A DNA stretch of 64,000 nt, taken from contig NC_069125.1 of the NCBI RefSeq assembly GCF_026914265.1, positions 26,697,595-26,761,594 on the forward strand, given 5' to 3'. A program made the translations under genes and the position numbers. The stretch is from Mya arenaria. Taxonomy: Eukaryota > Mollusca > Bivalvia > Myida > Myidae. Positions 1-64,000 of this stretch are shown in pieces (position 1 is the first letter of the stretch; every line of letters begins with the position of its first letter). The notes beneath the pieces are model-generated. The model was not told where the DNA came from and ran no database searches. It saw nothing but the letters and a program-made list of their open reading frames with translations.

Positions 1-513
1 CGCTTTTTTTAACTGGGATGTTTTTAGCCACAAAGTTATTAATTAAAAAACAAAATTCATAAAAGGTAATACTTTTTTTTATATGTTCCTTAATCATTTG
101 AATTTTAAAAAACAACAATGCTTTTTTAATATGGGAATTTGTAGCTATTTATAGACCATTTATAAAGGCTGATATCTCTTTAACTGTATACAAATCATAT
201 GATTTTTGTTTTGTTTTGATCATTAAGTCAAATAAGTTAAACATGATAATTCATTAAAATAAAATAAAAATGGGGGAGGGGGGTTATCAGCTCGTATTGT
301 GTGCCTTTAATCAATTCAGTCTTCCCCAAGGACTAATCATTGTAGACATTAGATATGCAAACTTATGCAGAGTCATTTCTAGCCAACAATGTTAATTTAA
401 TTTGCAGGCTTAACAAATTGTAAACATTGCCTTTCTAATCAGGTCATCTTTTATACAATACTGGAATAGTGCTATTTACATAATGGGTCCAACGTTAACA
501 GTTTTAATGAAAA

Positions 514-692
514 TACAGTTGAACACTGTTGGCTGGAACTCCCAGGGACTGACAAAAATAACTTAAGCATTGGGAAATTTGAACCAAGCGGGAACATTGA
601 GCTTCATTATAAAGAAATCGGTTCTTATCAGCTAGTTTGAGCCGACAAGGAAATCGAGCCAAGCTTGTTCTAGTCAGTGGGGTTCGACTGTA
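514..692 (+). mobile_element. pogo/Tigger-like MITE, copy 1
   Basis: A 175-bp element (516-690) with terminal inverted repeats of the type CAGTTGAACACTGTTGGCT / GTGGGGTTCGACTG, flanked by TA on both sides (514-515 and 691-692). TA duplication and a CAGT start are usual for the Tc1/mariner-pogo superfamily. Related copies lie at 39264-39439 (same orientation) and 47268-47421 (reverse orientation). It is too short to encode a transposase, so it is non-autonomous. Confidence 0.75.
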
Positions 693-3600
693 TTCTGATC
701 ATTGTGCCTTTTTCATCCCAGAAGATTCTCTAAATATCAGTTCTTCATTGAACATATAATAGTCCTTTTTGCGGATACTGACTCTTGCCGCTTTTGAAAC
801 TGCAAAGTTTCGACTGGATAGTAAGTTGAGCTTGTTATTCAAAACAATGCAATTGTGATTCAAACAAATTGGTGGTCTTTGTAGCAATTTGGGTGGAAAA
901 ATCCATCTTAAAGGGATTAATAGCAAAGAGGTCTATATACAATAATTTAAGAAACATGTACATTTACATTTGAAAATATGGTCCCTGATAATTGAACATC
1001 AACATTGTCTTAAGTTTATTAACAGTTTGTATAATAACTGCAATTTCTTTTCTTCAGATGACACACACATTACATATATACTTAATTCTTAGGTTACCGT
1101 ATGTTATTTCAATGCAAATATTTAACTTTTATGTATTTAGATGAGTTTACCAATAGTTTTACTTTGTGATCTTGTATGTCATTATTTCATAAATAAAATT
1201 TAGAATTTGATTTTGTTTTTCTGTATTGGCAAAAATTTAATTCATGAAGGCTTTATTAACACCATGTTCTGGAGAAGTGTTTTGAAAATTAAATGGCAAT
1301 CTCTGCTTTTAAGGAGAGATTTGAATATGAATTTGTCACAAAATCTACCCTGATTTTTTGGGATGTGTGAATGACAAACACTGTTTGTGTATTACAATTT
1401 CAACATTTTTTACTGACTTACCCGTTCTAAAGCTGTTTTGAACTGAAATTGAACAAATTTCGCACCAATTTTGGAGTCATTTTCTGTTACTGCATGTCAA
1501 AATTGGTCCGGACCTGCAATTTGTCAGTTTTTGGTCACTGTAGGTCTACTGAGCTGTTTTTCAAATACATGTACTTAAATAAAAACTTTTCTCTATGACA
1601 GTTTAATTCAATAGGTCAAGGTCATAGTAATATATTGTTTTGAAATCGATTTTAGCACAAGAACTTGAGAATGGTTCAACCAAGGACCATGAAATTCAGT
1701 TGAACTTGACCAATAAACACTGTATTATGTGAAATAAGAAAACGACATTAAATCTAGAAAAAGTGATGCTCAGTTCCACAAAACTTTGCATAACAAAGTT
1801 GGGGATTTCACAACCAAAATGAGCAAAACCAAAGGATGATACCAAGAGTTTTGTCGGTCAGTAGGTCATAAGTGAAGGACATGGTAATTGCTGTTAGTAA
1901 AACATTGTCTGCACTATAACTCAAGTATGATTCACCCATAGTTTTCAGGGTCAGCATTTGTAATTCAAAGGTCAATGTCCTTAAAAAACTTTGTCTGCAC
2001 AACATGTTCAAAATGATTTGACCTAGGTTAATGAAACCTGTGGTAAGTTGTTTTTGATCAGACTAAGATGGCCCCTGTTGTTGTGTCAAAATAGACATGA
2101 GAATTATATTTCCTGGTTGGCAGTTTCATCAGGCTGTCGGACATCACCTTTTTATGTTCCTTTGAATGCCTTATAATATTCTGTCAAATGATACCAATAT
2201 CATATACCATTATTGCATCAGTTTGTAGTATTGGTATGTTAAACAGGTCTAAAGGCAGTGCGAATTTTTGACAGTGCCCAACTTTGCTTTTTTATATGCA
2301 TGTTTAATATTGTTTTATTCAAATTAATATTGAATAATTTTAATTTAAATTGTACAATATTTTTTTTTAAATTATAAACATCTTACATTATACCGTATCC
2401 CAATCTTCAACTGCCATTTTAACCTGTATATACGGTACTCAAACGGTATGATGCGAGTAACTTCCCTTTCTACATAAATCTAAACAAACTCTCAGCCTGA
2501 AATCAACCTCAGAAAAAAATTCAAAAGCTTGTTACTGGGTATTATACGCAGGCATTTTTTTACATCGAAATCTGAGGGGAAAAAATGTGTTTAATACCCA
2601 GTCATTTATGGTAGGCTGAGCAGGTCTAGAATAACCTCATTCGATGCTGTGAACATAAAATTTTGCTCACTACGAGTAATACTTGAATATCATAATATTT
2701 GGACAAATACCTCCTGTTTCTTAATCATTCTGATGCAAATAGCCAACTAGAAATGTAATATAACATACACAATGTATATTGTGCTGTCAAGAACTCACTA
2801 AGAATTCAATACTTCACATTTATTACATAATAATTTACTTCCAGATCATTTACAACTGTGAGAAAAATCAAAGTGAAACACATATTTATTTTACAACACA
2901 TACATAACTTGATTTAATTTTAAAAAAGACCACAATCCACAATATTGATTTCATTGATATGTTTCATTAAATGGCCACAACTATTTTGGCATACCGTATC
3001 AAGATTGGAAAATAAAAGAAGATATATTCATAAATGACCCAAAAAGTGATATCTCATGGGAAAAAATATTTTTAAAAATCTCAGTGATTGACAGAGTGAA
3101 AAGAAAGTTGAAATATTTTAATCTGAGGTGTAGCTTAACAGAATCTGTGGCTCGGGCTGTGCTCTCCATGGATAAGTTTTAAATATCTGCCCATCTTTGA
3201 CTAAAACAAAATGTGCAGGCCCAAGCCTTCAATGCCCATTTTGTGCCATGCAAAGGATAAAATAGTGCATGTGCATTAAGTTGTGCGAAATAAACACAAT
3301 GCCCATATTTTGTAGAATTGGACACTAGCAAAAGACAACAGGTACCTCTTTTAAGGAATTGTTAATAACATACTGTACATGTATGTATAATTTCTAACAT
3401 TTTTTTTATTCACATAGCAGAAGGTAAATATTGGGCAGTGATTAAGACAAATATAATATTGTTGAATAACAATTTTAGTATTCATTAACATTTTTCAGTA
3501 TTCTTTTGATTATTTACATGTATATGTAATGTTTATATCTAATATCAAAATATTTACCATGATAGCTGTGGCTTTGAACCTGGTTTTATCAGGTATTATA

Positions 3601-3701
3601 ACATTGTAGCACCGATAACAAACATTTGCATCCATACATCATATAAACCAGCTGCCTAATGTACAAAATGTATAAAATTGGTTAACTCTTTGGTTGGGTC
3701 A
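693..3701. other. intergenic, no gene seen
   Basis: AT-rich sequence with frequent stops in all frames and no exon-like coding stretch with splice signals. Positions about 1440-2150 resemble decayed core repeats of the kind found elsewhere in the window (phrases such as 'taggtcataagtgaagg' and 'tcaaaggtcaatg'), but I cannot set clear ends. Confidence 0.5.
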
Positions 3702-4466
3702 CAGGGCCCTCGATCGTCCAAAATTACCGCCGAAATTCGGCTGCCGTCCCCCCTCGAAAAAGTATCTTTTTTTCCCCCTTCAGAGCTGAAAATTCCCCCT
3801 AAAAAATTGGTTTAAAAAATGCAAAAAGATCGTCAATTTTTTTAAACCACGCGCCATTGTGCGCTAGGGGAAGTAACTCGAATAATAAGTAGCGTTGTAT
3901 CTAACGGTGTTAGTTCCCTTGCCAATGCGCATGCGCACTAATTTATTCCGTTGTTTACTTCCGTTTGTGAAAAATGTCGCACAATTCGAAATCATATCGA
4001 AAAAAGTTAACGAGACAAACGGCGTTTTCATGTAAAAAGATTGACACAAGAAGATCCATATGCGATACCCTAGCTCTTTGCGAATGGACCTCTAGGTCGT
4101 AAATCTGCTTGGTGTTATGCACCAAAAACACAGGATACAACTTCCCTGAATTTTAACAAAGCACTATAGGAATGTTTGACTGATGAACAATTGAACGAAG
4201 CCATTGCCTACTTCGGTAGAAAAAAGATAGAATGGTTAAATTCTAAGTTGACTGTTCAAGTGATTGAATTGATGTGAAGTTGTTTGCAATGTTACTCAGT
4301 GATTAAAGATTGTTTTAAATGTATAATGTTTGTTTGAAACCTTTGTAGTTAACTATTAATACAAATTCCCCTATAATACAAACTCCCCTATTTTGGGAAA
4401 ACAACGCGAAAATTCCCCCTCAAAAAGGCTGTGGGCCCCTTCCCCCGAAATAGAGCGAGGGCCCTG
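3702..4466. mobile_element. non-autonomous DNA transposon with CAGGGCCCTCG ends
   Basis: The 765-bp segment starts CAGGGCCCTCG and ends CGAGGGCCCTG, a perfect 11-bp terminal inverted repeat. GGTCA stands directly outside both ends (3697-3701 and 4467-4471), which fits a 5-bp target-site duplication. Subterminal runs rich in CCCCCT occur near both ends. The interior has no long open frame. CAGGG ends recall hAT-type elements, but a 5-bp duplication is not the hAT norm of 8, so the superfamily is left open. Confidence 0.65.
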
Positions 4467-6049
4467 GGTCAAAATTAGTCAAAATGTTTACTGATTGGCC
4501 AGTATTTATTCAATAATTACTATCAACCAATCAACCAGTCATTTCAATGTGCTAACTGGCCAAAAGATAACCAGTGGAAAGGTTTATCCTGTCTGCCAGG
4601 AAATTCTATGGTTAAGACAAATATAGCCAAAATGTTTATTGACTGGTCCAATACTGGTACTAACTATTAACCAATAAAAGGTATGTAATACCCAAACCAG
4701 CCAAAAGATAACCTTAATGGACAAAGGACAACTTAACAAAATTTTGGTTGCCCATATTTATATGGGTATCATTACAAATTTCAGTAAGCACCAAAACTAT
4801 GACCAGAAAAAAGTAATTGTTAACAACTTTCAGCAAGCGCTAAACTACTGCCATAAAATTAACTTAATAGTAACCAAGGAATCTGGTCAATTGGGCCTGG
4901 TTACCAATTTGACCTTCTCTTAATTAGCTTACTATTTGAAGGTTACTGCAAATAATTATACCTAACAAAAATGGTTACAAGGTTGAAAAGGTCATATCTT
5001 TAATCAGCAGAGATTCAAAAAAGTTATAAGATCGAAATAACAAACATTTAACAGCACCTTGGTGCCCCGTTACAACCCTGCCAACACCCTCACCACCACC
5101 GTAATCACACAAATTTCTGAGCAAATAAACACATTGAACACTAAAACCAAGTGAGAACACAAATTTGGTATTGCATAAATACGGACAATATTTCACAATA
5201 TTTTGTTTAATTAACAATAGATTAACAGGTGTCAGACCTATTTTATGATAAACTCATATGACAAGAACAGCTAATACAGCTGCCTCTAATCTTTTTTGTA
5301 ATTCCGCAAATCTATCCCAAAAGTGTCCATGAAGTCCAGAGCAGCTAACATCTATGATGCTTACAACATTTTTAACAAAGTTCTGAACAATTGGCCCAAT
5401 GTTTATTCAAATATTGATGGTTCATAAGACAAAATATTTAGTAATTTATGCCCAGTGTTTGAAGTAATAGTATGCATCAGCCAGCAAGCCCAACAGTTTT
5501 GGGCTTGTTCAAAATTAACAATTTAAATAGGAAAGCTTGTTACAGGGTGTTAAGTAGAAAGAAGGAATTCCACCTGTTCATCAAAAGTTAAATTACGATA
5601 GATGTATTCTTAGGTAAAATAAATTTAATAAGTGAAGGAACCTTTAATTCTTCATTAGGAAAATTATTTTTCTTAAGTTCTCAGAAACATGCTGTCAACA
5701 CTTACTTTTATGTGTATTTTATTATATACATATGATCAAACTGATTATTTAATATTGTGGTCTTTTTTTGTTATATAATTAAAGGAAGTTTCCCATTTTT
5801 CTGTAAGTTTCAAATATGGTTAACTGAATGCAAAATGTGTAGATCTCTTTAATACTTGTACATAAAATCATATTCAGTTACATGTAGATACAAAACTTTA
5901 TATGTCTTTTGTAAAATTGTAGAAATATAATGAATGGAAATAATTCTTTGAATACAGTTGAGGTTATGTTTTGATTTTAGAAATATATGACACTTTATAT
6001 GCACCAATTTCTTAAACTGCCTTTAAAAATGCTACAAACAAAACAGGTA
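4467..6049. other. intergenic and 3' UTR of B3GLCT
   Basis: No coding exon is visible. Positions about 5340-5400 hold a repeat terminus, 'gttctgaacaattggccca', that recurs beside the hairpin at 25020-25090. On the minus strand, downstream of the B3GLCT stop, an AATAAA signal occurs at 5718-5723 and may be the polyadenylation signal. The sequence at 4480-4720 holds AT-rich TGGCCAAT-type repeats also seen near 32100 and 50300. Confidence 0.4.
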
Positions 6050-9000
6050 TCACAATTCTGTATGTTTATCTGTCTGTACACTGCCTTCCTGTTCTTGTTT
6101 ATCGTAGCTTTTCAGTAGCCTGTACACGGCCCGTGGATCGTTATTCCAATGCTTGTGGAATGAAACGGGAATTTGTCGACTTAGATAGCCCTCGGAGTAG
6201 TCGTCAGGTCTTGCCTGTAAAATAATGAGCAATTCATGATCAGTTATTTATAACAGGAGCACAGCAAGTGGGTACCATCATGCAAAAGTGCACCTGCTTT
6301 CTCAGTGGGTCAAGAGGCATCCCCTAATGAATTTTTTTTTACATGATTCTGACAGAAATGGTAAGTTTAACCCAAAACCCCTTTTTTTCTCTGAAAAATG
6401 GACAAGTAATAATCTTGATTTTTTTCCCAGTCTAAAATAGACAAATTTTCGGACTTGTAGTTTAAAAACTTTAAATTATATGTTACAACACTCAAACACT
6501 ACCAGTATATGGTCATACTAGACTGATTCTATGTTATTGTTAAGTGTCAGGTTGCAATTAATAATATCACTTAAGGGCGGATAAAACAAAGAAAGTGCCA
6601 AGAAGAAGACAAATCTTATTCTCTTTACAATAATTGCAAGTCATAATCATATACATTTGAACACACATTCATCTAGGTACATCCCTGTAAATGATATATT
6701 TATTGATTCAAATCATTGTTATATTAATTATTTTTTTAAAAAGATATAATTTCTTTGCTTAATAAAAAATATTATGTATTTTTCTCTTTTTACATTATCA
6801 AGATTTATGCAAAAAGCTACAGAAACAAGCTCAGTAGCAAAAAGTTTAAACATAAACCTGGTTAAGTGGCACTGGGTAAACGCCAAAGACATAGAACATA
6901 AAATCACAAACAAGAAACAGAAGAACAGCACAAAATTCCACAAACAGCACAGTGCTAAAATCAACATGCCCAAAGACGCTTGACAATAAACATAGACTCA
7001 TTTCGGCATGACCTTACAGATAATTAAGCTCAATTTGGCATGACCTTACAGATAATGAAGCTCAATTTGGCATGACCTTACAGATAATGAAGCTCAATTT
7101 GGCATGACCTTACAGATAATGAAGCTCAATTTGGCATGACCTTACAGATAATGAAGCTCAATTTGGCATGACCTTACAGATAATAAAGCTCAATTTGGCA
7201 TTACCTTACAGATAATAAAGCTCAATTTGGCAGGACCTTACAGATAATAAAGCTCAATTTGGCAGGACCTTACAGATAATAAAGCTCAATTTGGCATGAC
7301 CCTACGGATAATGAAGCTCAATTCGGCATGACCCTACGGATAATGAAGCTCAATTCGGCATGACCTTACGGATAATAAAGCTCAATTCGGCATGACCTTA
7401 CGGATAATAAAGCTCAATTCGGCATTACCTTACAGATAATAAAGCTCAATTTGGCATTACCTTACAGATAATAAAGCTTAATTTGGCATGACCTTACAGA
7501 TAATAAAGCTCAATTTGGCATGACCTTACAGATAATAAAGCTCAATTTGGCATGACCTTACAGATAATAAAGCTTAATTTGGCATGACCTTACAGATAAT
7601 AAAGCTCAATTTGGCATGACCTTACAGATAATAAAGCTTAATTTGGCATGACCTTACAGATAATAAAGCTTAATTTGGCATGACCTTACAGATAATAAAG
7701 CTTAATTTGGCATGACCTTACAGATAATAAAGCTCAATTCGGCATGACCTTACAGATAATAAAGCTTAATTCGGCATGACCTTACAGATAATAAAGCTTA
7801 ATTTGGCATGACCTTACAGATAATGAAGTATTATTAAAGGGAAGTTATATTACCTGATGCAAATATGGCACATGTGTTATCGGTATATTAAATCGTTTGA
7901 GACACATGCCGATTATCATGTCGTCCGGGGAATCGTCTTGCGGACATTTGCATCCTTCCACCAACTTCTCAACCATGGGCATACTGAATAGCATCCTGAT
8001 GTGAAAAAGAAGATAATATAATCTTTGTTTCTTATCATCAGATTATTGTATTAAACTTGAGCAATTGTATTAACTTTGATAATTTGTCCACAGGTTATCT
8101 TTTGGCTAATTGACTTATTAAAACAGTTTGACTGGTTTAATAGTAGTTTTTATTGGATAAATATTAGGGATGCAAACGAATATTCGAATATTCGATCAAA
8201 TGTTTGGTATTCGAATGTCAAAATCGGTATTCGAATATTCGATGGTTTTTTTGTTGAATAATAATAATAATAAATATTTTGCCTACAACTATGTTGTTGT
8301 ATTTAAGATTCGTTTGTCTTGTTTAAACAACGATTGGCCCATAATGCCAGAGGTGTGAATGTGATGACAATACACTAAACACGCGGCATGTATCATTTAG
8401 GGACATATCGTCGGGTACTATAAAAAGTCCCCCTGTTTTTACAATAACTAGCTTAATGTAAAAACACGGGGAGTGACAGAAAACGACAAGTGACAGAAAA
8501 AAAATCCAATTATTTTAGGTAAATTGCTTCTACCAATTAAGAAAATCTAAAATAGACTAGTTCCCAAGTTGGTTTAGTTTTTCCGTAGTTTATATATTAT
8601 AGGTCAATCCCAGAACGAGGCTGCTCGTCCTACGGAGACTCTCCATTGGCACATAATGCCATTTGACCAAAAATCCATCTAGGTTCATGTTGTTTACAAA
8701 TATGAAGGCAGAGGAATATTAATAAAAAGTTTTTGTTAATTTTTCTCTGTTGATAAAGTATGACTTTTTGTCTTTCTGAAATGAAGAATTTCAGAGGCTC
8801 ATTTGGTGTTATTCAGGGTCCGCCACGCGTAGTTATTATGACAAGGAAAAGCTAAAATGCCCCGGCTATTACTTTAGAGAATATTATAAAAGTTTACTAC
8901 AACTTTTAAAAGATGTATTTTGGTAATCGAATATTCGAATATTCGTTCGAAAGAATTACCGAATATTCGAATATAAATTTTGCCATTCGTTTGCATCCCT

Positions 9001-12000
9001 AATAAATATTGTCCATGAAATAAACATTTTGAATAACTTGACAAGACCAAAAACTGAACCATTTTTGAACAGTGGGGTGCAGATGATTTACGGCAGCTTT
9101 GAAGCTGCACTCTCACAGATTGAAAGCTTTAACTCTTTTTTTTGTCTTTGAGTGAGCCAAATCTTTTGTACTACATTCAAAATTAATGTTTTATGGCTAC
9201 AAAAGGGTAAAAAGGTGTTACTAACGTTCTATTCTACTGTTAATTATCTAATATGACTGAACTGAAGGCATTGATGCCAAAATCAGTTGATTCTGAGACA
9301 AACAAAAGAAAAATTGCCAATTCTGACTTTTGTGAGATTGCAGCTTTAAATCTGATTTCCAATTAAGCCTTACAGAATGAATTTGAGAAAAAAAAGCTTT
9401 TCTCCTTTTGCTGGCATTATTTAGCCCTGTAAATATTTAGGGTTTCTTTTATGTTTAAATACAATCTAAGAATCTTAAAATGCTTTCACCCCTGGCCCAG
9501 ATCGCCAACAAGGGTGCGAAGGAAGCTCCCTGGTGAAAAAATGGCGACAACTTTTTAAATCAAGAGCAAAACCTGATGTTATACATAACTATGCTGTAAT
9601 TGTGCAATTGTGATATATCAACACTGTATATTGCACAAGCTTTTCTATTTCCTCATTCAGTGTTTTTAACCAGTTTCAATTTGTACTCAGATACCAGACT
9701 TGGTTAAAACTAAACCGTGCTAAATGGTACTTGTAGGTAAGGTGATTTGTATAACTTCAAGGTCAGATATAAATTAATTAAACAAGCAAGGGGCATAATC
9801 AAATAACCTTTGACATGCAAGCATAAATGTAGGTATGAAGTATTGAACTCTCCTTTTTAATTTTTCCTTTCAAGAGTTTGAAAATATTAAATCTCAAATT
9901 AACAAAACAATCAGAACATCATTACAGTCATACAGTGTCATTAAAATAAGACGGAAAAAGTCAGGTCAAGTCCTCTTACCCTCCACCTCCAGTGATGTAG
10001 TCATATCCGTCTCCCAAGGCAGACCTGTAACCATAGCGCTCTCCAATGGCAATTAGGCCTGTAGGGTCATAACACGCCAGCAGTCGCTTCAGTCTTTCTA
10101 TACTGTTGAAACAAGTTATAACATTAATTACCAGTGTGATAGGTTTTTTTGAAAGTTTTACTTCATTGCTATATAGAATACAGCTTTTTTATGCCTTTAC
10201 CGTCCAATACCACATCAGTATATGAAAAATATATTCTATACAAAATTATTCAAGTGCATTTAAGTATTTTCTATTCCTAGCCAAAAGGGTGAGGCATGAT
10301 AAAACATGTACATGCATTCCTCATATGAACATTCTTTAATCTTTTTCTTGTACATGAAAATAGAGATAAAAGGGCCTTCTTACAAACAAGTGTACAGTTA
10401 AACATAATAAGATCAGGATATACAGCTGAACATTAAGGTAGTATCAGAAATAGAATAACATTTCTAAATTTTATTTTTTCAAAAACATCTTGTCTTATTT
10501 TTCCATTCTTATCATTTGTTTCAAAATATACCAAATCAAGACAATAAACAAAGGATTCGAAAAGTGAATGTATGACGTGATTGTTTATGGCCCAATTATG
10601 CTCATACCAAAATATTAGGAGTAAAATCATGATAATAAGCTAATGTACTAATAATGCCCACCCAATGAAATTTCACAACAAGAGCTTGCACCTACTTTAT
10701 GATGGTGTCATCGTCCGCAACAAGTAGCCATTTCTTATTTTTAATGTTCTCATTGGTGACGGCTCGCTTAAATAGGGCTGCCGTCTTTCCACAATGACCT
10801 GAAGAAACATTAAACAAAACATTTTGTATATTGCTAACATAATTTTCAAGACGCTGTTTATCATTTAAGCATTCAATTGGCCAGTAAAGGGAACATATTT
10901 CATAAAATAAATAGTAGCACATGTTCTTTAATCAATTTTTTTAGCCACCTGTTAAAAAAAAACCTTGTGGGGTCAAAATTAGCAAAAAAAGACATCCACC
11001 TATATATATATACTATTTAAATAATTGCCTTCCCTCTGTGGGTTATATGTTTTACTGGAATAGCGGTTAGGTAAAATGCTTTTTGGATTTTCAAATTCCA
11101 AATTTTATATAGCAGGTCTTACTATTATAGAATTGTTCATCCCAAAGTCTCATTTTGATGACTGCAATTGATCTTGTCTGTCGGGATAACTCATACACTT
11201 TATACAATATATACACTCAGAAAATACCTCTTTCAGTATTTGGAACACCAAGATCAATTGTAGGAATGGAATCGTCCACCGTCTCACTGTAAAACTCGAT
11301 GTTCTTGGACTCCTTGGCCCACGTATCCAGAACAACCGGCACTGAAAGACATTAGAATGTGACTCTATATTTTAACACAGGGGGTAGAGCAAGAGTATGA
11401 TATAAATTGGAATATAATAAGAAACAGCTTTTGTAAATAATTGTTCCAGTATTGTACCTATTTAAAACTATATGCTTTTATTTGCAGGCCACCAGCCCAT
11501 TGTTATGTTTTGATACGTTATGTATGTTTGTTATTCTTGTTGGAAAATAGCTCATTGAGCTACTGTTTCTTGTTATCATATACCCAACTTAAAATAAATA
11601 TTCTGTATATGTATAATTTGTTTAAACTATACTTATATCAATATTTTGGTCATAGTATTTGCTTACAAAAATATCTAACACATACTCAACATATTTTCAA
11701 ATCATATTGTAATAAGGTCAATACAATTGTAATAGTTTCATGTGCAAACCTCTTTCGGTGTGAAACTGCTCACAAGTTTTCACAGCAATAAACAAATCAT
11801 CATCATTTATAGGTTCTCCCTGAAATTGTGTAATATTGTATATACGTATATATTGTTTTACTGTAGATACATGTATATTGCTTTATATATGTACATGTAT
11901 TGCAAGATAAAAATTATATGCCGACAATTTACAGTAATAAAAATTAGTGCAAACCTATTCATGTGTGAGCCTGTAAACCTGGGTGTCATGTTATTTCAAA

Positions 12001-15000
12001 TTCCCCTTTTACATAACAATGATTCAGCCTTATTCTCTATGTACATATGAGCAGCATTCCATAAGGATTACCCTCACATGTAACCTCAACCTTCAAGGTA
12101 GTGGCGTTAATTTTCCACATGACACATCAACTATGTATGCTCAAAATCTGTGGTATGTTATTTCAAAATCCCCCCTCGCATAACAAAGTTACAGCCCGGA
12201 CATGACCACCTATACCCCATGTGCATATACGCAACATCCCATAAGGATTAACCATTTATTGTGACCTTGAACTTTGACATACGGATGTTTGTCTTGAGCA
12301 TGACACTTCACCAGTCTGTATCCAATATCTGTGCCAGGTAATTTTAAAATCACACAGTGGATGACAAAGCCCTAATGAATGGACAGACAGTGATTTTTAT
12401 ATGCCCACCATAGCCGGCATGAAAATCAATACGGGAAAGACTACTCCTGAATTACTTACACAGCTTGGAAATGTTTGGGCTACGTAGGTCACACAATTAT
12501 CTCCCCTGTCAGACAGGCACAACTCCGGAGCATCGGTCAATTTCACATCATCCATAAGAATGTATGATGCTAGCTGAAGCAGAGGAAAATACAAGGTAAA
12601 GGTCAGATTTATTTTTTCGGCAAAATCATGAAAAAGGAACAACCAATCTTAATAACTTTTGATAGTGAAGTTGTTTAGTTTTAAAATCAGCTATAATGCA
12701 TGTTATAAAAGAACCTTTTTTATTGAATCAATGAATCTCTAAATAGCAGCCAAACTTGGAACTGTCTGATTCATAGTCTTATATAAGCTAACTACTCTCA
12801 TAATGCCACCAATTGTAATTGAAACAACACTTGAATTGGATTACTTTTGCCCACAGTAATAATGTATTTTTTAACAAAATAACATACTGATTCTAAATCT
12901 ATGTCCATTTGTTTGCTTAGAGTAATCATGTCAAGAGATAACCTCTAAATTGGTTTAAGAGTTATGAATAATCTGTAGTTATGCGTCACATCAATTAGCT
13001 ATCATGGCAGACCCAATTACCAAATTTCTTCAACATGTTCAGAGAGAAATCTATTTCTATTTTTAGCAATATGAAAATGATTGGCCTCATACAGTAGAGG
13101 ACAAGCCACCACAAACCTATAACATCTGCTTACATTTCCATGTTTTATAAACTTAATTACCTCATGTTTTGGATCAATGGAGAAGTCTGCTCTGAAGTTT
13201 TCATCATCAGGCCATCTGCTCAACATACTGTCATAAAAATCAAATAGAATATGTTTGACATTTGTGTATCTTCCAGGATTGAGAATGGCCATGCAAAAAA
13301 AAAAATCACCAAAGAAAGCTTTATAGATACTCATTCGTTTTGCATAAAAGTAACATATATAAGGTTAGAATGTACGATAATCAAAACACATAAGCCTTCC
13401 TTGTACAAAAAAGGCCTATTTAGCTACTATAATTATGTTTATGAGAGTGTTAAAAGGTTATTGCTGATATACTTTTGTATAAAACAAGAGATGTCACAGA
13501 GACAGCTCACTCGACTATTCCGCCGCTTTTCAGTGTAAGGATTAAAAAGTTTTGGCGAAACATGCATGGATCACTGTTAGATTAGATTTCAATGCAATAC
13601 ATGATGTGCTGAAATATTAACATAAATGTATTTACATGCAAAATTTTAACCAGAATTTTTTAAGTGTAATAATAAAGGGCCATTATTTGCAAGATATAGT
13701 TATCTATCTCGGTTATTCAATTACTTTGGGTGATTGAATACCATTGTATAAAGTCTCAATGCAATACATCAAGAACCGGGTAGTTGCTAAGATATTATCC
13801 TATGTGTGATAACATGCAATACCTTAACCAGAATTTCTAAGTTGCAAAATAAAGGATTAAAGAAGAAGGTTAAATGGTTGGGAGCCTGTGTGTAAAGTTT
13901 CAATGCAATACATGATGTATTTGCTGAGGTATTGACTTAAAAGTGGTCCAAGCAAAACCTTAACCAGAATTTCTATGACTAAAGAAGGGGCCATTATTTG
14001 AATATAATGCAAACTAGAGTTATCTTACTTGGTTAATTAAGTACGTTGGATGGTTGAGTACCATTGTATAAAGTCTTAATGCAATACCTCAAGTAGTTGT
14101 TGAGATATTAACCTATGTGTGCGAAAACGCAAAACCTTAACCAGAATATCTTAGTTGAATAATAAAGGGCAATTTTTTACATTAAATGCAAACAAGAGTT
14201 ATCTTACTTGGTAAATTAAGTAGGTTAGATTGTTGAGTACCATTGTATCAAGTCTCAATGCAATACCTCAAGTTGTTGCTGAGATATTGACTTAAAAGTG
14301 GCAACAAGCAAAACCTTTACCAGAATTTTTTAAGTCGAACAATAAAGAGCAACTAGAGATTGCTTTTTTGAAAAAGCGCATGTCTCCCCCATTGTGTGGT
14401 CGTAGGTGAGAAATAATCAATGATGGATCCCAAAATCAATAGGGGCCATCAACTAGTCATGACTAACTGGCATACCAAGTATGAAGTTCCTGGGTGTAAA
14501 CGTTCTTGAGTTATTGAGCAGAAACCGGTTCTTCACCTCAAGGTCAGTGACCTTGACCTTTGACCAACTGATTGCAAAATCAACTAGACATCATGACCAA
14601 CTTCACTTCAAAGTTTGGTGAACCTAGATCAAAGCATTCTCCTGATATTGCACGGAAATATTTTTTTACATTAGAGGTCACAGCGACGTTGACCTTTGAC
14701 CTTGTGACCCCCCAAAATATAGGAGTTTTCTAAACCTCATGATCAACCTCCCTACCAAGTTTGGTGAACCTAGGTCAAACCATTCTCAAGATATTGAGCG
14801 GAAATGTTTTTTACATTGGGGGTCGCCGCGACCTTGACCTTTGACCTAGTGACCCCAAAAACAATAGGGATCTTCTACACCTCATGACCAACCTCCCTAC
14901 CAAGTTTGGTGAACCTAGGTCAAACCGTTCTCAAGATTTTGAGCAGAAATGTTTTTTATATTGGGGGTCGCCGCGACCTTGACCTTTGACCTAGTGACCC

Positions 15001-18000
15001 CAAAAACAATAGGGATCCTCTACACCTCACGACCAACCTCCCTACCAAGTTTGGTGAACCTAGGTCAAACCATTCTCAAGATATTGAGCGGAAATGTTTT
15101 TTACATTGGGGGTTGCCGCGACCTTGACCTTTGACCTAGTGACCCCAAAAACAATAGGGATCCTCTACACCTCACGACCAACCTCCCTACCAAGTTTGGT
15201 GAACCTAGGTCAAACCATTCTCAAGATATTGAGCGGAAATGTTTTTTACATTGGGGGTCGCCGCGACCTTGACCTTTGACCTAGTGACCCCAAAAACAAT
15301 AGGGATCCTCTACACCTCACGACCAACCTCCCTACCAAGTTTGGTGAACCTAGGTCAAACCATTCTCAAGATATTGAGCGGAAATGTTTTTTACATTGGG
15401 GGTCGCCGCGACCTTGACCTTTGACCTAGTGACCCCAAAAACAATAGGGATCTTCTACACCTCATGACCAACCTCCCTACCAAGTTTGGTGAACCTAGGT
15501 CAAACCATTGTCAAGATATTGAGCGGAAATGTTTTTTACATTGGGGGTCGCCGCGACCTTGACCTTTGACCTAGTGACCCCAAAAACAATAGGGATCTTC
15601 TACACCTCATGACCAACCTCCCTACCAAGTTTGGTGATCCTAGGTCATGCGGTTTTCCAGTTATCGATCGGAAACGAAGTGTGACGTACGGACGGACTGA
15701 CGGACTACCGGACTATCGGACTGACGGACAGGGCAAAAACAATATGTCTCCCCCAGAGAGGGGGAGACATAATTACTTGCATTAAATGCAAACAGGAGTT
15801 ATCTAGATTGGTAAATTAAGTAGGTTGTAGTTGCTGAGATATTAACCTATGTGTGCTTGCATGCAAAACCTTAACCAAGGTGTGACACTGACGCTTGGGT
15901 GAGTAGTATAGCTCTCCATATTCTTCGAATCGTCGAGCTAAAAAAAAACAATAATTGTAATTGTATCCCATTGGTTAAATGTCACACTATTCTCATCAGA
16001 ATAAATGTAATATTACTTTTTCAGTAATGGTACACTGAGAAGAAACCCTGCAGCAAAGTCAGGAAATGTAAGTTTTTCAGGCGGAGAAAAATGGTGGATG
16101 ATCGTTGATTCCTTATCCTTTAGGGCGTGGCCTATAAACCATTCCTGGAAAATAAGGTGGGGTAATAGAGACTATGGGTGTACATAACAGGGCTTCCATT
16201 AAAAGAAGTTTGGAAGTATATATAATCTCATAAAATGTGCCATTCCTCGAAAGTACAAGAACTTGTAAAGGAAGAGGCTTGAAAGGTCAATACATCAAAA
16301 CCTTGTTTTAATGTTATTATAAAACCACATTTTCAACAAGTAAAATGAAATATTTAAGTATAGTTTTGGCAAGTTATAGGTACAAATTAGTTAAATGTAT
16401 TTTGTAGGACAATAAATGCAAAGTTTGTGTCAGAGACATAAACTTCTATATTTCAGAGAAAATATAAAACATTGATGTCGAGGAAGTTCATTCTTCCACT
16501 TCCAAATTTCTAAATATATGTGAATACAAGATAATTCTAGTCCAAATTTCTGTTAATAAGTACATGTATATGCTGTTGAACATCAGTTTGTTTGAACAGT
16601 AAACGAAATAATAAACACTCTTCCTAAATGACATCAAAATCAGAACATGAAATAGTACAAAAGTGAGTTAACTTAATTTATTACATACATGTACATAAAC
16701 ACAATTTATACCTTTGCAGGATCATACTGCTGAATAAATTTCTCAAATTTGTCAAGATCGATCCTTGTTTCCTCCTCACAAATGAAAATCCATTTGGAAA
16801 CCTTTGGATCACTCTTTAATCTGAAATGAAACATACATGTACAATAATCAATATGATCATCTCCTTCAACTTTGAAGTCGCTCAAACAGATGGAAAAAGT
16901 AGTATGGAATTATAAACTTAAGTTAAGAGTTGTTCACATTATGTTTTATACGCAATATTTGTATCTGGCTTAAAAAGGTAACAGTTAATGTATGTGTATA
17001 ATATAAATATCTTATATATCAGATCCCATGGAGATTATAAAGTTACCAAAAATATGTGTATATGATATTTAAATATGTAAAAATCTAGATTTTTTGTTTA
17101 AGATAGCATGCAAAGTTAACCAAAGAAAGTCAATGCTAAATGAGGCGTTAGACAACGGTTTATTTAATTTGGTCTAAGTGTATTGTTATCCTCATACAGG
17201 TAGTCTTTTAAAACAATAAACAACAAGAGATGTTTGTCAAACATTATGCCCCCCCTGAGCACCATGTTGTCAGGATTATATGGACAATTGAATGAAATAT
17301 GCATGGACCGAAATGACAGCTGATTTGTTGCTGTTTTAAGATTATGACCATTAAAATGTGAGGATAAAGTGTGTTATGACCGTCATGACCTTTGACTCTA
17401 TGAACTCAAAATCCAGAGTCATCAGCTGGTCACCAGAAACCTAAATGTCAAGTTTGAGGGCCATGGGTGCAGGCATTGTCAAGTTATCACAAGACAAGTT
17501 TTTTTCGATCAAGGTCACTGTGACCTTGACCTTTGACCCGATGACCCCTTAAATCATAAGGGGTCATCTACAAGTCAGATGCAACTCCAAGTCAAGTTTG
17601 AAGGCCATGGTTTCAGGCATTGTTGAGTTATCACTCGGACAACCTTTTACCATTCAAGATCACTGTGACCTTGACCTTTGGCTCTATGAATCCTAAAATC
17701 AATAAGGGTGATCTACTGGTCAGGCTTAACATCCATGTCAACTTTAATGATCATAGGTTCAGGCATTGTTGAGATATCAGTGGGGGAAGATTTGTTAACT
17801 TTTTTGAGTTAAAGGTTACTGTGACATTGACCTTGGCCTTATGACCCCCAAAGTCAATAGGGGTCATCTACTGGGCAGGCCCAACCTTCATGTCAAGTTC
17901 GATGACCATAGGTCCAAGAATTGTCGAGTTTGTTTTCAAGGTCACTGTGACCTTGACCTTTGACCCCTAAAATCAATAGGGGTCATCTACTGGTCAGGCC

Positions 18001-20380
18001 CAACCTCCATGTCAAGTTTGAGGGCCATGGGTGCAGGCATTGTTGAGTTATCAATTGGACAACCTTTTACCATTAAAGGTCACTGTGACCTTGACCGTTC
18101 GCCCAATGACCCCCAAAAACAATAGGAGTCATCTACTGGTCAGGCTCAACCTCCAAGTCAAGTTTAAGGGCCATGGGTGCAGGCATTGTTGAGTTATCAC
18201 TCGAACAACCTTTTACCATTCAAGGTCACTGTGACCTTGACCTTTGACCCATTGAGCCAAAAAAACAATAGGGGTCAGCTACTGGTCAGGCTCAATCTCC
18301 AAGTCAAGTTTGAGGGCCATGGGTGCAGGCATTGTCACGTTATCACTCGGACAACCTTTTACCATTCAAGGTCACTGTCAGTGTGACCTTGACCTTTGGC
18401 CTGATGACCCCCAAAAACAATAGGGGTCATCTACTGGTCAGGCCCGACCTCCATGTCAAGTTTGAGGGCCATGGGTGCAGGCATTGTTGAGTTATCACTC
18501 GGACAAGCTTTAACTTATTTTACCATTAAAGGTCACTGTGACCTTGACCTTTGACCCAATGACCCCCAAAATCAATAGGGGTCATCTACTGGTCAGGCCC
18601 AACCTTCATGTGAAGTTTGATTACCATACGTCCAGGAATTGTTGAGTTATCACTCGGACAAGCTTTGGTCTACCGACGGACCGACGGACCGACCGACCAA
18701 CATACCGACATGCCTGTGCAAAGCAATATACCCCTCTTCTTCGAAGGGGGGCATAATAAAAAATAAGGAAATAATGATAATTATTTTCCAGTCCATATTA
18801 ACATACTTCTCAAGTAAAGGGAATACAGTCCACATGCCAGTCTTGCCCTGGAATTTTTTATGCGTCAAATACACGGTAGGTTTGTCTTCAGCTTCTCTTG
18901 ACTTCATCTGGTCTCTGAGGGAGAGCTGTAGTTCTCTGGCCCGGCCTGCATGGTACGGGTTGGGCTGTGACAGCACCGCTATCACAGCATCTGATAGCTT
19001 TGTGTCTAAAAAAGTTATGAAAAGCAAGTATTCAATTATTTCACTTAAACCAATTTGAGAAGATTGGAAAAAAATAATATTGCAAATGAATTGTTTTTAA
19101 AACTTATCTAATTTCTTGTAATATTTCAAATGTTGAATGACCAGCACTAAAGTTAAAACTCCTTACCAAAACTATCAGCCGCTTGACAGGTATATGCAGG
19201 AAGTACACCTAAAATACATATATACATATAAATATCTCAATATTAAATATATCTAAAATATCTACAAGTTCAATCATTTTCAAATTAATCAGCATTGCTT
19301 AGACATCAATATATCATGATATACTTCAACCTTTTACCAGACACCAAAATCTTATCCTTTTTTTTCTTGGTCTTGACCAACTCAAATGTTACCGGATTTG
19401 GCTGGTGGGTAAGGAGGGTTTCTTAATTATTATGATCTCTTATCGTTTATTTCATACAATCACTTTATAATGCTGCCAGGACAACTTTGCCTACGTAACA
19501 GTAAAGCATCTGCTTCTTGAGAAAAATTCAAAAGCCCAGTATGATGAGATATATATACCTTATGTTATATATTATTAAATAATATGGAGAAGACTGTGCA
19601 CCAATTTCTCTAAGGTATAAAGGATTGAAGTATCTTATTTCATTGAGCTAAATTATTTGCTTGAATTGTAGTTAATTGCAATTATTCTTTCCAATAAAAC
19701 CTCCTGGAAGGAGAACATTACAGGGCTATTTCTGCCCAATTTGGGAAAAAGACCCTGGACATTTTGGAAAATTTTGCGTCGTGAAAATGCTGAAATTGGG
19801 AAATTTTACAGTTAAAAGAAAACGCTGTCTAGTCTCCTGCGAATTAGGAAATGATTGTATATTAGTTTATTTACCTTTAAAAGACCCAAAATGGCTGAAA
19901 TATCAATCCTTGGGTGTAAATATCTATTGCAATAAATTGATCATGACAGATGATATTTCATACAGATATCTGAATGTGATGAAAATCAATGATTTCTGAG
20001 TTCAATTATCAAAAAAACTTTACGTCAGTTTGCATAATTTATCAAATTGGCAAAAAAATATTAATTTTGGAGATAAATGGATATTTTTTTCGCAAAGGGA
20101 AAAAACCTTTAGATGGAAGTAAATTGCAACAAAAAATCACTGGAATACATAGGTAATTGATTTAGTAGTCTGTGACCTTTAGGTCTATAATTACTGCTGT
20201 CGCGAAAATATATAACAAATCAAAAGTTTGCATGCAATACTGTACAATTTGACATATAATTCCTTGTTTACTAATTAAACAACATTTTGAAGTATTCTTG
20301 TATTTGAAACGCAGATTTTTAATGAAGTTACCTGCAAATATTAGTAAAAGTTTCATTGACACGTCCACGTAGCTAACCAT
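6050..20380 (-). CDS. B3GLCT: beta-1,3-glucosyltransferase (O-fucose-specific), 13 exons
   Basis: ER glycosyltransferase that adds glucose to O-linked fucose on thrombospondin type 1 repeats. Coding exons in gene order: 20332-20380, 19167-19208, 18807-19005, 16712-16820, 16017-16144, 13161-13227, 12460-12573, 11750-11819, 11228-11341, 10696-10798, 9980-10102, 7854-7995, 6050-6214. Every junction is GT/AG, every phase joins, and the sum is 1425 nt (474 aa; the human enzyme is 498). Family marks: CEEETRID (~115), HALKDKEST then FPDFAAGF (~160-170), DPKHE (~195), FIAVKTC (~245), PNTERGHCGKT (~295), the metal-binding DDD (326-328), GERYGY and TGGGGMLFS (~350-378), [10 protein letters not shown], and SFHKHWN near the end. 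The C-terminus HTEL resembles the human REEL ER-retention signal. The N-terminus is hydrophobic, fitting a signal peptide; Met9 is an alternative start. It is divergent from the next gene, whose ATG lies 111 bp away. Its introns hold several repeat elements. Confidence 0.93.
6785..6960 (+). repeat. dispersed repeat, copy 1 (pair with 53297-53455)
   Basis: About 160 bp here, beginning 'aagatttatgcaaaaagct' and running through 'ggtaaacgccaaagacatag' to 'caaacagcacagtg', recurs nearly unchanged at 53297-53455. The copies differ by scattered substitutions and small gaps. It lies in the last intron of B3GLCT. No coding function is visible; the open frames on both strands here are shadows of the repeat. 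Confidence 0.7.
6998..7829. repeat. 32-bp minisatellite, about 26 copies
   Basis: A head-to-tail array of a 32-bp unit, 'ctcaatttggcatgacctta' followed by 'cagataatgaag', spanning about 832 bp, which is 26 units. Variants (gaag/aaag, tttgg/ttcgg, ctc/ctt, acaga/acgga) come in neighbouring blocks, as expected from local unit duplication. The array ends only 24 bp from the splice donor of B3GLCT exon 12, so the intron begins almost directly with the array. There is no spacer/repeat alternation, so it is not CRISPR-like. Confidence 0.95.
8165..9001. mobile_element. hAT-like non-autonomous transposon (837 bp)
   Basis: Ends TAGGGATGCAAACGAATATT and ATTCGTTTGCATCCCTA form an inverted repeat. The 8-bp sequence ATAAATAT lies directly outside both ends (8157-8164 and 9002-9009), a perfect 8-bp target duplication, the hallmark of hAT elements. 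GAATATTCGAATATTCG-type motifs are repeated subterminally at both ends. No transposase frame is present, so it must have moved in trans. It sits in intron 11 of B3GLCT. The intact duplication and well-matched ends suggest a fairly recent insertion. Confidence 0.88.
10935..11070. mobile_element. partial MITE related to 28650-28806
   Basis: The right part, 'tgggttatatgttttactgg' followed by 'aatagc', matches the right end of the MITE at 28650-28806, including 'aaataattgccttccct' just before it. The left end is not recognisable. It is in intron 9 of B3GLCT, between exons 10 and 9. Confidence 0.5.
11950..12390. repeat. decayed core repeats of about 200 bp
   Basis: Two to three degenerate copies of a unit with 'cataaggattacc' / 'cataaggattaacc', 'atgacacatcaac' / 'atgacacttcacc', and 'gtgacctt' or 'gtaacctc' motifs follow each other. 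They lie in the B3GLCT intron between exons 8 and 7. The family resembles the other tandem-core repeats in the window but no terminal hairpin was found. Confidence 0.5.
13482..15938. mobile_element. tandem-core repeat element, interrupted by a second element
   Basis: An outer element made of units of about 190 bp, each with 'tctcaatgcaatac', 'gctgagatattaacctatg', 'gcaaaaccttaaccagaat', 'taataaagggcca' and 'agagttatcttacttgg'. The left end starts near 'aacaagagatgtcacagag'; the right end reads 'ctccatattcttcgaatcgt' followed by 'cgagct'. Another element (14351-15770) has been inserted within it, and the outer repeat resumes at about 15773 with 'attacttgcattaaatgcaa'. Related copies are at 57840-59250. 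The right end also matches the left end of 55935-57585 in inverted orientation. The superfamily is uncertain. Confidence 0.7.
14351..15770. mobile_element. nested element with 145-bp tandem cores and 3' hairpin
   Basis: From 14351 a leader containing 'catgtctcccccat' is followed by about seven copies of a 145-bp unit (period clear from 14690 to 15640), then a GACGGACTGACGGACT microsatellite (about 15690-15735), then a terminal hairpin 'tgtctcccccagag' / 'agggggagaca' ending near 15770. Units 3-6 are almost identical. Each unit contains TGACCTTTGACCT. Leader, tandem core, microsatellite and 3' hairpin together recall the HINE/Helentron-like non-autonomous elements of bivalves; that assignment is an inference. 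It interrupts the outer repeat and lies in intron 5 of B3GLCT. Confidence 0.8.
17222..18757. mobile_element. tandem-core element with terminal hairpin, second type
   Basis: Starts 'aacaagagatgtttgtcaaa' then 'cattatgcccccc', and ends 'cgaaggggggcataat'; ATTATGCCCCCC and GGGGGGCATAAT are an inverted pair. Between them stand about eight degenerate units of some 125-157 bp with 'ggccatgggtgcaggcattg', 'gttgagttatcactcggaca' and 'gtcactgtgaccttgacctt', then a GACGGACCGACGGACC-type microsatellite (about 18675-18705). It has the same overall plan as 14351-15770 but a different sequence. It sits in intron 3 of B3GLCT. Confidence 0.8.
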
Positions 20381-20491
20381 CTTGACAGCTGCTCGCGCTC
20401 ACTATAACGCGTAATTTCATTGGTCAATGATTTATCCAATCCAATGAAATATCATCATACAAAAAATGTCAATATTGCAGGTTGTTTACAA
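20381..20491. promoter_or_regulatory. bidirectional promoter between B3GLCT and the TBC-like gene
   Basis: Only 111 bp separate the two divergent start codons, so both 5' UTRs and the core promoter must be very compact, or further starts lie inside. The perfect inverted pair ATTTCATTGG (20414-20423) / CCAATGAAAT (20441-20450) carries a CCAAT box in each orientation, and a third CCAAT sits at 20436-20440. CCAAT boxes bind NF-Y and are common in divergent promoters. Each ATG sits in a context resembling a YY1 site (CAAGATGG on the minus strand, AAATGGCTGCC on the plus strand). No TATA box is placed convincingly. Promoter function is inferred. Confidence 0.7.
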
Positions 20492-23400
20492 ATGGCTGCC
20501 TCACAGGGATATCCGAAATGGCTTTTAGATAGCAAAGAAAACATTTCTTCGACAAAGGTTAAGAGAAAAAATTCAAATGTTGTTTATTTATAATAATTGA
20601 AGCTTTCGTTGTAGATCTTAGTATCTGATTTTTGATTAATATTGAAATTAGTGCTTATATGACTGAAGTTGAGTAGATTTCGGATAAAACCTACTTTCAT
20701 TTCACTGGTTATTGTTTCTTTTCCGCACAGAAACCTATATTAAAGTATTAAATAGGGTTTTGAATGTTGTGAGGACTTTTCATGAAATGGAAAATTGTTG
20801 TATTTTTTATCATTTGCTGTCACTATGTTAGGTTTCATTTTGGTGTTACTCTGAATAAAGTGCTGACTATACCTTCACTTAAGTAATCTATAATTAATCC
20901 CCTGGCACAGAGTGGGGAGGGGATTATAGGAATGTACTTCGTCCATATGTCAGTCCGTCTGTCTGTAACATTTCGTGTCCGGGCTATAACTTACTTATGC
21001 ATTGATGGATTACCATATCACTTGGTACAAATTTTGTCCTCATTGAGACGATGTGCCGTGACCTTGACCTAGGTCCATATCTCAAAGGTCATGGCTGTTA
21101 CATGATAGCTTTATCTGCCCTAGTATGTTAAATACCTAGGCACAGCCACGTGCTAATCAGTTCTAGTTTAGATATCGTACAATACATGTCGCAATAAATA
21201 GTTAGAGTACATTTAGTGTCGTTCTTATATTCATATGTATTCCTCCATAATATAACAAAGGTCACACAAGACATTTTAAGGACATAGTACACATGCTCAT
21301 GTCCGTGCTATAACTTACATTTGCATTGATGGATTACCATATTACTTTGTACAAATTTTGTCCTCTTTGAGACGAAGTGCAATGAACTTGACCCGGGTTC
21401 ACACCTCAAAGGTCAAGGTCACACAAGATATTTAAAGGTCAGAGTACACATGCTCATGTCCCGGCTATAACTTACTTATGCATTGATAGATTACCATATA
21501 ACTTGGTACAAATGTTGTCCTCATTGAGACGATGTGCAGTGACCTTGACCCGGGTCCATACCTCAAAGGTCAAGGTCACATGAGACATTTAAAGGTCAGA
21601 GTACACATGCTCATGTCTGCTATAACTTACTTATGCAATTATTGATATTCCCACTCTTAATCAGTGGTTGTGTACAATTTTGGTCAGATTTAACCAGTCA
21701 GGTTGCAAGAAAAACAAAATATACTAAAAAACAAAGGCGGGGGATATAGCCATCCTTTGGAATGCCTTGTAACATTATTTTGGATAGTTTTTAAGTGAAG
21801 TTTATTTTAAGATATATAAAGGTTGTCCTTTAATGAGTGAGCATAATTATCAGATTTTATAAAATGTTCTATCAAGTGCAACAAGATAAATTGATTCTTA
21901 GTCAAAGTTTGGATTTGCAGAACAGATTATGAAAGGAGAAAATGAGATTGAATTTTGATGCATTGTATAACACCTTAATGACGCTATTACGCTTTTACAT
22001 TGCAGGAGTGGGGCACATTTCTTCATGAATTACATGATGCCATTCAGCAGCAGCTCACAGAAAGCCATGTACAGTACTTCAGTGATCTGTCAGAGGCAGA
22101 GAAAGAACTATTCATGCATAGGGCTACGAAGGCTATAGAGAGTGGTAAATAAAACATGCTTTTACGAAACCTTAGGAACAAAAATCAGTGCTTACATTTT
22201 GGTGTTTCCCAATTTATTTATTTTTCTGATATAAACATGGTAGTTGTATAGTGACATTAAGAATACTTTTTTCACTGGGATTATTCTTTCAAAATGGGTC
22301 TATATAGTCTGCAAGACAGTAGTTACCATCCTGATGTTGCAGCAGCAAAGGTAAACATTGCAGCTGTTAGAGCTATCGTAGATGAAGATGGCTGACTTTA
22401 AGAAAGCAAAATAGATGGATCCCCTTCTTGTTGTCCAGACCAAATGGCCAAATATTTTTTTTAAAATATAAAAATTGGAATGCTAGTTAAATTTCTGAGT
22501 TGTTCACTGAGGATGGAACTGGGGTTAATTATGTCGAGCGCCTTCAAAGTACAGGGACCTTTTTAAATATAATGTGACCAATGACATAATTAATTGAATG
22601 ATCCTGTTGCAAAAAGTGCCGAAAAAAAGATAACTTTGTTAAAAAGTATCTTCCAACAACCTGCAACAGTTTTCAAAACAATAATGTTCAATGAATGTTC
22701 ATTTCAATGTTGTTAATTTTTAAATTGTGTTTATATATCTTCCATAAAAAAAACTCAGAAAAATGTCTTTCATGGTGTATTGAACATATTTTTATTTTCT
22801 TTATAAGATCATGTTCATATTTATATATATTAATTAATAATAATCTAAAAAGTAATTACGCAATTAAAATTTACCTTGTTTGTTCAGGCTCTGCGTACAA
22901 TGGTTTGTACAAGAAGGTATCTGTCCTTTGCGACCAGAACCTTAATGAAGAGGTCTCGCGTCAACTTTTGGAAGAACACCCCATTGGTACAAAGTCTGAC
23001 CTGGTCATTGACTTTGCCGAGGATGGTGCTCTCAGCCTGCTTACCAAATGGCCGGACATGAAACACAAGCTGTGCTTCTGTTTAAACCAACCAATGCCTT
23101 TTAAAGTGAGGCAACTGGCATGGAGGCTGTACCTGACCAATACTCGAGGTACATAAGTCATAACATTTTAGTGTTATATACATAGTTTTGCATGTATAGT
23201 AAATGCTTTACCGGTGGAAACTAGCTAGAAACTATAACTGAAAAATTTGCTATAGCTTAGCCTTAATGCATGCTGTTGCAGACATATAAATTGGTATGAA
23301 AAATGTGCTATCTCTTAATGAAACCTTCAGAAAAAAAACATTTATACAGGTGTTATGATTTTGAAAGATGTCAAACATTATGATGGAATTTACTACCTAG

Positions 23401-26400
23401 ATATGTATTTGAGTTTCGTTGGTAGCTCAGATAATGGAGATTAACAGCGCTTAATCAGCAAAAATCTCTATATAATTTCTCATCCTGCCCATTTTCCTTT
23501 TTTGCTGGTAAATATTGTCTGTATGTTTTCAGTAGCAAAATTTATTTATTTCTTTCATCTATCTTTTGATGATCACTTTATATAGTAAAATTGAATGTGT
23601 TATTGTTTCAATGGTTTTGTGATTTGAAGCTCTTTGTTAATTCACCTAAAATCAATGTTTTTGTTTTTAAGCTTTTTACTTTGAAACAAGTAAGTTTACC
23701 ATGCACATTGTGTCTGATTCACACTTGGAAATGGTTGCACAAAACAATGTGTTGGCATATCAACATGATTATGTCAAAATATTTGTACCAATATGATGTT
23801 TTATTAAAAAATGTGTCATAATAGTTTTACATAATAATGATTGGAAAACTCAAGAAAATTAAAGTATAAGTTATGTTTTATCATTTTTGAAGTTATACAC
23901 CAGGGATGTGATTGTTTTTGCGGATTTTAGTGGATCTGCCCTTCCCCCTCCCCCTTAAAGGAGCAAATATTGGCCCGAGGCAGGGTGCCTCACCCTTTTG
24001 GAGGCCTAAAGTGGCCCAGAACCCCTCGGTGAAATGGTTTCAATCCATCTGAGTGAGCTGCCAGGCCAGTGACATCCCTGTATGACTACATAGCATTTAC
24101 ATAACTTCTCTTAAACACCAACTTATCAATCACCCCAGTGCGCAAACAGTATGTGGATCTGCTGAACGCTGACCCTCGGAAGGCGATTTCCATGTACGAC
24201 TATGAGATTGACCAGAAATGTGCACAGCTTCTCAACTCTGAGAAAACATTTGTGGATCTGAGAGGATCACAAGGTTTGTTTGAAGAAAGGTTCTGTATTC
24301 ACGGGATATACAAGTGTGTTAATGTTATTTTTGACTTCTGTTACTAACTGAATGTAAAAAGGTTAAGGGTTGTTGTTTTTCTTATGCAACCATATTCTTA
24401 TTTGGTTTAAATATTTTTTAAGTATTTCTTCAATAACATGTATGAAAGTGTATGAAAGAAAATTATAGTTCATAGTTCACTTATGGACTTACAATGATAT
24501 AAAGAATACAGCTAGCTATAACTATTTAAAATATTATTACAATATATTAACTCATAATTCATTTTCCAGGAATATAACATTCGATGAAAGCTGAGCTTAT
24601 TTTGTGTGTGTTTTTATCATTGGATCTTAAAATTTCTTAACCCAAATGTCGTTTTTTAGGTGTGTTCTATGCTATGAAGGCTGTGCTGTCATACTACCAT
24701 GCCACAATGAAGACAAAACAGAGACTTCGAGATGTGGATCACATGCTTGCATTCCCGTTTGTCTGTGTGTCTGCCCCAAATATCCCCAGGTAATCTAACC
24801 CATGCTTATTTTGAATGAGCACTTGAAGTTGATTTGTAAGTCAATAAGCTGATTGTACAGAACTTTGTAAAAGTAAACAACATTGTAAACTTTCAAATAT
24901 ATTCTGCTGTGGAAATTTAATGGATACACATGTGATCTGCATATTCTTACAATATTACAGACATCTATTTCAACCATACCTGTTTAATTTTAATAGATGA
25001 GCACATCATCAAATAATTCACATTGTTAAAGTTAACAACAATCTCGTTAATCACGTTGTTAACTTTAACAATGTTCTGAACAATTGGCCCATTATGATGT
25101 TTCTAATTTTAACTGATTGCATTCAGTTTGGTGCCTTATCCGACAAGGCTTATATGTTAAATGAAACATGTATTAATAAATGTTTGGCAATTGTGTAGTA
25201 AATTCATAAACTGGTTCATTTAGTTTTCACTTACCGTGCTAAGACTGTTACTCCAACATTAACCAATGACAATATTTTGATATCTGTGTAATGTCTGCTG
25301 TCTTGTTGCATTGTTTCTCTTGTCTGGTGTTTGTTTGGCCTTCATCCTGGTGTCTTTAAACATGACTTGAGTTTCATTATAGGCTACAAGGCTTTTGACT
25401 GTAGTTTCCATTGCATTATTATTCAAAATTCTTGTGTATTTTCAAAATGATTTTTGCATGAATTTTGTAACAGCATCTTATACCAAGATATGACTCAACT
25501 AGTACGTGTAATGGTATGGCATGCCTTTGTTTATAATTGTTTTCAACAGCCTAGTTACTAGGGTTTCATTGAAAACATGTTTTTGTATAGCAGAACTTAA
25601 TGATCAATGTGTCTATTTTCTAAGATGCAATGATGGCATTTATACCATAATTATGGTATTGGACTATGAGTTGATATTTTAAGAAAGCATGTATATTATA
25701 ACATTGAAGGAGAAGTTTGTCAAACATAACGTATAATATTCCAGGAAAGAACCACCCAGCAGTCGGACAGTGGCTTTGCTGGTGGAGGAGTTTCTCACTT
25801 TTCAGGAGAGCAGACCGGGATTTGTCATCGACTCTGGGTCAGAGGTTAGTTTGCTATTAATAACTATTAAAATTAATGTAAGTGGAAATGCACTTGCACT
25901 ATTTCTAACCTCATTGCTCAAGCAGTAGAACAGGGGCCTTTTCTGGAATATATATATCGCCTTCCTTACAGGAGAGCAGGCTGGGATTGGTTATAAAAAC
26001 AGATTATGAGGTTATTTTGATAGAAATATGTATAAAAATAAATGCAGTTGGAAAGGCCCTCCCTCTACTTCAGACGTCCTTGCTTAAACAGTAGAACAGT
26101 GGCTTTGCCTTTGTAAATCTTTTAAGAAGTATAGGTTGTTAACTTTTAGTTGTTAATTAATGGTTTCTTATACACCTCCACCCCCTAGTTCTTTAGAGGC
26201 ATAAAAAATGCTTTTATTGGAAACATTTGTAGCTTGATAGCCAAAAAAAACTCTACAACCAAATGTTCCACATTAACATATCCTCCATTTATTTTTAGAC
26301 ACATGAGGAAGAGATGAGAGGGTTTATTGACAAGGTGGCTAGGCTGCTGCAGAAATACTTCCCTGACACGCCAAAAATAATAGCTGAGAAATATGTACCT

Positions 26401-29400
26401 TCAAAAGGTGAAAAATTAGTTAACTGAACAACAAATGTAAAGAGTTTTTTTATAGTTTTTTTCGCCATGGAAATAAATACATGTACTATTTAAACATTCA
26501 GAAACCTTTGTTTAAAGGCAATCTAATGAATTGGAATCTTTTGGTAATCAGTTGAACGATAATATTGTTATATTTTGTAAATTAATAATAGCAAGTGGTT
26601 GCACTATCAAATGGTTTAACTAAACAATCTCACTAAAGATCCTCGAGAGAGGGTGAGAGTGGTCATGTGGTATAGGTTCCCAGCACTCACCCAAGGTATT
26701 ATGTGTTCAATTCCCACCATGGGTACCTTCTCATTGCCTCCAAAACTGGACATCAGTAGTGCTTTCTGCCTAAAACGGACTCAAGTGATTCTATAAAGAA
26801 CCCCAGCGAAATGCAATTATTGCTCTGGCCTCACATCAATTAAATACATGGGGTGATGATGGAACCAAAATTTTTATTTTTTCCTTTCTCAGACAAGATT
26901 GTAGCAACAGAGGCTGGGAGCTATGCTGTGCTGAAGGATGGACTGACTATACTGGTCAGACCACTTATCAGGTCCATGTTTGTTGGTAAGTTTATTTGTG
27001 AGGGAGTTACCTCCCCTTCTGGAGACCTTGTGTACCAAAAACTCCTCTTTAAATGCCATGTTCTTTGGGGCGTTTTTTTGTGGGAATTGTAGATAAAAAT
27101 TGTTACAAGGAGGGATTTTAAAGAGTACTGGGCCAGTATATCAACCTTATTCATTTTCTGAGTTAAGTCTGTTATGCATCTCACAAGTCAGAAGATTTTT
27201 TAACTTGATAATATCTAAAATACTATATTCTCATTTCAAACAGATATAATATACACCTGTATTGGTGTTTAAATTTTACTATGAATATTTTAGAAATGAC
27301 ATAAGATGTTTAATGAATACCGGCCCAGCTCTATTCTAGGTATGAAATCGCTCATAGAGTTCTTTATGAAATAGTCCCCTGCATTTAAAAAGCTATAATT
27401 AACAACATTGAAAGTAAAACAGGTTATGGATGAAACGCTTAACAATTTGAGGAAAGATGAAATAATGAGTCATAAAAATTAAATCAAGGTTGTGGTTTTT
27501 AACATGTATAACACTTGCAGGGTCATAGTGGTATAGTGGTAAAGATGCTCCCTTCTCACCACCATGGTTGTAGGTTGAGTCCCTGCTGGGAGCACATTGT
27601 CTTGGGCTCTCAATAAGGACACCAGTATCAGTTTCTGCCAAGGAAATGTGTTCTGGAGTGACTCATATCAGCTTTGAGCTTTTACAGCTCTCATCAAGTT
27701 AAAATAAATAAGTAAAAATCAAGCACGAAACTGTTACACTAACCACAATTCTTGTAATTCAGGTTACCTAAGGCTAGACACCTTGCTTTATGTGTGGGAC
27801 CAGTACATGATTGGGCTGGATACTCCGGGCTTCAATGTAGAGTGGCTCGCTATAGTCACAGCTATCATACTTGGCCTTCTCAAGGATAGGTTCAAGGAAT
27901 GTTCAACAGTAAGTTTCTTGAGATAATGATATTTTATGTTTTCCAAAAGTATACATATGAAATTTGCATGTTCACATACATATCAAAATCATATTGTTAC
28001 GAACTTTAATTTATAATGCTGTGTGCAGTAGTATAACATTGTGAAGTGGTTATTTAGAACCTGATATTAATGAGAACGGAGATTGGTATTGCTCTTCCAC
28101 TAAAATGTTATTTATACTAAGCATCTCTATAAATCTACATGTCATATTTAGATATTGATATAGGTCTAAAGTATTGTATTTTACGGCCTAAAAACAACAA
28201 CATTTGGTTCGGGTTACTCAAAATACGGCCTAAAAACAACAACATTTGGTTCGGGTTACTCAACCCTACCTACGAAACAGGTGCCAATCCTCCCATTTTT
28301 ATAGTCAGTTGGTATTTTTTTTATATAAAAAACATGTTTAAATATTTAGTTTAAAAGCTTTAAACAGAAGATAACTTTAACACCAAAACAAGCCTTCCTA
28401 CCCTACCTGGTTTTTAAAAAGGATATAACCCTAACCAAACCATTTTTGGGAGGCCTAAGCATATTTCAAGCTTTTTAACTAGGATGTTATGCATACTGGT
28501 AAAGATTTACTGTTTTTTCTGAACAAACAACTATTTTTCTTTAAATGTTCAGAGTGTTCAGCTTGAGAGTGCCTTGAAGAATGAAGCTCCAAAACTCACC
28601 ATCGCACAGTTCCAGTACGAGGTAAATCTCATATACCAGTAATAGTTAAGGGCTATTCCAGTAAAACGTATATCCCAATGGGGAGAGGCAATTATTTAAA
28701 AGGTATATAGGTAGGTGCCTAAAAGGGTAAATTTGCTTCTGTAGGGGGGTGGTATATTTTAAAAGTGCCTTCCCCCTGGGGGTTATATGTTTTACTGGAA
28801 TAGCCCTAAACTATTAAATGCCCTTAGCCTTTAGGCTTCAAAATACATGAAATGAATGTACTTCAACACAAATTTTCCATTCCTAAATATGCAGCACTTT
28901 AGTTTAGACAAACTTTAATGACAAATCACATATTGTTGACGTCCTCATGGATTAGCAAAAATTCTCTTATCACTGACTTTCAGGTCTGAGGCTTGTCTTT
29001 TACTTGTCAATGGAAAAATATAATTAATAGTTTGATTTTGAAATACGCATTTCAACAAAGAACTTTCATCAGAGTCATGGCGTCATGAAGTATGCCACAA
29101 TTATAGTCTTGAAACTGTACATCTAACAGTGAAAACTATGTATATAACTTTCTTCATTACGTAAAGAAACAAAAATATGCATTGAAAGAATTCTATTTTA
29201 TAAAGCATCATATGGAAAAGTGCCCCTATGATCAGTGTAATATACAGGGGTATAAGCTCTAGAGGCCAGAAAACCTCAACAATTTTATTTGCGGCCTCAA
29301 GAAGTGTGCTACACTTTTGGTCATTTATTATACATGCTCTCTGGTGGTTTACAGAGAACTATCAGTAAAATGAAATTGATAATTCACTGTTTCAAACAGT

Positions 29401-32400
29401 GAAAATATCATTTTGGTATTTTTCTTTGTTTTGTAATTTAAGCCCGTTTTCAGTTCCAAATAAAACGTTAATGCACACAGGACGGGGACACAATTTCAAC
29501 AACATCATTTCCATTCGGTGAAATATATTATGATTTTACTTTGTAACAAACAATTATCCTCTATATATACACTGTTTTTATTAGATATAGAAGAATAAAC
29601 AATTGCAGTGAAATTTGTCTTTAAGGAAGATTTCATCAAGAGAAACTATTCAAACGCCTTGAACCATTTCGTGTATTTTTTTGTCTCCAATATCGTCCTC
29701 AAGCTTGACCCTACTCAATTTGGACAATATCTGTGTTATGGGCAACTCATTTTTAGCTTTCCCCCACTTCAGGTAAAGAAGCATCACTATACAGACCTGT
29801 GGTCCATGTTGATGAAGGATGGCAAGTCAGCCATGCCAGTCCTAGATCCAACACAAGGTTTGTTGGTACTTGAAATTACTTCATCAGTTTATATGTTATC
29901 TTTTACTTTATTATTCATTGTTTTCAAGTTGACGCTGGCTCTAATAAGACTTATATCTTAATTTTGTTGTTATTGGTAACTGTTGGTACAAGTATGAGGC
30001 TATGGCCATATAAACTAGTTTAAGCCCCCAGGAGCCTCGAGTTCCAGTGAACTTGTTTTTCTCTGACCATAGGCGGTTATTCTATCATTTATCTGTAAAG
30101 CTTTTTCCATGCATATGTTGTCTGTTTGTAATGTTTCTGTCTCTATTTAAGTGTTGTTTCGGCCCTTACTTTGTGTTTTTAAACATGGTTTATATTTGAA
30201 TGTTTGACTACTTGTAGTTTTCATCGTATTATTGTAAAATGCACTTTTATTTTACAGTCTATACTGGTCATCTTGCATGCCATCCTGTTTTAAACAGTCA
30301 CCTGTTTTAACCAAACTTGCCAAATGTTACTATATACAATATGGAATAATGTACTAAACAGACACCTGTCTAAGGCAGCCGCAGTTATTTTTCTTTGACC
30401 CTGAAAAGCCATATTATCTCGCATTTGCAGCCATTTGTGAAAAACTCTTTTCCCCATATATTTTCCAGTGTTTCACATAATGACAAGGAATTTCTCAAAT
30501 CATATCTTAAGATAACACTAATTGCTATTTGTACATTACAGCCCAGCACCCGTCTTGGCGCCATTGGTTCAATGACCTGATTCCTCCGTACACACGACCG
30601 GCTAACAGACGTACAGCCAGAGAAGAGAGAGAGGCAGAGAGGGAAAGACTTGGACAGCAGAGGCGGGAACAAGCACTCACCTATAGAGATAATGACCAAC
30701 AACAGAGAAGGTATGGAAGAGTGTGAGTTTGAAGTATGAATTGGTAGGGGCTTGGACAGCAGAGGCGGGAAAAAGCACTCTTCTATAGAGACAATGATCA
30801 AGAACAGAGAAGGTATTAGCTTGGACAGCAGAGGCTGGAACAAGCACTCACCTATAGAGGAAATGACCAACAACAGTAAAGGTATGGAAGAGTGTGAGTT
30901 TGAAGTGTGAATTAGTATGGGTTTGGACTTAGGAGGCAGAAGCAGCACATGGCAATATAGCAAGAATGATCAACAATTGAAGATGTAAGGAAAGTGTGAG
31001 TGTGAAGTGGGGTAGATAAGAAAAGATGGGAGCAAGAGAGGCTTGAAGAGGAAGTATGGAAATATGATTGTGAAGTGTAAGGTATGAATTTGGGAGGAGT
31101 TAGTAGAAGGACTGGGACAATAGTAGTGTGATAGTCACTTGCCTAAGAGTATCCCTAACAACAAAATGAGAGTGTGAAGTGTGAATTGGGTGTGAAATAG
31201 CAAGGTTTGACTTTGACAATGGAGACAGATACAAGAACAGCCGATATAGAGATTGACCAACAATGAAGTAGTTAGGGAAAGTGTGAGTTTGAGTATGAAG
31301 TGTGAAATGAGAAGAGAGGGAGGATGAAAGAGGGAGACTTGAACAAACAACATTAGAGAAGATGTGGAAAATGTGTGAGTTTTAGTTTAAGTGGGAGTGT
31401 CAGTTTGGTAGATGAGATTCCAGGGACGCTATTGAAAATTGGAAAACAGAGGTAAGACAAACCCTACTCTGTTAAAAAAAAAAAATCTGTTTTAGAGAAG
31501 GTAGGTTAAAGTGTGAGTTTGAAGCGTGAAGTATCTGTGGGATATCAAGCTCAAGGGGTTTAGACTGCATATTGCAATTATTTATGCATATTTTGCTAAA
31601 TATTATTTAAAATTTGTAACATTTTTTTATTCACATGTTTGAGTCAGTCAGTCTCAAACTCAGACTCCTGATGATGTTTTAGTTTAAGTGGTATTTGATT
31701 GCAGTCATTTGGTTTGTAGATACCGTCACCAGTCAGATTCACCATGGTAACTTAATAAATATTACTGGAAATTGAAAAGAGTTTCAATTACAATTGAAGG
31801 GAAAGTCTAATAATCTATTGTTTCAAACTGTAAGAAATAGCATATCCAATGTTGTTTATAATGTAATCTACCTTTATTTTTTTCATTCTTATCGAGCAGA
31901 GGGTATGTGAGTTGTCTACTGTTGCGTGTTTTGTTGGACCATATGTTATGTAATTTAACAGTTACTGTATGAACATAATGTTCCCTTTTATTTACAGCTC
32001 CTGAGTATATTATGATTTATTCATCCCAAATACACCACTAATGGCTAGGTTGACTCTAATTTCTCCATAATTATGTTTCACATGATATTGATCTGGTTAA
32101 CCATCACATTTGGATATACTCCTCATTTACATAAATGTTTATTGATTGGCTAATATTTATCAAATAACAACCATTGACCAATCAAAATGTTACTTACAGT
32201 TTTTATGAAACTTTTATTAAATCAGTGGTCAAGGGATGTAATATTGCTTCATAATTATTTAACTCTTACAGATAATTGAACTGATAATTGATAAGTGACA
32301 AATAACTTTCTGACTATATATTCCTTCATGGAACTATAAGTACTATAAAACAGATGTTGTGACATACTCGTGCTATACAAACACTTGTACATATATATTT

Positions 32401-35400
32401 TCATAAAAAGAATCATATCATAAATGAATTTATGCATTATGAAATACCTCATGATATATTAACATTGAGTAAAAACTCTTGACGCAGTCATAAATATATA
32501 GCTTTGAAAATTGAGCATGTATAGTGAAGTTTTATGTATGAAGCACTTTAAATGTTTCAATTAATTAAAAATTATATAAATAGAATATTGCATTCATGGT
32601 GATTCAAAACAGAATGATTTTAATGTGTTAACTCAAATTGTTCAAAAGTCAACAAAGACTTGTTTTATAAAACTTGTTTTGAATTACCACAGGACTGTAA
32701 TATCCTGTATTTATGATTGTGTCTAGCCAAGGGCCAGTGTATGTGATGAGAAAGGGTGATTCAAAAGCCTCTTCCCTGTAAGTCTTGTAGTAAGACAATT
32801 CAACTCACTTTATGTACTTCCATTAAGAGAGTTGAGTTTAGTGTATACGTTGTGGGACACCCCCCAGTTCTCCTTTATAAAATTCTTAATCATGTTGTAT
32901 GATTATTAGGTGATTATAAATTTATTGCTAAATTTTCATCCCCGCCTGCCCCCTCTTTTTTCTGCAGTCCCTATAATTTTATTGACTCAAATAAAGATAT
33001 TGAACTGGGTTCGGTATTTGTGTATTGGCCGGGTACTGTCAGAGAATGGCGTTTATTCATACCAGCCCGTGTGATGTAAAAATTCATCTGTAAAAAAGAT
33101 GAATTGTTACAACGGTGTTCATGTCTCATCTCGAGAAAACATGTATATGATTCCTTATGAAATAAGAAAGAGCATGAACTCATATTCAATGGTAAAACAG
33201 TCATCTGCGAAAAAGAAAAAAATAATACATAAAATGTCGACCCCGCCCCAATTTAAAAAAACAATTTGAATGAAAATCTAGCAATTAATTTGTACTGGCC
33301 TTAGGGATACAGTGTTGATTAATTATAGTTGAAAATTGATTGTTTAAGACTTACTTTGTTGATAATTGATTTCATAATCATGGGGTTAATTATTGCTATG
33401 TGTTGGTATTATCTAAAAATTATATATATATATCTGGGGTGCCGACAATGGTTTTTCATTGCATTTAATGTACTGGCATTTAAGAAAGCAGCTGAGCACA
33501 CATCTAACAAGCTTTCATTTAAGCCTAGTGGAAAATATTTGTAACAAAGTTATTTCGTAGAAAATATTTGAAATTTGTGTTAAATGACTGGAACTGGCCA
33601 CGGTGCCTCAGTTCTTCCTGGAGACAGGTCATTTTGGGTTGCAGCCAAAACTCAGTGGGAACTATCTTTTCATGTGTGTCTTTTCCCATATTATTGATAA
33701 AAATTATGTTTTAACCAAATTTATGTAGTAGTTAGCATTGCACAATTAAAAACTAGGAAAATGTTTAGGTCAAATGTTCTTTAACTTGAAGCACTTTTAG
33801 ACTATTATTATTTTTACAAGCTTATTATTTTATTCTATTTTATAATAAGCACTAAATTTACACCACACTGCATTGTAGTATTTCATTTTTTCACTTAATA
33901 AAATATTTTGTATTATTTAGACAATATATACTCTTGAATCATTTATATAATAATAAGTTATTCTGTATTATTTTGATGATGTCTGTTCAGTGTTGTAATT
34001 TTCAGTTTTTATCTCAAATGTTCTCAATATGCACAATGTTGATCATGTGTATTTCAAAGAAGATTTTTTTTAAATGTCTGGTTTCCAGTTTCTATTCTCA
34101 TTTCCTCAATACTTGTTATTTTAACCATTTTTGCTGGTTTTTTTCTATCTGTTTTGTTTTTCTCACTTTCCCTTTTTTCCATTCTCCCTTTTTTTTCAAT
34201 TTTCACTGTATTTCAAGTGCACTTTCATTCAAAATTGCTGTACATTTCCCATTTAATATTCCCGTTTTGCTTAAACTTGTTTGTATCTCTGATTTTTCCT
34301 GTTCATCCCATTTTCACTTTCTTTCCCATATTCACTGTAGTTCCCTCACATTATTTCCCATATTCACTGTATTTTCCCATGTTTTTAGACGAGATGAGGC
34401 TGAGCTGATGCGGTTAGCAGCTGCAGACAGACAGAGAATGGAGAAAGAAAAAGCATTGCTTGAGGACCAACTGGCTGAGGTTTGATATGTTATATAATAT
34501 CGAATAATTTTGTCACTTCAGTTTATTCTAATTTATTTTTTTCTAAATTTTAATTGAAGTCAAACCCACAATCTCTTGTGTGAAAGGCAGACACCTACTT
34601 TACCATAGATCACTTTCACTATATTTTTTAGGTTACAAAGCATTTAAATGAGGAAAATTAAATGTCAGAAATCTATACAGTTTAACTACGCTGCAAGTAG
34701 ATGTGTAGTAATTTCAATTTATCAGTTGAACTTTATGGTTTATTCTTTGGAATCTTAATTATTTATGCAATTATACACTTCACTGGCAATCAATTTAGAC
34801 TTAGTAATACCAAATACATGTTGAAACACTACTATTAATATTTTGATTATTATTTAAAATTTTACGAACTACTTTAACTGATGTACTGGCATACATCCGA
34901 GTTTTTTGGGGGTAGAAAATGGCCAAGGCGTTCCAAATGGTATTTTAACGTGTAACAACATGTTTTAGATATTTTAAAGAATTAAAAGTGGTGTGTATTA
35001 AGTGTGCCATACATATTCTAAAATAATACTTCAAAAGTTATTTATAAAGTGGTATATATTTGTGAGACATTATATTATTATATTTTTTTCCTCATTGTAG
35101 TTTTGTCTTTGAGGTTCAAGAGATCTCGCTACGTTATAAGTTTAATGTAACAATTACTGCACATTTATGTATAGTGCAACATAACCTTAAGTTTAATTTA
35201 AGCCTCGATTTGAGTATGCAGCAACTTAACCTTTTCAGAGAAGTTTTTCAAAATTATTTCACAACCACGGCCCCCATCAATAATAATTTCAGTGTAAATC
35301 ATATTCCTATTCTGCAGTTAAGAATCAATGAATTCCAAAGCATTGTATTTCAAACAATTTATTAACAATAATGTTTAAACTGATGTTTTAAAGAAATGAA

Positions 35401-38400
35401 CATCTTTGTGATTAATGAATGCTATAAAAGAACGGACCTGATTGAAGCAGATTTTTTTTCTGTTGAAAAGGAGATCATTAATATGATTAAATGATTGAAC
35501 ATCCTGACTGAAGTGTTTTGTGTTCTACAAATATTGGACAAGCAGATATGATAGTGCATCTGTTTATTTTGTCTGACAAATATTTAAGGAAATTGCCTTC
35601 ACATTTGTTAGTTGCAAAGACCTTAATGATCCGTACAGGCATTTCAATGAAAAGAAAATAATTTACATTTTTTTTATTATATGGCTTTTTGGTGGTTTAT
35701 AGAGGTTTATCAGTGAAATAGAGTTGGTATTATGCTGTTTTGAAATTTTAGCCCTTTCTGACATCCAAAACAAACATCAGCACACACAGGGAAGGGGGTG
35801 GTACGCAATTTCAATGTCATTTCTGAAATGACGTTATGTTTACAAACACTTCAGCGCTCTTTCTGTAAAACTTTTATTAAATGTCATTTTGTATTCCTTT
35901 ATTATAGGCATATGTTTATGATAAAAAAAGAAATCGTTTAGTTAAATGTGAGATCACAAAATATTAACCTTCTGAACACTAACATTAAATACTTCACTCA
36001 TGGCTATGTCACTCATGAAACAAACAATTATTCGTCATGTGTTGAGCTTAAAGCTCCCTTTATGCATGAATTGTATGTTTCAAAAGTTGATAACAGATTA
36101 AGTATTTGTCCAGAAAGATCAGGCTGAAGAAGAAATCATATCATTTGTGGCATTTATCATGTGTGCATACATCTTAAAGAAGAATGTAGCTCAATTTATG
36201 CATTTGAGAAAAAGACAACTTGTATATATATGTGTATGCATACAACAAAAAGTAAAAATACCATGCCATGTAATGTGTGCATGCATTTTTAAAAAAAGAA
36301 AAAAAGTATGCATTTTTTATTCATGTTTGAAATACAAGATTGCCATGGATTTTAAACAGAGAAAAAGTCAAAGTGTTTGTGTGTAAGTATGTATCTGAAA
36401 AAAGTAAAAATGCCATGTTACCGGTAATCTTTAATTTATGCATAAAGTGTATATATCCACATGAAAAAAAACATGAAAAGAAAAATGGTATAAGTGGTTA
36501 CATTTAAACAGAAAAGTGGTATGTGTGGTAATATTGAAACAGAAAAGTGGTATGTGTGGTAATATTGAAACATAAAAGTGGTATGTGTGGTAATGTTGAA
36601 ACAGAAAAGTGGTATGTGTGGTAATATTGAAACAGAAAAGTGGTATGTGTGGTAATGTTATAACAGAAAAGAGGTATGTGTGGTAATATCGTAACAGAAA
36701 AGTGGTATGTGTGATAATATTTAAACAGAAAAGTGGTATGTGTGGTAATATTGAAACAGAAAAGTGGTATGTGTGGTAATATTTAAATAGAAAAGTGTTA
36801 TGTGTGGTAATGTGGTAATATCGAAACAGAAAAGTGGTATGTGTGGTAAATTTTAACCAGAAGAGTGGTATGTGTGGTAATATCATAACAGAAAAGTGGT
36901 ATGTGTGGTAATATCAAAACAGAAAAGAGGTATGTGTGGTTATATCGAAACAGAAAAGTGGTATGTGTGGTAATATCGAAACAGAAAAGTGGTATGTGTG
37001 GTAATATTGTAACAGAAAAGTGGTATGTGTGGTAATATCGAAACAGAAAAGTGGTATGTGTGGTAATATCGTAACAGAAAAGTGGTATGTGTGGTAATAT
37101 TGTAACAGAAAAGTGGTATGTGTGGTAATATTGTAACAGAAAAGTGGTATGTGTGGTAATATCGAAACAGAAAAGTGGTATGTGTGGTAATATCGAAACA
37201 GAAAAGTGGTATGTGTGGTAATATTGAAACAGAAAAGTGGTATGTGTGGTAATATCGAAACAGAAAAGTGGTATGTGTGGTAATATTGTAACAGAAAAGT
37301 GGTATGTGTGGTAATATCGAAACAGAAAAGTTGTATGTGTGGTAATATTGAAACATGAAAGTGGTATGTTTTTATAGATGGCTTTAAGAGCGCTTTTGAG
37401 TTATACCACTTGTTTGAATGAAAGACAAACAACAGGCAAATTATCTTGGCTCTTTGGCACTCTTGTTTAAATTCTATCCAGATATAAAAATCAGAATTAA
37501 ATCATTTATGATCAAATCTCTTCCCACATTTCACAGGAGCGCCAGAGGCGAGAGGAGGCCGAGCGCAGAAACCAGGAGGAGATTGAGAGACTGAAACAGC
37601 AGATGGCCATGATGAATGTACAGGTATGATGATTTTGGGTTCTATACCTGTTCAGAACATCATCAGCAATGATCAAGGAATCTGTATCACATGTTGAATA
37701 GCTACTTTAACAAACTGTCTATACCTTTGTCACTATAAAAGCTCTTTAGAGAAAAATCTTACCTCTTTACCTCCCCTTGCTATGAGGTAATCATTGGCTC
37801 TAGCTTTATTGGAACTGTAGTGATGGGGTTCATTACTTGGATTCATCTGTTTGTTCAGTTTATGCCAAGTACATAAATGCCAATAAATTAATTTCTATTA
37901 ACGCTGCACTCTCACAGATTGCCCGTTTTGACAACTTTTTTTATTTTTGGTCTTGGACTGAGCAAATTTTTGCGTAAATGTCTGGAAACCAGTGATACCA
38001 GACTGCTGATAAAAGTTCAGATCACAGATTTTCATATATACGATCTAGAGTTGACTAAATTTAAGGCATTGATACCCAAATCAGCTAATTGTGAAACAAA
38101 AACTAAAAAAATGTCAAAACTTTCAATCTATGAGATTGCAGCTTTAAATTAAAAGATAAGATAAAAATCAGACAAGATATTTTTATACAAATACATATTT
38201 TTTTCAGCCAAGCAGGCCCCCATCCAACTACAGTATGAGTTCCTACATCAGTCGGATATTGGTGCCTCCCCCACCCACACCAGCCTCACGCCATTCCATC
38301 CCCCCACCCCCAATTCGACAGACACCTGCCCGGACACCAACGCCTGCTACCTCACCAACAGAACAGTTCAACGTCGTCATGCGGGACTTCATTAAGAAGA

Positions 38401-41400
38401 TTGCTGATGCTCAGAACAGAAGTAAGAATACTTTTTTTTAGTAAATGACAGTTTTATTAAAAAAATATATATGTTTTAGTGTATAGCTCTAGATTGTTTC
38501 ATCTTTTCTGCTTTTTTACGCGTGTCTTTTTTTTCCTACTTATCATGATTAATGTAAGGGTTTTCATTCTGGGCTTGTAGCTATAGTCCCATTTACATGA
38601 TACTGTTCTGAGAAAATTACTAAAATATGGTCATTTTAGTCTCACCATTGTGTTAGTGTGTGTTTTTTTTTACTTGACATGCATTCATTTGTTAGTTCAA
38701 CCAAACAGGAAGTGTTATATCAGGCAAATATTCAACTAATTGTCTCGATATAATATTTGTCATGTGCACTGTTTCAGTTGCCCACTGTGAGAAGGGATCC
38801 TCAGAACAGGAACTTCTGGACAAGAAAACTGAGGGATTCCTTCACCAGAATATCCGGGATATCAAACAAGCCCAGGTATGGACCATCTTTGTCAAACACT
38901 CTTTCAAAGACATGCTTGACAAAAAATATCCACAGTCACTGAAGAGCAGTTCGATGTATATGCTTCTGTCTGCCGTATGTGTGTGAGTGCATGCGTCTGA
39001 CCAGTTTTGGCATATATCCACTCTTTCACTGACATGCTTGACAAAAAATATCCACAGTCACTGAAGAGCAGTTCGATGTATATGCTTCTGTCTGCCGTAT
39101 GTGTGTGAGTGCATGCGTCTGACCAGTTTTGGCATATATCCACTCTTTCACTGACATGCTTGACAAAAAATATCCACAATCTCTGAATGGCAGTTCGAAT
39201 CGATGTATATGCTTCTGTCTGCCATATTTGTTTGTGTGCGTTTGTCTGACCAGTTTTGGCATACAGTAGAATCCCGTTGGCTCGAACTTCCAGGGACCTG
39301 CAAAAATACCTTGAGCCTTCGGAAAATTCGAGTTAAGCGGGAATGCTTACCTTCAGTATAAAAAAATCGGCCCTTAACTTCAAGTTCAAGCCAACGAGGA
39401 ATTCAAGCCAAGTGATTTCGAGCCAACGGGGTTGGACTGTATATCCATGCTGTTATTTGGCCATGCTTTGGGGAATTTTAAAATAATTTTGTTCACCATG
39501 TGTGTCTCTTTCAAGACACATGTCTATATGTCAAGGTCACACTTGAACCATAGCCTCTTGGTTCTTTTTTCGTAAAAGCGGCTCTTTCAAGCAATTGATT
39601 ATACATTTCTTAACACTATCAAAGGCCTTATTCGAAATCAGCAAAAAGTAAAACACCAAGCCCCAATATCATAAAAATACTTAAGTCAAATCTCAATCTC
39701 AGTCTCAACTCATTTTTCCACAGTACAATATGACATTATTAAAAATTAATAATATTTAACTATTTTTAAAAGCACATTCTCACATGCATTGTGTTGATTA
39801 ACATTATAGTTCAATATTCTAAAAAATATGTCCTTCCCTTGTTTAGGTATCAACTTCAAATAAAATGAGTTTACTTTTTACGTTATGTTTTTTTAATACT
39901 GGCTTAAACTGATTTTTCAAACCAGAGCTTTTTTCTTTTTTTTATATCTTTTAAATCAATTTACATGTTTGTTTTTCGTCATGAAATAATTTTGTTTTTG
40001 GGACTTTGAAAAAAAGAATGATCAGAATCAGTTGTTGTAGTACATGTATTTTCATTTTTTATCGTAAAGATTTTTGAAAAAATTGATGCTGTTCTTTTGT
40101 TCAAATTTATCACCCTATTGATTTATTAGTAGTATTATTTTCGTTGTGACGTTTTTCTAAGTTAGAAAAATATGTAGTTTTTTTGTGGATTCATTTTCAT
40201 CAACATGCATTGCAATTGATTGTAACATCATACACTTCATACTTTTTCACGTATAAAATCTTTTTAGTTTTGTCTTACCTAGTATATTGATTATATGCTT
40301 GTTAATATCTATTATTATTTTCTCACCTTTGTGTACCGCTATCTGAATATCCCTGCTCAAAGGGTTTGTCATATTATCAACAAAAATCTTTCTGGCGGCT
40401 TTGCGGTCAAAACTTGTGGAAGTAGTGACACAATCTCAACTGACCACTTTAAATTAAATAAAACATACATACATATTTTTTTTGTATTCAAATATCATTT
40501 GTCAACACAGGGGCAGTATTCATAAAACTTCTTAAGTCATTTTCTAACTTACCCGGTAAGTCGATTTTTTAAAATTTTAAAGTAAAATGAAAAGAAATGT
40601 ATAAGTGTTTTTAACATTTAAGTATGTTTTTTTCAATAAGGTCAATGATAATAATGTATTTTGGAAAATCTTTATTTTTTATTTCATATGACTAAAGAGA
40701 TAATAAAATCAGGAAAGTGACTTTAGTTAGGAAATGACCTAATAAGTTTTATGAATACCCCCCCTTGTTATTATAAAAATCTGAATGGAAATAGAACAAA
40801 TATTTTATTTGGCCTTCATAAATATGAAGTATTTAAATATAATTAGACCTGGTTATTACAAAAAAAAAAAAATACATTATTTATTTATGGTAGAATGTGT
40901 TGGTAAGTGACATTAAGCCATAAAATAGAATAAATCCCTGGATAATAGGAAAAGACAGAACCTAAAATCTGGCACCAAAACAATCGGATTCGTCTATTAA
41001 AGAGGTTTCATATTTTCTCCCATGCACAGCTACCAAATCTTTATGGTAATATTTCATATGAAATATGAGTCAATTTTCGCCAAATTATTTGAAAAGTAAT
41101 CTAGTATTAAATCTTATGGAAGTTCTTGTGTTTTGTGTTCCTAAGATACACCAAATTTGTTTCTCAATCTGTTCGAAGACATTTTCCCCTAGCTATTTGC
41201 ATACGTAGTGAAATCTTAAGCATTGATTGTTTTGCTTCTATTTGAACTATTCTAACTTGCAACTTATGATATAAAAGTCAAAAGATGTTTTTTATTTTCC
41301 GAAGAAAATGCAAGCATTTAGGTAATTTTGTTGATCTGCTGGAAATATCAAAGAAATGGAAATGATCGTTTTTGACATTATTGTTTATGACATCACTGTT

Positions 41401-42865
41401 TTACAGCATATTAACAGTAGCCAAGGGGATCACATTTCATTCTCCTTTGTTGATGTAGTAGATTTTATATCGAGGAAAATGTTGATTTGAGACCCCAGGA
41501 GAATCACATTGTTCAACTTAAATTTGCATGTGTAAAAACATGCACTTTTGGCTTTTACCCCGCATTGAAGTATTGGCAGATTGGTAATGGTTGACAGATC
41601 ACCACCTAATCAAATTTGTCCCAATATGAATCCATAGCATATGGTTTATACCAGTGCAATATTATAAATGCACATTGTGTTTAAATGTCTTGGGGGCAAT
41701 TTAATGTATTTGATATAGTTCACTAAGTTAACACTACTTTTCACAGAGGAACTTTATTTTTCAACAATTTAGAATATTCAAATTGCTTCAATAAAAATCT
41801 AATTAGCATTAAATCGAAATTTGTAGACTGAATATTGCCTGGAGTAGGATTTGTTATTGGACTCAGATATTGCATACAGGGAAATACATGTATACCGGTA
41901 CTCTACCAGGCTTGTAGCTGCCTATACACGAGTACGAAGCTGAATCTATATTATTCTGACAAAGAAATAAAAAAATCAGCCAAAGTTGCAGTATGCGTAC
42001 TTGACTACATGTTCTTAAAACTGTCCATTTTCCAGAACAAAATAAAGCACCTCAGAATGTCCAAAATACACCAGATTGCACCATGGTTTTCAAAATTGTC
42101 TGAGGGGGCATGTCCAAGAATACCCCTAGCACAATTATGAAACCACATGAATAGAGGGCTAGCTACATCCCTGCCTAGAGTGAGACAGAAACTAAGATAA
42201 TTAAAGGAAAATGCAAAACAATCTTAATCTTTTAATGCATAATTTGGTCATTTGAGATCAGTTCACTGGGCAAAAAAGGTCAAAATTAGACAGATATTTT
42301 TTTAATTAAAATACCCTGAAGTCCATGAATTGCTTTTGCCCAAGAGAGGCAATTCAAAATAATGATTCAGTAAAACATATTTTCCTCCCTTGGTTTTTGG
42401 ATGTCTGTGTTGTCATTTACATAATGAAAGGAGATTGCGTTACAAGCATCCAAAATGGAAGCTTTCCCTAATTTCATCAGGTCTTTAAAAAGAAATAATG
42501 TTAAAATATAGTAAGAAGGCTTTTTTCCATGATTTGATGATTTTAAATGTTTTTGTACTTCCATTTTTATTGTTGCGTATCGCATGATGCATGTATTGGA
42601 CTGAAAGTTAGAAAATCTCGATTTTGAATAAAATCAATGTTGGACTAACTCATTTTTGCCGAAAAAAATTGATATCGGGCCATAAAACTTGACATGTGAA
42701 ACAATTGTTTTATATCCACAGATCGAGTTGTTCGGCCGCAGGTTCGAGCCTGGGGAGTTTGACAAGATGGCACCTCAAGAACAGCAAGATAAGAGTGACA
42801 AAATGATGAGTCTTATTCAGAAATGGCGGGAAGATCGGCGCGCGCAAGATCTCAAAGCGAAGTAA
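20492..42865 (+). CDS. divergent TBC-like protein with coiled coil, 17 exons
   Basis: Exons: 20492-20557, 22006-22144, 22888-23148, 24139-24273, 24660-24789, 25745-25844, 26299-26407, 26893-26985, 27763-27908, 28553-28621, 29773-29857, 30542-30710, 34389-34479, 37537-37623, 38208-38421, 38778-38875, 42722-42865. All junctions are GT/AG and all phases join: 2136 nt, 711 aa. Residues ~140-400 look like a divergent TBC (Rab-GAP) fold: PFKVRQLAWRLYL near 145, FVDLRGS then AVLSYYH near 195-215, and YLRLDTLLYVWDQYM near 346-360, matching the helix that usually carries 'lLriWD'. The catalytic IxxDxxR and YxQ motifs are not clear, so GAP activity is doubtful. Residues ~465-560 are a charged coiled coil (EREAERERLGQQRRE, RQRREEAERRNQEEIERLKQ), then a proline-rich segment (~570-612, PPPPTPASRH) and a charged C-terminal tail ending DLKAK. 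I do not recognise the named family. It is probably cytosolic; no signal peptide or membrane helix is seen. Confidence 0.82.
20891..21640. mobile_element. tandem-core element, hairpin at left end
   Basis: Begins with the hairpin TAATCCCCT (20895-20903) / AGGGGATTA (20918-20926), followed by a GTCCGTCTGTCTG microsatellite and then three to four units of about 160 bp containing 'gctataacttacttatgcat', 'tggattaccatat', 'acaaattttgtcctc' and 'gaccttgacc'. The order hairpin, microsatellite, cores is the mirror of 14351-15770 and 17222-18757, so the element lies in reverse orientation. It is in intron 1 of the TBC-like gene. Confidence 0.72.
25020..25074. repeat. perfect 20-bp inverted repeat (hairpin)
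   Basis: ACATTGTTAAAGTTAACAAC (25020-25039) and its exact reverse complement (25055-25074) surround a 15-bp loop. It is followed by 'ctgaacaattggccca', which also occurs at about 5380-5400 after a similar but less symmetric sequence. It is likely the terminus of a MITE family. It is in intron 5 of the TBC-like gene. Confidence 0.75.
26650..26850 (+). mobile_element. tRNA-derived SINE, copy 1
   Basis: The head has an A-box-like TGGTCATGTGGT (about 26659-26671) and a B-box-like GTGTTCAATTCCC (about 26703-26715), followed by a body with 'ctggacatcagtagtgcttt' and a tail 'ctcacatcaattaaat'. Box spacing and order fit a tRNA-headed SINE. A second member of the same general type lies 870 bp downstream in the same orientation (27520-27720). 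It is in intron 7 of the TBC-like gene. Confidence 0.65.
27520..27720 (+). mobile_element. tRNA-derived SINE, copy 2
   Basis: Starts GGGTCATAGTGGTATAGTGG (A-box region), with B-box-like AGGTTGAGTCCC at about 27572-27583, then 'aaggacaccagtatcagttt' and a tail 'ctctcatcaagttaaaataa' followed by ATAAGTA-type repeats. The tail resembles that of 26650-26850. The head resembles Gly- or Asp/Glu-type tRNAs, but no full cloverleaf was drawn. It is in intron 8 of the TBC-like gene. Confidence 0.7.
28180..28460. mobile_element. MITE-like element with a duplicated left end
   Basis: The left end 'cggcctaaaaacaacaacat' with 'ttggttcgggttactcaa' occurs twice in a row (about 28183-28262). The right end 'aaccctaaccaaaccatttt' with 'tgggaggcctaag' is an imperfect inverted match to it (GGCCT...AAA...TTTGGTT.GGGTTA). 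It is probably a short DNA transposon whose left terminus was tandemly duplicated. It is in intron 9 of the TBC-like gene, between exons 9 and 10. Confidence 0.55.
28650..28806. mobile_element. 157-bp MITE with long inverted ends
   Basis: GGGCTATTCCAGTAAAACGT at the left and 'atgttttactggaatagccc' at the right form an inverted repeat of about 28 bp with few mismatches. Left flank TTAA and right flank TAAA are compatible with a TA or TTAA target. It is in the intron after exon 10 of the TBC-like gene. A partial relative lies at 10935-11070. Confidence 0.75.
29230..29540 (+). repeat. dispersed repeat (pair with 35630-35850)
   Basis: The segment with 'ctggtggtttacagagaact', 'atcagtaaaatgaaatt', 'tttaagcccgttttc' and 'gcacacaggacggggaca' is similar to 35630-35850 ('tggtggtttatagaggttta', 'ttttagccctttctgac', 'gcacacacagggaaggggg'). 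Both lie in introns of the TBC-like gene. They appear to be old copies of one interspersed repeat; the ends are not resolved. Confidence 0.55.
30711..31520 (+). repeat. decayed array copied from the end of exon 12 and its splice donor
   Basis: Directly after exon 12 of the TBC-like gene, units of about 75-105 bp repeat the exon tail plus donor plus early intron. Clear copies: 30749-30815 ('cttggacagcagaggcggga' ... 'cagagaaggtatt') and 30821-30910 (same start, 'acagtaaaggtatggaagag'). More decayed copies start near 30920, 31018, 31110, 31206 and 31311; the last keeps 'gagagggaggatgaaagagg', matching the earlier coiled-coil part of exon 12. Phrases such as 'gtgtgagtttgaagtgtgaa' mark the intronic part of each unit. 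None has its own acceptor, and reading through from exon 12 hits a stop after a few codons, so they are probably not used as exons. Confidence 0.8.
32919..33290 (+). mobile_element. MITE with AATTTATTGCTA ends, copy 1
   Basis: Left end 'aatttattgctaaattttca' and right end 'tgaaaatctagcaattaatt' are inverted repeats about 20 bp long. A second copy (63330-63697) carries the same ends and a similar interior in reverse orientation (for example 'agatgactgttgcatcatt' there against 'ggtaaaacagtcatct' here). About 370 bp in each case. It is in the intron after exon 12 of the TBC-like gene. Confidence 0.78.
35630..35850 (+). repeat. dispersed repeat (pair with 29230-29540)
   Basis: Second copy of the interspersed repeat described at 29230-29540, marked by 'tggtggtttatagaggttta', 'cagcacacacagggaagggg' and 'tcatttctgaaatgacgtta'. 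It lies in the intron between exons 13 and 14 of the TBC-like gene. Confidence 0.55.
36482..37371. repeat. 31-bp minisatellite, about 28 copies
   Basis: Array of the unit 'gaaacagaaaagtggtatgt' + 'gtggtaatatt' (31 bp). Common variants alternate gaaac/gtaac and att/atc. Because 31 is not a multiple of three and the unit lacks stops on the minus strand, long low-complexity minus-strand frames of up to 172 codons arise. They are not genes. It lies in the intron between exons 13 and 14 of the TBC-like gene. Confidence 0.95.
38897..39262 (+). repeat. 122-bp tandem triplication
   Basis: Three units start at 38897, 39019 and 39141 with 'cactctttca' and share 'gacatgcttgacaaaaaata', 'tatatgcttctgtctgccgt' and 'gaccagttttggcatatatc'. 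The first two are almost identical; the third is more diverged and is cut near its end by a pogo-like MITE at 39264. The array begins only 21 bp after the donor of exon 16 of the TBC-like gene. Confidence 0.92.
39264..39439 (+). mobile_element. pogo/Tigger-like MITE, copy 2
   Basis: 176 bp from CAGTAGAATCCCGTTGGCTC to GGGTTGGACTG, with TA on each side (39262-39263 and 39440-39441). It interrupts the third 122-bp unit: neighbouring units read ggcaTAtatcca, while here ggcaTA and TAtatcca flank the element. The empty site is therefore visible and confirms both the ends and the TA duplication. Same family as 514-692 and 47268-47421. Confidence 0.9.
39442..42721. other. long intron of the TBC-like gene, no exon seen
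   Basis: Intron 16 stretches from 38876 to 42721. Apart from the triplication, the pogo-like MITE and the MITE at 40510-40764, I see AT-rich sequence with only shadow frames. Positions about 39650-39740 hold another repeat end ('ccaatatcataaaaatactt'). Confidence 0.5.
40510..40764. mobile_element. 255-bp MITE with 35-bp inverted ends
   Basis: Left 'agtattcataaaacttctta' + 'agtcattttctaact' is inverted at the right as 'agttaggaaatgacctaata' + 'agttttatgaatac', with few mismatches; runs of G at the left and C at the right complete the ends. The interior has no coding frame. The long inverted ends and short length are typical of MITEs. The target duplication is not clear. Confidence 0.78.
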
Positions 42866-43578
42866 ATTTGGATGTTAACAGTTCAAAAAGGGACTGAAAT
42901 CTTTTCAGATTTGTGCACATTTTGGACGATTTGTTTTACGATCACATAAAAAACCATGACTTCTCTTTTTGTACTCCGATGATTTTAAACAATTATTTTT
43001 ACTGTCCCTAAGAACACTTAAATTATTTCCAAGCCATTTTCATGAAAATGTTGTTTTATATGTTTTTAACATCAAAGATCAAAGAACCATGATAGTTTGT
43101 AGTTTTGATTGATAAATCTCCCTGGTGAGCACTTTATGTGTCGCTTAAAGGTTTCAAAACATTGCTATCAAATTTGTGATATCTTTTAATGTTATTTTTC
43201 CATTCCTATAAACTTTATATAGGTCTGTTAGTTCTATTTGTGTTTTATTTATTATTTATGTGTTCTTTGCATGTCGAACATGTTGACATACAAAGTTGTA
43301 ACGATGCAACTTAAAATTAATGTTTTGCTCTGCTGGGGAGAAGGGGCCGTGGATGTAAAGGGGACTTAAGACAGCAGTGATTCCCTTTCTTGTAAACCAG
43401 AGTGATGATGCTATGCTTACTTCAGAGATTTGTAAGCATCTGCCCACAGATTCTTGGAACATCTTAAGCTAAACAAACTTTAGTAGCTTATCTCACTTAA
43501 TCAAAAAACGTACTTAAATTTTATTCCAATAATTATTGTCGTTGAAGTTTTAATTCAAATGTTTAGAAAAAATCTAAC

Positions 43579-43600
43579 AATAAAGTCACTGATAAATAAA
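43579..43600 (+). terminator. candidate polyadenylation signals of the TBC-like gene
   Basis: Two AATAAA hexamers (43579-43584 and 43595-43600) lie about 715-735 bp after the stop at 42865. Either could end the transcript before the sulfotransferase gene starts at about 43986. Confidence 0.4.
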
Positions 43601-43985
43601 TGGTCTTTTAATTACAAAAATAAGACCTACCAACATTAAAATATGGGATATTTATTCACGATATGGCGATATAGTGTACGGATACATGTTAAAAAGTCTA
43701 CTTATGTATAGACTAATATAATTTAGACAAACTCGAATATCCGTTTCCCTTCAATTCTTCAACATTTTAATTTATACAAGAAACGTCCGATCAATCAATT
43801 TTAAGTAAAAAATACACATGGGACATATGAAGCTTTTCTACAATTTCGTAGATAAATCGGTCTCAATTTTTAGCCGGATTTCTAAAACTAAGTAGGACAT
43901 GTCATCGAAATACTTATGAGTAATGTTACAAACGGGTCATATTCGGTGACGAAATATGATACGCCCTGTCGTTTTTTATTTTCAG

Positions 43986-45500
43986 ATGGCCCGATATCTT
44001 GGTCACGTTTTATGGCGACGGGCTTTACTACCATTGTTAAATAACAGTCATGCGACTTCAAATCTAATTAAGAAAAGCATTTACACAAAATCTACAAGAG
44101 TAAAGGTAGGGTTTGTTAAATACAAATAGCCATATTTAATTGCTTTTTATGTGCAACGATTAGCTTGTAACGATAGTTCTTCAAAATGCTTTTAATAAAA
44201 TAATTGTTGAGAGTATGAATAACGCGGTATCCTGATAAAGATACATAAGATGAGGCCAAGAACCTTTATTTAAATATATTGTTTGACAAAAATACGGTTT
44301 AATTGAAAAAAAATTATGAGTGACAATGATAAATATAGTGACTGTATTTAGCTATTTAAAAAACGCATTACCTTTCAGGCATCAGTAAATTTCACAACAA
44401 GTAGTTGTTGTTCTTTGCAGTCCCATGAGAGCGCAGGCGAAGTCAACGCGCGGCGTGCAAATGATGTTTGCGAAGCGTTGATGATTGGGGATGGTCACGC
44501 TAACGAGACAAACGCCAGACACAAGAGAAAATTCACCAATTTGGTGGTTCGCTGGAGCAGAGATAGGGACGTCATGTTTTGTCCAATTTATAAGATTGCG
44601 TCGACGTTTTGGCGCCGTGTGTTTATGATAAATAATGAACGTAAAGATAAGTCTATTTCTAAATTGACTAATCCTTTCACATTACTACCAGACAAAGAGT
44701 TTCCCACGAGCAATATAAGAAGCGTCAATGAACTAGTATCTAATTCTTATAAGTTCATGTTTACAAGGGACCCATACACACGGTTATTTTCTTTTTATTT
44801 TGATAAATTGGTAGCTCCAGTACCGTATTATTGGAAGACGGTTGGAAAAGAAATTTTGAAAAACAGACCAGGCAGGGCGAATAAGGCGAAGTGTGGGCAT
44901 GACATTACCTTTCCAGAATTTATACAGTATGTGATTAAAACGTTGAAGAATGGAAAAAGTGATCCTCATTGGAGTAGAATGGAAACCCTGTGCAATCCAT
45001 GTGAAATAAAGTATAATTTCACTGGAAAATTGGAAAATTTTCTACCCGACTCTTTTGAAATGACTAAGAAATTGAAGATGAATACGATGGCTGAGTATTT
45101 ATATGTTAACGGTAGTGCGTCATACAGTGACGATGCAATTTTAGACAAAGTAAGGCAGCCATTTACATTTAAACGACATTATACTCCATGCATACACTTT
45201 CAAGAAGCGGTTTCTAGAACTTGGAAAACCCTTCAAATCAGAGGCATGATTGGCGATGACTCTCCACCAAAAGATATTGGTGAACGGTCGTCGTGGAAAG
45301 AATTGTTTGAAAGCGCCAAACGATCGAAGGTGGAATCCACAAAAGAGACTCGAATGAAAATGAAAAAGGACAATTACCGAAAATACTGGGCTGAAATAAG
45401 CATTTCTGATATAGAAGAGCTAAGGCATTTGTACGCGCGAGATTTTAAGATTTTCTGGTACAACGATACACCCGAAGATGTGTTCCAAAGACGATCGTAA
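43986..45500 (+). CDS. carbohydrate sulfotransferase (HNK-1 ST / CHST8-14 type)
   Basis: Transfers sulfate from PAPS to a sugar of a glycan, normally in the Golgi lumen. Two exons are visible: 43986-44105 (40 codons from ATG, donor gtaggg) and 44421-45500 (acceptor tttgcag, phase 0): 399 aa. The 5'-phosphosulfate loop is CPIYKIASTFWRRVF (~94-108) and the 3'-phosphate site is RDPYTRLFSFYFDK (~156-169), both in the positions usual for the family (Sulfotransfer_2). Downstream HYTPCIHFQ and the C-terminal region also fit. No transmembrane anchor is seen in the first 40 residues, and the ATG is directly preceded by an acceptor-like 'ttttttattttcag', so an upstream exon with the anchor, or a 5' UTR intron, may exist. 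AATAAA at 45845-45850 may end the transcript. Two broken copies follow (45988-46225 and 54647-55380), a sign of local duplication. Confidence 0.82.
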
Positions 45501-45844
45501 AACCTTGTCAAAATATGAAAGTCGAGTCACAATATTCGCAATGGTATAAAATGTCATTTACTTTTGTCTTGCTACAAATATATTTCTACGACTCTCGTAA
45601 AATCTTCTTTAAAAAAACGAAGCCACAATAAGTATTACATTTATTTGACAACGGTAAACATATCAACGTTTGGCGAAAACGGCCAATGACGCACTTCTCG
45701 GCGTGAAATAAGTACATGTAAATAATATTTAGTGGACCTGTTGTTGACATGTTTACGGTCTTAGAGGGAATACAAACATGTATAACAGTATTGTTGTTTA
45801 CCTTACTTCTTTATAATAATTACGATTGAAATGAAATCATTAAC

Positions 45845-45850
45845 AATAAA
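45845..45850 (+). terminator. candidate polyadenylation signal of the sulfotransferase
   Basis: AATAAA 345 bp after the stop codon, within sequence that is also duplicated downstream (about 57590-57710, where the hexamer is not conserved). Confidence 0.35.
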
Positions 45851-45987
45851 AAGAGCAACAAAAAGTAAATGACAACATACATGGTATATGAAACCAGTGA
45901 GACGCTGGGAAAGAGTAGTTTTACATCCAAAGTAGGCTATTGACTATTGTAAATATATATTGGGTTTACTCTCTCTTATTCGGTGCC

Positions 45988-46225
45988 TAGACTTTCAAGA
46001 ATCGGTTTCTAGAACTTGGAAAACCCTTCAAATCAGAGTCATGATTGGCGGTGATACCCCGCCAAAGGTCGTCTTGGAAAGAACTGTTTGAAAAGGCCTT
46101 ACGATATCAATTGAGATTTTCAAAAGAACACAAAAAAAACACAAACTGGCTTTTAGTAAAAGTATACTGTGCAGAAACAAGCATATCTGATATAAAAGAG
46201 CTGTGGATTTCTTCTTTGTTTTCAT
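45988..46225 (+). pseudogene. C-terminal fragment of a sulfotransferase copy
   Basis: Matches the intact gene from 'actttcaagaagcggtttct' (45190 there) to the SISDIEEL region. It keeps FQESVSRTWKTLQI-like coding and 'attggcggtgataccccgcc', but the sequence between has gaps and frame changes: the reading after the PPK region is out of the parental frame, and the end diverges at 'gagctgtggatttc'. Only about 75 codons remain. It lies 490 bp after the intact gene. It is more diverged than the larger copy at 54647-55380. Confidence 0.8.
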
Positions 46226-46779
46226 GAGCTTACATTTTTATAAAAGTTTATGTTGTATATTCATTAAAAAGTAATTAAATGAAGTTGCACAAATAGACAT
46301 ATGCTTTTTTGGATATATCACTTCTTTCAGTCCCTTGGAATTTTCAAACTCTAATTATTTCAAGACGGTAAAACCTTATGATTTTTAAGGCATAATGTCT
46401 CCAAAAGGTTAAAGATAATTATCGAAAAAGAGAACTTATCTTGAACATTTCTAGAATTAATTTTGCTGTAAAAGGGTTAAAACAATATGTTGAAATTGTA
46501 ATATCGTACGGCTATATTTCAGTACAATTTGATTATATGTGTTGATGATGTGATCAATAGTTTATTTATGAAAACACATACATGTCTGGTTATTCTGACA
46601 CCTAATTTTTACCAACATGTTAAAAATAATTGAAATAAAGTTTTTTCTTAACTCTAGGGTGATGCCGTTTTTATCAATACTTCTAAAATGAAAGTTTAAA
46701 TAAAAAAAATTACAATGTATACTTATCATACTTGTCCGTATTTTTCACGGAAAGTTTGGCTCGTCAGCATGATTTTTTT

Positions 46780-47070
46780 TCTGATGAACTAAAGCCATTT
46801 ATAGATGAAGCCATGCTTTGGCCGGACGGACTAACCTACCGGAGATGGGTTGCAATGCAGGAGTGGGAGGTTCACCGCTAGCCGTTATGCAATGCAACCA
46901 GACAAGAACGCCTTGACAGACGACATGGCCCTCTGTAATACAAAGAGTGGGGCTCTAAGAGGCCACCAAAAACGAATGGGACAAGTGCAGCGAAATCCAG
47001 GAACAAGAAGATGACTGGGACCTTGCCGCGGGCTATCATCGATAACAGAAAACCTATGAAGACTATATCC
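46780..47070 (+). other. decayed coding-like remnant of unknown origin
   Basis: The GC content rises here. One plus frame reads EAMLWPDGLTYRRWVAMQEW and a neighbouring frame EWDKCSEIQEQEDDWDLAAG, each broken by stops. This looks like an old coding segment, but I recognise no family. It could be a host exon copy or part of a transposon. Confidence 0.3.
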
Positions 47071-47267
47071 AAATTTGTAGATATTAAATCAACATTTTGC
47101 AGTGATTTTCAACCATTTGGAATGATAATTGCATTACCACCAACATGTCAATAATGATTGTAAAGCCCGTATTTCTTTTACTTCATAGTTACGATATTGA
47201 ATGTGTTCTGTTGAAACTATCGTGGTTATATGTCGTAAGTTCAACCGTTGTTTCAAATGTTAGGATC

Positions 47268-47421
47268 CAGTCAAACCTCTTTGGCTCGAACTCGATTTCC
47301 TTGTAGGCTAGAGCAACTGGATGTAAAGGACCGATGTCATACTACTGAAAATAAGCATTCCCGATTGGCTCTAATTTCCCGAGGTTCGAGGTATTTTCGC
47401 CGGTCCCTGGGAGTTCGATTG
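47268..47421 (-). mobile_element. pogo/Tigger-like MITE, copy 3
   Basis: Shorter (154 bp), diverged and inverted relative to 514-692 and 39264-39439: 'ctttggctcgaactcgattt' here corresponds to the right end of the others and 'ggtccctgggagttcgatt' to the left end. TA follows the right end (47422-47423); the left TA is lost. Confidence 0.7.
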
Positions 47422-47423
47422 TA

Positions 47424-48236
47424 CCATAATAATGGTATTTGCTTAAACGTATCATTAATTTGTCACTGCTGATAACAGTACGGATCAGTATGGTCCCATG
47501 AGATGTGGTAAATCTGGTGAAGTTATTACGTATAAAAAGTCATAATCATATTGTATAGAACTAATTTGGAATATTTATAACGATAGAGAAATGGTTTATA
47601 AGGTAAGTGTTTCAATTCATCGCCACTTTATATATGTTGTGCATACTTAACCAGGCAGCATATACTGAGTTATATTGATATCAAAACATATTGGGTGATA
47701 AAGAATCGTTAACAATGCATCATACCCAAGTGGGAAGTGCTATTGTTGCTTGGGACTTATATGGTCAGTTTCTACAAGACGGCGATCGAGGGAGCGGCAA
47801 ATTACTCACAAAATTCATTATTAAAAACAATTCATTATCAGTGCAACATTTCTGTTACTAAGGTTACGCTTATACGTTTATGCCAATCCTATCTGTATTG
47901 AACTATATACTAGTTAGAACATTTCGAGAGCAGGTTGAAAAAGATAAAAAGAATTGTCAGTGATGACATAATGACATAAGATCACCTACTGATGATCATG
48001 CAATTTAACATAGCGCGTAGACTGCAGGAGATTGAGGATATAAAACCTTGTATAGCCTTGGGAAAAGGCAGTAACAATCACGTTTAACAACACAAAAGTG
48101 TAATTAAAATTGAATTGGCGAGTATTGCAATATGGATTTTCTTAATTATGTCATTACAATCGCTCTAAACGCTGCCGCGTGCAATCTACCGGTCAACAGT
48201 TTTAATAAGCGGGCAAAACCATAGTGAGACAAGGGA
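47424..48236. other. no gene or clear repeat seen
   Basis: AT-rich sequence without open frames of note, splice-bordered exons or recognisable repeat ends. Confidence 0.4.
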
Positions 48237-48900
48237 GTGAAGGCCGTGCACACCATAGCAAGGCGTCTAAGAAGGATCTGGATAGTTTCGGGTAAGCCTA
48301 GCGGAAATGATACGATACTTACCACGAATACAAAATTGCCAAGCCAAGATGAAACGAGAAGAATATGACAATAAGTATCTAGATGAATTAAATCGTACAG
48401 CGGAATTAGATATAGGCACTATTGGAAAACCATAAAGCGGAAAAGTGGAAAGCGAACACAGATGTGCAGTGAACTATATGTTGAAAATGTTAAGTGTACT
48501 GGTGATGACGTTGCAGACAGGTTCCAGAAATATTTTGAATCTGTTTTCGACAATAATTATTCATTATCAAAAGAAGATAAAAAATATCATAAATTGAGTG
48601 AATACTATTCAAGAAATGACAGTACACCTGACTTATCACTTGTAGCTGACACTGGACTTGTAATAGCTTTTTTTCATAAGCTTTACACACATTTATTCTC
48701 GACAAGCATCACAGTACACAGTACAATGAAATCTTAAGTTATTACAGAAATTGAAGACGCTATGTAAACGTTGAAGAAACACAAACCACCCAGAATTGAC
48801 AATATATTCAACGAGTATGTTCTTTACAGTGAAGTAATTACAAAAGCCGCATAGCCGCAAGTATTTGTGTACGAATTTAATAGTTCATACAGCAGCAGAG
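48237..48900 (+). mobile_element. degraded LINE fragment (linker and start of reverse transcriptase)
   Basis: Plus-strand frames give, in order, KREEYDNKYLDELNRTAELD, then HYWKTIKRKSGKRTQ, then DDVADRFQKYFESVFDNN, then EIEDAM and TLKKHKPPRIDNI. This is the usual order in Jockey/CR1-like LINEs: the linker 'FW..ik..k', the 'ia..F..yF..vf' segment, and the first reverse-transcriptase block 'i..lk..kapG.D.i'. The pieces lie in different frames and contain stops, and the catalytic part is missing, so it is a dead 5'- and 3'-truncated remnant. The longest open frame is 48462-48737. Confidence 0.72.
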
Positions 48901-50620
48901 AGAATCTATAATTGAATATTACCGTAGTCTAAGATACTATACATACGCGCAACTATGAACAACAAACATACTGGGGTTGTTCTGAGCGCAGCTTGAAACA
49001 ACATGTAGGAATTAGTCTGTATAGGTTAGTACCCACTTATTAAATTTACTTTTATGTATGTTATGTTTGAAAACAATCTGTTCAAATTCAAAAGTGTTTT
49101 TTTTAATAAGCCTTGGTGTCATAATGTTTATCAAATGTGAACAAAAATATATTGAGAGAAACTTAACTTTGAAGACAGACAGATAAGCCACAATGTCGAA
49201 AGTATACATTTCGTTCATGCTGTGTTTAAAACTCGTTAAAAGTAAGACGATATTGACGGTCCGTTTATTTAAGACATTGATTATAAGTTTAACTCACGAA
49301 ATGGGTTGGTTTGACAGATCATATTGTTTCGTTTGAATAGGTTGAAATACTTGAACCATAGTCCTGAAAAAAAAATCCGATTTTGATACTGATTATCATG
49401 TTACAGTCACGATTTCAATTGGTCTTTTTAAACAATAATTGTGTATGGCTAACGATCAATAGCTCTAGCTTTAACTTAATTTATTATGAATTATGATGTA
49501 TGTATGGAAGTTTTAGTAGTTATACCAGTCGATCATTACGTTAACTTGGTAGTTAATCCACTATGGTTGGATAATTGAATGTAATTAGTTTGTCCAATTT
49601 CGTTATTAAAATATTACATAATTTTCGTTGGCTAATACTTTAGTACACGTCCATAGTAAATATTTAACTTGATCCGAGGTTTGAAATTATTTAAATGGTT
49701 GATTTTTGGATAAAAAAATCGACTGAAGGCGGACAACCCATCAGAGGATAAGCTTATATGGATTATAGCGGTTATTTAAACTTCTTATGAGTTGGCAATG
49801 GTTAAAAGCCAATAGTACACTTTTACTCAAGTAAATGGACCAAGAGCGTCATTTTCCATTAGACAAAAATTGTTTTGAACACTAAACTAGGTTGAAATCA
49901 AGTATCGGAGCATATGACTTTACAGGGAGCATAAGTAAAGCAATGCTACGAATCCCACGTATTCGAGCCTGTTGGAAAATTCTACCGGTGGTGTTCCTAT
50001 GTGCAACCTTTATTAACATCGCCATTGTCTTTGGAAGTGGCTAATATTGAAGTTATAATAGAATTCGGACAGTATATAACTATCTATATGAATCTGTCTT
50101 TTTAATGATAAATACTTAAATAGATAAATTCATATATGTTAAATTCTAGTTAAAATGATCTTATTTACCATTAATAATACCTCAGAGTTGTAAAGCGCAT
50201 GCTGAAAAAAAATCATATACAACATATATAAATCTTATTTATATTTATTTTAGAATTTCGAAAACTAAATTTTATATCATATGTGTTTATAATCTCCATC
50301 TCGTTAATACTTTGGTTGGTTTACAGTTAGCCAAAATGAGTATTGAATAGCCAATAAGTATAATATTATGATAATTAAAATTATCAACCAATTAAAACCT
50401 TTTAATTTGCAAACTTAAACAAAAAAACTTAGTTTTATTCAAGTGGCTGCAGATGTTCTTTAATTAAAAAAAAAGAAGAATTATTATTTGAAAATTAACT
50501 TACAATTGAGTACAGTATAGCAATATGGGTCAGTCGTAGGTAACATGCGACGATGAATATAACAGCGCAAACGACGCATTGCTCCCAAAGTGGGTTTAAC
50601 CATTGTTTCTGTAATTACAG
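48901..50620. other. no gene seen
   Basis: AT-rich sequence with scattered stops. Positions about 50300-50400 contain the TGGYYAAT-type repeat also seen at 4480-4720 and 32100-32210. Confidence 0.4.
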
Positions 50621-50747
50621 GTTATTTAACATTGTCCTGTACACTAAGGAAAAACATTTGCACAAGTATACAGCTGGGAAAACCATATTGGACGAGCTGT
50701 TAGACTACTTTCGATTTAAGCATCAAAGACGCCGCGAATGTTTTTGA
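50621..50747 (+). other. possible orphan terminal exon
   Basis: After a good acceptor ('ttgtttctgtaattacag') an open frame runs to TGA at 50747, reading LFNIVLYTKEKHLHKYTAGK and then ILDELLDYFRFKHQRRRECF. The composition is protein-like, but I recognise no family and find no partner exon. It may be a stranded exon of a lost gene or chance. Confidence 0.25.
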
Positions 50748-50861
50748 AACATGACTAAAACGAAGCAGAGGCAGTTCACCAACATTCCTAGTTTGAGGCA
50801 CTTGGATACAATCATTCTTTAGTTATTAAACGAAAAAGAATGTTTAGCTCAAATTCACCAC

Positions 50862-52660
50862 GACCTTGACCTTTGACCAACTGCCGTCAAAAAAGTTAGC
50901 ATGCTGGTCATGTTTAAGGGGTCTCTACTAAGTTCGAAGTCTCTAGGCCTATGCGTTTTTCATTTTATTGATAGGGAACTGCACTTTTTCAGCTTACGAC
51001 CACAACAACCCAATATACACAGGGTTAATCTGCTGGTTATGACCTGCCATCAACGTTTGAGAAACCTGGGTCTAGAGTTCTTCAGATATTGATCGGAAAC
51101 CGATTTTCAGCTTAAGGTCACCACCAACTTAACCTTTGATCCACTTAACATAAAATAATACGGTGCACCTACTGGTCATGACAAATCTTACTACCATGAT
51201 TGATGTCCCTGAGCAAAAGCGTTCTTTAAACCGATTTGACCCTCACTGACCACAAAGTGAATAGTGTTCATATCATATCAAGCCCAATCTACCTAGAAAA
51301 TAAAAGCTCCCTGGCCCTAAGCGTTCTTCATATATTGACCGGAAACTGATTTTCAGCTAATAGTTGTCTGAAGGTCGCCAAAAGGCTTTACCTATTGGTC
51401 GTGACCAACGAGCCTACAAAGTTTAAGAACTGTTGGCGTAAGCGTTCTTCAGATGGTGTCTTCCTGAAACCCCCACTTTTCAAATTTTGATAAAAAAAAG
51501 TGGGTGTTTCAGGAATTTTGCTTTTTCCAATTAACACCTTCCTACGGCCTTAGGTCAAATTATAGCTATAGTCTGTTTCTTAGGATAATTTAATAAAACA
51601 AGACAAGTTTTTTTTTACATTTATATCATCTTTTTTTGGATAATTTAATGGATTTTATTTAATATTATAATGTTAACTTATAAAAAATCTTCTTTTTTAC
51701 ATTAAAACAGGCAATATAATTGAACATTAATAAATTAATTATAGTTTTCTTCTTTTTTTTCAATATTTAATGGGTTTTATTTAATATTTTAATGTTAACT
51801 GGGACCCACAGTTGTATAATGATTCCAAATTGGCTTATCACCCTCAACCCACTGTACTTGTGCATTAGCCATTATGTTACATGTATCCAGGATAATCGTG
51901 TACACAAATGAAACTAAATTATATCAGTATCAATTTATATAAAAATTAATGGTCTTGTATCTTGTTTTTAATACATTAATTATCGCCTTTAATATACTCA
52001 AATAAATATTTATTTGTTTAGATATTGCTCAGTTGAATTTATATGAAACATCAAAGTATTCAAAAAGATAAACAGTAAACTTAAATACCAATAAATTAAC
52101 ACTATTGATTGCAAACTGTTAATCTTATTTCTTTAATAACATCATCATCGTGTATCAATTATCAGTTTTAATTAAGAAAACTGCTTGCAAACTGTTAATC
52201 TTGTCTTTTTCAATGTATCAATTATCAGTTTTAAACAATAACTAATATATTTTAAAAAAAGATCAAAGAAACATAATTAATCTTAATTGATATAAACTGT
52301 TATACTTTGATATAATAATAATTAATTGGCAATTCTGATTATTTAATATCAATATTAATTTATGGTCCTAATAATATTAATGTATTTAGACATAATTGAT
52401 CAAATCTTAAATTATAAATATTTTACATTTATATCTCCTTATGCAGCAAATATTATACCAATAGGTAAAACAGACTATAGTCCGTAACCATGGGTTACAT
52501 AAATTATAAGTGGGTGTTTCAGGAATTTGAAAAATACAAAGTGGGGGTTTCAGGAATATGAAAATTAGAAAGTGGGTGTTTCAGGAATAAACCCTTCAGA
52601 TATTGATTGGAAACCGTGGCGACGAACGGACGGAAAGAGGACCAGATTACTATAAGCTTA
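50862..52660. mobile_element. decayed tandem-core element, split by an AT-rich insertion
   Basis: Starts near 'gaccttgacctttgacc' (50861) and continues with about four degenerate units ('gtcatgacaaatcttac', 'gcgttcttcagatattgatc', 'ggaaaccgattttcagct'). The last unit is cut at about 51460 by an insertion and resumes at about 52590 with 'cccttcagatattgattgga', ending in a GAACGGACGGAAAG microsatellite near 52625. The plan is that of the 14351-15770 family, but older. Confidence 0.65.
51461..52587. mobile_element. 1.1-kb AT-rich foldback-like insertion
   Basis: Ends TTCCTGAAACCCCCACTTTT and 'aaagtgggtgtttcaggaa' form an inverted repeat. The left end is itself a hairpin (51461-51480 with 51497-51515), and the right end has three copies of GTGGG(T/G)GTTTCAGGAAT. 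Inner inverted repeats 'gctatagtctgttt' (51565-51578) and 'aaacagactatag' (52468-52480) frame an AT-rich core with no open frame. It sits inside the decayed element 50862-52660. The superfamily is unknown. Confidence 0.7.
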
Positions 52661-53296
52661 CCTTTGAGACACAAAAATCCCAGGTGCTATTATATTAATA
52701 AAATATAATTATAAACTTGAGGTATAATGTTTTTAGTAATGAGTTAAGTGTGACACAAGCTTTGGATGAAAAAGGGAAATGTTATAGTCTTCCAGTTTAT
52801 ATGGGGTATGAAAACACAACAGGAGTAAAAAAGGTTAATATATCAAGTTTAATGGCATAAACTTGAGCATTTATGATATTTAAAATCAATTCACATACGA
52901 TGGTCTGAATACACAAACTGTGCTGTATAGAGAGGAATGTTAGAAGTCCGTACAACAGAAGCATATTTATTAAATTTTAAATGTTTTCAATTAATTATGT
53001 AGCTGTTAGCTAAACGCTGTATACTGAACAAAAAGACGATTCATCTTAAGTGTCATAGAACATCAATACATCTGTTCCATCACCACAGTTTGCATCAAGT
53101 GTTTCTTAGATGCGAATGAAAGTGGATGAATATAATAGACCATTAAAAGTCGATAGTTGGTAAGGCGACATTGAATGCTCATTGAATGGCATCTGGCCCA
53201 AATGCAACGCCGCATTTATGATAATACAACCGTAGTGCATGCACATATCTGACCTATTAAGTGTTCAAAGAAACCGCTATGTTGTTTCAAATATGA

Positions 53297-53455
53297 AGAT
53301 TTATGCAAAAAGCTGCAGAAACAAGCTCAGTAGCAAAATATTTAAACATAAACCCGGTTTAATGACACTGGGTAAACGCCAAAGACATAGAACATAAATC
53401 ACAAACAAGAAACATAGAAGAACAGCACAAAACTCCATAAACAGCACAGTGTATA
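53297..53455 (+). repeat. dispersed repeat, copy 2 (pair with 6785-6960)
   Basis: Near-identical to 6785-6960, from 'aagatttatgcaaaaagct' to 'aaacagcacagtg'. Here it continues into a TA microsatellite (about 53459-53478) and then 'aaaactaggtatgtttatca'. Confidence 0.7.
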
Positions 53456-53728
53456 CATACTATATATATATATATATAAAAACTAGGTATGTTTATCAAT
53501 AATTCTTAGGTACCGCCTTGAAACGGTCAGTAAAATGTAAATTTCACTGGGGGTTTAAACCAGTTTATGTGCACAAATCTCACTCTTATCCCAACAATCC
53601 TTAATAAAGATAAAACACAAAAGGTAAATCTTATCAAAGTATGCATTAACTTGAGGAAACTTATCAATAAAACAAATAATAATAAACGTATAGGTAAATG
53701 AAGAAATCTTAAATGTTCGTATATTCTT

Positions 53729-53912
53729 CTAAACAAGTGTAGCTTCGTTTGGCAAATCGTTCTGTCCTTTATATCGCACATCACCAATGGAAAGAACAAT
53801 TCTATCATATAAGCGATTGCCTTTTACAGTTAATACACAGTCAATATCATGCGATCTGAAATTGAAAGGCTCGTACGGGAAAGAAGTGCCAAACGCGCTG
53901 TAATTTCTAGCA
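53729..53912 (-). other. possible orphan exon, CUB-like
   Basis: On the minus strand an acceptor ('ttcatgtgcag') precedes an open frame of about 60 codons to a stop, including SFPYEPFNFRSHDIDCVLTV and then KGNRLYDRIVLSIGDVRYKG. The pattern aromatic-Pro, then D-C-hydrophobic, then R-I-hydrophobic recalls the first half of a CUB domain. There is no second half, no partner exon and no clear donor. It could be an exon fragment of a lost gene; the assignment is weak. Confidence 0.3.
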
Positions 53913-54069
53913 CTGCACATGAATTTGAGTGAATAAATGTGATATGTATTAACTTTTAAATATAATGAGCATGTTATTAAGGTAAATGCCATATCGAAGC
54001 TCATATCAGTTATTTAATGAGCATTTGTTTTGTCATGAAACAGTTTTATTGTCCATTGATGGAGAAATA

Positions 54070-54646
54070 CTGATATTTGCTATTAAAGGCTCAGTGGCGG
54101 TATACTGCATAAATGATTAAGGGGATTGAGGGTCCTCATAAAATAATTATTTTGGCTAATTTTATTCTTGACCTTTACGTTAAAAGTTAACCTTAGGTCA
54201 CATCTTTAGGCGCTTCCCATAAAGAAAATATGTTTTGCTAAATTGAGATTAAAGCGGTGTAATTGGTGTAATTTTTGCATAATTAAATCATTATGTCTAT
54301 TATATTGACATGAACAGTTTGCTTTCGGTGCGCACCTTTGGGCGTTCACCGTCTTCCTTGGAGGTCTAAATTATGCTGCTTAAATGATTAAAGGCGGTTG
54401 GGTGTAGTCTCATAAGATTTGCTTTTGAAGTTTTACGGGCAGATCCTGGATTTGACGTTAGAGGGGGCATACCTTACGGGTACACCTTGAGGCGTGCGCC
54501 GTTTTCCCTGGAAACCCAAAATATGCTGCATAAATGATTTAGGGTTTTTAGAGTCCTCCAACAGTAATATTTTGGCTTATTTCAGTCTTGAACTATACAC
54601 TTATGTGTACTTAGTATTTGCTTATTCATATAGACATGAACAGTAA
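54070..54646. repeat. degenerate tandem repeat at the duplication border
   Basis: Three loosely repeated units share 'tactgcataaatgattaagg' / 'atgctgcttaaatgattaaa' / 'atgctgcataaatgatttag', 'gagtcctc' or 'gggtcctc', and 'gacatgaacagt' (about 54308 and 54633). The broken sulfotransferase copy starts directly after the last 'gacatgaacagtaa'. Confidence 0.6.
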
Positions 54647-55380
54647 ACCCATACACACGGTTATTTTCTTTTTATTTTGATAAATTGGTAGCTCCAGTAC
54701 CGTATTATTGGAAGACGGTTGGAAAAGAAATTTGAAAAACAGACCAGGCAGGGCGAATAAGGCGAAGTGTGGGCATGACATTACCTTTCCAGAATTTATA
54801 CAGTATGTGATTAAAACGTTGAATAATGGAAAAAGTGATCCTCATTGGAGTAGAATGGAAACCCTGTGCAATCCATGTGAAATAAAGTATAAGTTCACTG
54901 GAAAATTGGAAAAAAAATACCAGACTCTTTTAATATATAAGAAATTGAAGATGAACACGATGGCTGAGTTTTTATATACTAACGGTAGTGAGTCATATAG
55001 TGACGATGCAATTTTAGACAAAGTAAGGCAATCATTCAAATTTAAACCACAATATATTTCGTGTATAAACTTTCAAGAAGCGGTTTCTAGAAGTTGGAAA
55101 ACCCTTCAAATGAGAGGTATTATTGGCGATGACTCTCCACCAAAAGATATTGATGAACAATCGTTGTGAAAAGAATTGTTTGAAAGCGCCAAACGATCGA
55201 AACTGGAATCCACAAAAGAGACTCGAAGGAAAATGAAAAAGGACAGTTACCGAAAAAACTGGGCAGAATTATATAAGCATTTCTGATATAGAAGAGCTAA
55301 GGCATTTGTACGCGCGAGATTTTAAGATTTTCGGGTACAACGATACACCCGAAGATGTGTTCCAAGGAAGATCGCAAAAC
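54647..55380 (+). pseudogene. 5'-truncated sulfotransferase copy
   Basis: Matches the intact gene from 'acccatacacacggttattt' (44770 there) through its stop region. The first 770 bp of the gene region, including exon 1 and the PAPS 5'-phosphosulfate loop, are absent. A one-base deletion ('aaatttgaaaaac' for 'aaattttgaaaaac', about 54730) shifts the frame, a stop interrupts the ERSSWKE region (about 55167), and an insertion disrupts the SISDIEEL region. Long runs remain identical, so the copy is young relative to 45988-46225. With half of the substrate-binding site missing it cannot be active. Confidence 0.9.
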
Positions 55381-55520
55381 CTTGTCAAAATATGAAAGTC
55401 GATTCACAATAATCAAATGGTATAAATGCCATTACAAGTATTACATTTTTTGACAACTGTAAACACATCAACCATTGTCGGACACGGCTAATGACACACA
55501 TCTCGGCCAACTTTGTAGAA
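55381..55520 (+). repeat. duplicated 3' flank of the sulfotransferase, part 1
   Basis: 'aaaccttgtcaaaatatgaa' and 'gtattacatttttt' to 'aatgacacacatctcgg' match 45500-45700 after the intact gene, with small deletions. The duplication therefore covers non-coding flank and was made at DNA level. It breaks off near 55520 and resumes at about 57586. Confidence 0.8.
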
Positions 55521-55934
55521 ATCCGGTAAAGCGAAAGTGCCTATAGAGTTATATATGGAAAATATGGTCAAACAGTTCTCACGAATAGTCTTTCAACATA
55601 TCAACTCACTTCCTACATATATGTTAGGATAATTCTTGCCCTTGAATGATGGTTTTGTTTTAATTGTGTGTTATTTCTACATTTTGGTCCTTTTGAAGGG
55701 TTTTGTTTGTAAATATTACTTTGCTATTTAAAGTTATTCATAGACATCCGATCGCTTAGCTTCCAGCGGATTACGATGCAGATTTTTTTTCTCTTTCAAA
55801 TGCACTTTTGCAATTTTTTTTTTATCTTTTTTGGAACTTTTTAAACGTTTATTTAATTTGTTGAAAATTGATGCCCAGAGATCATGTACTCAAATGTACG
55901 ATATTAGGTTTATTGCCCATCCCGCAGCATATTA
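55521..55934. other. no gene seen
   Basis: AT-rich, T-run-containing sequence between the broken duplicate flank and the next repeat element. It has no counterpart after the intact gene, so it arrived with or before the insertion. Confidence 0.4.
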
Positions 55935-57585
55935 TTTTTAGCTCGACAATTCTAAGAATAAGGAGGGCTATACTACTCGCCCCGGCGTCGGCGTCCGGTT
56001 AAAGTTTTAGGGCAAGTTGGGATTTTTCACTTATAAATCTAATACCCTTCATTCAATTGACTTAATACTTCACACAGTTGTTCAGGGCCATCACATAATG
56101 AGGTTAGATAACTCCATATTATCATTTATACAAATTATGGCCCCTGATTGACTATGGAACTTAGGTTAAAGGTTTAGGGCAGGTTGGGATATTTATTAAT
56201 AACGTCTATGCCGTTCGTTCAATTGACTTACTACTTCAAACAGTTGTTCAGGGCCATCACACAATGAGGATACATAACTCCATATTATCCTTAATACAAG
56301 TTATGGCCACTGATTAACTTAGGTCAAGTTTTAGGGCAGGTTAAAGTTTTAAGGCAAGTTGGGATTTTTTCACTTATAAGTTCAATACCCTTCATTCAAT
56401 TGACTTAATACTTCACACAATTGTTGAGGGCCATCACATAATGAGGTTATGTAACATATTATCCTTTATACAAATTATGGCCCCCTGATTGACTATGGAA
56501 CTTAGGTTCAAGTTTTAGGGCAGGTTGGGATATTTATTGATAACTTCTATACCCTTCATTCAATTGACTTAATACTTCAAACAATTGTTCAGGATCAATT
56601 TTAATAAAAAAACTTCTATACCCATCATTCGATGCAATTAATACTTCGCGCAATTAATGACGACCATCTAACAATAAGGTCACATGACTCTATTTTAACC
56701 ATAAATACAAATTATGACCCTTGATTGTTTTCTTTTAATTTCGTTTGACAAGCACATTTTATATTCCTAACCAAATATTCATAAAAGGGAAGACAAGTTA
56801 TTTGAATGACTTGCGTCATTGTTCGGGCGGGCTGTTGGGAGGGCAGTGTCAAAGTCACCTTATGTATAGAATAATTTTAGCTAGGTTTGACATAAAGAGA
56901 CAAAACTTGGTATATATACAAAGAGTTTATGGAGGACTTTTATTGGAATGCGTTTGATGCCCCTAGGATCAAGGTCAAGGTTACTATTAATAGAAAAAGG
57001 GTTGGTATTGAATAACTTAAGTAAGGGTCTACATACTGTGACCAAACTTGGTATAGAGGAAAAAATTAGACCTTTCCTGAGATAGTGTTTTGGTCTACGT
57101 CAAGGTCACTGTTGCTAAAAATAGAAATATGGTAATTATGGATTAACTCAAGTAAGGGTTGGCATAGTGTGACCAGACCTGGTATATAGGACAAGTTTAT
57201 GCAGAGCTTTCATTGGATTGCCTTTGGCCCCCTGGGGTCAAGGTCACTGTTACTAAAAATAGATTACTGTTTTAGTTATGGTTGACATACTTTGACCAAA
57301 CTTGATATGTAGGAAGAGTTTATGGAGGACTTTCATCGGATTGTGTTTGGGACCCTTATGATCAAGGTCACTGTAACAAAAATAGAAGAAAGCAGATGAA
57401 ACTGAATCTCTTCTGACAATCATCAAAAAGCCCGGTTTTGTCACATCGGGGTTCTTGATTACTTTTTAATTTGATTTTTATTGCGTTTGACTGGCACTTA
57501 ATACATCATTGTTTTCACTTCTAAGTCAAAGCGGCGTAGTCGAGCGCGTTGTCTTACGACAGATCTTGTTATATAAATGATACTA
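55935..57585. mobile_element. tandem-core element inserted in the duplicated flank
   Basis: Begins 'agctcgacaattctaagaat', inverted relative to the right end at 15900-15938. Then come about four units of 160-240 bp ('ttcattcaattgacttaata', 'cagggccatcacataatgag', 'tacaaattatggcccctga'), followed by four to five units of about 110-170 bp ('tttatggaggactttcatcg', 'atcaaggtcactgt'). The right end carries 'gcggcgtagtcgagcgcgtt'. The duplicated sulfotransferase flank stops before it and continues after it, so it was inserted after the duplication. Confidence 0.72.
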
Positions 57586-57710
57586 TTTATTTGATGTGTT
57601 GTTGACATGTTTGCGGTCTTATACAAACGTGTATAATACTATAGTTGTTTACTCTTATTACTTTATAATAATTACGACTCAAATGAAATCAACAACATTT
57701 TAAAAGAATG
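57586..57710 (+). repeat. duplicated 3' flank of the sulfotransferase, part 2
   Basis: 'tgttgttgacatgtttgcgg', 'ttgtttactcttattacttt' and 'ataataattacgactcaaat' match 45730-45840 after the intact gene. It continues the alignment broken at 55520. Confidence 0.8.
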
Positions 57711-57839
57711 TTAACTCTTCAGTTTCACGCTGACTACACAACTGGTCCCTGACAACATAGTGACTAATTCATTCAAAATTTATCAACGGTAAAAATGGTC
57801 ATTATCCAACATATATGACCTCGAAAATGATAATGGCAT

Positions 57840-59250
57840 TATATGCAAGAAAGAGTTTTCTTACTTGATTTATTAAGTATTTACGATGGTCGAGTATCAA
57901 TGAATAAAGACTTAATACAAAACATCATGCAGTTGCTGAATAATGAAGTCGTTACCTTAAGAACCTTTACCAGAATTTCAAAGTTGAATAATAAGAGCCA
58001 TCAATTGCATTTTATGCATAATAGAGTTATCTTTCTTGATTATCAACCATAAGTATAGTGGATGGTTGAGTTTCTTTGTCAATGGTTTCAATGTAATACA
58101 CCAAGTTGTTGCTGAGTGATTATAGTATGTGTGCTCACATGCAAAACCTTAACCAGAAGTTTTATGTCAAATGATAAAGGGTGTTAATTTGCATTAAATG
58201 CATAAGAGTTATCTTACTTGATGAATTGAGTAGATTGAATGGACAAATGTCTAAAGTTTCAATGCAATACATGATGTAAAGCCTCAAAAATACATCATGC
58301 AGTTGCTGAGATATTAACTGATGTGTGCTTACATGTTTTGTGAGAATACTTTTCTGTCAAAATGTTTAGTAACTAAGAAGTTGTCCCATGCAATGGTCTG
58401 TGTGGGAGCCTTCAATATAATAGAACTCAAGGAAATCCCTTTTCATCGTTTCTCAATTTTTATTCACTAGCTGGAAAACAAACATATATTTAGCACACAA
58501 AATCGAACATCCACAGTGATTCAGTATACAGTGAAATATTCTCTTAGGTGGTCCTAACAACACGGCTGCCAATCAAGACTGATGAAAACAAGTCACAAGT
58601 AAAACGACAAAGTTATAGAAAAAACAAGGAATTACAAAAGTACAAATTACAACATATTTAAAGACATTACCAAGAGGTATGCACAAAGAGCATAAGTTGT
58701 CATTTGATAAAGAATCCATTTAGGATTACCAAACGATATTGGATCAAAGGTAGTGGGGATCAAATGAAGCCAAATAATATTATGGACCCACAAAATTATT
58801 TCAAAATGTAATAAATTATTAGACCCACAAAATTATTTCAAAATGTAATAAATTATTAGACAAGTATTGTTATGAAAACAGTCTAGAAACAGATTATAAT
58901 TCATAAATAATAAAATATGCATGTTGCATTTTATTCATATTTCCAAAATTAAAAAAAATCTTGTTTAACAGTTTTTCTTATAGAATTATGTCAAAAAGGC
59001 ACATGAAAATACATGCAAAACCTAAACCAGGATGTCTTAATTGAATTTTAAAGGTCCGTAGTTTGCATTATTTTCAAGATAGAGTTATGTCACTTGATTA
59101 ATTAAGTAGGTTGGATAGTTGGAAAAACTTGTATTCAGTTCCAGTGCAAAAAAAGAAGCATTTGCTGAGATGTTGACTTAAATGTACATGCATGCAAAAC
59201 ATTAACAAGAGTAGTAAAGCTCTCCTTAATTTTCAAATAGTTGAGCAATA
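57840..59250. mobile_element. relative of the 13482-15938 outer element, also interrupted
   Basis: Units at 57840-58335 share 'tataaagtctcaatg'-type, 'ttgctgagatattaac', 'aaaaccttaaccagaa' and 'agagttatcttacttgat' phrases with 13482-14350. The repeat is interrupted at about 58336-59015 by unrelated sequence and resumes ('acatgcaaaacctaaaccag') to a right end 'agtaaagctctccttaattt' near 59220-59250, equivalent to 15900-15938. A 37-bp direct duplication lies in the interrupting part (about 58783-58860). Confidence 0.65.
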
Positions 59251-60599
59251 AATTGTACAGTTCGGTGTTGGTATTTATTCATATAAAGGTATGGAATGAC
59301 TAAATAAAAGCAAAATTTGAAAACAATGCCACCAAAATGAACTCATAAAGGGGAACCCTTTAAGGTCACCTAGTGGCATTTAGTTACGCAACGTTTCTTG
59401 ACTTGTCGAATTTGTATAAAGTCTATGTGTTGATGATTAGTTTATTGAGTTTCTGACCAATTATGCTTGTTTTTTCTACTCATCATTGACTTATTTGTCT
59501 ACAGAAACTCTTAGATAAAATGGTCAAGTTTTTAAATTTAAGGGCCATAACTTGAATGAATAATTACAATGCAAACAGGCTGGTTGTCGAAAGCTTTCAA
59601 GACAATACGCCCATTTATATTATCACAACATTTGTTAAAGAACGGATATGTAAGAGAGCGGACAACATGATTATGGGGAAAGTTTTATTTAAGAGCCATA
59701 ACAATATACATGCAGTGTGTAGAATGCTACTAAAATATACATTTGATCGACCTAGGTCAATACTGTATGCCCATAAACATTTCAACATATTTTAGTAAGT
59801 GAGAAAGCAGAAACAGAGAATAATGTGCATTTTTGAAACAATGTCCATATCGCAGAGTGAGTGGTGCGATCCGATTGTGTATAATGCCCATACACGAGTA
59901 GTACAATACATGAAAGTGGGACACCAAAGAAGAGGTCGATTGACAAAAGGCAAAAGTGGTCAGTTATTAGAGGTGCAAAATTACTTAGTTCATTTCTGCA
60001 CAAACTATATTAATTGTATATTTCTACATTATGTACCTGTATGAGCCTTCAGCACAGCCAGAGCAGCAGTGGCTTTTTTCGGCCACATTCCACTCCTGTA
60101 AAAGTATACATTTGTCCACCTACTCAGGAAAAAAATCCCCCTTTTTTTAAAGGCCTAGTTTAAGCCTTCTATAAGTGACCACCCCCACTCAAATTGGTGT
60201 ACAGTACAAAACCTCTGTTGATCGGTCTTAATCTAATTGCCTGGTGCCATCGTATCAGATCTCTGATCTGAGTATCTTGCTGTGCAGTTTTGGATGTTTT
60301 ATTATGGAAATGGACCCTAAATGGCCCTGAGCCAATAAACAAATAAACAGGATATTGGCCTCTACTGTGACACCAGTACAATTAGCAGGAGATGCACAGC
60401 AGGGGATTATCATGCCAAACATTCCCAACGCTTCTCTGTGGTTTTCAGTCGATAAGGGGCGTAACTCATCACTAAATTAACCATATCTTTGAAACTACAA
60501 TGCCAATACCGTCAACAGCGATTCCTGTGAATTATTATATAATATAAAACTTCAAAGAATAAAAATTGCCAAACATGGAGTCTGTCCATACAATACTTT
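59251..60599. other. no supported gene
   Basis: Short open frames occur but none has splice support or family likeness. Phrases such as 'aagagccataacaatataca' and 'cgacctaggtcaatactgta' suggest decayed core repeats. Confidence 0.4.
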
Positions 60600-61250
60600 A
60601 TTTGAGCTTGCTAGCAATGTGGTCGGTCCGCAAATACGTGACTTATTTGAGTTTGCTGGCAGAGACCTATGTGGTCTGCCACAAGGAGACCCATTTGAGC
60701 TTGCTTGCAGGGACCTATGTGGTCCGTTAAAATGAGACCCATTTGAAGTTGCTTGCAGGGACCTATGTGGTCCGTTTAAACGAGACCCATATGAGCTTGC
60801 TTGCAGGGACCTATGTGGTTCGTTAAAACGAGACCCATATGAGCTTGCTTACAAGGACCTATGTGATTCGTTAAAATGAAACCCATTTGAAGTTGCTTGC
60901 AGGGACCTATGTGGTCCGTTTAAACGAGACCCATTTGAAGTTGCTTGCAGGGACCTATGTGGTCCGTTAAAACGAGACCCATTTGAAGTTGCTTGCAGGG
61001 ACCTATGTGGTCCGTTTAAACGAGACCCATTTGAAGTTGCTTGCAGGGACCTATGTGGTCCGTTAAAACGAGACCCATTTGAAGTTGCTTGCAGGGACCT
61101 ATGTGGTCCGTTAAAACGAGACCCATTTGAGCTTGCTTGCAGGGACCAATGTGGTCCGTTAAAACGAAACCCATTTGAGCTTGCTTGCAGTGACCTATGT
61201 GGTCCGTTAAAACAAGACCCATTTGAGCTTGCTTGCAGGGAGTATGACCT
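60600..61250. repeat. 48-bp minisatellite, about 13 copies
   Basis: Unit 'agggacctatgtggtccgtt' + 'aaaacgagacccatttgaag' + 'ttgcttgc' (48 bp). As 48 is a multiple of three, the minus strand stays open and would read a 16-residue repeat (SLQATSNGSRFNGPHR) for over 100 codons. The array starts about 280 bp after the stop of the lipoyltransferase gene. The coding look is best explained by the period, since no start, splice signal or unique sequence supports a gene. Confidence 0.92.
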
Positions 61251-61533
61251 ATGAATTTGATAAGTGATATGTCTACTGTCGTTGTAATTATGCGTATCAA
61301 AGTTTCGGTTAAAATAAATATTACATTTATTTACCAAAGATGCCGCCAGCAACTTTGGCTATCACAAATACCTTTAATCTTTTCTCTAAAAAAGAGACAT
61401 CACATGCTAAAAGGACTTAAAATGTCAGTAAATAACTTGAACTTGAACTCAACCGCCAATGAGGACAATAACAACATAAACAAGAGGTTAGAAGGTTTTT
61501 CCTGAATACTTCTAGAAATCCTGTAATATAAGC

Positions 61534-62001
61534 CTAAATCGGTACATCTTTAACACTATCAGTTGACCCTGCCTGGCTATACAAACCAGTTGACTCAATA
61601 AGGCACCACAAAACCCAATCCAGGTAATCCGAAGTATTAAACTCATAAACCCTACCCTCAATCCATTTCGTCTTAACATCACTTAGCACTTTCAGAACAC
61701 TGTCTTTTTCAAATACAATACCTTCAATGCAACCTTTCAGCTGAAGAAAATACTGGGCATCAATTTCTGGACAGTGTACAGTAGTGAGCTCTACATTGCA
61801 TATTCTACCCTTTCCAACTGTCAATGACACATTAAGGACACTTTCATCACTGTCTGAAGCTGTGTATGTAAAGGTTCGTTGTATGGTAAAATGAGGAGTT
61901 TTGCCGTAAATCCAGCCCCAGGTCATCAATTCTTCAGCATGCTTGGTCACACCAGGAAACATAATCTCATCCAGGGGGTTCACATTAGTTATGTTTAGGT
62001 T
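61534..62001 (-). CDS. LIPT1: lipoate ligase / lipoyltransferase, last exon
   Basis: The exon encodes the C-terminal 155 residues of a mitochondrial lipoyltransferase-type protein, which attaches lipoyl groups to 2-oxoacid dehydrogenase and glycine-cleavage subunits. An acceptor (tttttttgcag) precedes codon phase 0 at 62001. Evidence for the family: near the start, NLNITNVNPLDEIMFPGVTK, then ELMTWGWIYGKTPHFTI, the W-x-W-x-x-GKTP signature at the border of the catalytic domain and the C-terminal accessory domain, followed by an accessory-domain-like stretch with KGRICNVELT and LKGCIEGIVFE. The catalytic RRxSGGG part must lie in exons beyond the right edge or undetected before it; I saw none at 62002-64000. 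Bacterial-type LplA relatives are an alternative label. Confidence 0.72.
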   Translation of the reverse strand, partial: NLNITNVNPLDEIMFPGVTKHAEELMTWGWIYGKTPHFTIQRTFTYTASDSDESVLNVSLTVGKGRICNVELTTVHCPEIDAQYFLQLKGCIEGIVFEKDSVLKVLSDVKTKWIEGRVYEFNTSDYLDWVLWCLIESTGLYSQAGSTDSVKDVPI

Positions 62002-62150
62002 CTGCAAAAAAACAATAACAGGTTAATATAAGTGATCTTTAGGTTCTGCTTAAATCAGGTTTGCACAAGTGATGTTTAGGTGGTTCTCATTAGTGATGTT
62101 TCGGTTCAGCCAAAAAAACAGCTTAAATAATCTTTTTGGAAATCTGTCTG

Positions 62151-62531
62151 ATATTCATACTAAATACTCGCCATCCTTTTAAACAGAATCTACTCGTACT
62201 AAATGCTCTTCATCCTTTTAAAAAGAATCCACTCGTACTAAATACTCTCCATCCATTTAAATGGAGTTCACTCAATCTAAATATTTGCCATCCATTTAAA
62301 CAGAATCCACTCGTACTAAATGTTCTCCATCATTTAAAACAGAATCCACTCGTACTAAATGCCCTCCATCCATTTAAATAGAATTCACTCGTACTAAATG
62401 CTCTCCATCTATTTAATTAGAATCCACTCATACTAAATTATTTCAGCCCATTTACATAGAATCCACTTATACTAAATACTCTCCATCCATTTAAATAAAA
62501 CCACTCGTACTAAAATAAATGCTCTCCATTA
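62151..62531. repeat. 39-bp minisatellite, about 10 copies
   Basis: Unit 'ccatccatttaaacagaatc' + 'cactcgtactaaatgctct' (39 bp), degenerate toward the right. The multiple-of-three period keeps a plus frame open with a 13-residue repeat (HPFKQNLLVLNAL). It lies in the lipoyltransferase intron, beginning about 150 bp upstream of the last exon. Confidence 0.88.
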
Positions 62532-62739
62532 CCTACACCTATATAATAAATACATTTGATAGGTTAAGATTTCTTGACTTTACAGAACACATCGTCGGAT
62601 ACCCCCAATACACACTATGCTATGCTTCATTGTGTATCGTGGGCATTTTGGCTAAGAAAATCTCGTAATCATGAACAATAAATGAGGCAGTTTTATTGGT
62701 TCCGCAAAGTACAAAATGCTTTACAGTTGAAAAATATTC

Positions 62740-62825
62740 TGGCGAATGCCCGAGTTGAACCGGGTCCGCCTTCTCAGTGCAATAAAATTTGGCAGCAGTC
62801 AAGACCACATGGCCACGAAAGCTAC
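62740..62825 (-). other. tRNA-like sequence, probably a SINE head or dead tRNA
   Basis: On the minus strand, A-box-like GTGGCCATGTGGTCTTGAC precedes B-box-like CGGTTCAACTCGGGC with spacing of a long-arm tRNA. Acceptor and anticodon stems do not pair well by eye, so a functional tRNA is unlikely. Confidence 0.35.
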
Positions 62826-63329
62826 TGACACTGTATAGTTATTGAACAATATTTGTGTGTAACATGCGAATTCATTGGAAGAAGTCTTTTTTTCTTGCCT
62901 CATGCATATTCATTAAAATGAGATTTTGTCAGTCAAATGTCCCACAGTATGTATGAAATGTAACAGAAGAAAGTACCGTGATTGCCGACAATGCACAGAA
63001 CAATACATTCATATTTTATTCAGGTGAAAAAGAAAATTACAAAAGAATTTAGGTATGTATATATTTAAATCAACACACAGAGACGTTTTTGGCAGATGAC
63101 ATCATGAAAATCTTTATAGAAGAAGTTGACATCATTCTAAGCATGTACATTTGTTCAAACATGATTGGTCAAAACAAGCATATATAATCATCAAAGGTTA
63201 TTTCATATATACAGTATTTTATTTCATACTTGTTATGTAACGTAGATATTCCTACTTTATAAGAGACCGGCTAGTACTTATTTCTTTTAATTCAATCTTC
63301 AAAAGAAACAAACAAATTAGGCCAATAAA

Positions 63330-63697
63330 AATTTATTGCTAGATTTTCATCCATTTTTTTTAAATGGGGGCTGGGGGGTAACATTTTATTCTTTTTACTT
63401 TTCTTAGATGACTGTTGCATCATTAAATATGTGTTTATGCTCTTTCTTGTTACATAAGGGACCATGTATATACATGTGTTTCTAGACAAACCAAGTTAAT
63501 AACAATTCTAGTTTTTTACATGTGAATGTTAAACATCAACACCCTTGGTATAAATAAGTGCCATTCCCAGACAGTACTGAACTAATAAGCAAATACAGAC
63601 GGTGAGACCCTAGTTCAACAGTTGTATTTGAGTCAATAAAGTAAAGGGGCAGCAGAAAAAGAGCGGGTGAGCGGGGATGAAAATCTAGCAATTAATT
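63330..63697 (-). mobile_element. MITE with AATTTATTGCTA ends, copy 2
   Basis: Ends 'aatttattgctagattttca' and 'tgaaaatctagcaattaatt' are near-perfect inverted repeats. The interior is similar to the reverse complement of 32919-33290. 368 bp; no coding frame. Confidence 0.78.
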
Positions 63698-63779
63698 GAA
63701 GTCACCTTAACTAAAATATACTAGCAAGAACACTGGGGAGCCAACTACAAAACATATATGTTGTTTTTCGAATCAAACT

Positions 63780-64000
63780 GAAAAACTTAACAAATATTAA
63801 GTCAAAGTTATGAGCCATGCGGGATGTATTGTCTTTAGCACCATATGTACCAAATTTCATTCAAATTGAAAAACTTAACAAATACTAAGTTGAAGTTATG
63901 GGCCTTGCAGTATGTACATGTACTGTCGTTAGCACCATATGTACCAGATTTCATTTGAATATTTTTAAGATGTGTTTTGAGTTGATGCCCTAGGCAGAGT
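63780..64000. repeat. start of a tandem-core repeat running off the right edge
   Basis: Two units of about 115-120 bp share 'aaaaacttaacaaata', 'agttatgagccatgcgg' / 'agttatgggccttgcag', 'tagcaccatatgtaccaaat' and 'tttcat'. Confidence 0.6.

Follow-up and report, generated by a model that had tools for sequence, protein, structure and literature searches.

The intron that follows exon 12 of a predicted gene in Mya arenaria opens with sequence resembling the end of that exon, which raises two questions: how did exon sequence come to be repeated in an intron, and can the repeats act on the message? We analysed a window of 64,000 nucleotides around this intron (positions 26697595-26761594 of contig 4, in a searched assembly of 1,216,080,610 bases in 18 contigs). 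On the + strand of the window, we assembled by eye a predicted gene of 17 exons (20492-42865), whose 16 introns all begin with GT and end with AG and whose exons join into a single open frame of 711 codons. In this model exon 12 keeps the position given to it in an earlier, sequence-only reading of the same DNA. It is 169 nt long, its unrepeated first part encodes AQHPSWRHWFNDLIPPYTRPANRRTA and its tail a charged stretch, and exons 13 and 14 are predicted to carry the same kind of charged sequence onward in frame. Its donor ranks second-highest among the 16 donors of the model on an approximate PWM. The features needed here are as follows, with a slash marking the splice border.

30542-30710, + strand: exon 12, with splice signals cattacag/CCCAGC and GAGAAG/gtatggaa
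30711-30716, + strand: donor of exon 12, AAG/GTATGG, giving an in-frame join from exon 12 to exon 13
34389-34479, + strand: exon 13, the next exon in the 17-exon model

The sequence-only reading had called the gene TBC-like. The predicted protein has no match to PF00566 at E<=1, and Pfam as a whole yields nothing above the curated cut-off, the only match being C1q at E 0.2. None of the 37 listed matches from a PF00566 search of the genome falls in the 64-kb window, blastp against the translations of 30 fetched PF00566 loci of this genome reached at best E 0.61, and a search of solved structures gave nothing useful (best E 0.017, NONO, residues 466-614). Because no Pfam match rises above the curated cut-off, the label stays unproven. 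Exons 12, 13 and 14 were also considered as old duplicates of one another at the DNA level. The similarity is weak, with 11, 3 and 4 of 300 mononucleotide shuffles equalling the scores of the pairs 12-13, 12-14 and 13-14, respectively; as shared Glu/Arg-rich coding may explain it, we do not claim a duplicate origin.

Downstream of exon 12, the exon tail, its GT donor and the first intron bases recur head to tail on one strand, as the sequence-only reading had described. The array comprises nine units: c1, which is the exon itself, two young copies (c2 and c3) and six decayed ones (c4-c9). The eight units beyond c1 follow in order over 30751-31532, and all copies lie wholly within intron 12 of the gene model.

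30649-30750, + strand: c1, 62 nt of exon-12 tail plus the donor and following intron, 40 intron bases in all
30751-30819, + strand: c2, 90-91% identical to c1 over 66 nt, without the intron part and with GTATTA at 30813
30820-30921, + strand: c3, 92% identical to c1 over 102 nt (62 exon and 40 intron), GTATGG kept at 30882
30922-31010, + strand: c4, decayed, about 70%
31011-31105, + strand: c5, decayed, middle of the unit missing
31106-31208, + strand: c6, decayed, about 63-66%
31209-31308, + strand: c7, decayed, 74%, top score among the old copies
31309-31410, + strand: c8, decayed, matching 30620-30652 and 30695-30747 with the middle missing, 78% over 37 nt (repeat family D6)
31411-31532, + strand: c9, decayed, about 65%, 84% over 37 nt (repeat family D3), donor-like AAG/GTAGGT at 31501

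The young copies are 90-92% identical to the source, and c4-c9 about 63-75% over aligned parts of 51-102 columns. The stretch 30649-30714 has direct repeats at 30751-30816 (91%) and 30820-30885 (92%), and 30649-30766 matches 30820-30937 at 89% over 118 nt. Pieces of c5 and c8 match farther up exon 12, back to 30633 and 30620, respectively. The earlier count of two clear copies therefore holds, whereas the decayed copies number six rather than about five. The two clear copies are present as claimed, but their limits move from 30749-30815 and 30821-30910 to those listed above; likewise, the GT sites that had been put near 30815 and 30884 exist, but at 30813 and 30882, the latter with the same GTATGG as the source.

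The decayed copies were assessed in a search with 30600-30752, with masking after every match, which gave 12 matches within 30753-34388. Two of these, scoring 89.5 and 40.0, are the young copies, and seven are decayed pieces within the array.

31209-31302: decayed piece, score 42.5
30923-31008: decayed piece, score 32.0
31439-31530: decayed piece, score 26.3
31343-31397: decayed piece, score 23.6
31106-31189: decayed piece, score 23.0
31047-31097: decayed piece, score 21.4
31309-31341: decayed piece, score 19.0

The remaining three matches score just 12.0-12.2; one (31011-31042) fits the array order, and the other two, at 32513 and 32964, lie outside the array. As a null we took the best score in each of 500 dinucleotide shuffles of 30937-31560 (mean 15.2, 95% point 19.1, 99% point 22.2, maximum 24.0). 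Of the decayed pieces, three exceed the maximum of these shuffles, two others lie above the 99% point and a further one above the 95% point. With a score of 19.0, the piece at 31309-31341 falls just below the 95% point, and that at 31011-31042 (12.0) is at chance level alone; both are counted in the array because they lie in order between stronger pieces. The longest stretch of the array with no listed match is 31398-31438.

Are these units simply a repeat of some familiar kind? The sequence-only reading had said that finding them genome-wide, as an unrelated dispersed repeat, would speak against it. Each half of the array (30649-30937 and 30937-31560) matched only itself in the 1.216 Gb assembly at E<=0.001, in a search that skips very common words, where a dispersed repeat or transposon would be found at many loci. 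TRF lists 29 rows of tandem repeats in the window, an abundance that might favour a dispersed repeat or an assembly artefact, but the single locus of both halves argues against the former, and the 8-37% by which the copies differ from their source is above expected read or assembly error; we regard this explanation as almost certainly wrong. Minisatellites and VNTRs consist of head-to-tail units, and the array resembles them in its units of about 69-102 nt. It differs in that its units run across an exon border and have mostly diverged beyond the reach of TRF, which alone reports 2.0 copies of 69 nt. The array instead has the marks of a border-spanning tandem partial exon duplication: one copy lies in a predicted coding exon, the order of exon, splice site and intron is kept, and the copies are adjacent, on the same strand, in the same gene and nowhere else.

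The similarities among the units bear on their history. When all units were scored against all others, c1 was the closest relative of seven of the eight copies, although it had entered the comparison with 29 extra bases, which somewhat favours it. Copy c4 is nearest to c7 by a narrow margin (34 versus 33 and 32), and several scores between pairs of old copies are at chance level (null 99% point 17.0). Ordered units, a single locus and the central place of c1 give good support to the tandem duplication across the exon-intron border that had been proposed from the sequence. Most likely, the exon is the source of the copies. The direction from exon to intron rests on this star-shaped similarity, and slow evolution of the exon alone could give the same star.

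We consider it probable, and hold with good confidence, that a border-spanning stretch of ~100 nt was tandemly duplicated again and again, with growth at the exon end and unconstrained decay of the copies left in the intron. In each round, the stretch at the 3' border of exon 12 (tail, 5' splice site and first intron bases) would be duplicated, perhaps by slippage or unequal exchange. Because the upstream donor would retain its original context every time, the mRNA would be unchanged, and the downstream copy would turn intronic and decay, presumably under selective neutrality. Purifying selection would hold the exon copy constant, so that it would remain the best match to fresh copies; growth would then most likely occur at the exon end, with older copies shifting downstream and fading.

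The copies that adjoin exon 12, c2 and c3, are its two most similar ones (1 in 28 by chance). Farther out the age order is uneven, with Spearman coefficients against distance of -0.55 (p 0.16) for score and -0.53 (p 0.18) for identity over the eight copies. Copy c7 scores nearer to the exon than c4-c6 do, and c4 pairs with c7 at a lag of 287, so part of the growth has probably taken place inside the old array. Aligned as blocks, c4-c6 and c7-c9 agree in 203 of 350 columns (gaps counted), a sign that the older portion of the array went through one or more internal duplications. These observations bear on a different possibility, that the exon seeded each copy independently, through template switching or conversion, with no growth of the array itself. 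Such re-seeding would account for the star-like similarity centred on the exon, but not readily for the contiguous head-to-tail order, for a c4 slightly nearer to c7 than to the exon, or for the alignment of c4-c6 to c7-c9, which internal duplication would give; we judge it very unlikely.

Alternatively, the array may have come first. An intronic minisatellite could have extended over the border, and exon 12 could have been lengthened by recruiting ~62-90 nt of charged coding sequence from it. The repeated part does start inside exon 12, after an unrepeated first part, charged low-complexity sequence is easily recruited, and the copies can be polarised only with orthologues. On the other hand, exons 13 and 14 extend the same charged sequence in frame, so that the tail fits an older charged stretch, and the similarities among the units centre on c1. 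We think this order of events unlikely, and prefer repeated duplication outward from the exon border.

Could the copies nevertheless serve the gene? The sequence-only reading had seen in the array a reservoir of donor sites and of coiled-coil coding sequence. The results support neither proposal. Between 30740 and 31540 there are five donor-like sites scoring at least 3.0, compared with 4.3 on average in shuffles (428 of 1000 reach as many), and three scoring at least 4.6, compared with 1.8 (256 of 1000); donor-like sites are thus no commoner than in shuffles. A cruder count had given an excess, with three sites at or above the true donor in 30720-31540 (3.7/kb versus 0.4/kb over 20000-43000), which the shuffles attribute to composition. 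As for coding sequence, the frame of exon 12 is open through the real donor at 30711 in the gene model and closes shortly afterwards.

30724-30726, + strand: TGA reached when exon 12 is read past its donor, giving QQQRRYGRV and then the stop; the frame is open over 30511-30723

Reading through the donor adds only four codons, YGRV, before this stop. Copy c3 has a further stop in the exon's frame just upstream of its GTATGG, the array has 24, 24 and 22 stops in its three frames, and the longest open run (56 codons, spanning c2 and c3) is out of the exon's frame. The acceptors are also poor: the best tract upstream of an AG in the array is 0.56 pyrimidine, and the 16 acceptors of the model range from 0.50 to 0.94, with 15 of the 16 at 0.62 or above and exon 6 as the lone low one (0.50). 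Because of the TGA, the stops in all frames and the weak acceptors, the array as we read its frames cannot lengthen the protein by a shift of donor. In an array of cassette or mutually exclusive exons, every copy would have its own acceptor and donor and a frame that can be used; these copies do not.

Lengthening of the exon may be possible solely as a truncating isoform; all later donors lie beyond the in-frame TGA, and any of them would read one and the same stop. In such a case the donors at 30882, 31452 and 31501 would compete with 30711 and produce a longer exon ending at 30724-30726, that is, a regulated truncating message. The GT at 30882 is identical to the true donor in nine bases, and on the approximate PWM the sites at 31452 and 31501 outscore it (6.30 and 6.18 versus 4.63). 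Yet such sites are as common in shuffles of the same sequence, the copies decay, and the donor of c2 has changed, and we find a regulatory role of this kind quite unlikely. No sign of function was found in the frames, acceptors or donor-like sites of the array, which most likely has none.

A second case occurs in the same gene, at exon 6 (25745-25844).

25758-25920, + strand: source unit, the last 87 nt of exon 6 plus the donor and following intron, 76 intron bases in all
25921-26084, + strand: copy of the unit, 111 of 164 columns identical
26089-26108, + strand: possible stub of a third unit, 18 of 20 identical, alone below the shuffle maximum

Against the rest of intron 6 the unit scores 55.3, where the maximum of 500 shuffles is 19.4, and the copy is found at one place in the genome. 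Within it lies an exon-like stretch (25972-26010) with an acceptor, ttacag/, that is pyrimidine-rich by eye and with 13 open codons in phase, which encode ESRLGLVIKTDYE, compared with ESRPGFVIDSGSE in exon 6. Its donor, GAG/GTTATT, has lost the G at +5. The stretch is possibly a cryptic or dying alternative exon.

The same layout appears at other loci of the genome, where donors and other splice sites were placed by eye. At one PF00566 exon (L061), the tail, a probable donor and the intron start form a unit of ~100 nt, with copies identical at 87 of 103 and 33 of 41 positions. At an exon of the TPH family (L070, PF13868; match G000:C7:68935150-68935380), three copies fall in identity with distance (82/102, 78/106 and 42/60), and the donor region is present in the first two. 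Copies on the acceptor side occur at L046, at L064 and at the pair L043/L063. These loci return to the possibility that the array preceded the exon tail, since exon 6 and L061 share the layout though their exon parts are not charged low-complexity sequence, which argues against recruitment; L070 is charged and gives no help.

To what extent are exons favoured sites of such duplication? The survey covered 50 exons, a small and non-random sample made up of the 17 exons of this gene and 33 of the 38 fetched PF00566 and PF13868 loci. Five loci (L037, L038, L048, L052 and L062) had been excluded before the count as segmental doubles or as one long frame; L062 scored as high as L061, and the other four were outside the 25 best. 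A near copy with a score of at least 25 was found for 10 of the 50 exons (11 of 100 sides), which represent at most nine independent cases because L043 and L063 are copies of each other in one gene. Random noncoding segments, passed through the same low-complexity filter, reached this score in 80 of 400 cases in the window and in 92 of 300 taken from sequence flanking the surveyed loci, these segments being searched on one side only and overlapping, and therefore non-independent. No near copy at this threshold was found at 30 Pkinase loci, for which the query length differed slightly, or at 12 Ras loci; including them gives 10 of 92, although many are long single frames at near-identical places, which say little about split genes. 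As random noncoding segments carry near copies more often than exon sides do, we reject the idea that duplication targets exons. Local tandem duplication is common around the surveyed genes and exon borders share in it; splicing hides the copies that span a border.

A broader reading is that introns grow by serial duplication of their borders, in the manner of a conveyor anchored on the exon. Exon borders would act as fixed seeds, because splicing hides donor-spanning duplications, selection fixes the exon and intronic copies drift, and a noticeable share of the exons of this genome would trail ghost tails. We put this forward tentatively and consider it rather doubtful. If it were true, the age of ghost tails would rise with distance, and they would record the lengthening of introns in a clock-like way and supply cryptic donors. 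Should the layout at exon 12, exon 6, L061 and L070 be general, ghost copies near exons would allow the growth of introns to be dated cheaply, and could lead gene predictors and the mapping of splice junctions from short reads astray.

Two side observations were made among the surveyed loci. L061 and L062 (G000:C9:6732017 and 7962886) are two occurrences, ~1.23 Mb apart, of one TBC exon and its near copy, and similar doubles occur elsewhere among the matches listed (for example, C14:10148394 and 10742195), which suggests that the assembly contains haplotypes left unmerged or segmental duplications. Kinase-family matches of equal score, in open frames of ~924 aa, are scattered over chromosomes (for example, G000:C13:46282080, C8:56722339 and C2:45002016) and look like an amplified or mobile element.

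How does the intron-12 array compare with events already described? Partial, border-crossing and intronic duplications of exons are an established class. In the portion of the Exonize report available to us (PMC12343006), inter-boundary and intronic matches are counted, such searches are said to be able to find degenerate exons, and partial, inter-boundary and intronic events affect significantly more genes than full-exon duplication. The array is like that class in that an intron has received duplicated sequence from an exon of its own gene. It is unlike it in that eight consecutive copies take up only the exon tail (62 of the 169 nt of exon 12 in c2 and c3) together with the donor, and never the acceptor. 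This coverage of the exon is the quantity on which Exonize bases its cut-off for inter-boundary matches.

The accessible part of PMC9013439 deals with exons duplicated in tandem and with intronic copies that lack annotation, and it cites an estimate from 2002 of about 10% of animal genes for tandemly duplicated exons. With the tandem and mutually exclusive exons described there, the array shares a local tandem duplication that yields extra exon-like sequence, partly unannotated. The array copies differ in having neither a good acceptor each nor an open exon frame throughout, and are for that reason not selectable exons. The part consulted of PMC2891723 describes intron gain in which a coding stretch that includes a proto-splice site is tandemly duplicated, and mentions premature stops in such introns. 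There too the duplicated stretch carries AG/GT and the duplicated part is spliced out, but intron 12 already existed, and duplication lengthened it without creating a new intron position.

Among the matches listed in a search of literature titles and abstract openings, none described serial donor-spanning copies of an exon tail. As a single case the array is ordinary, a known type of event in unusually legible form; that the layout recurs within the gene and at exons elsewhere is a modest addition. It offers a readable case of cost-free intron growth, in which border duplications would be tolerated because they leave the message unchanged.

Other repeats lie nearby in the window. Intron 13 contains a 31-bp array (36474-37369, 28.7 copies, unit containing GGTATGTGTGG) found at one locus in the genome search, and GC skew is 0.35 over 36001-38000. 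A relationship between the exon-12 unit and this array through a shared CAGARAAG..GTATG was considered and dropped, because an equal or higher score turned up in 76 of 300 shuffles. Exon 16 ends at 38875, and some 20 bases beyond it begins an array of 122-bp units (38897-39263, 3.0 copies) that contains no exon sequence. Upstream of the gene, 14584-15647 and 17447-18666 are built of tandem units of 145-146 bp (7.3 copies in the former; 2.3 and 4.7 in the latter). Downstream of the gene, 44352-45497 on the + strand is a single open frame of 382 codons, possibly an intronless gene, and fragments resembling it recur, by eye, near 45936-46224 and 55170-55392.
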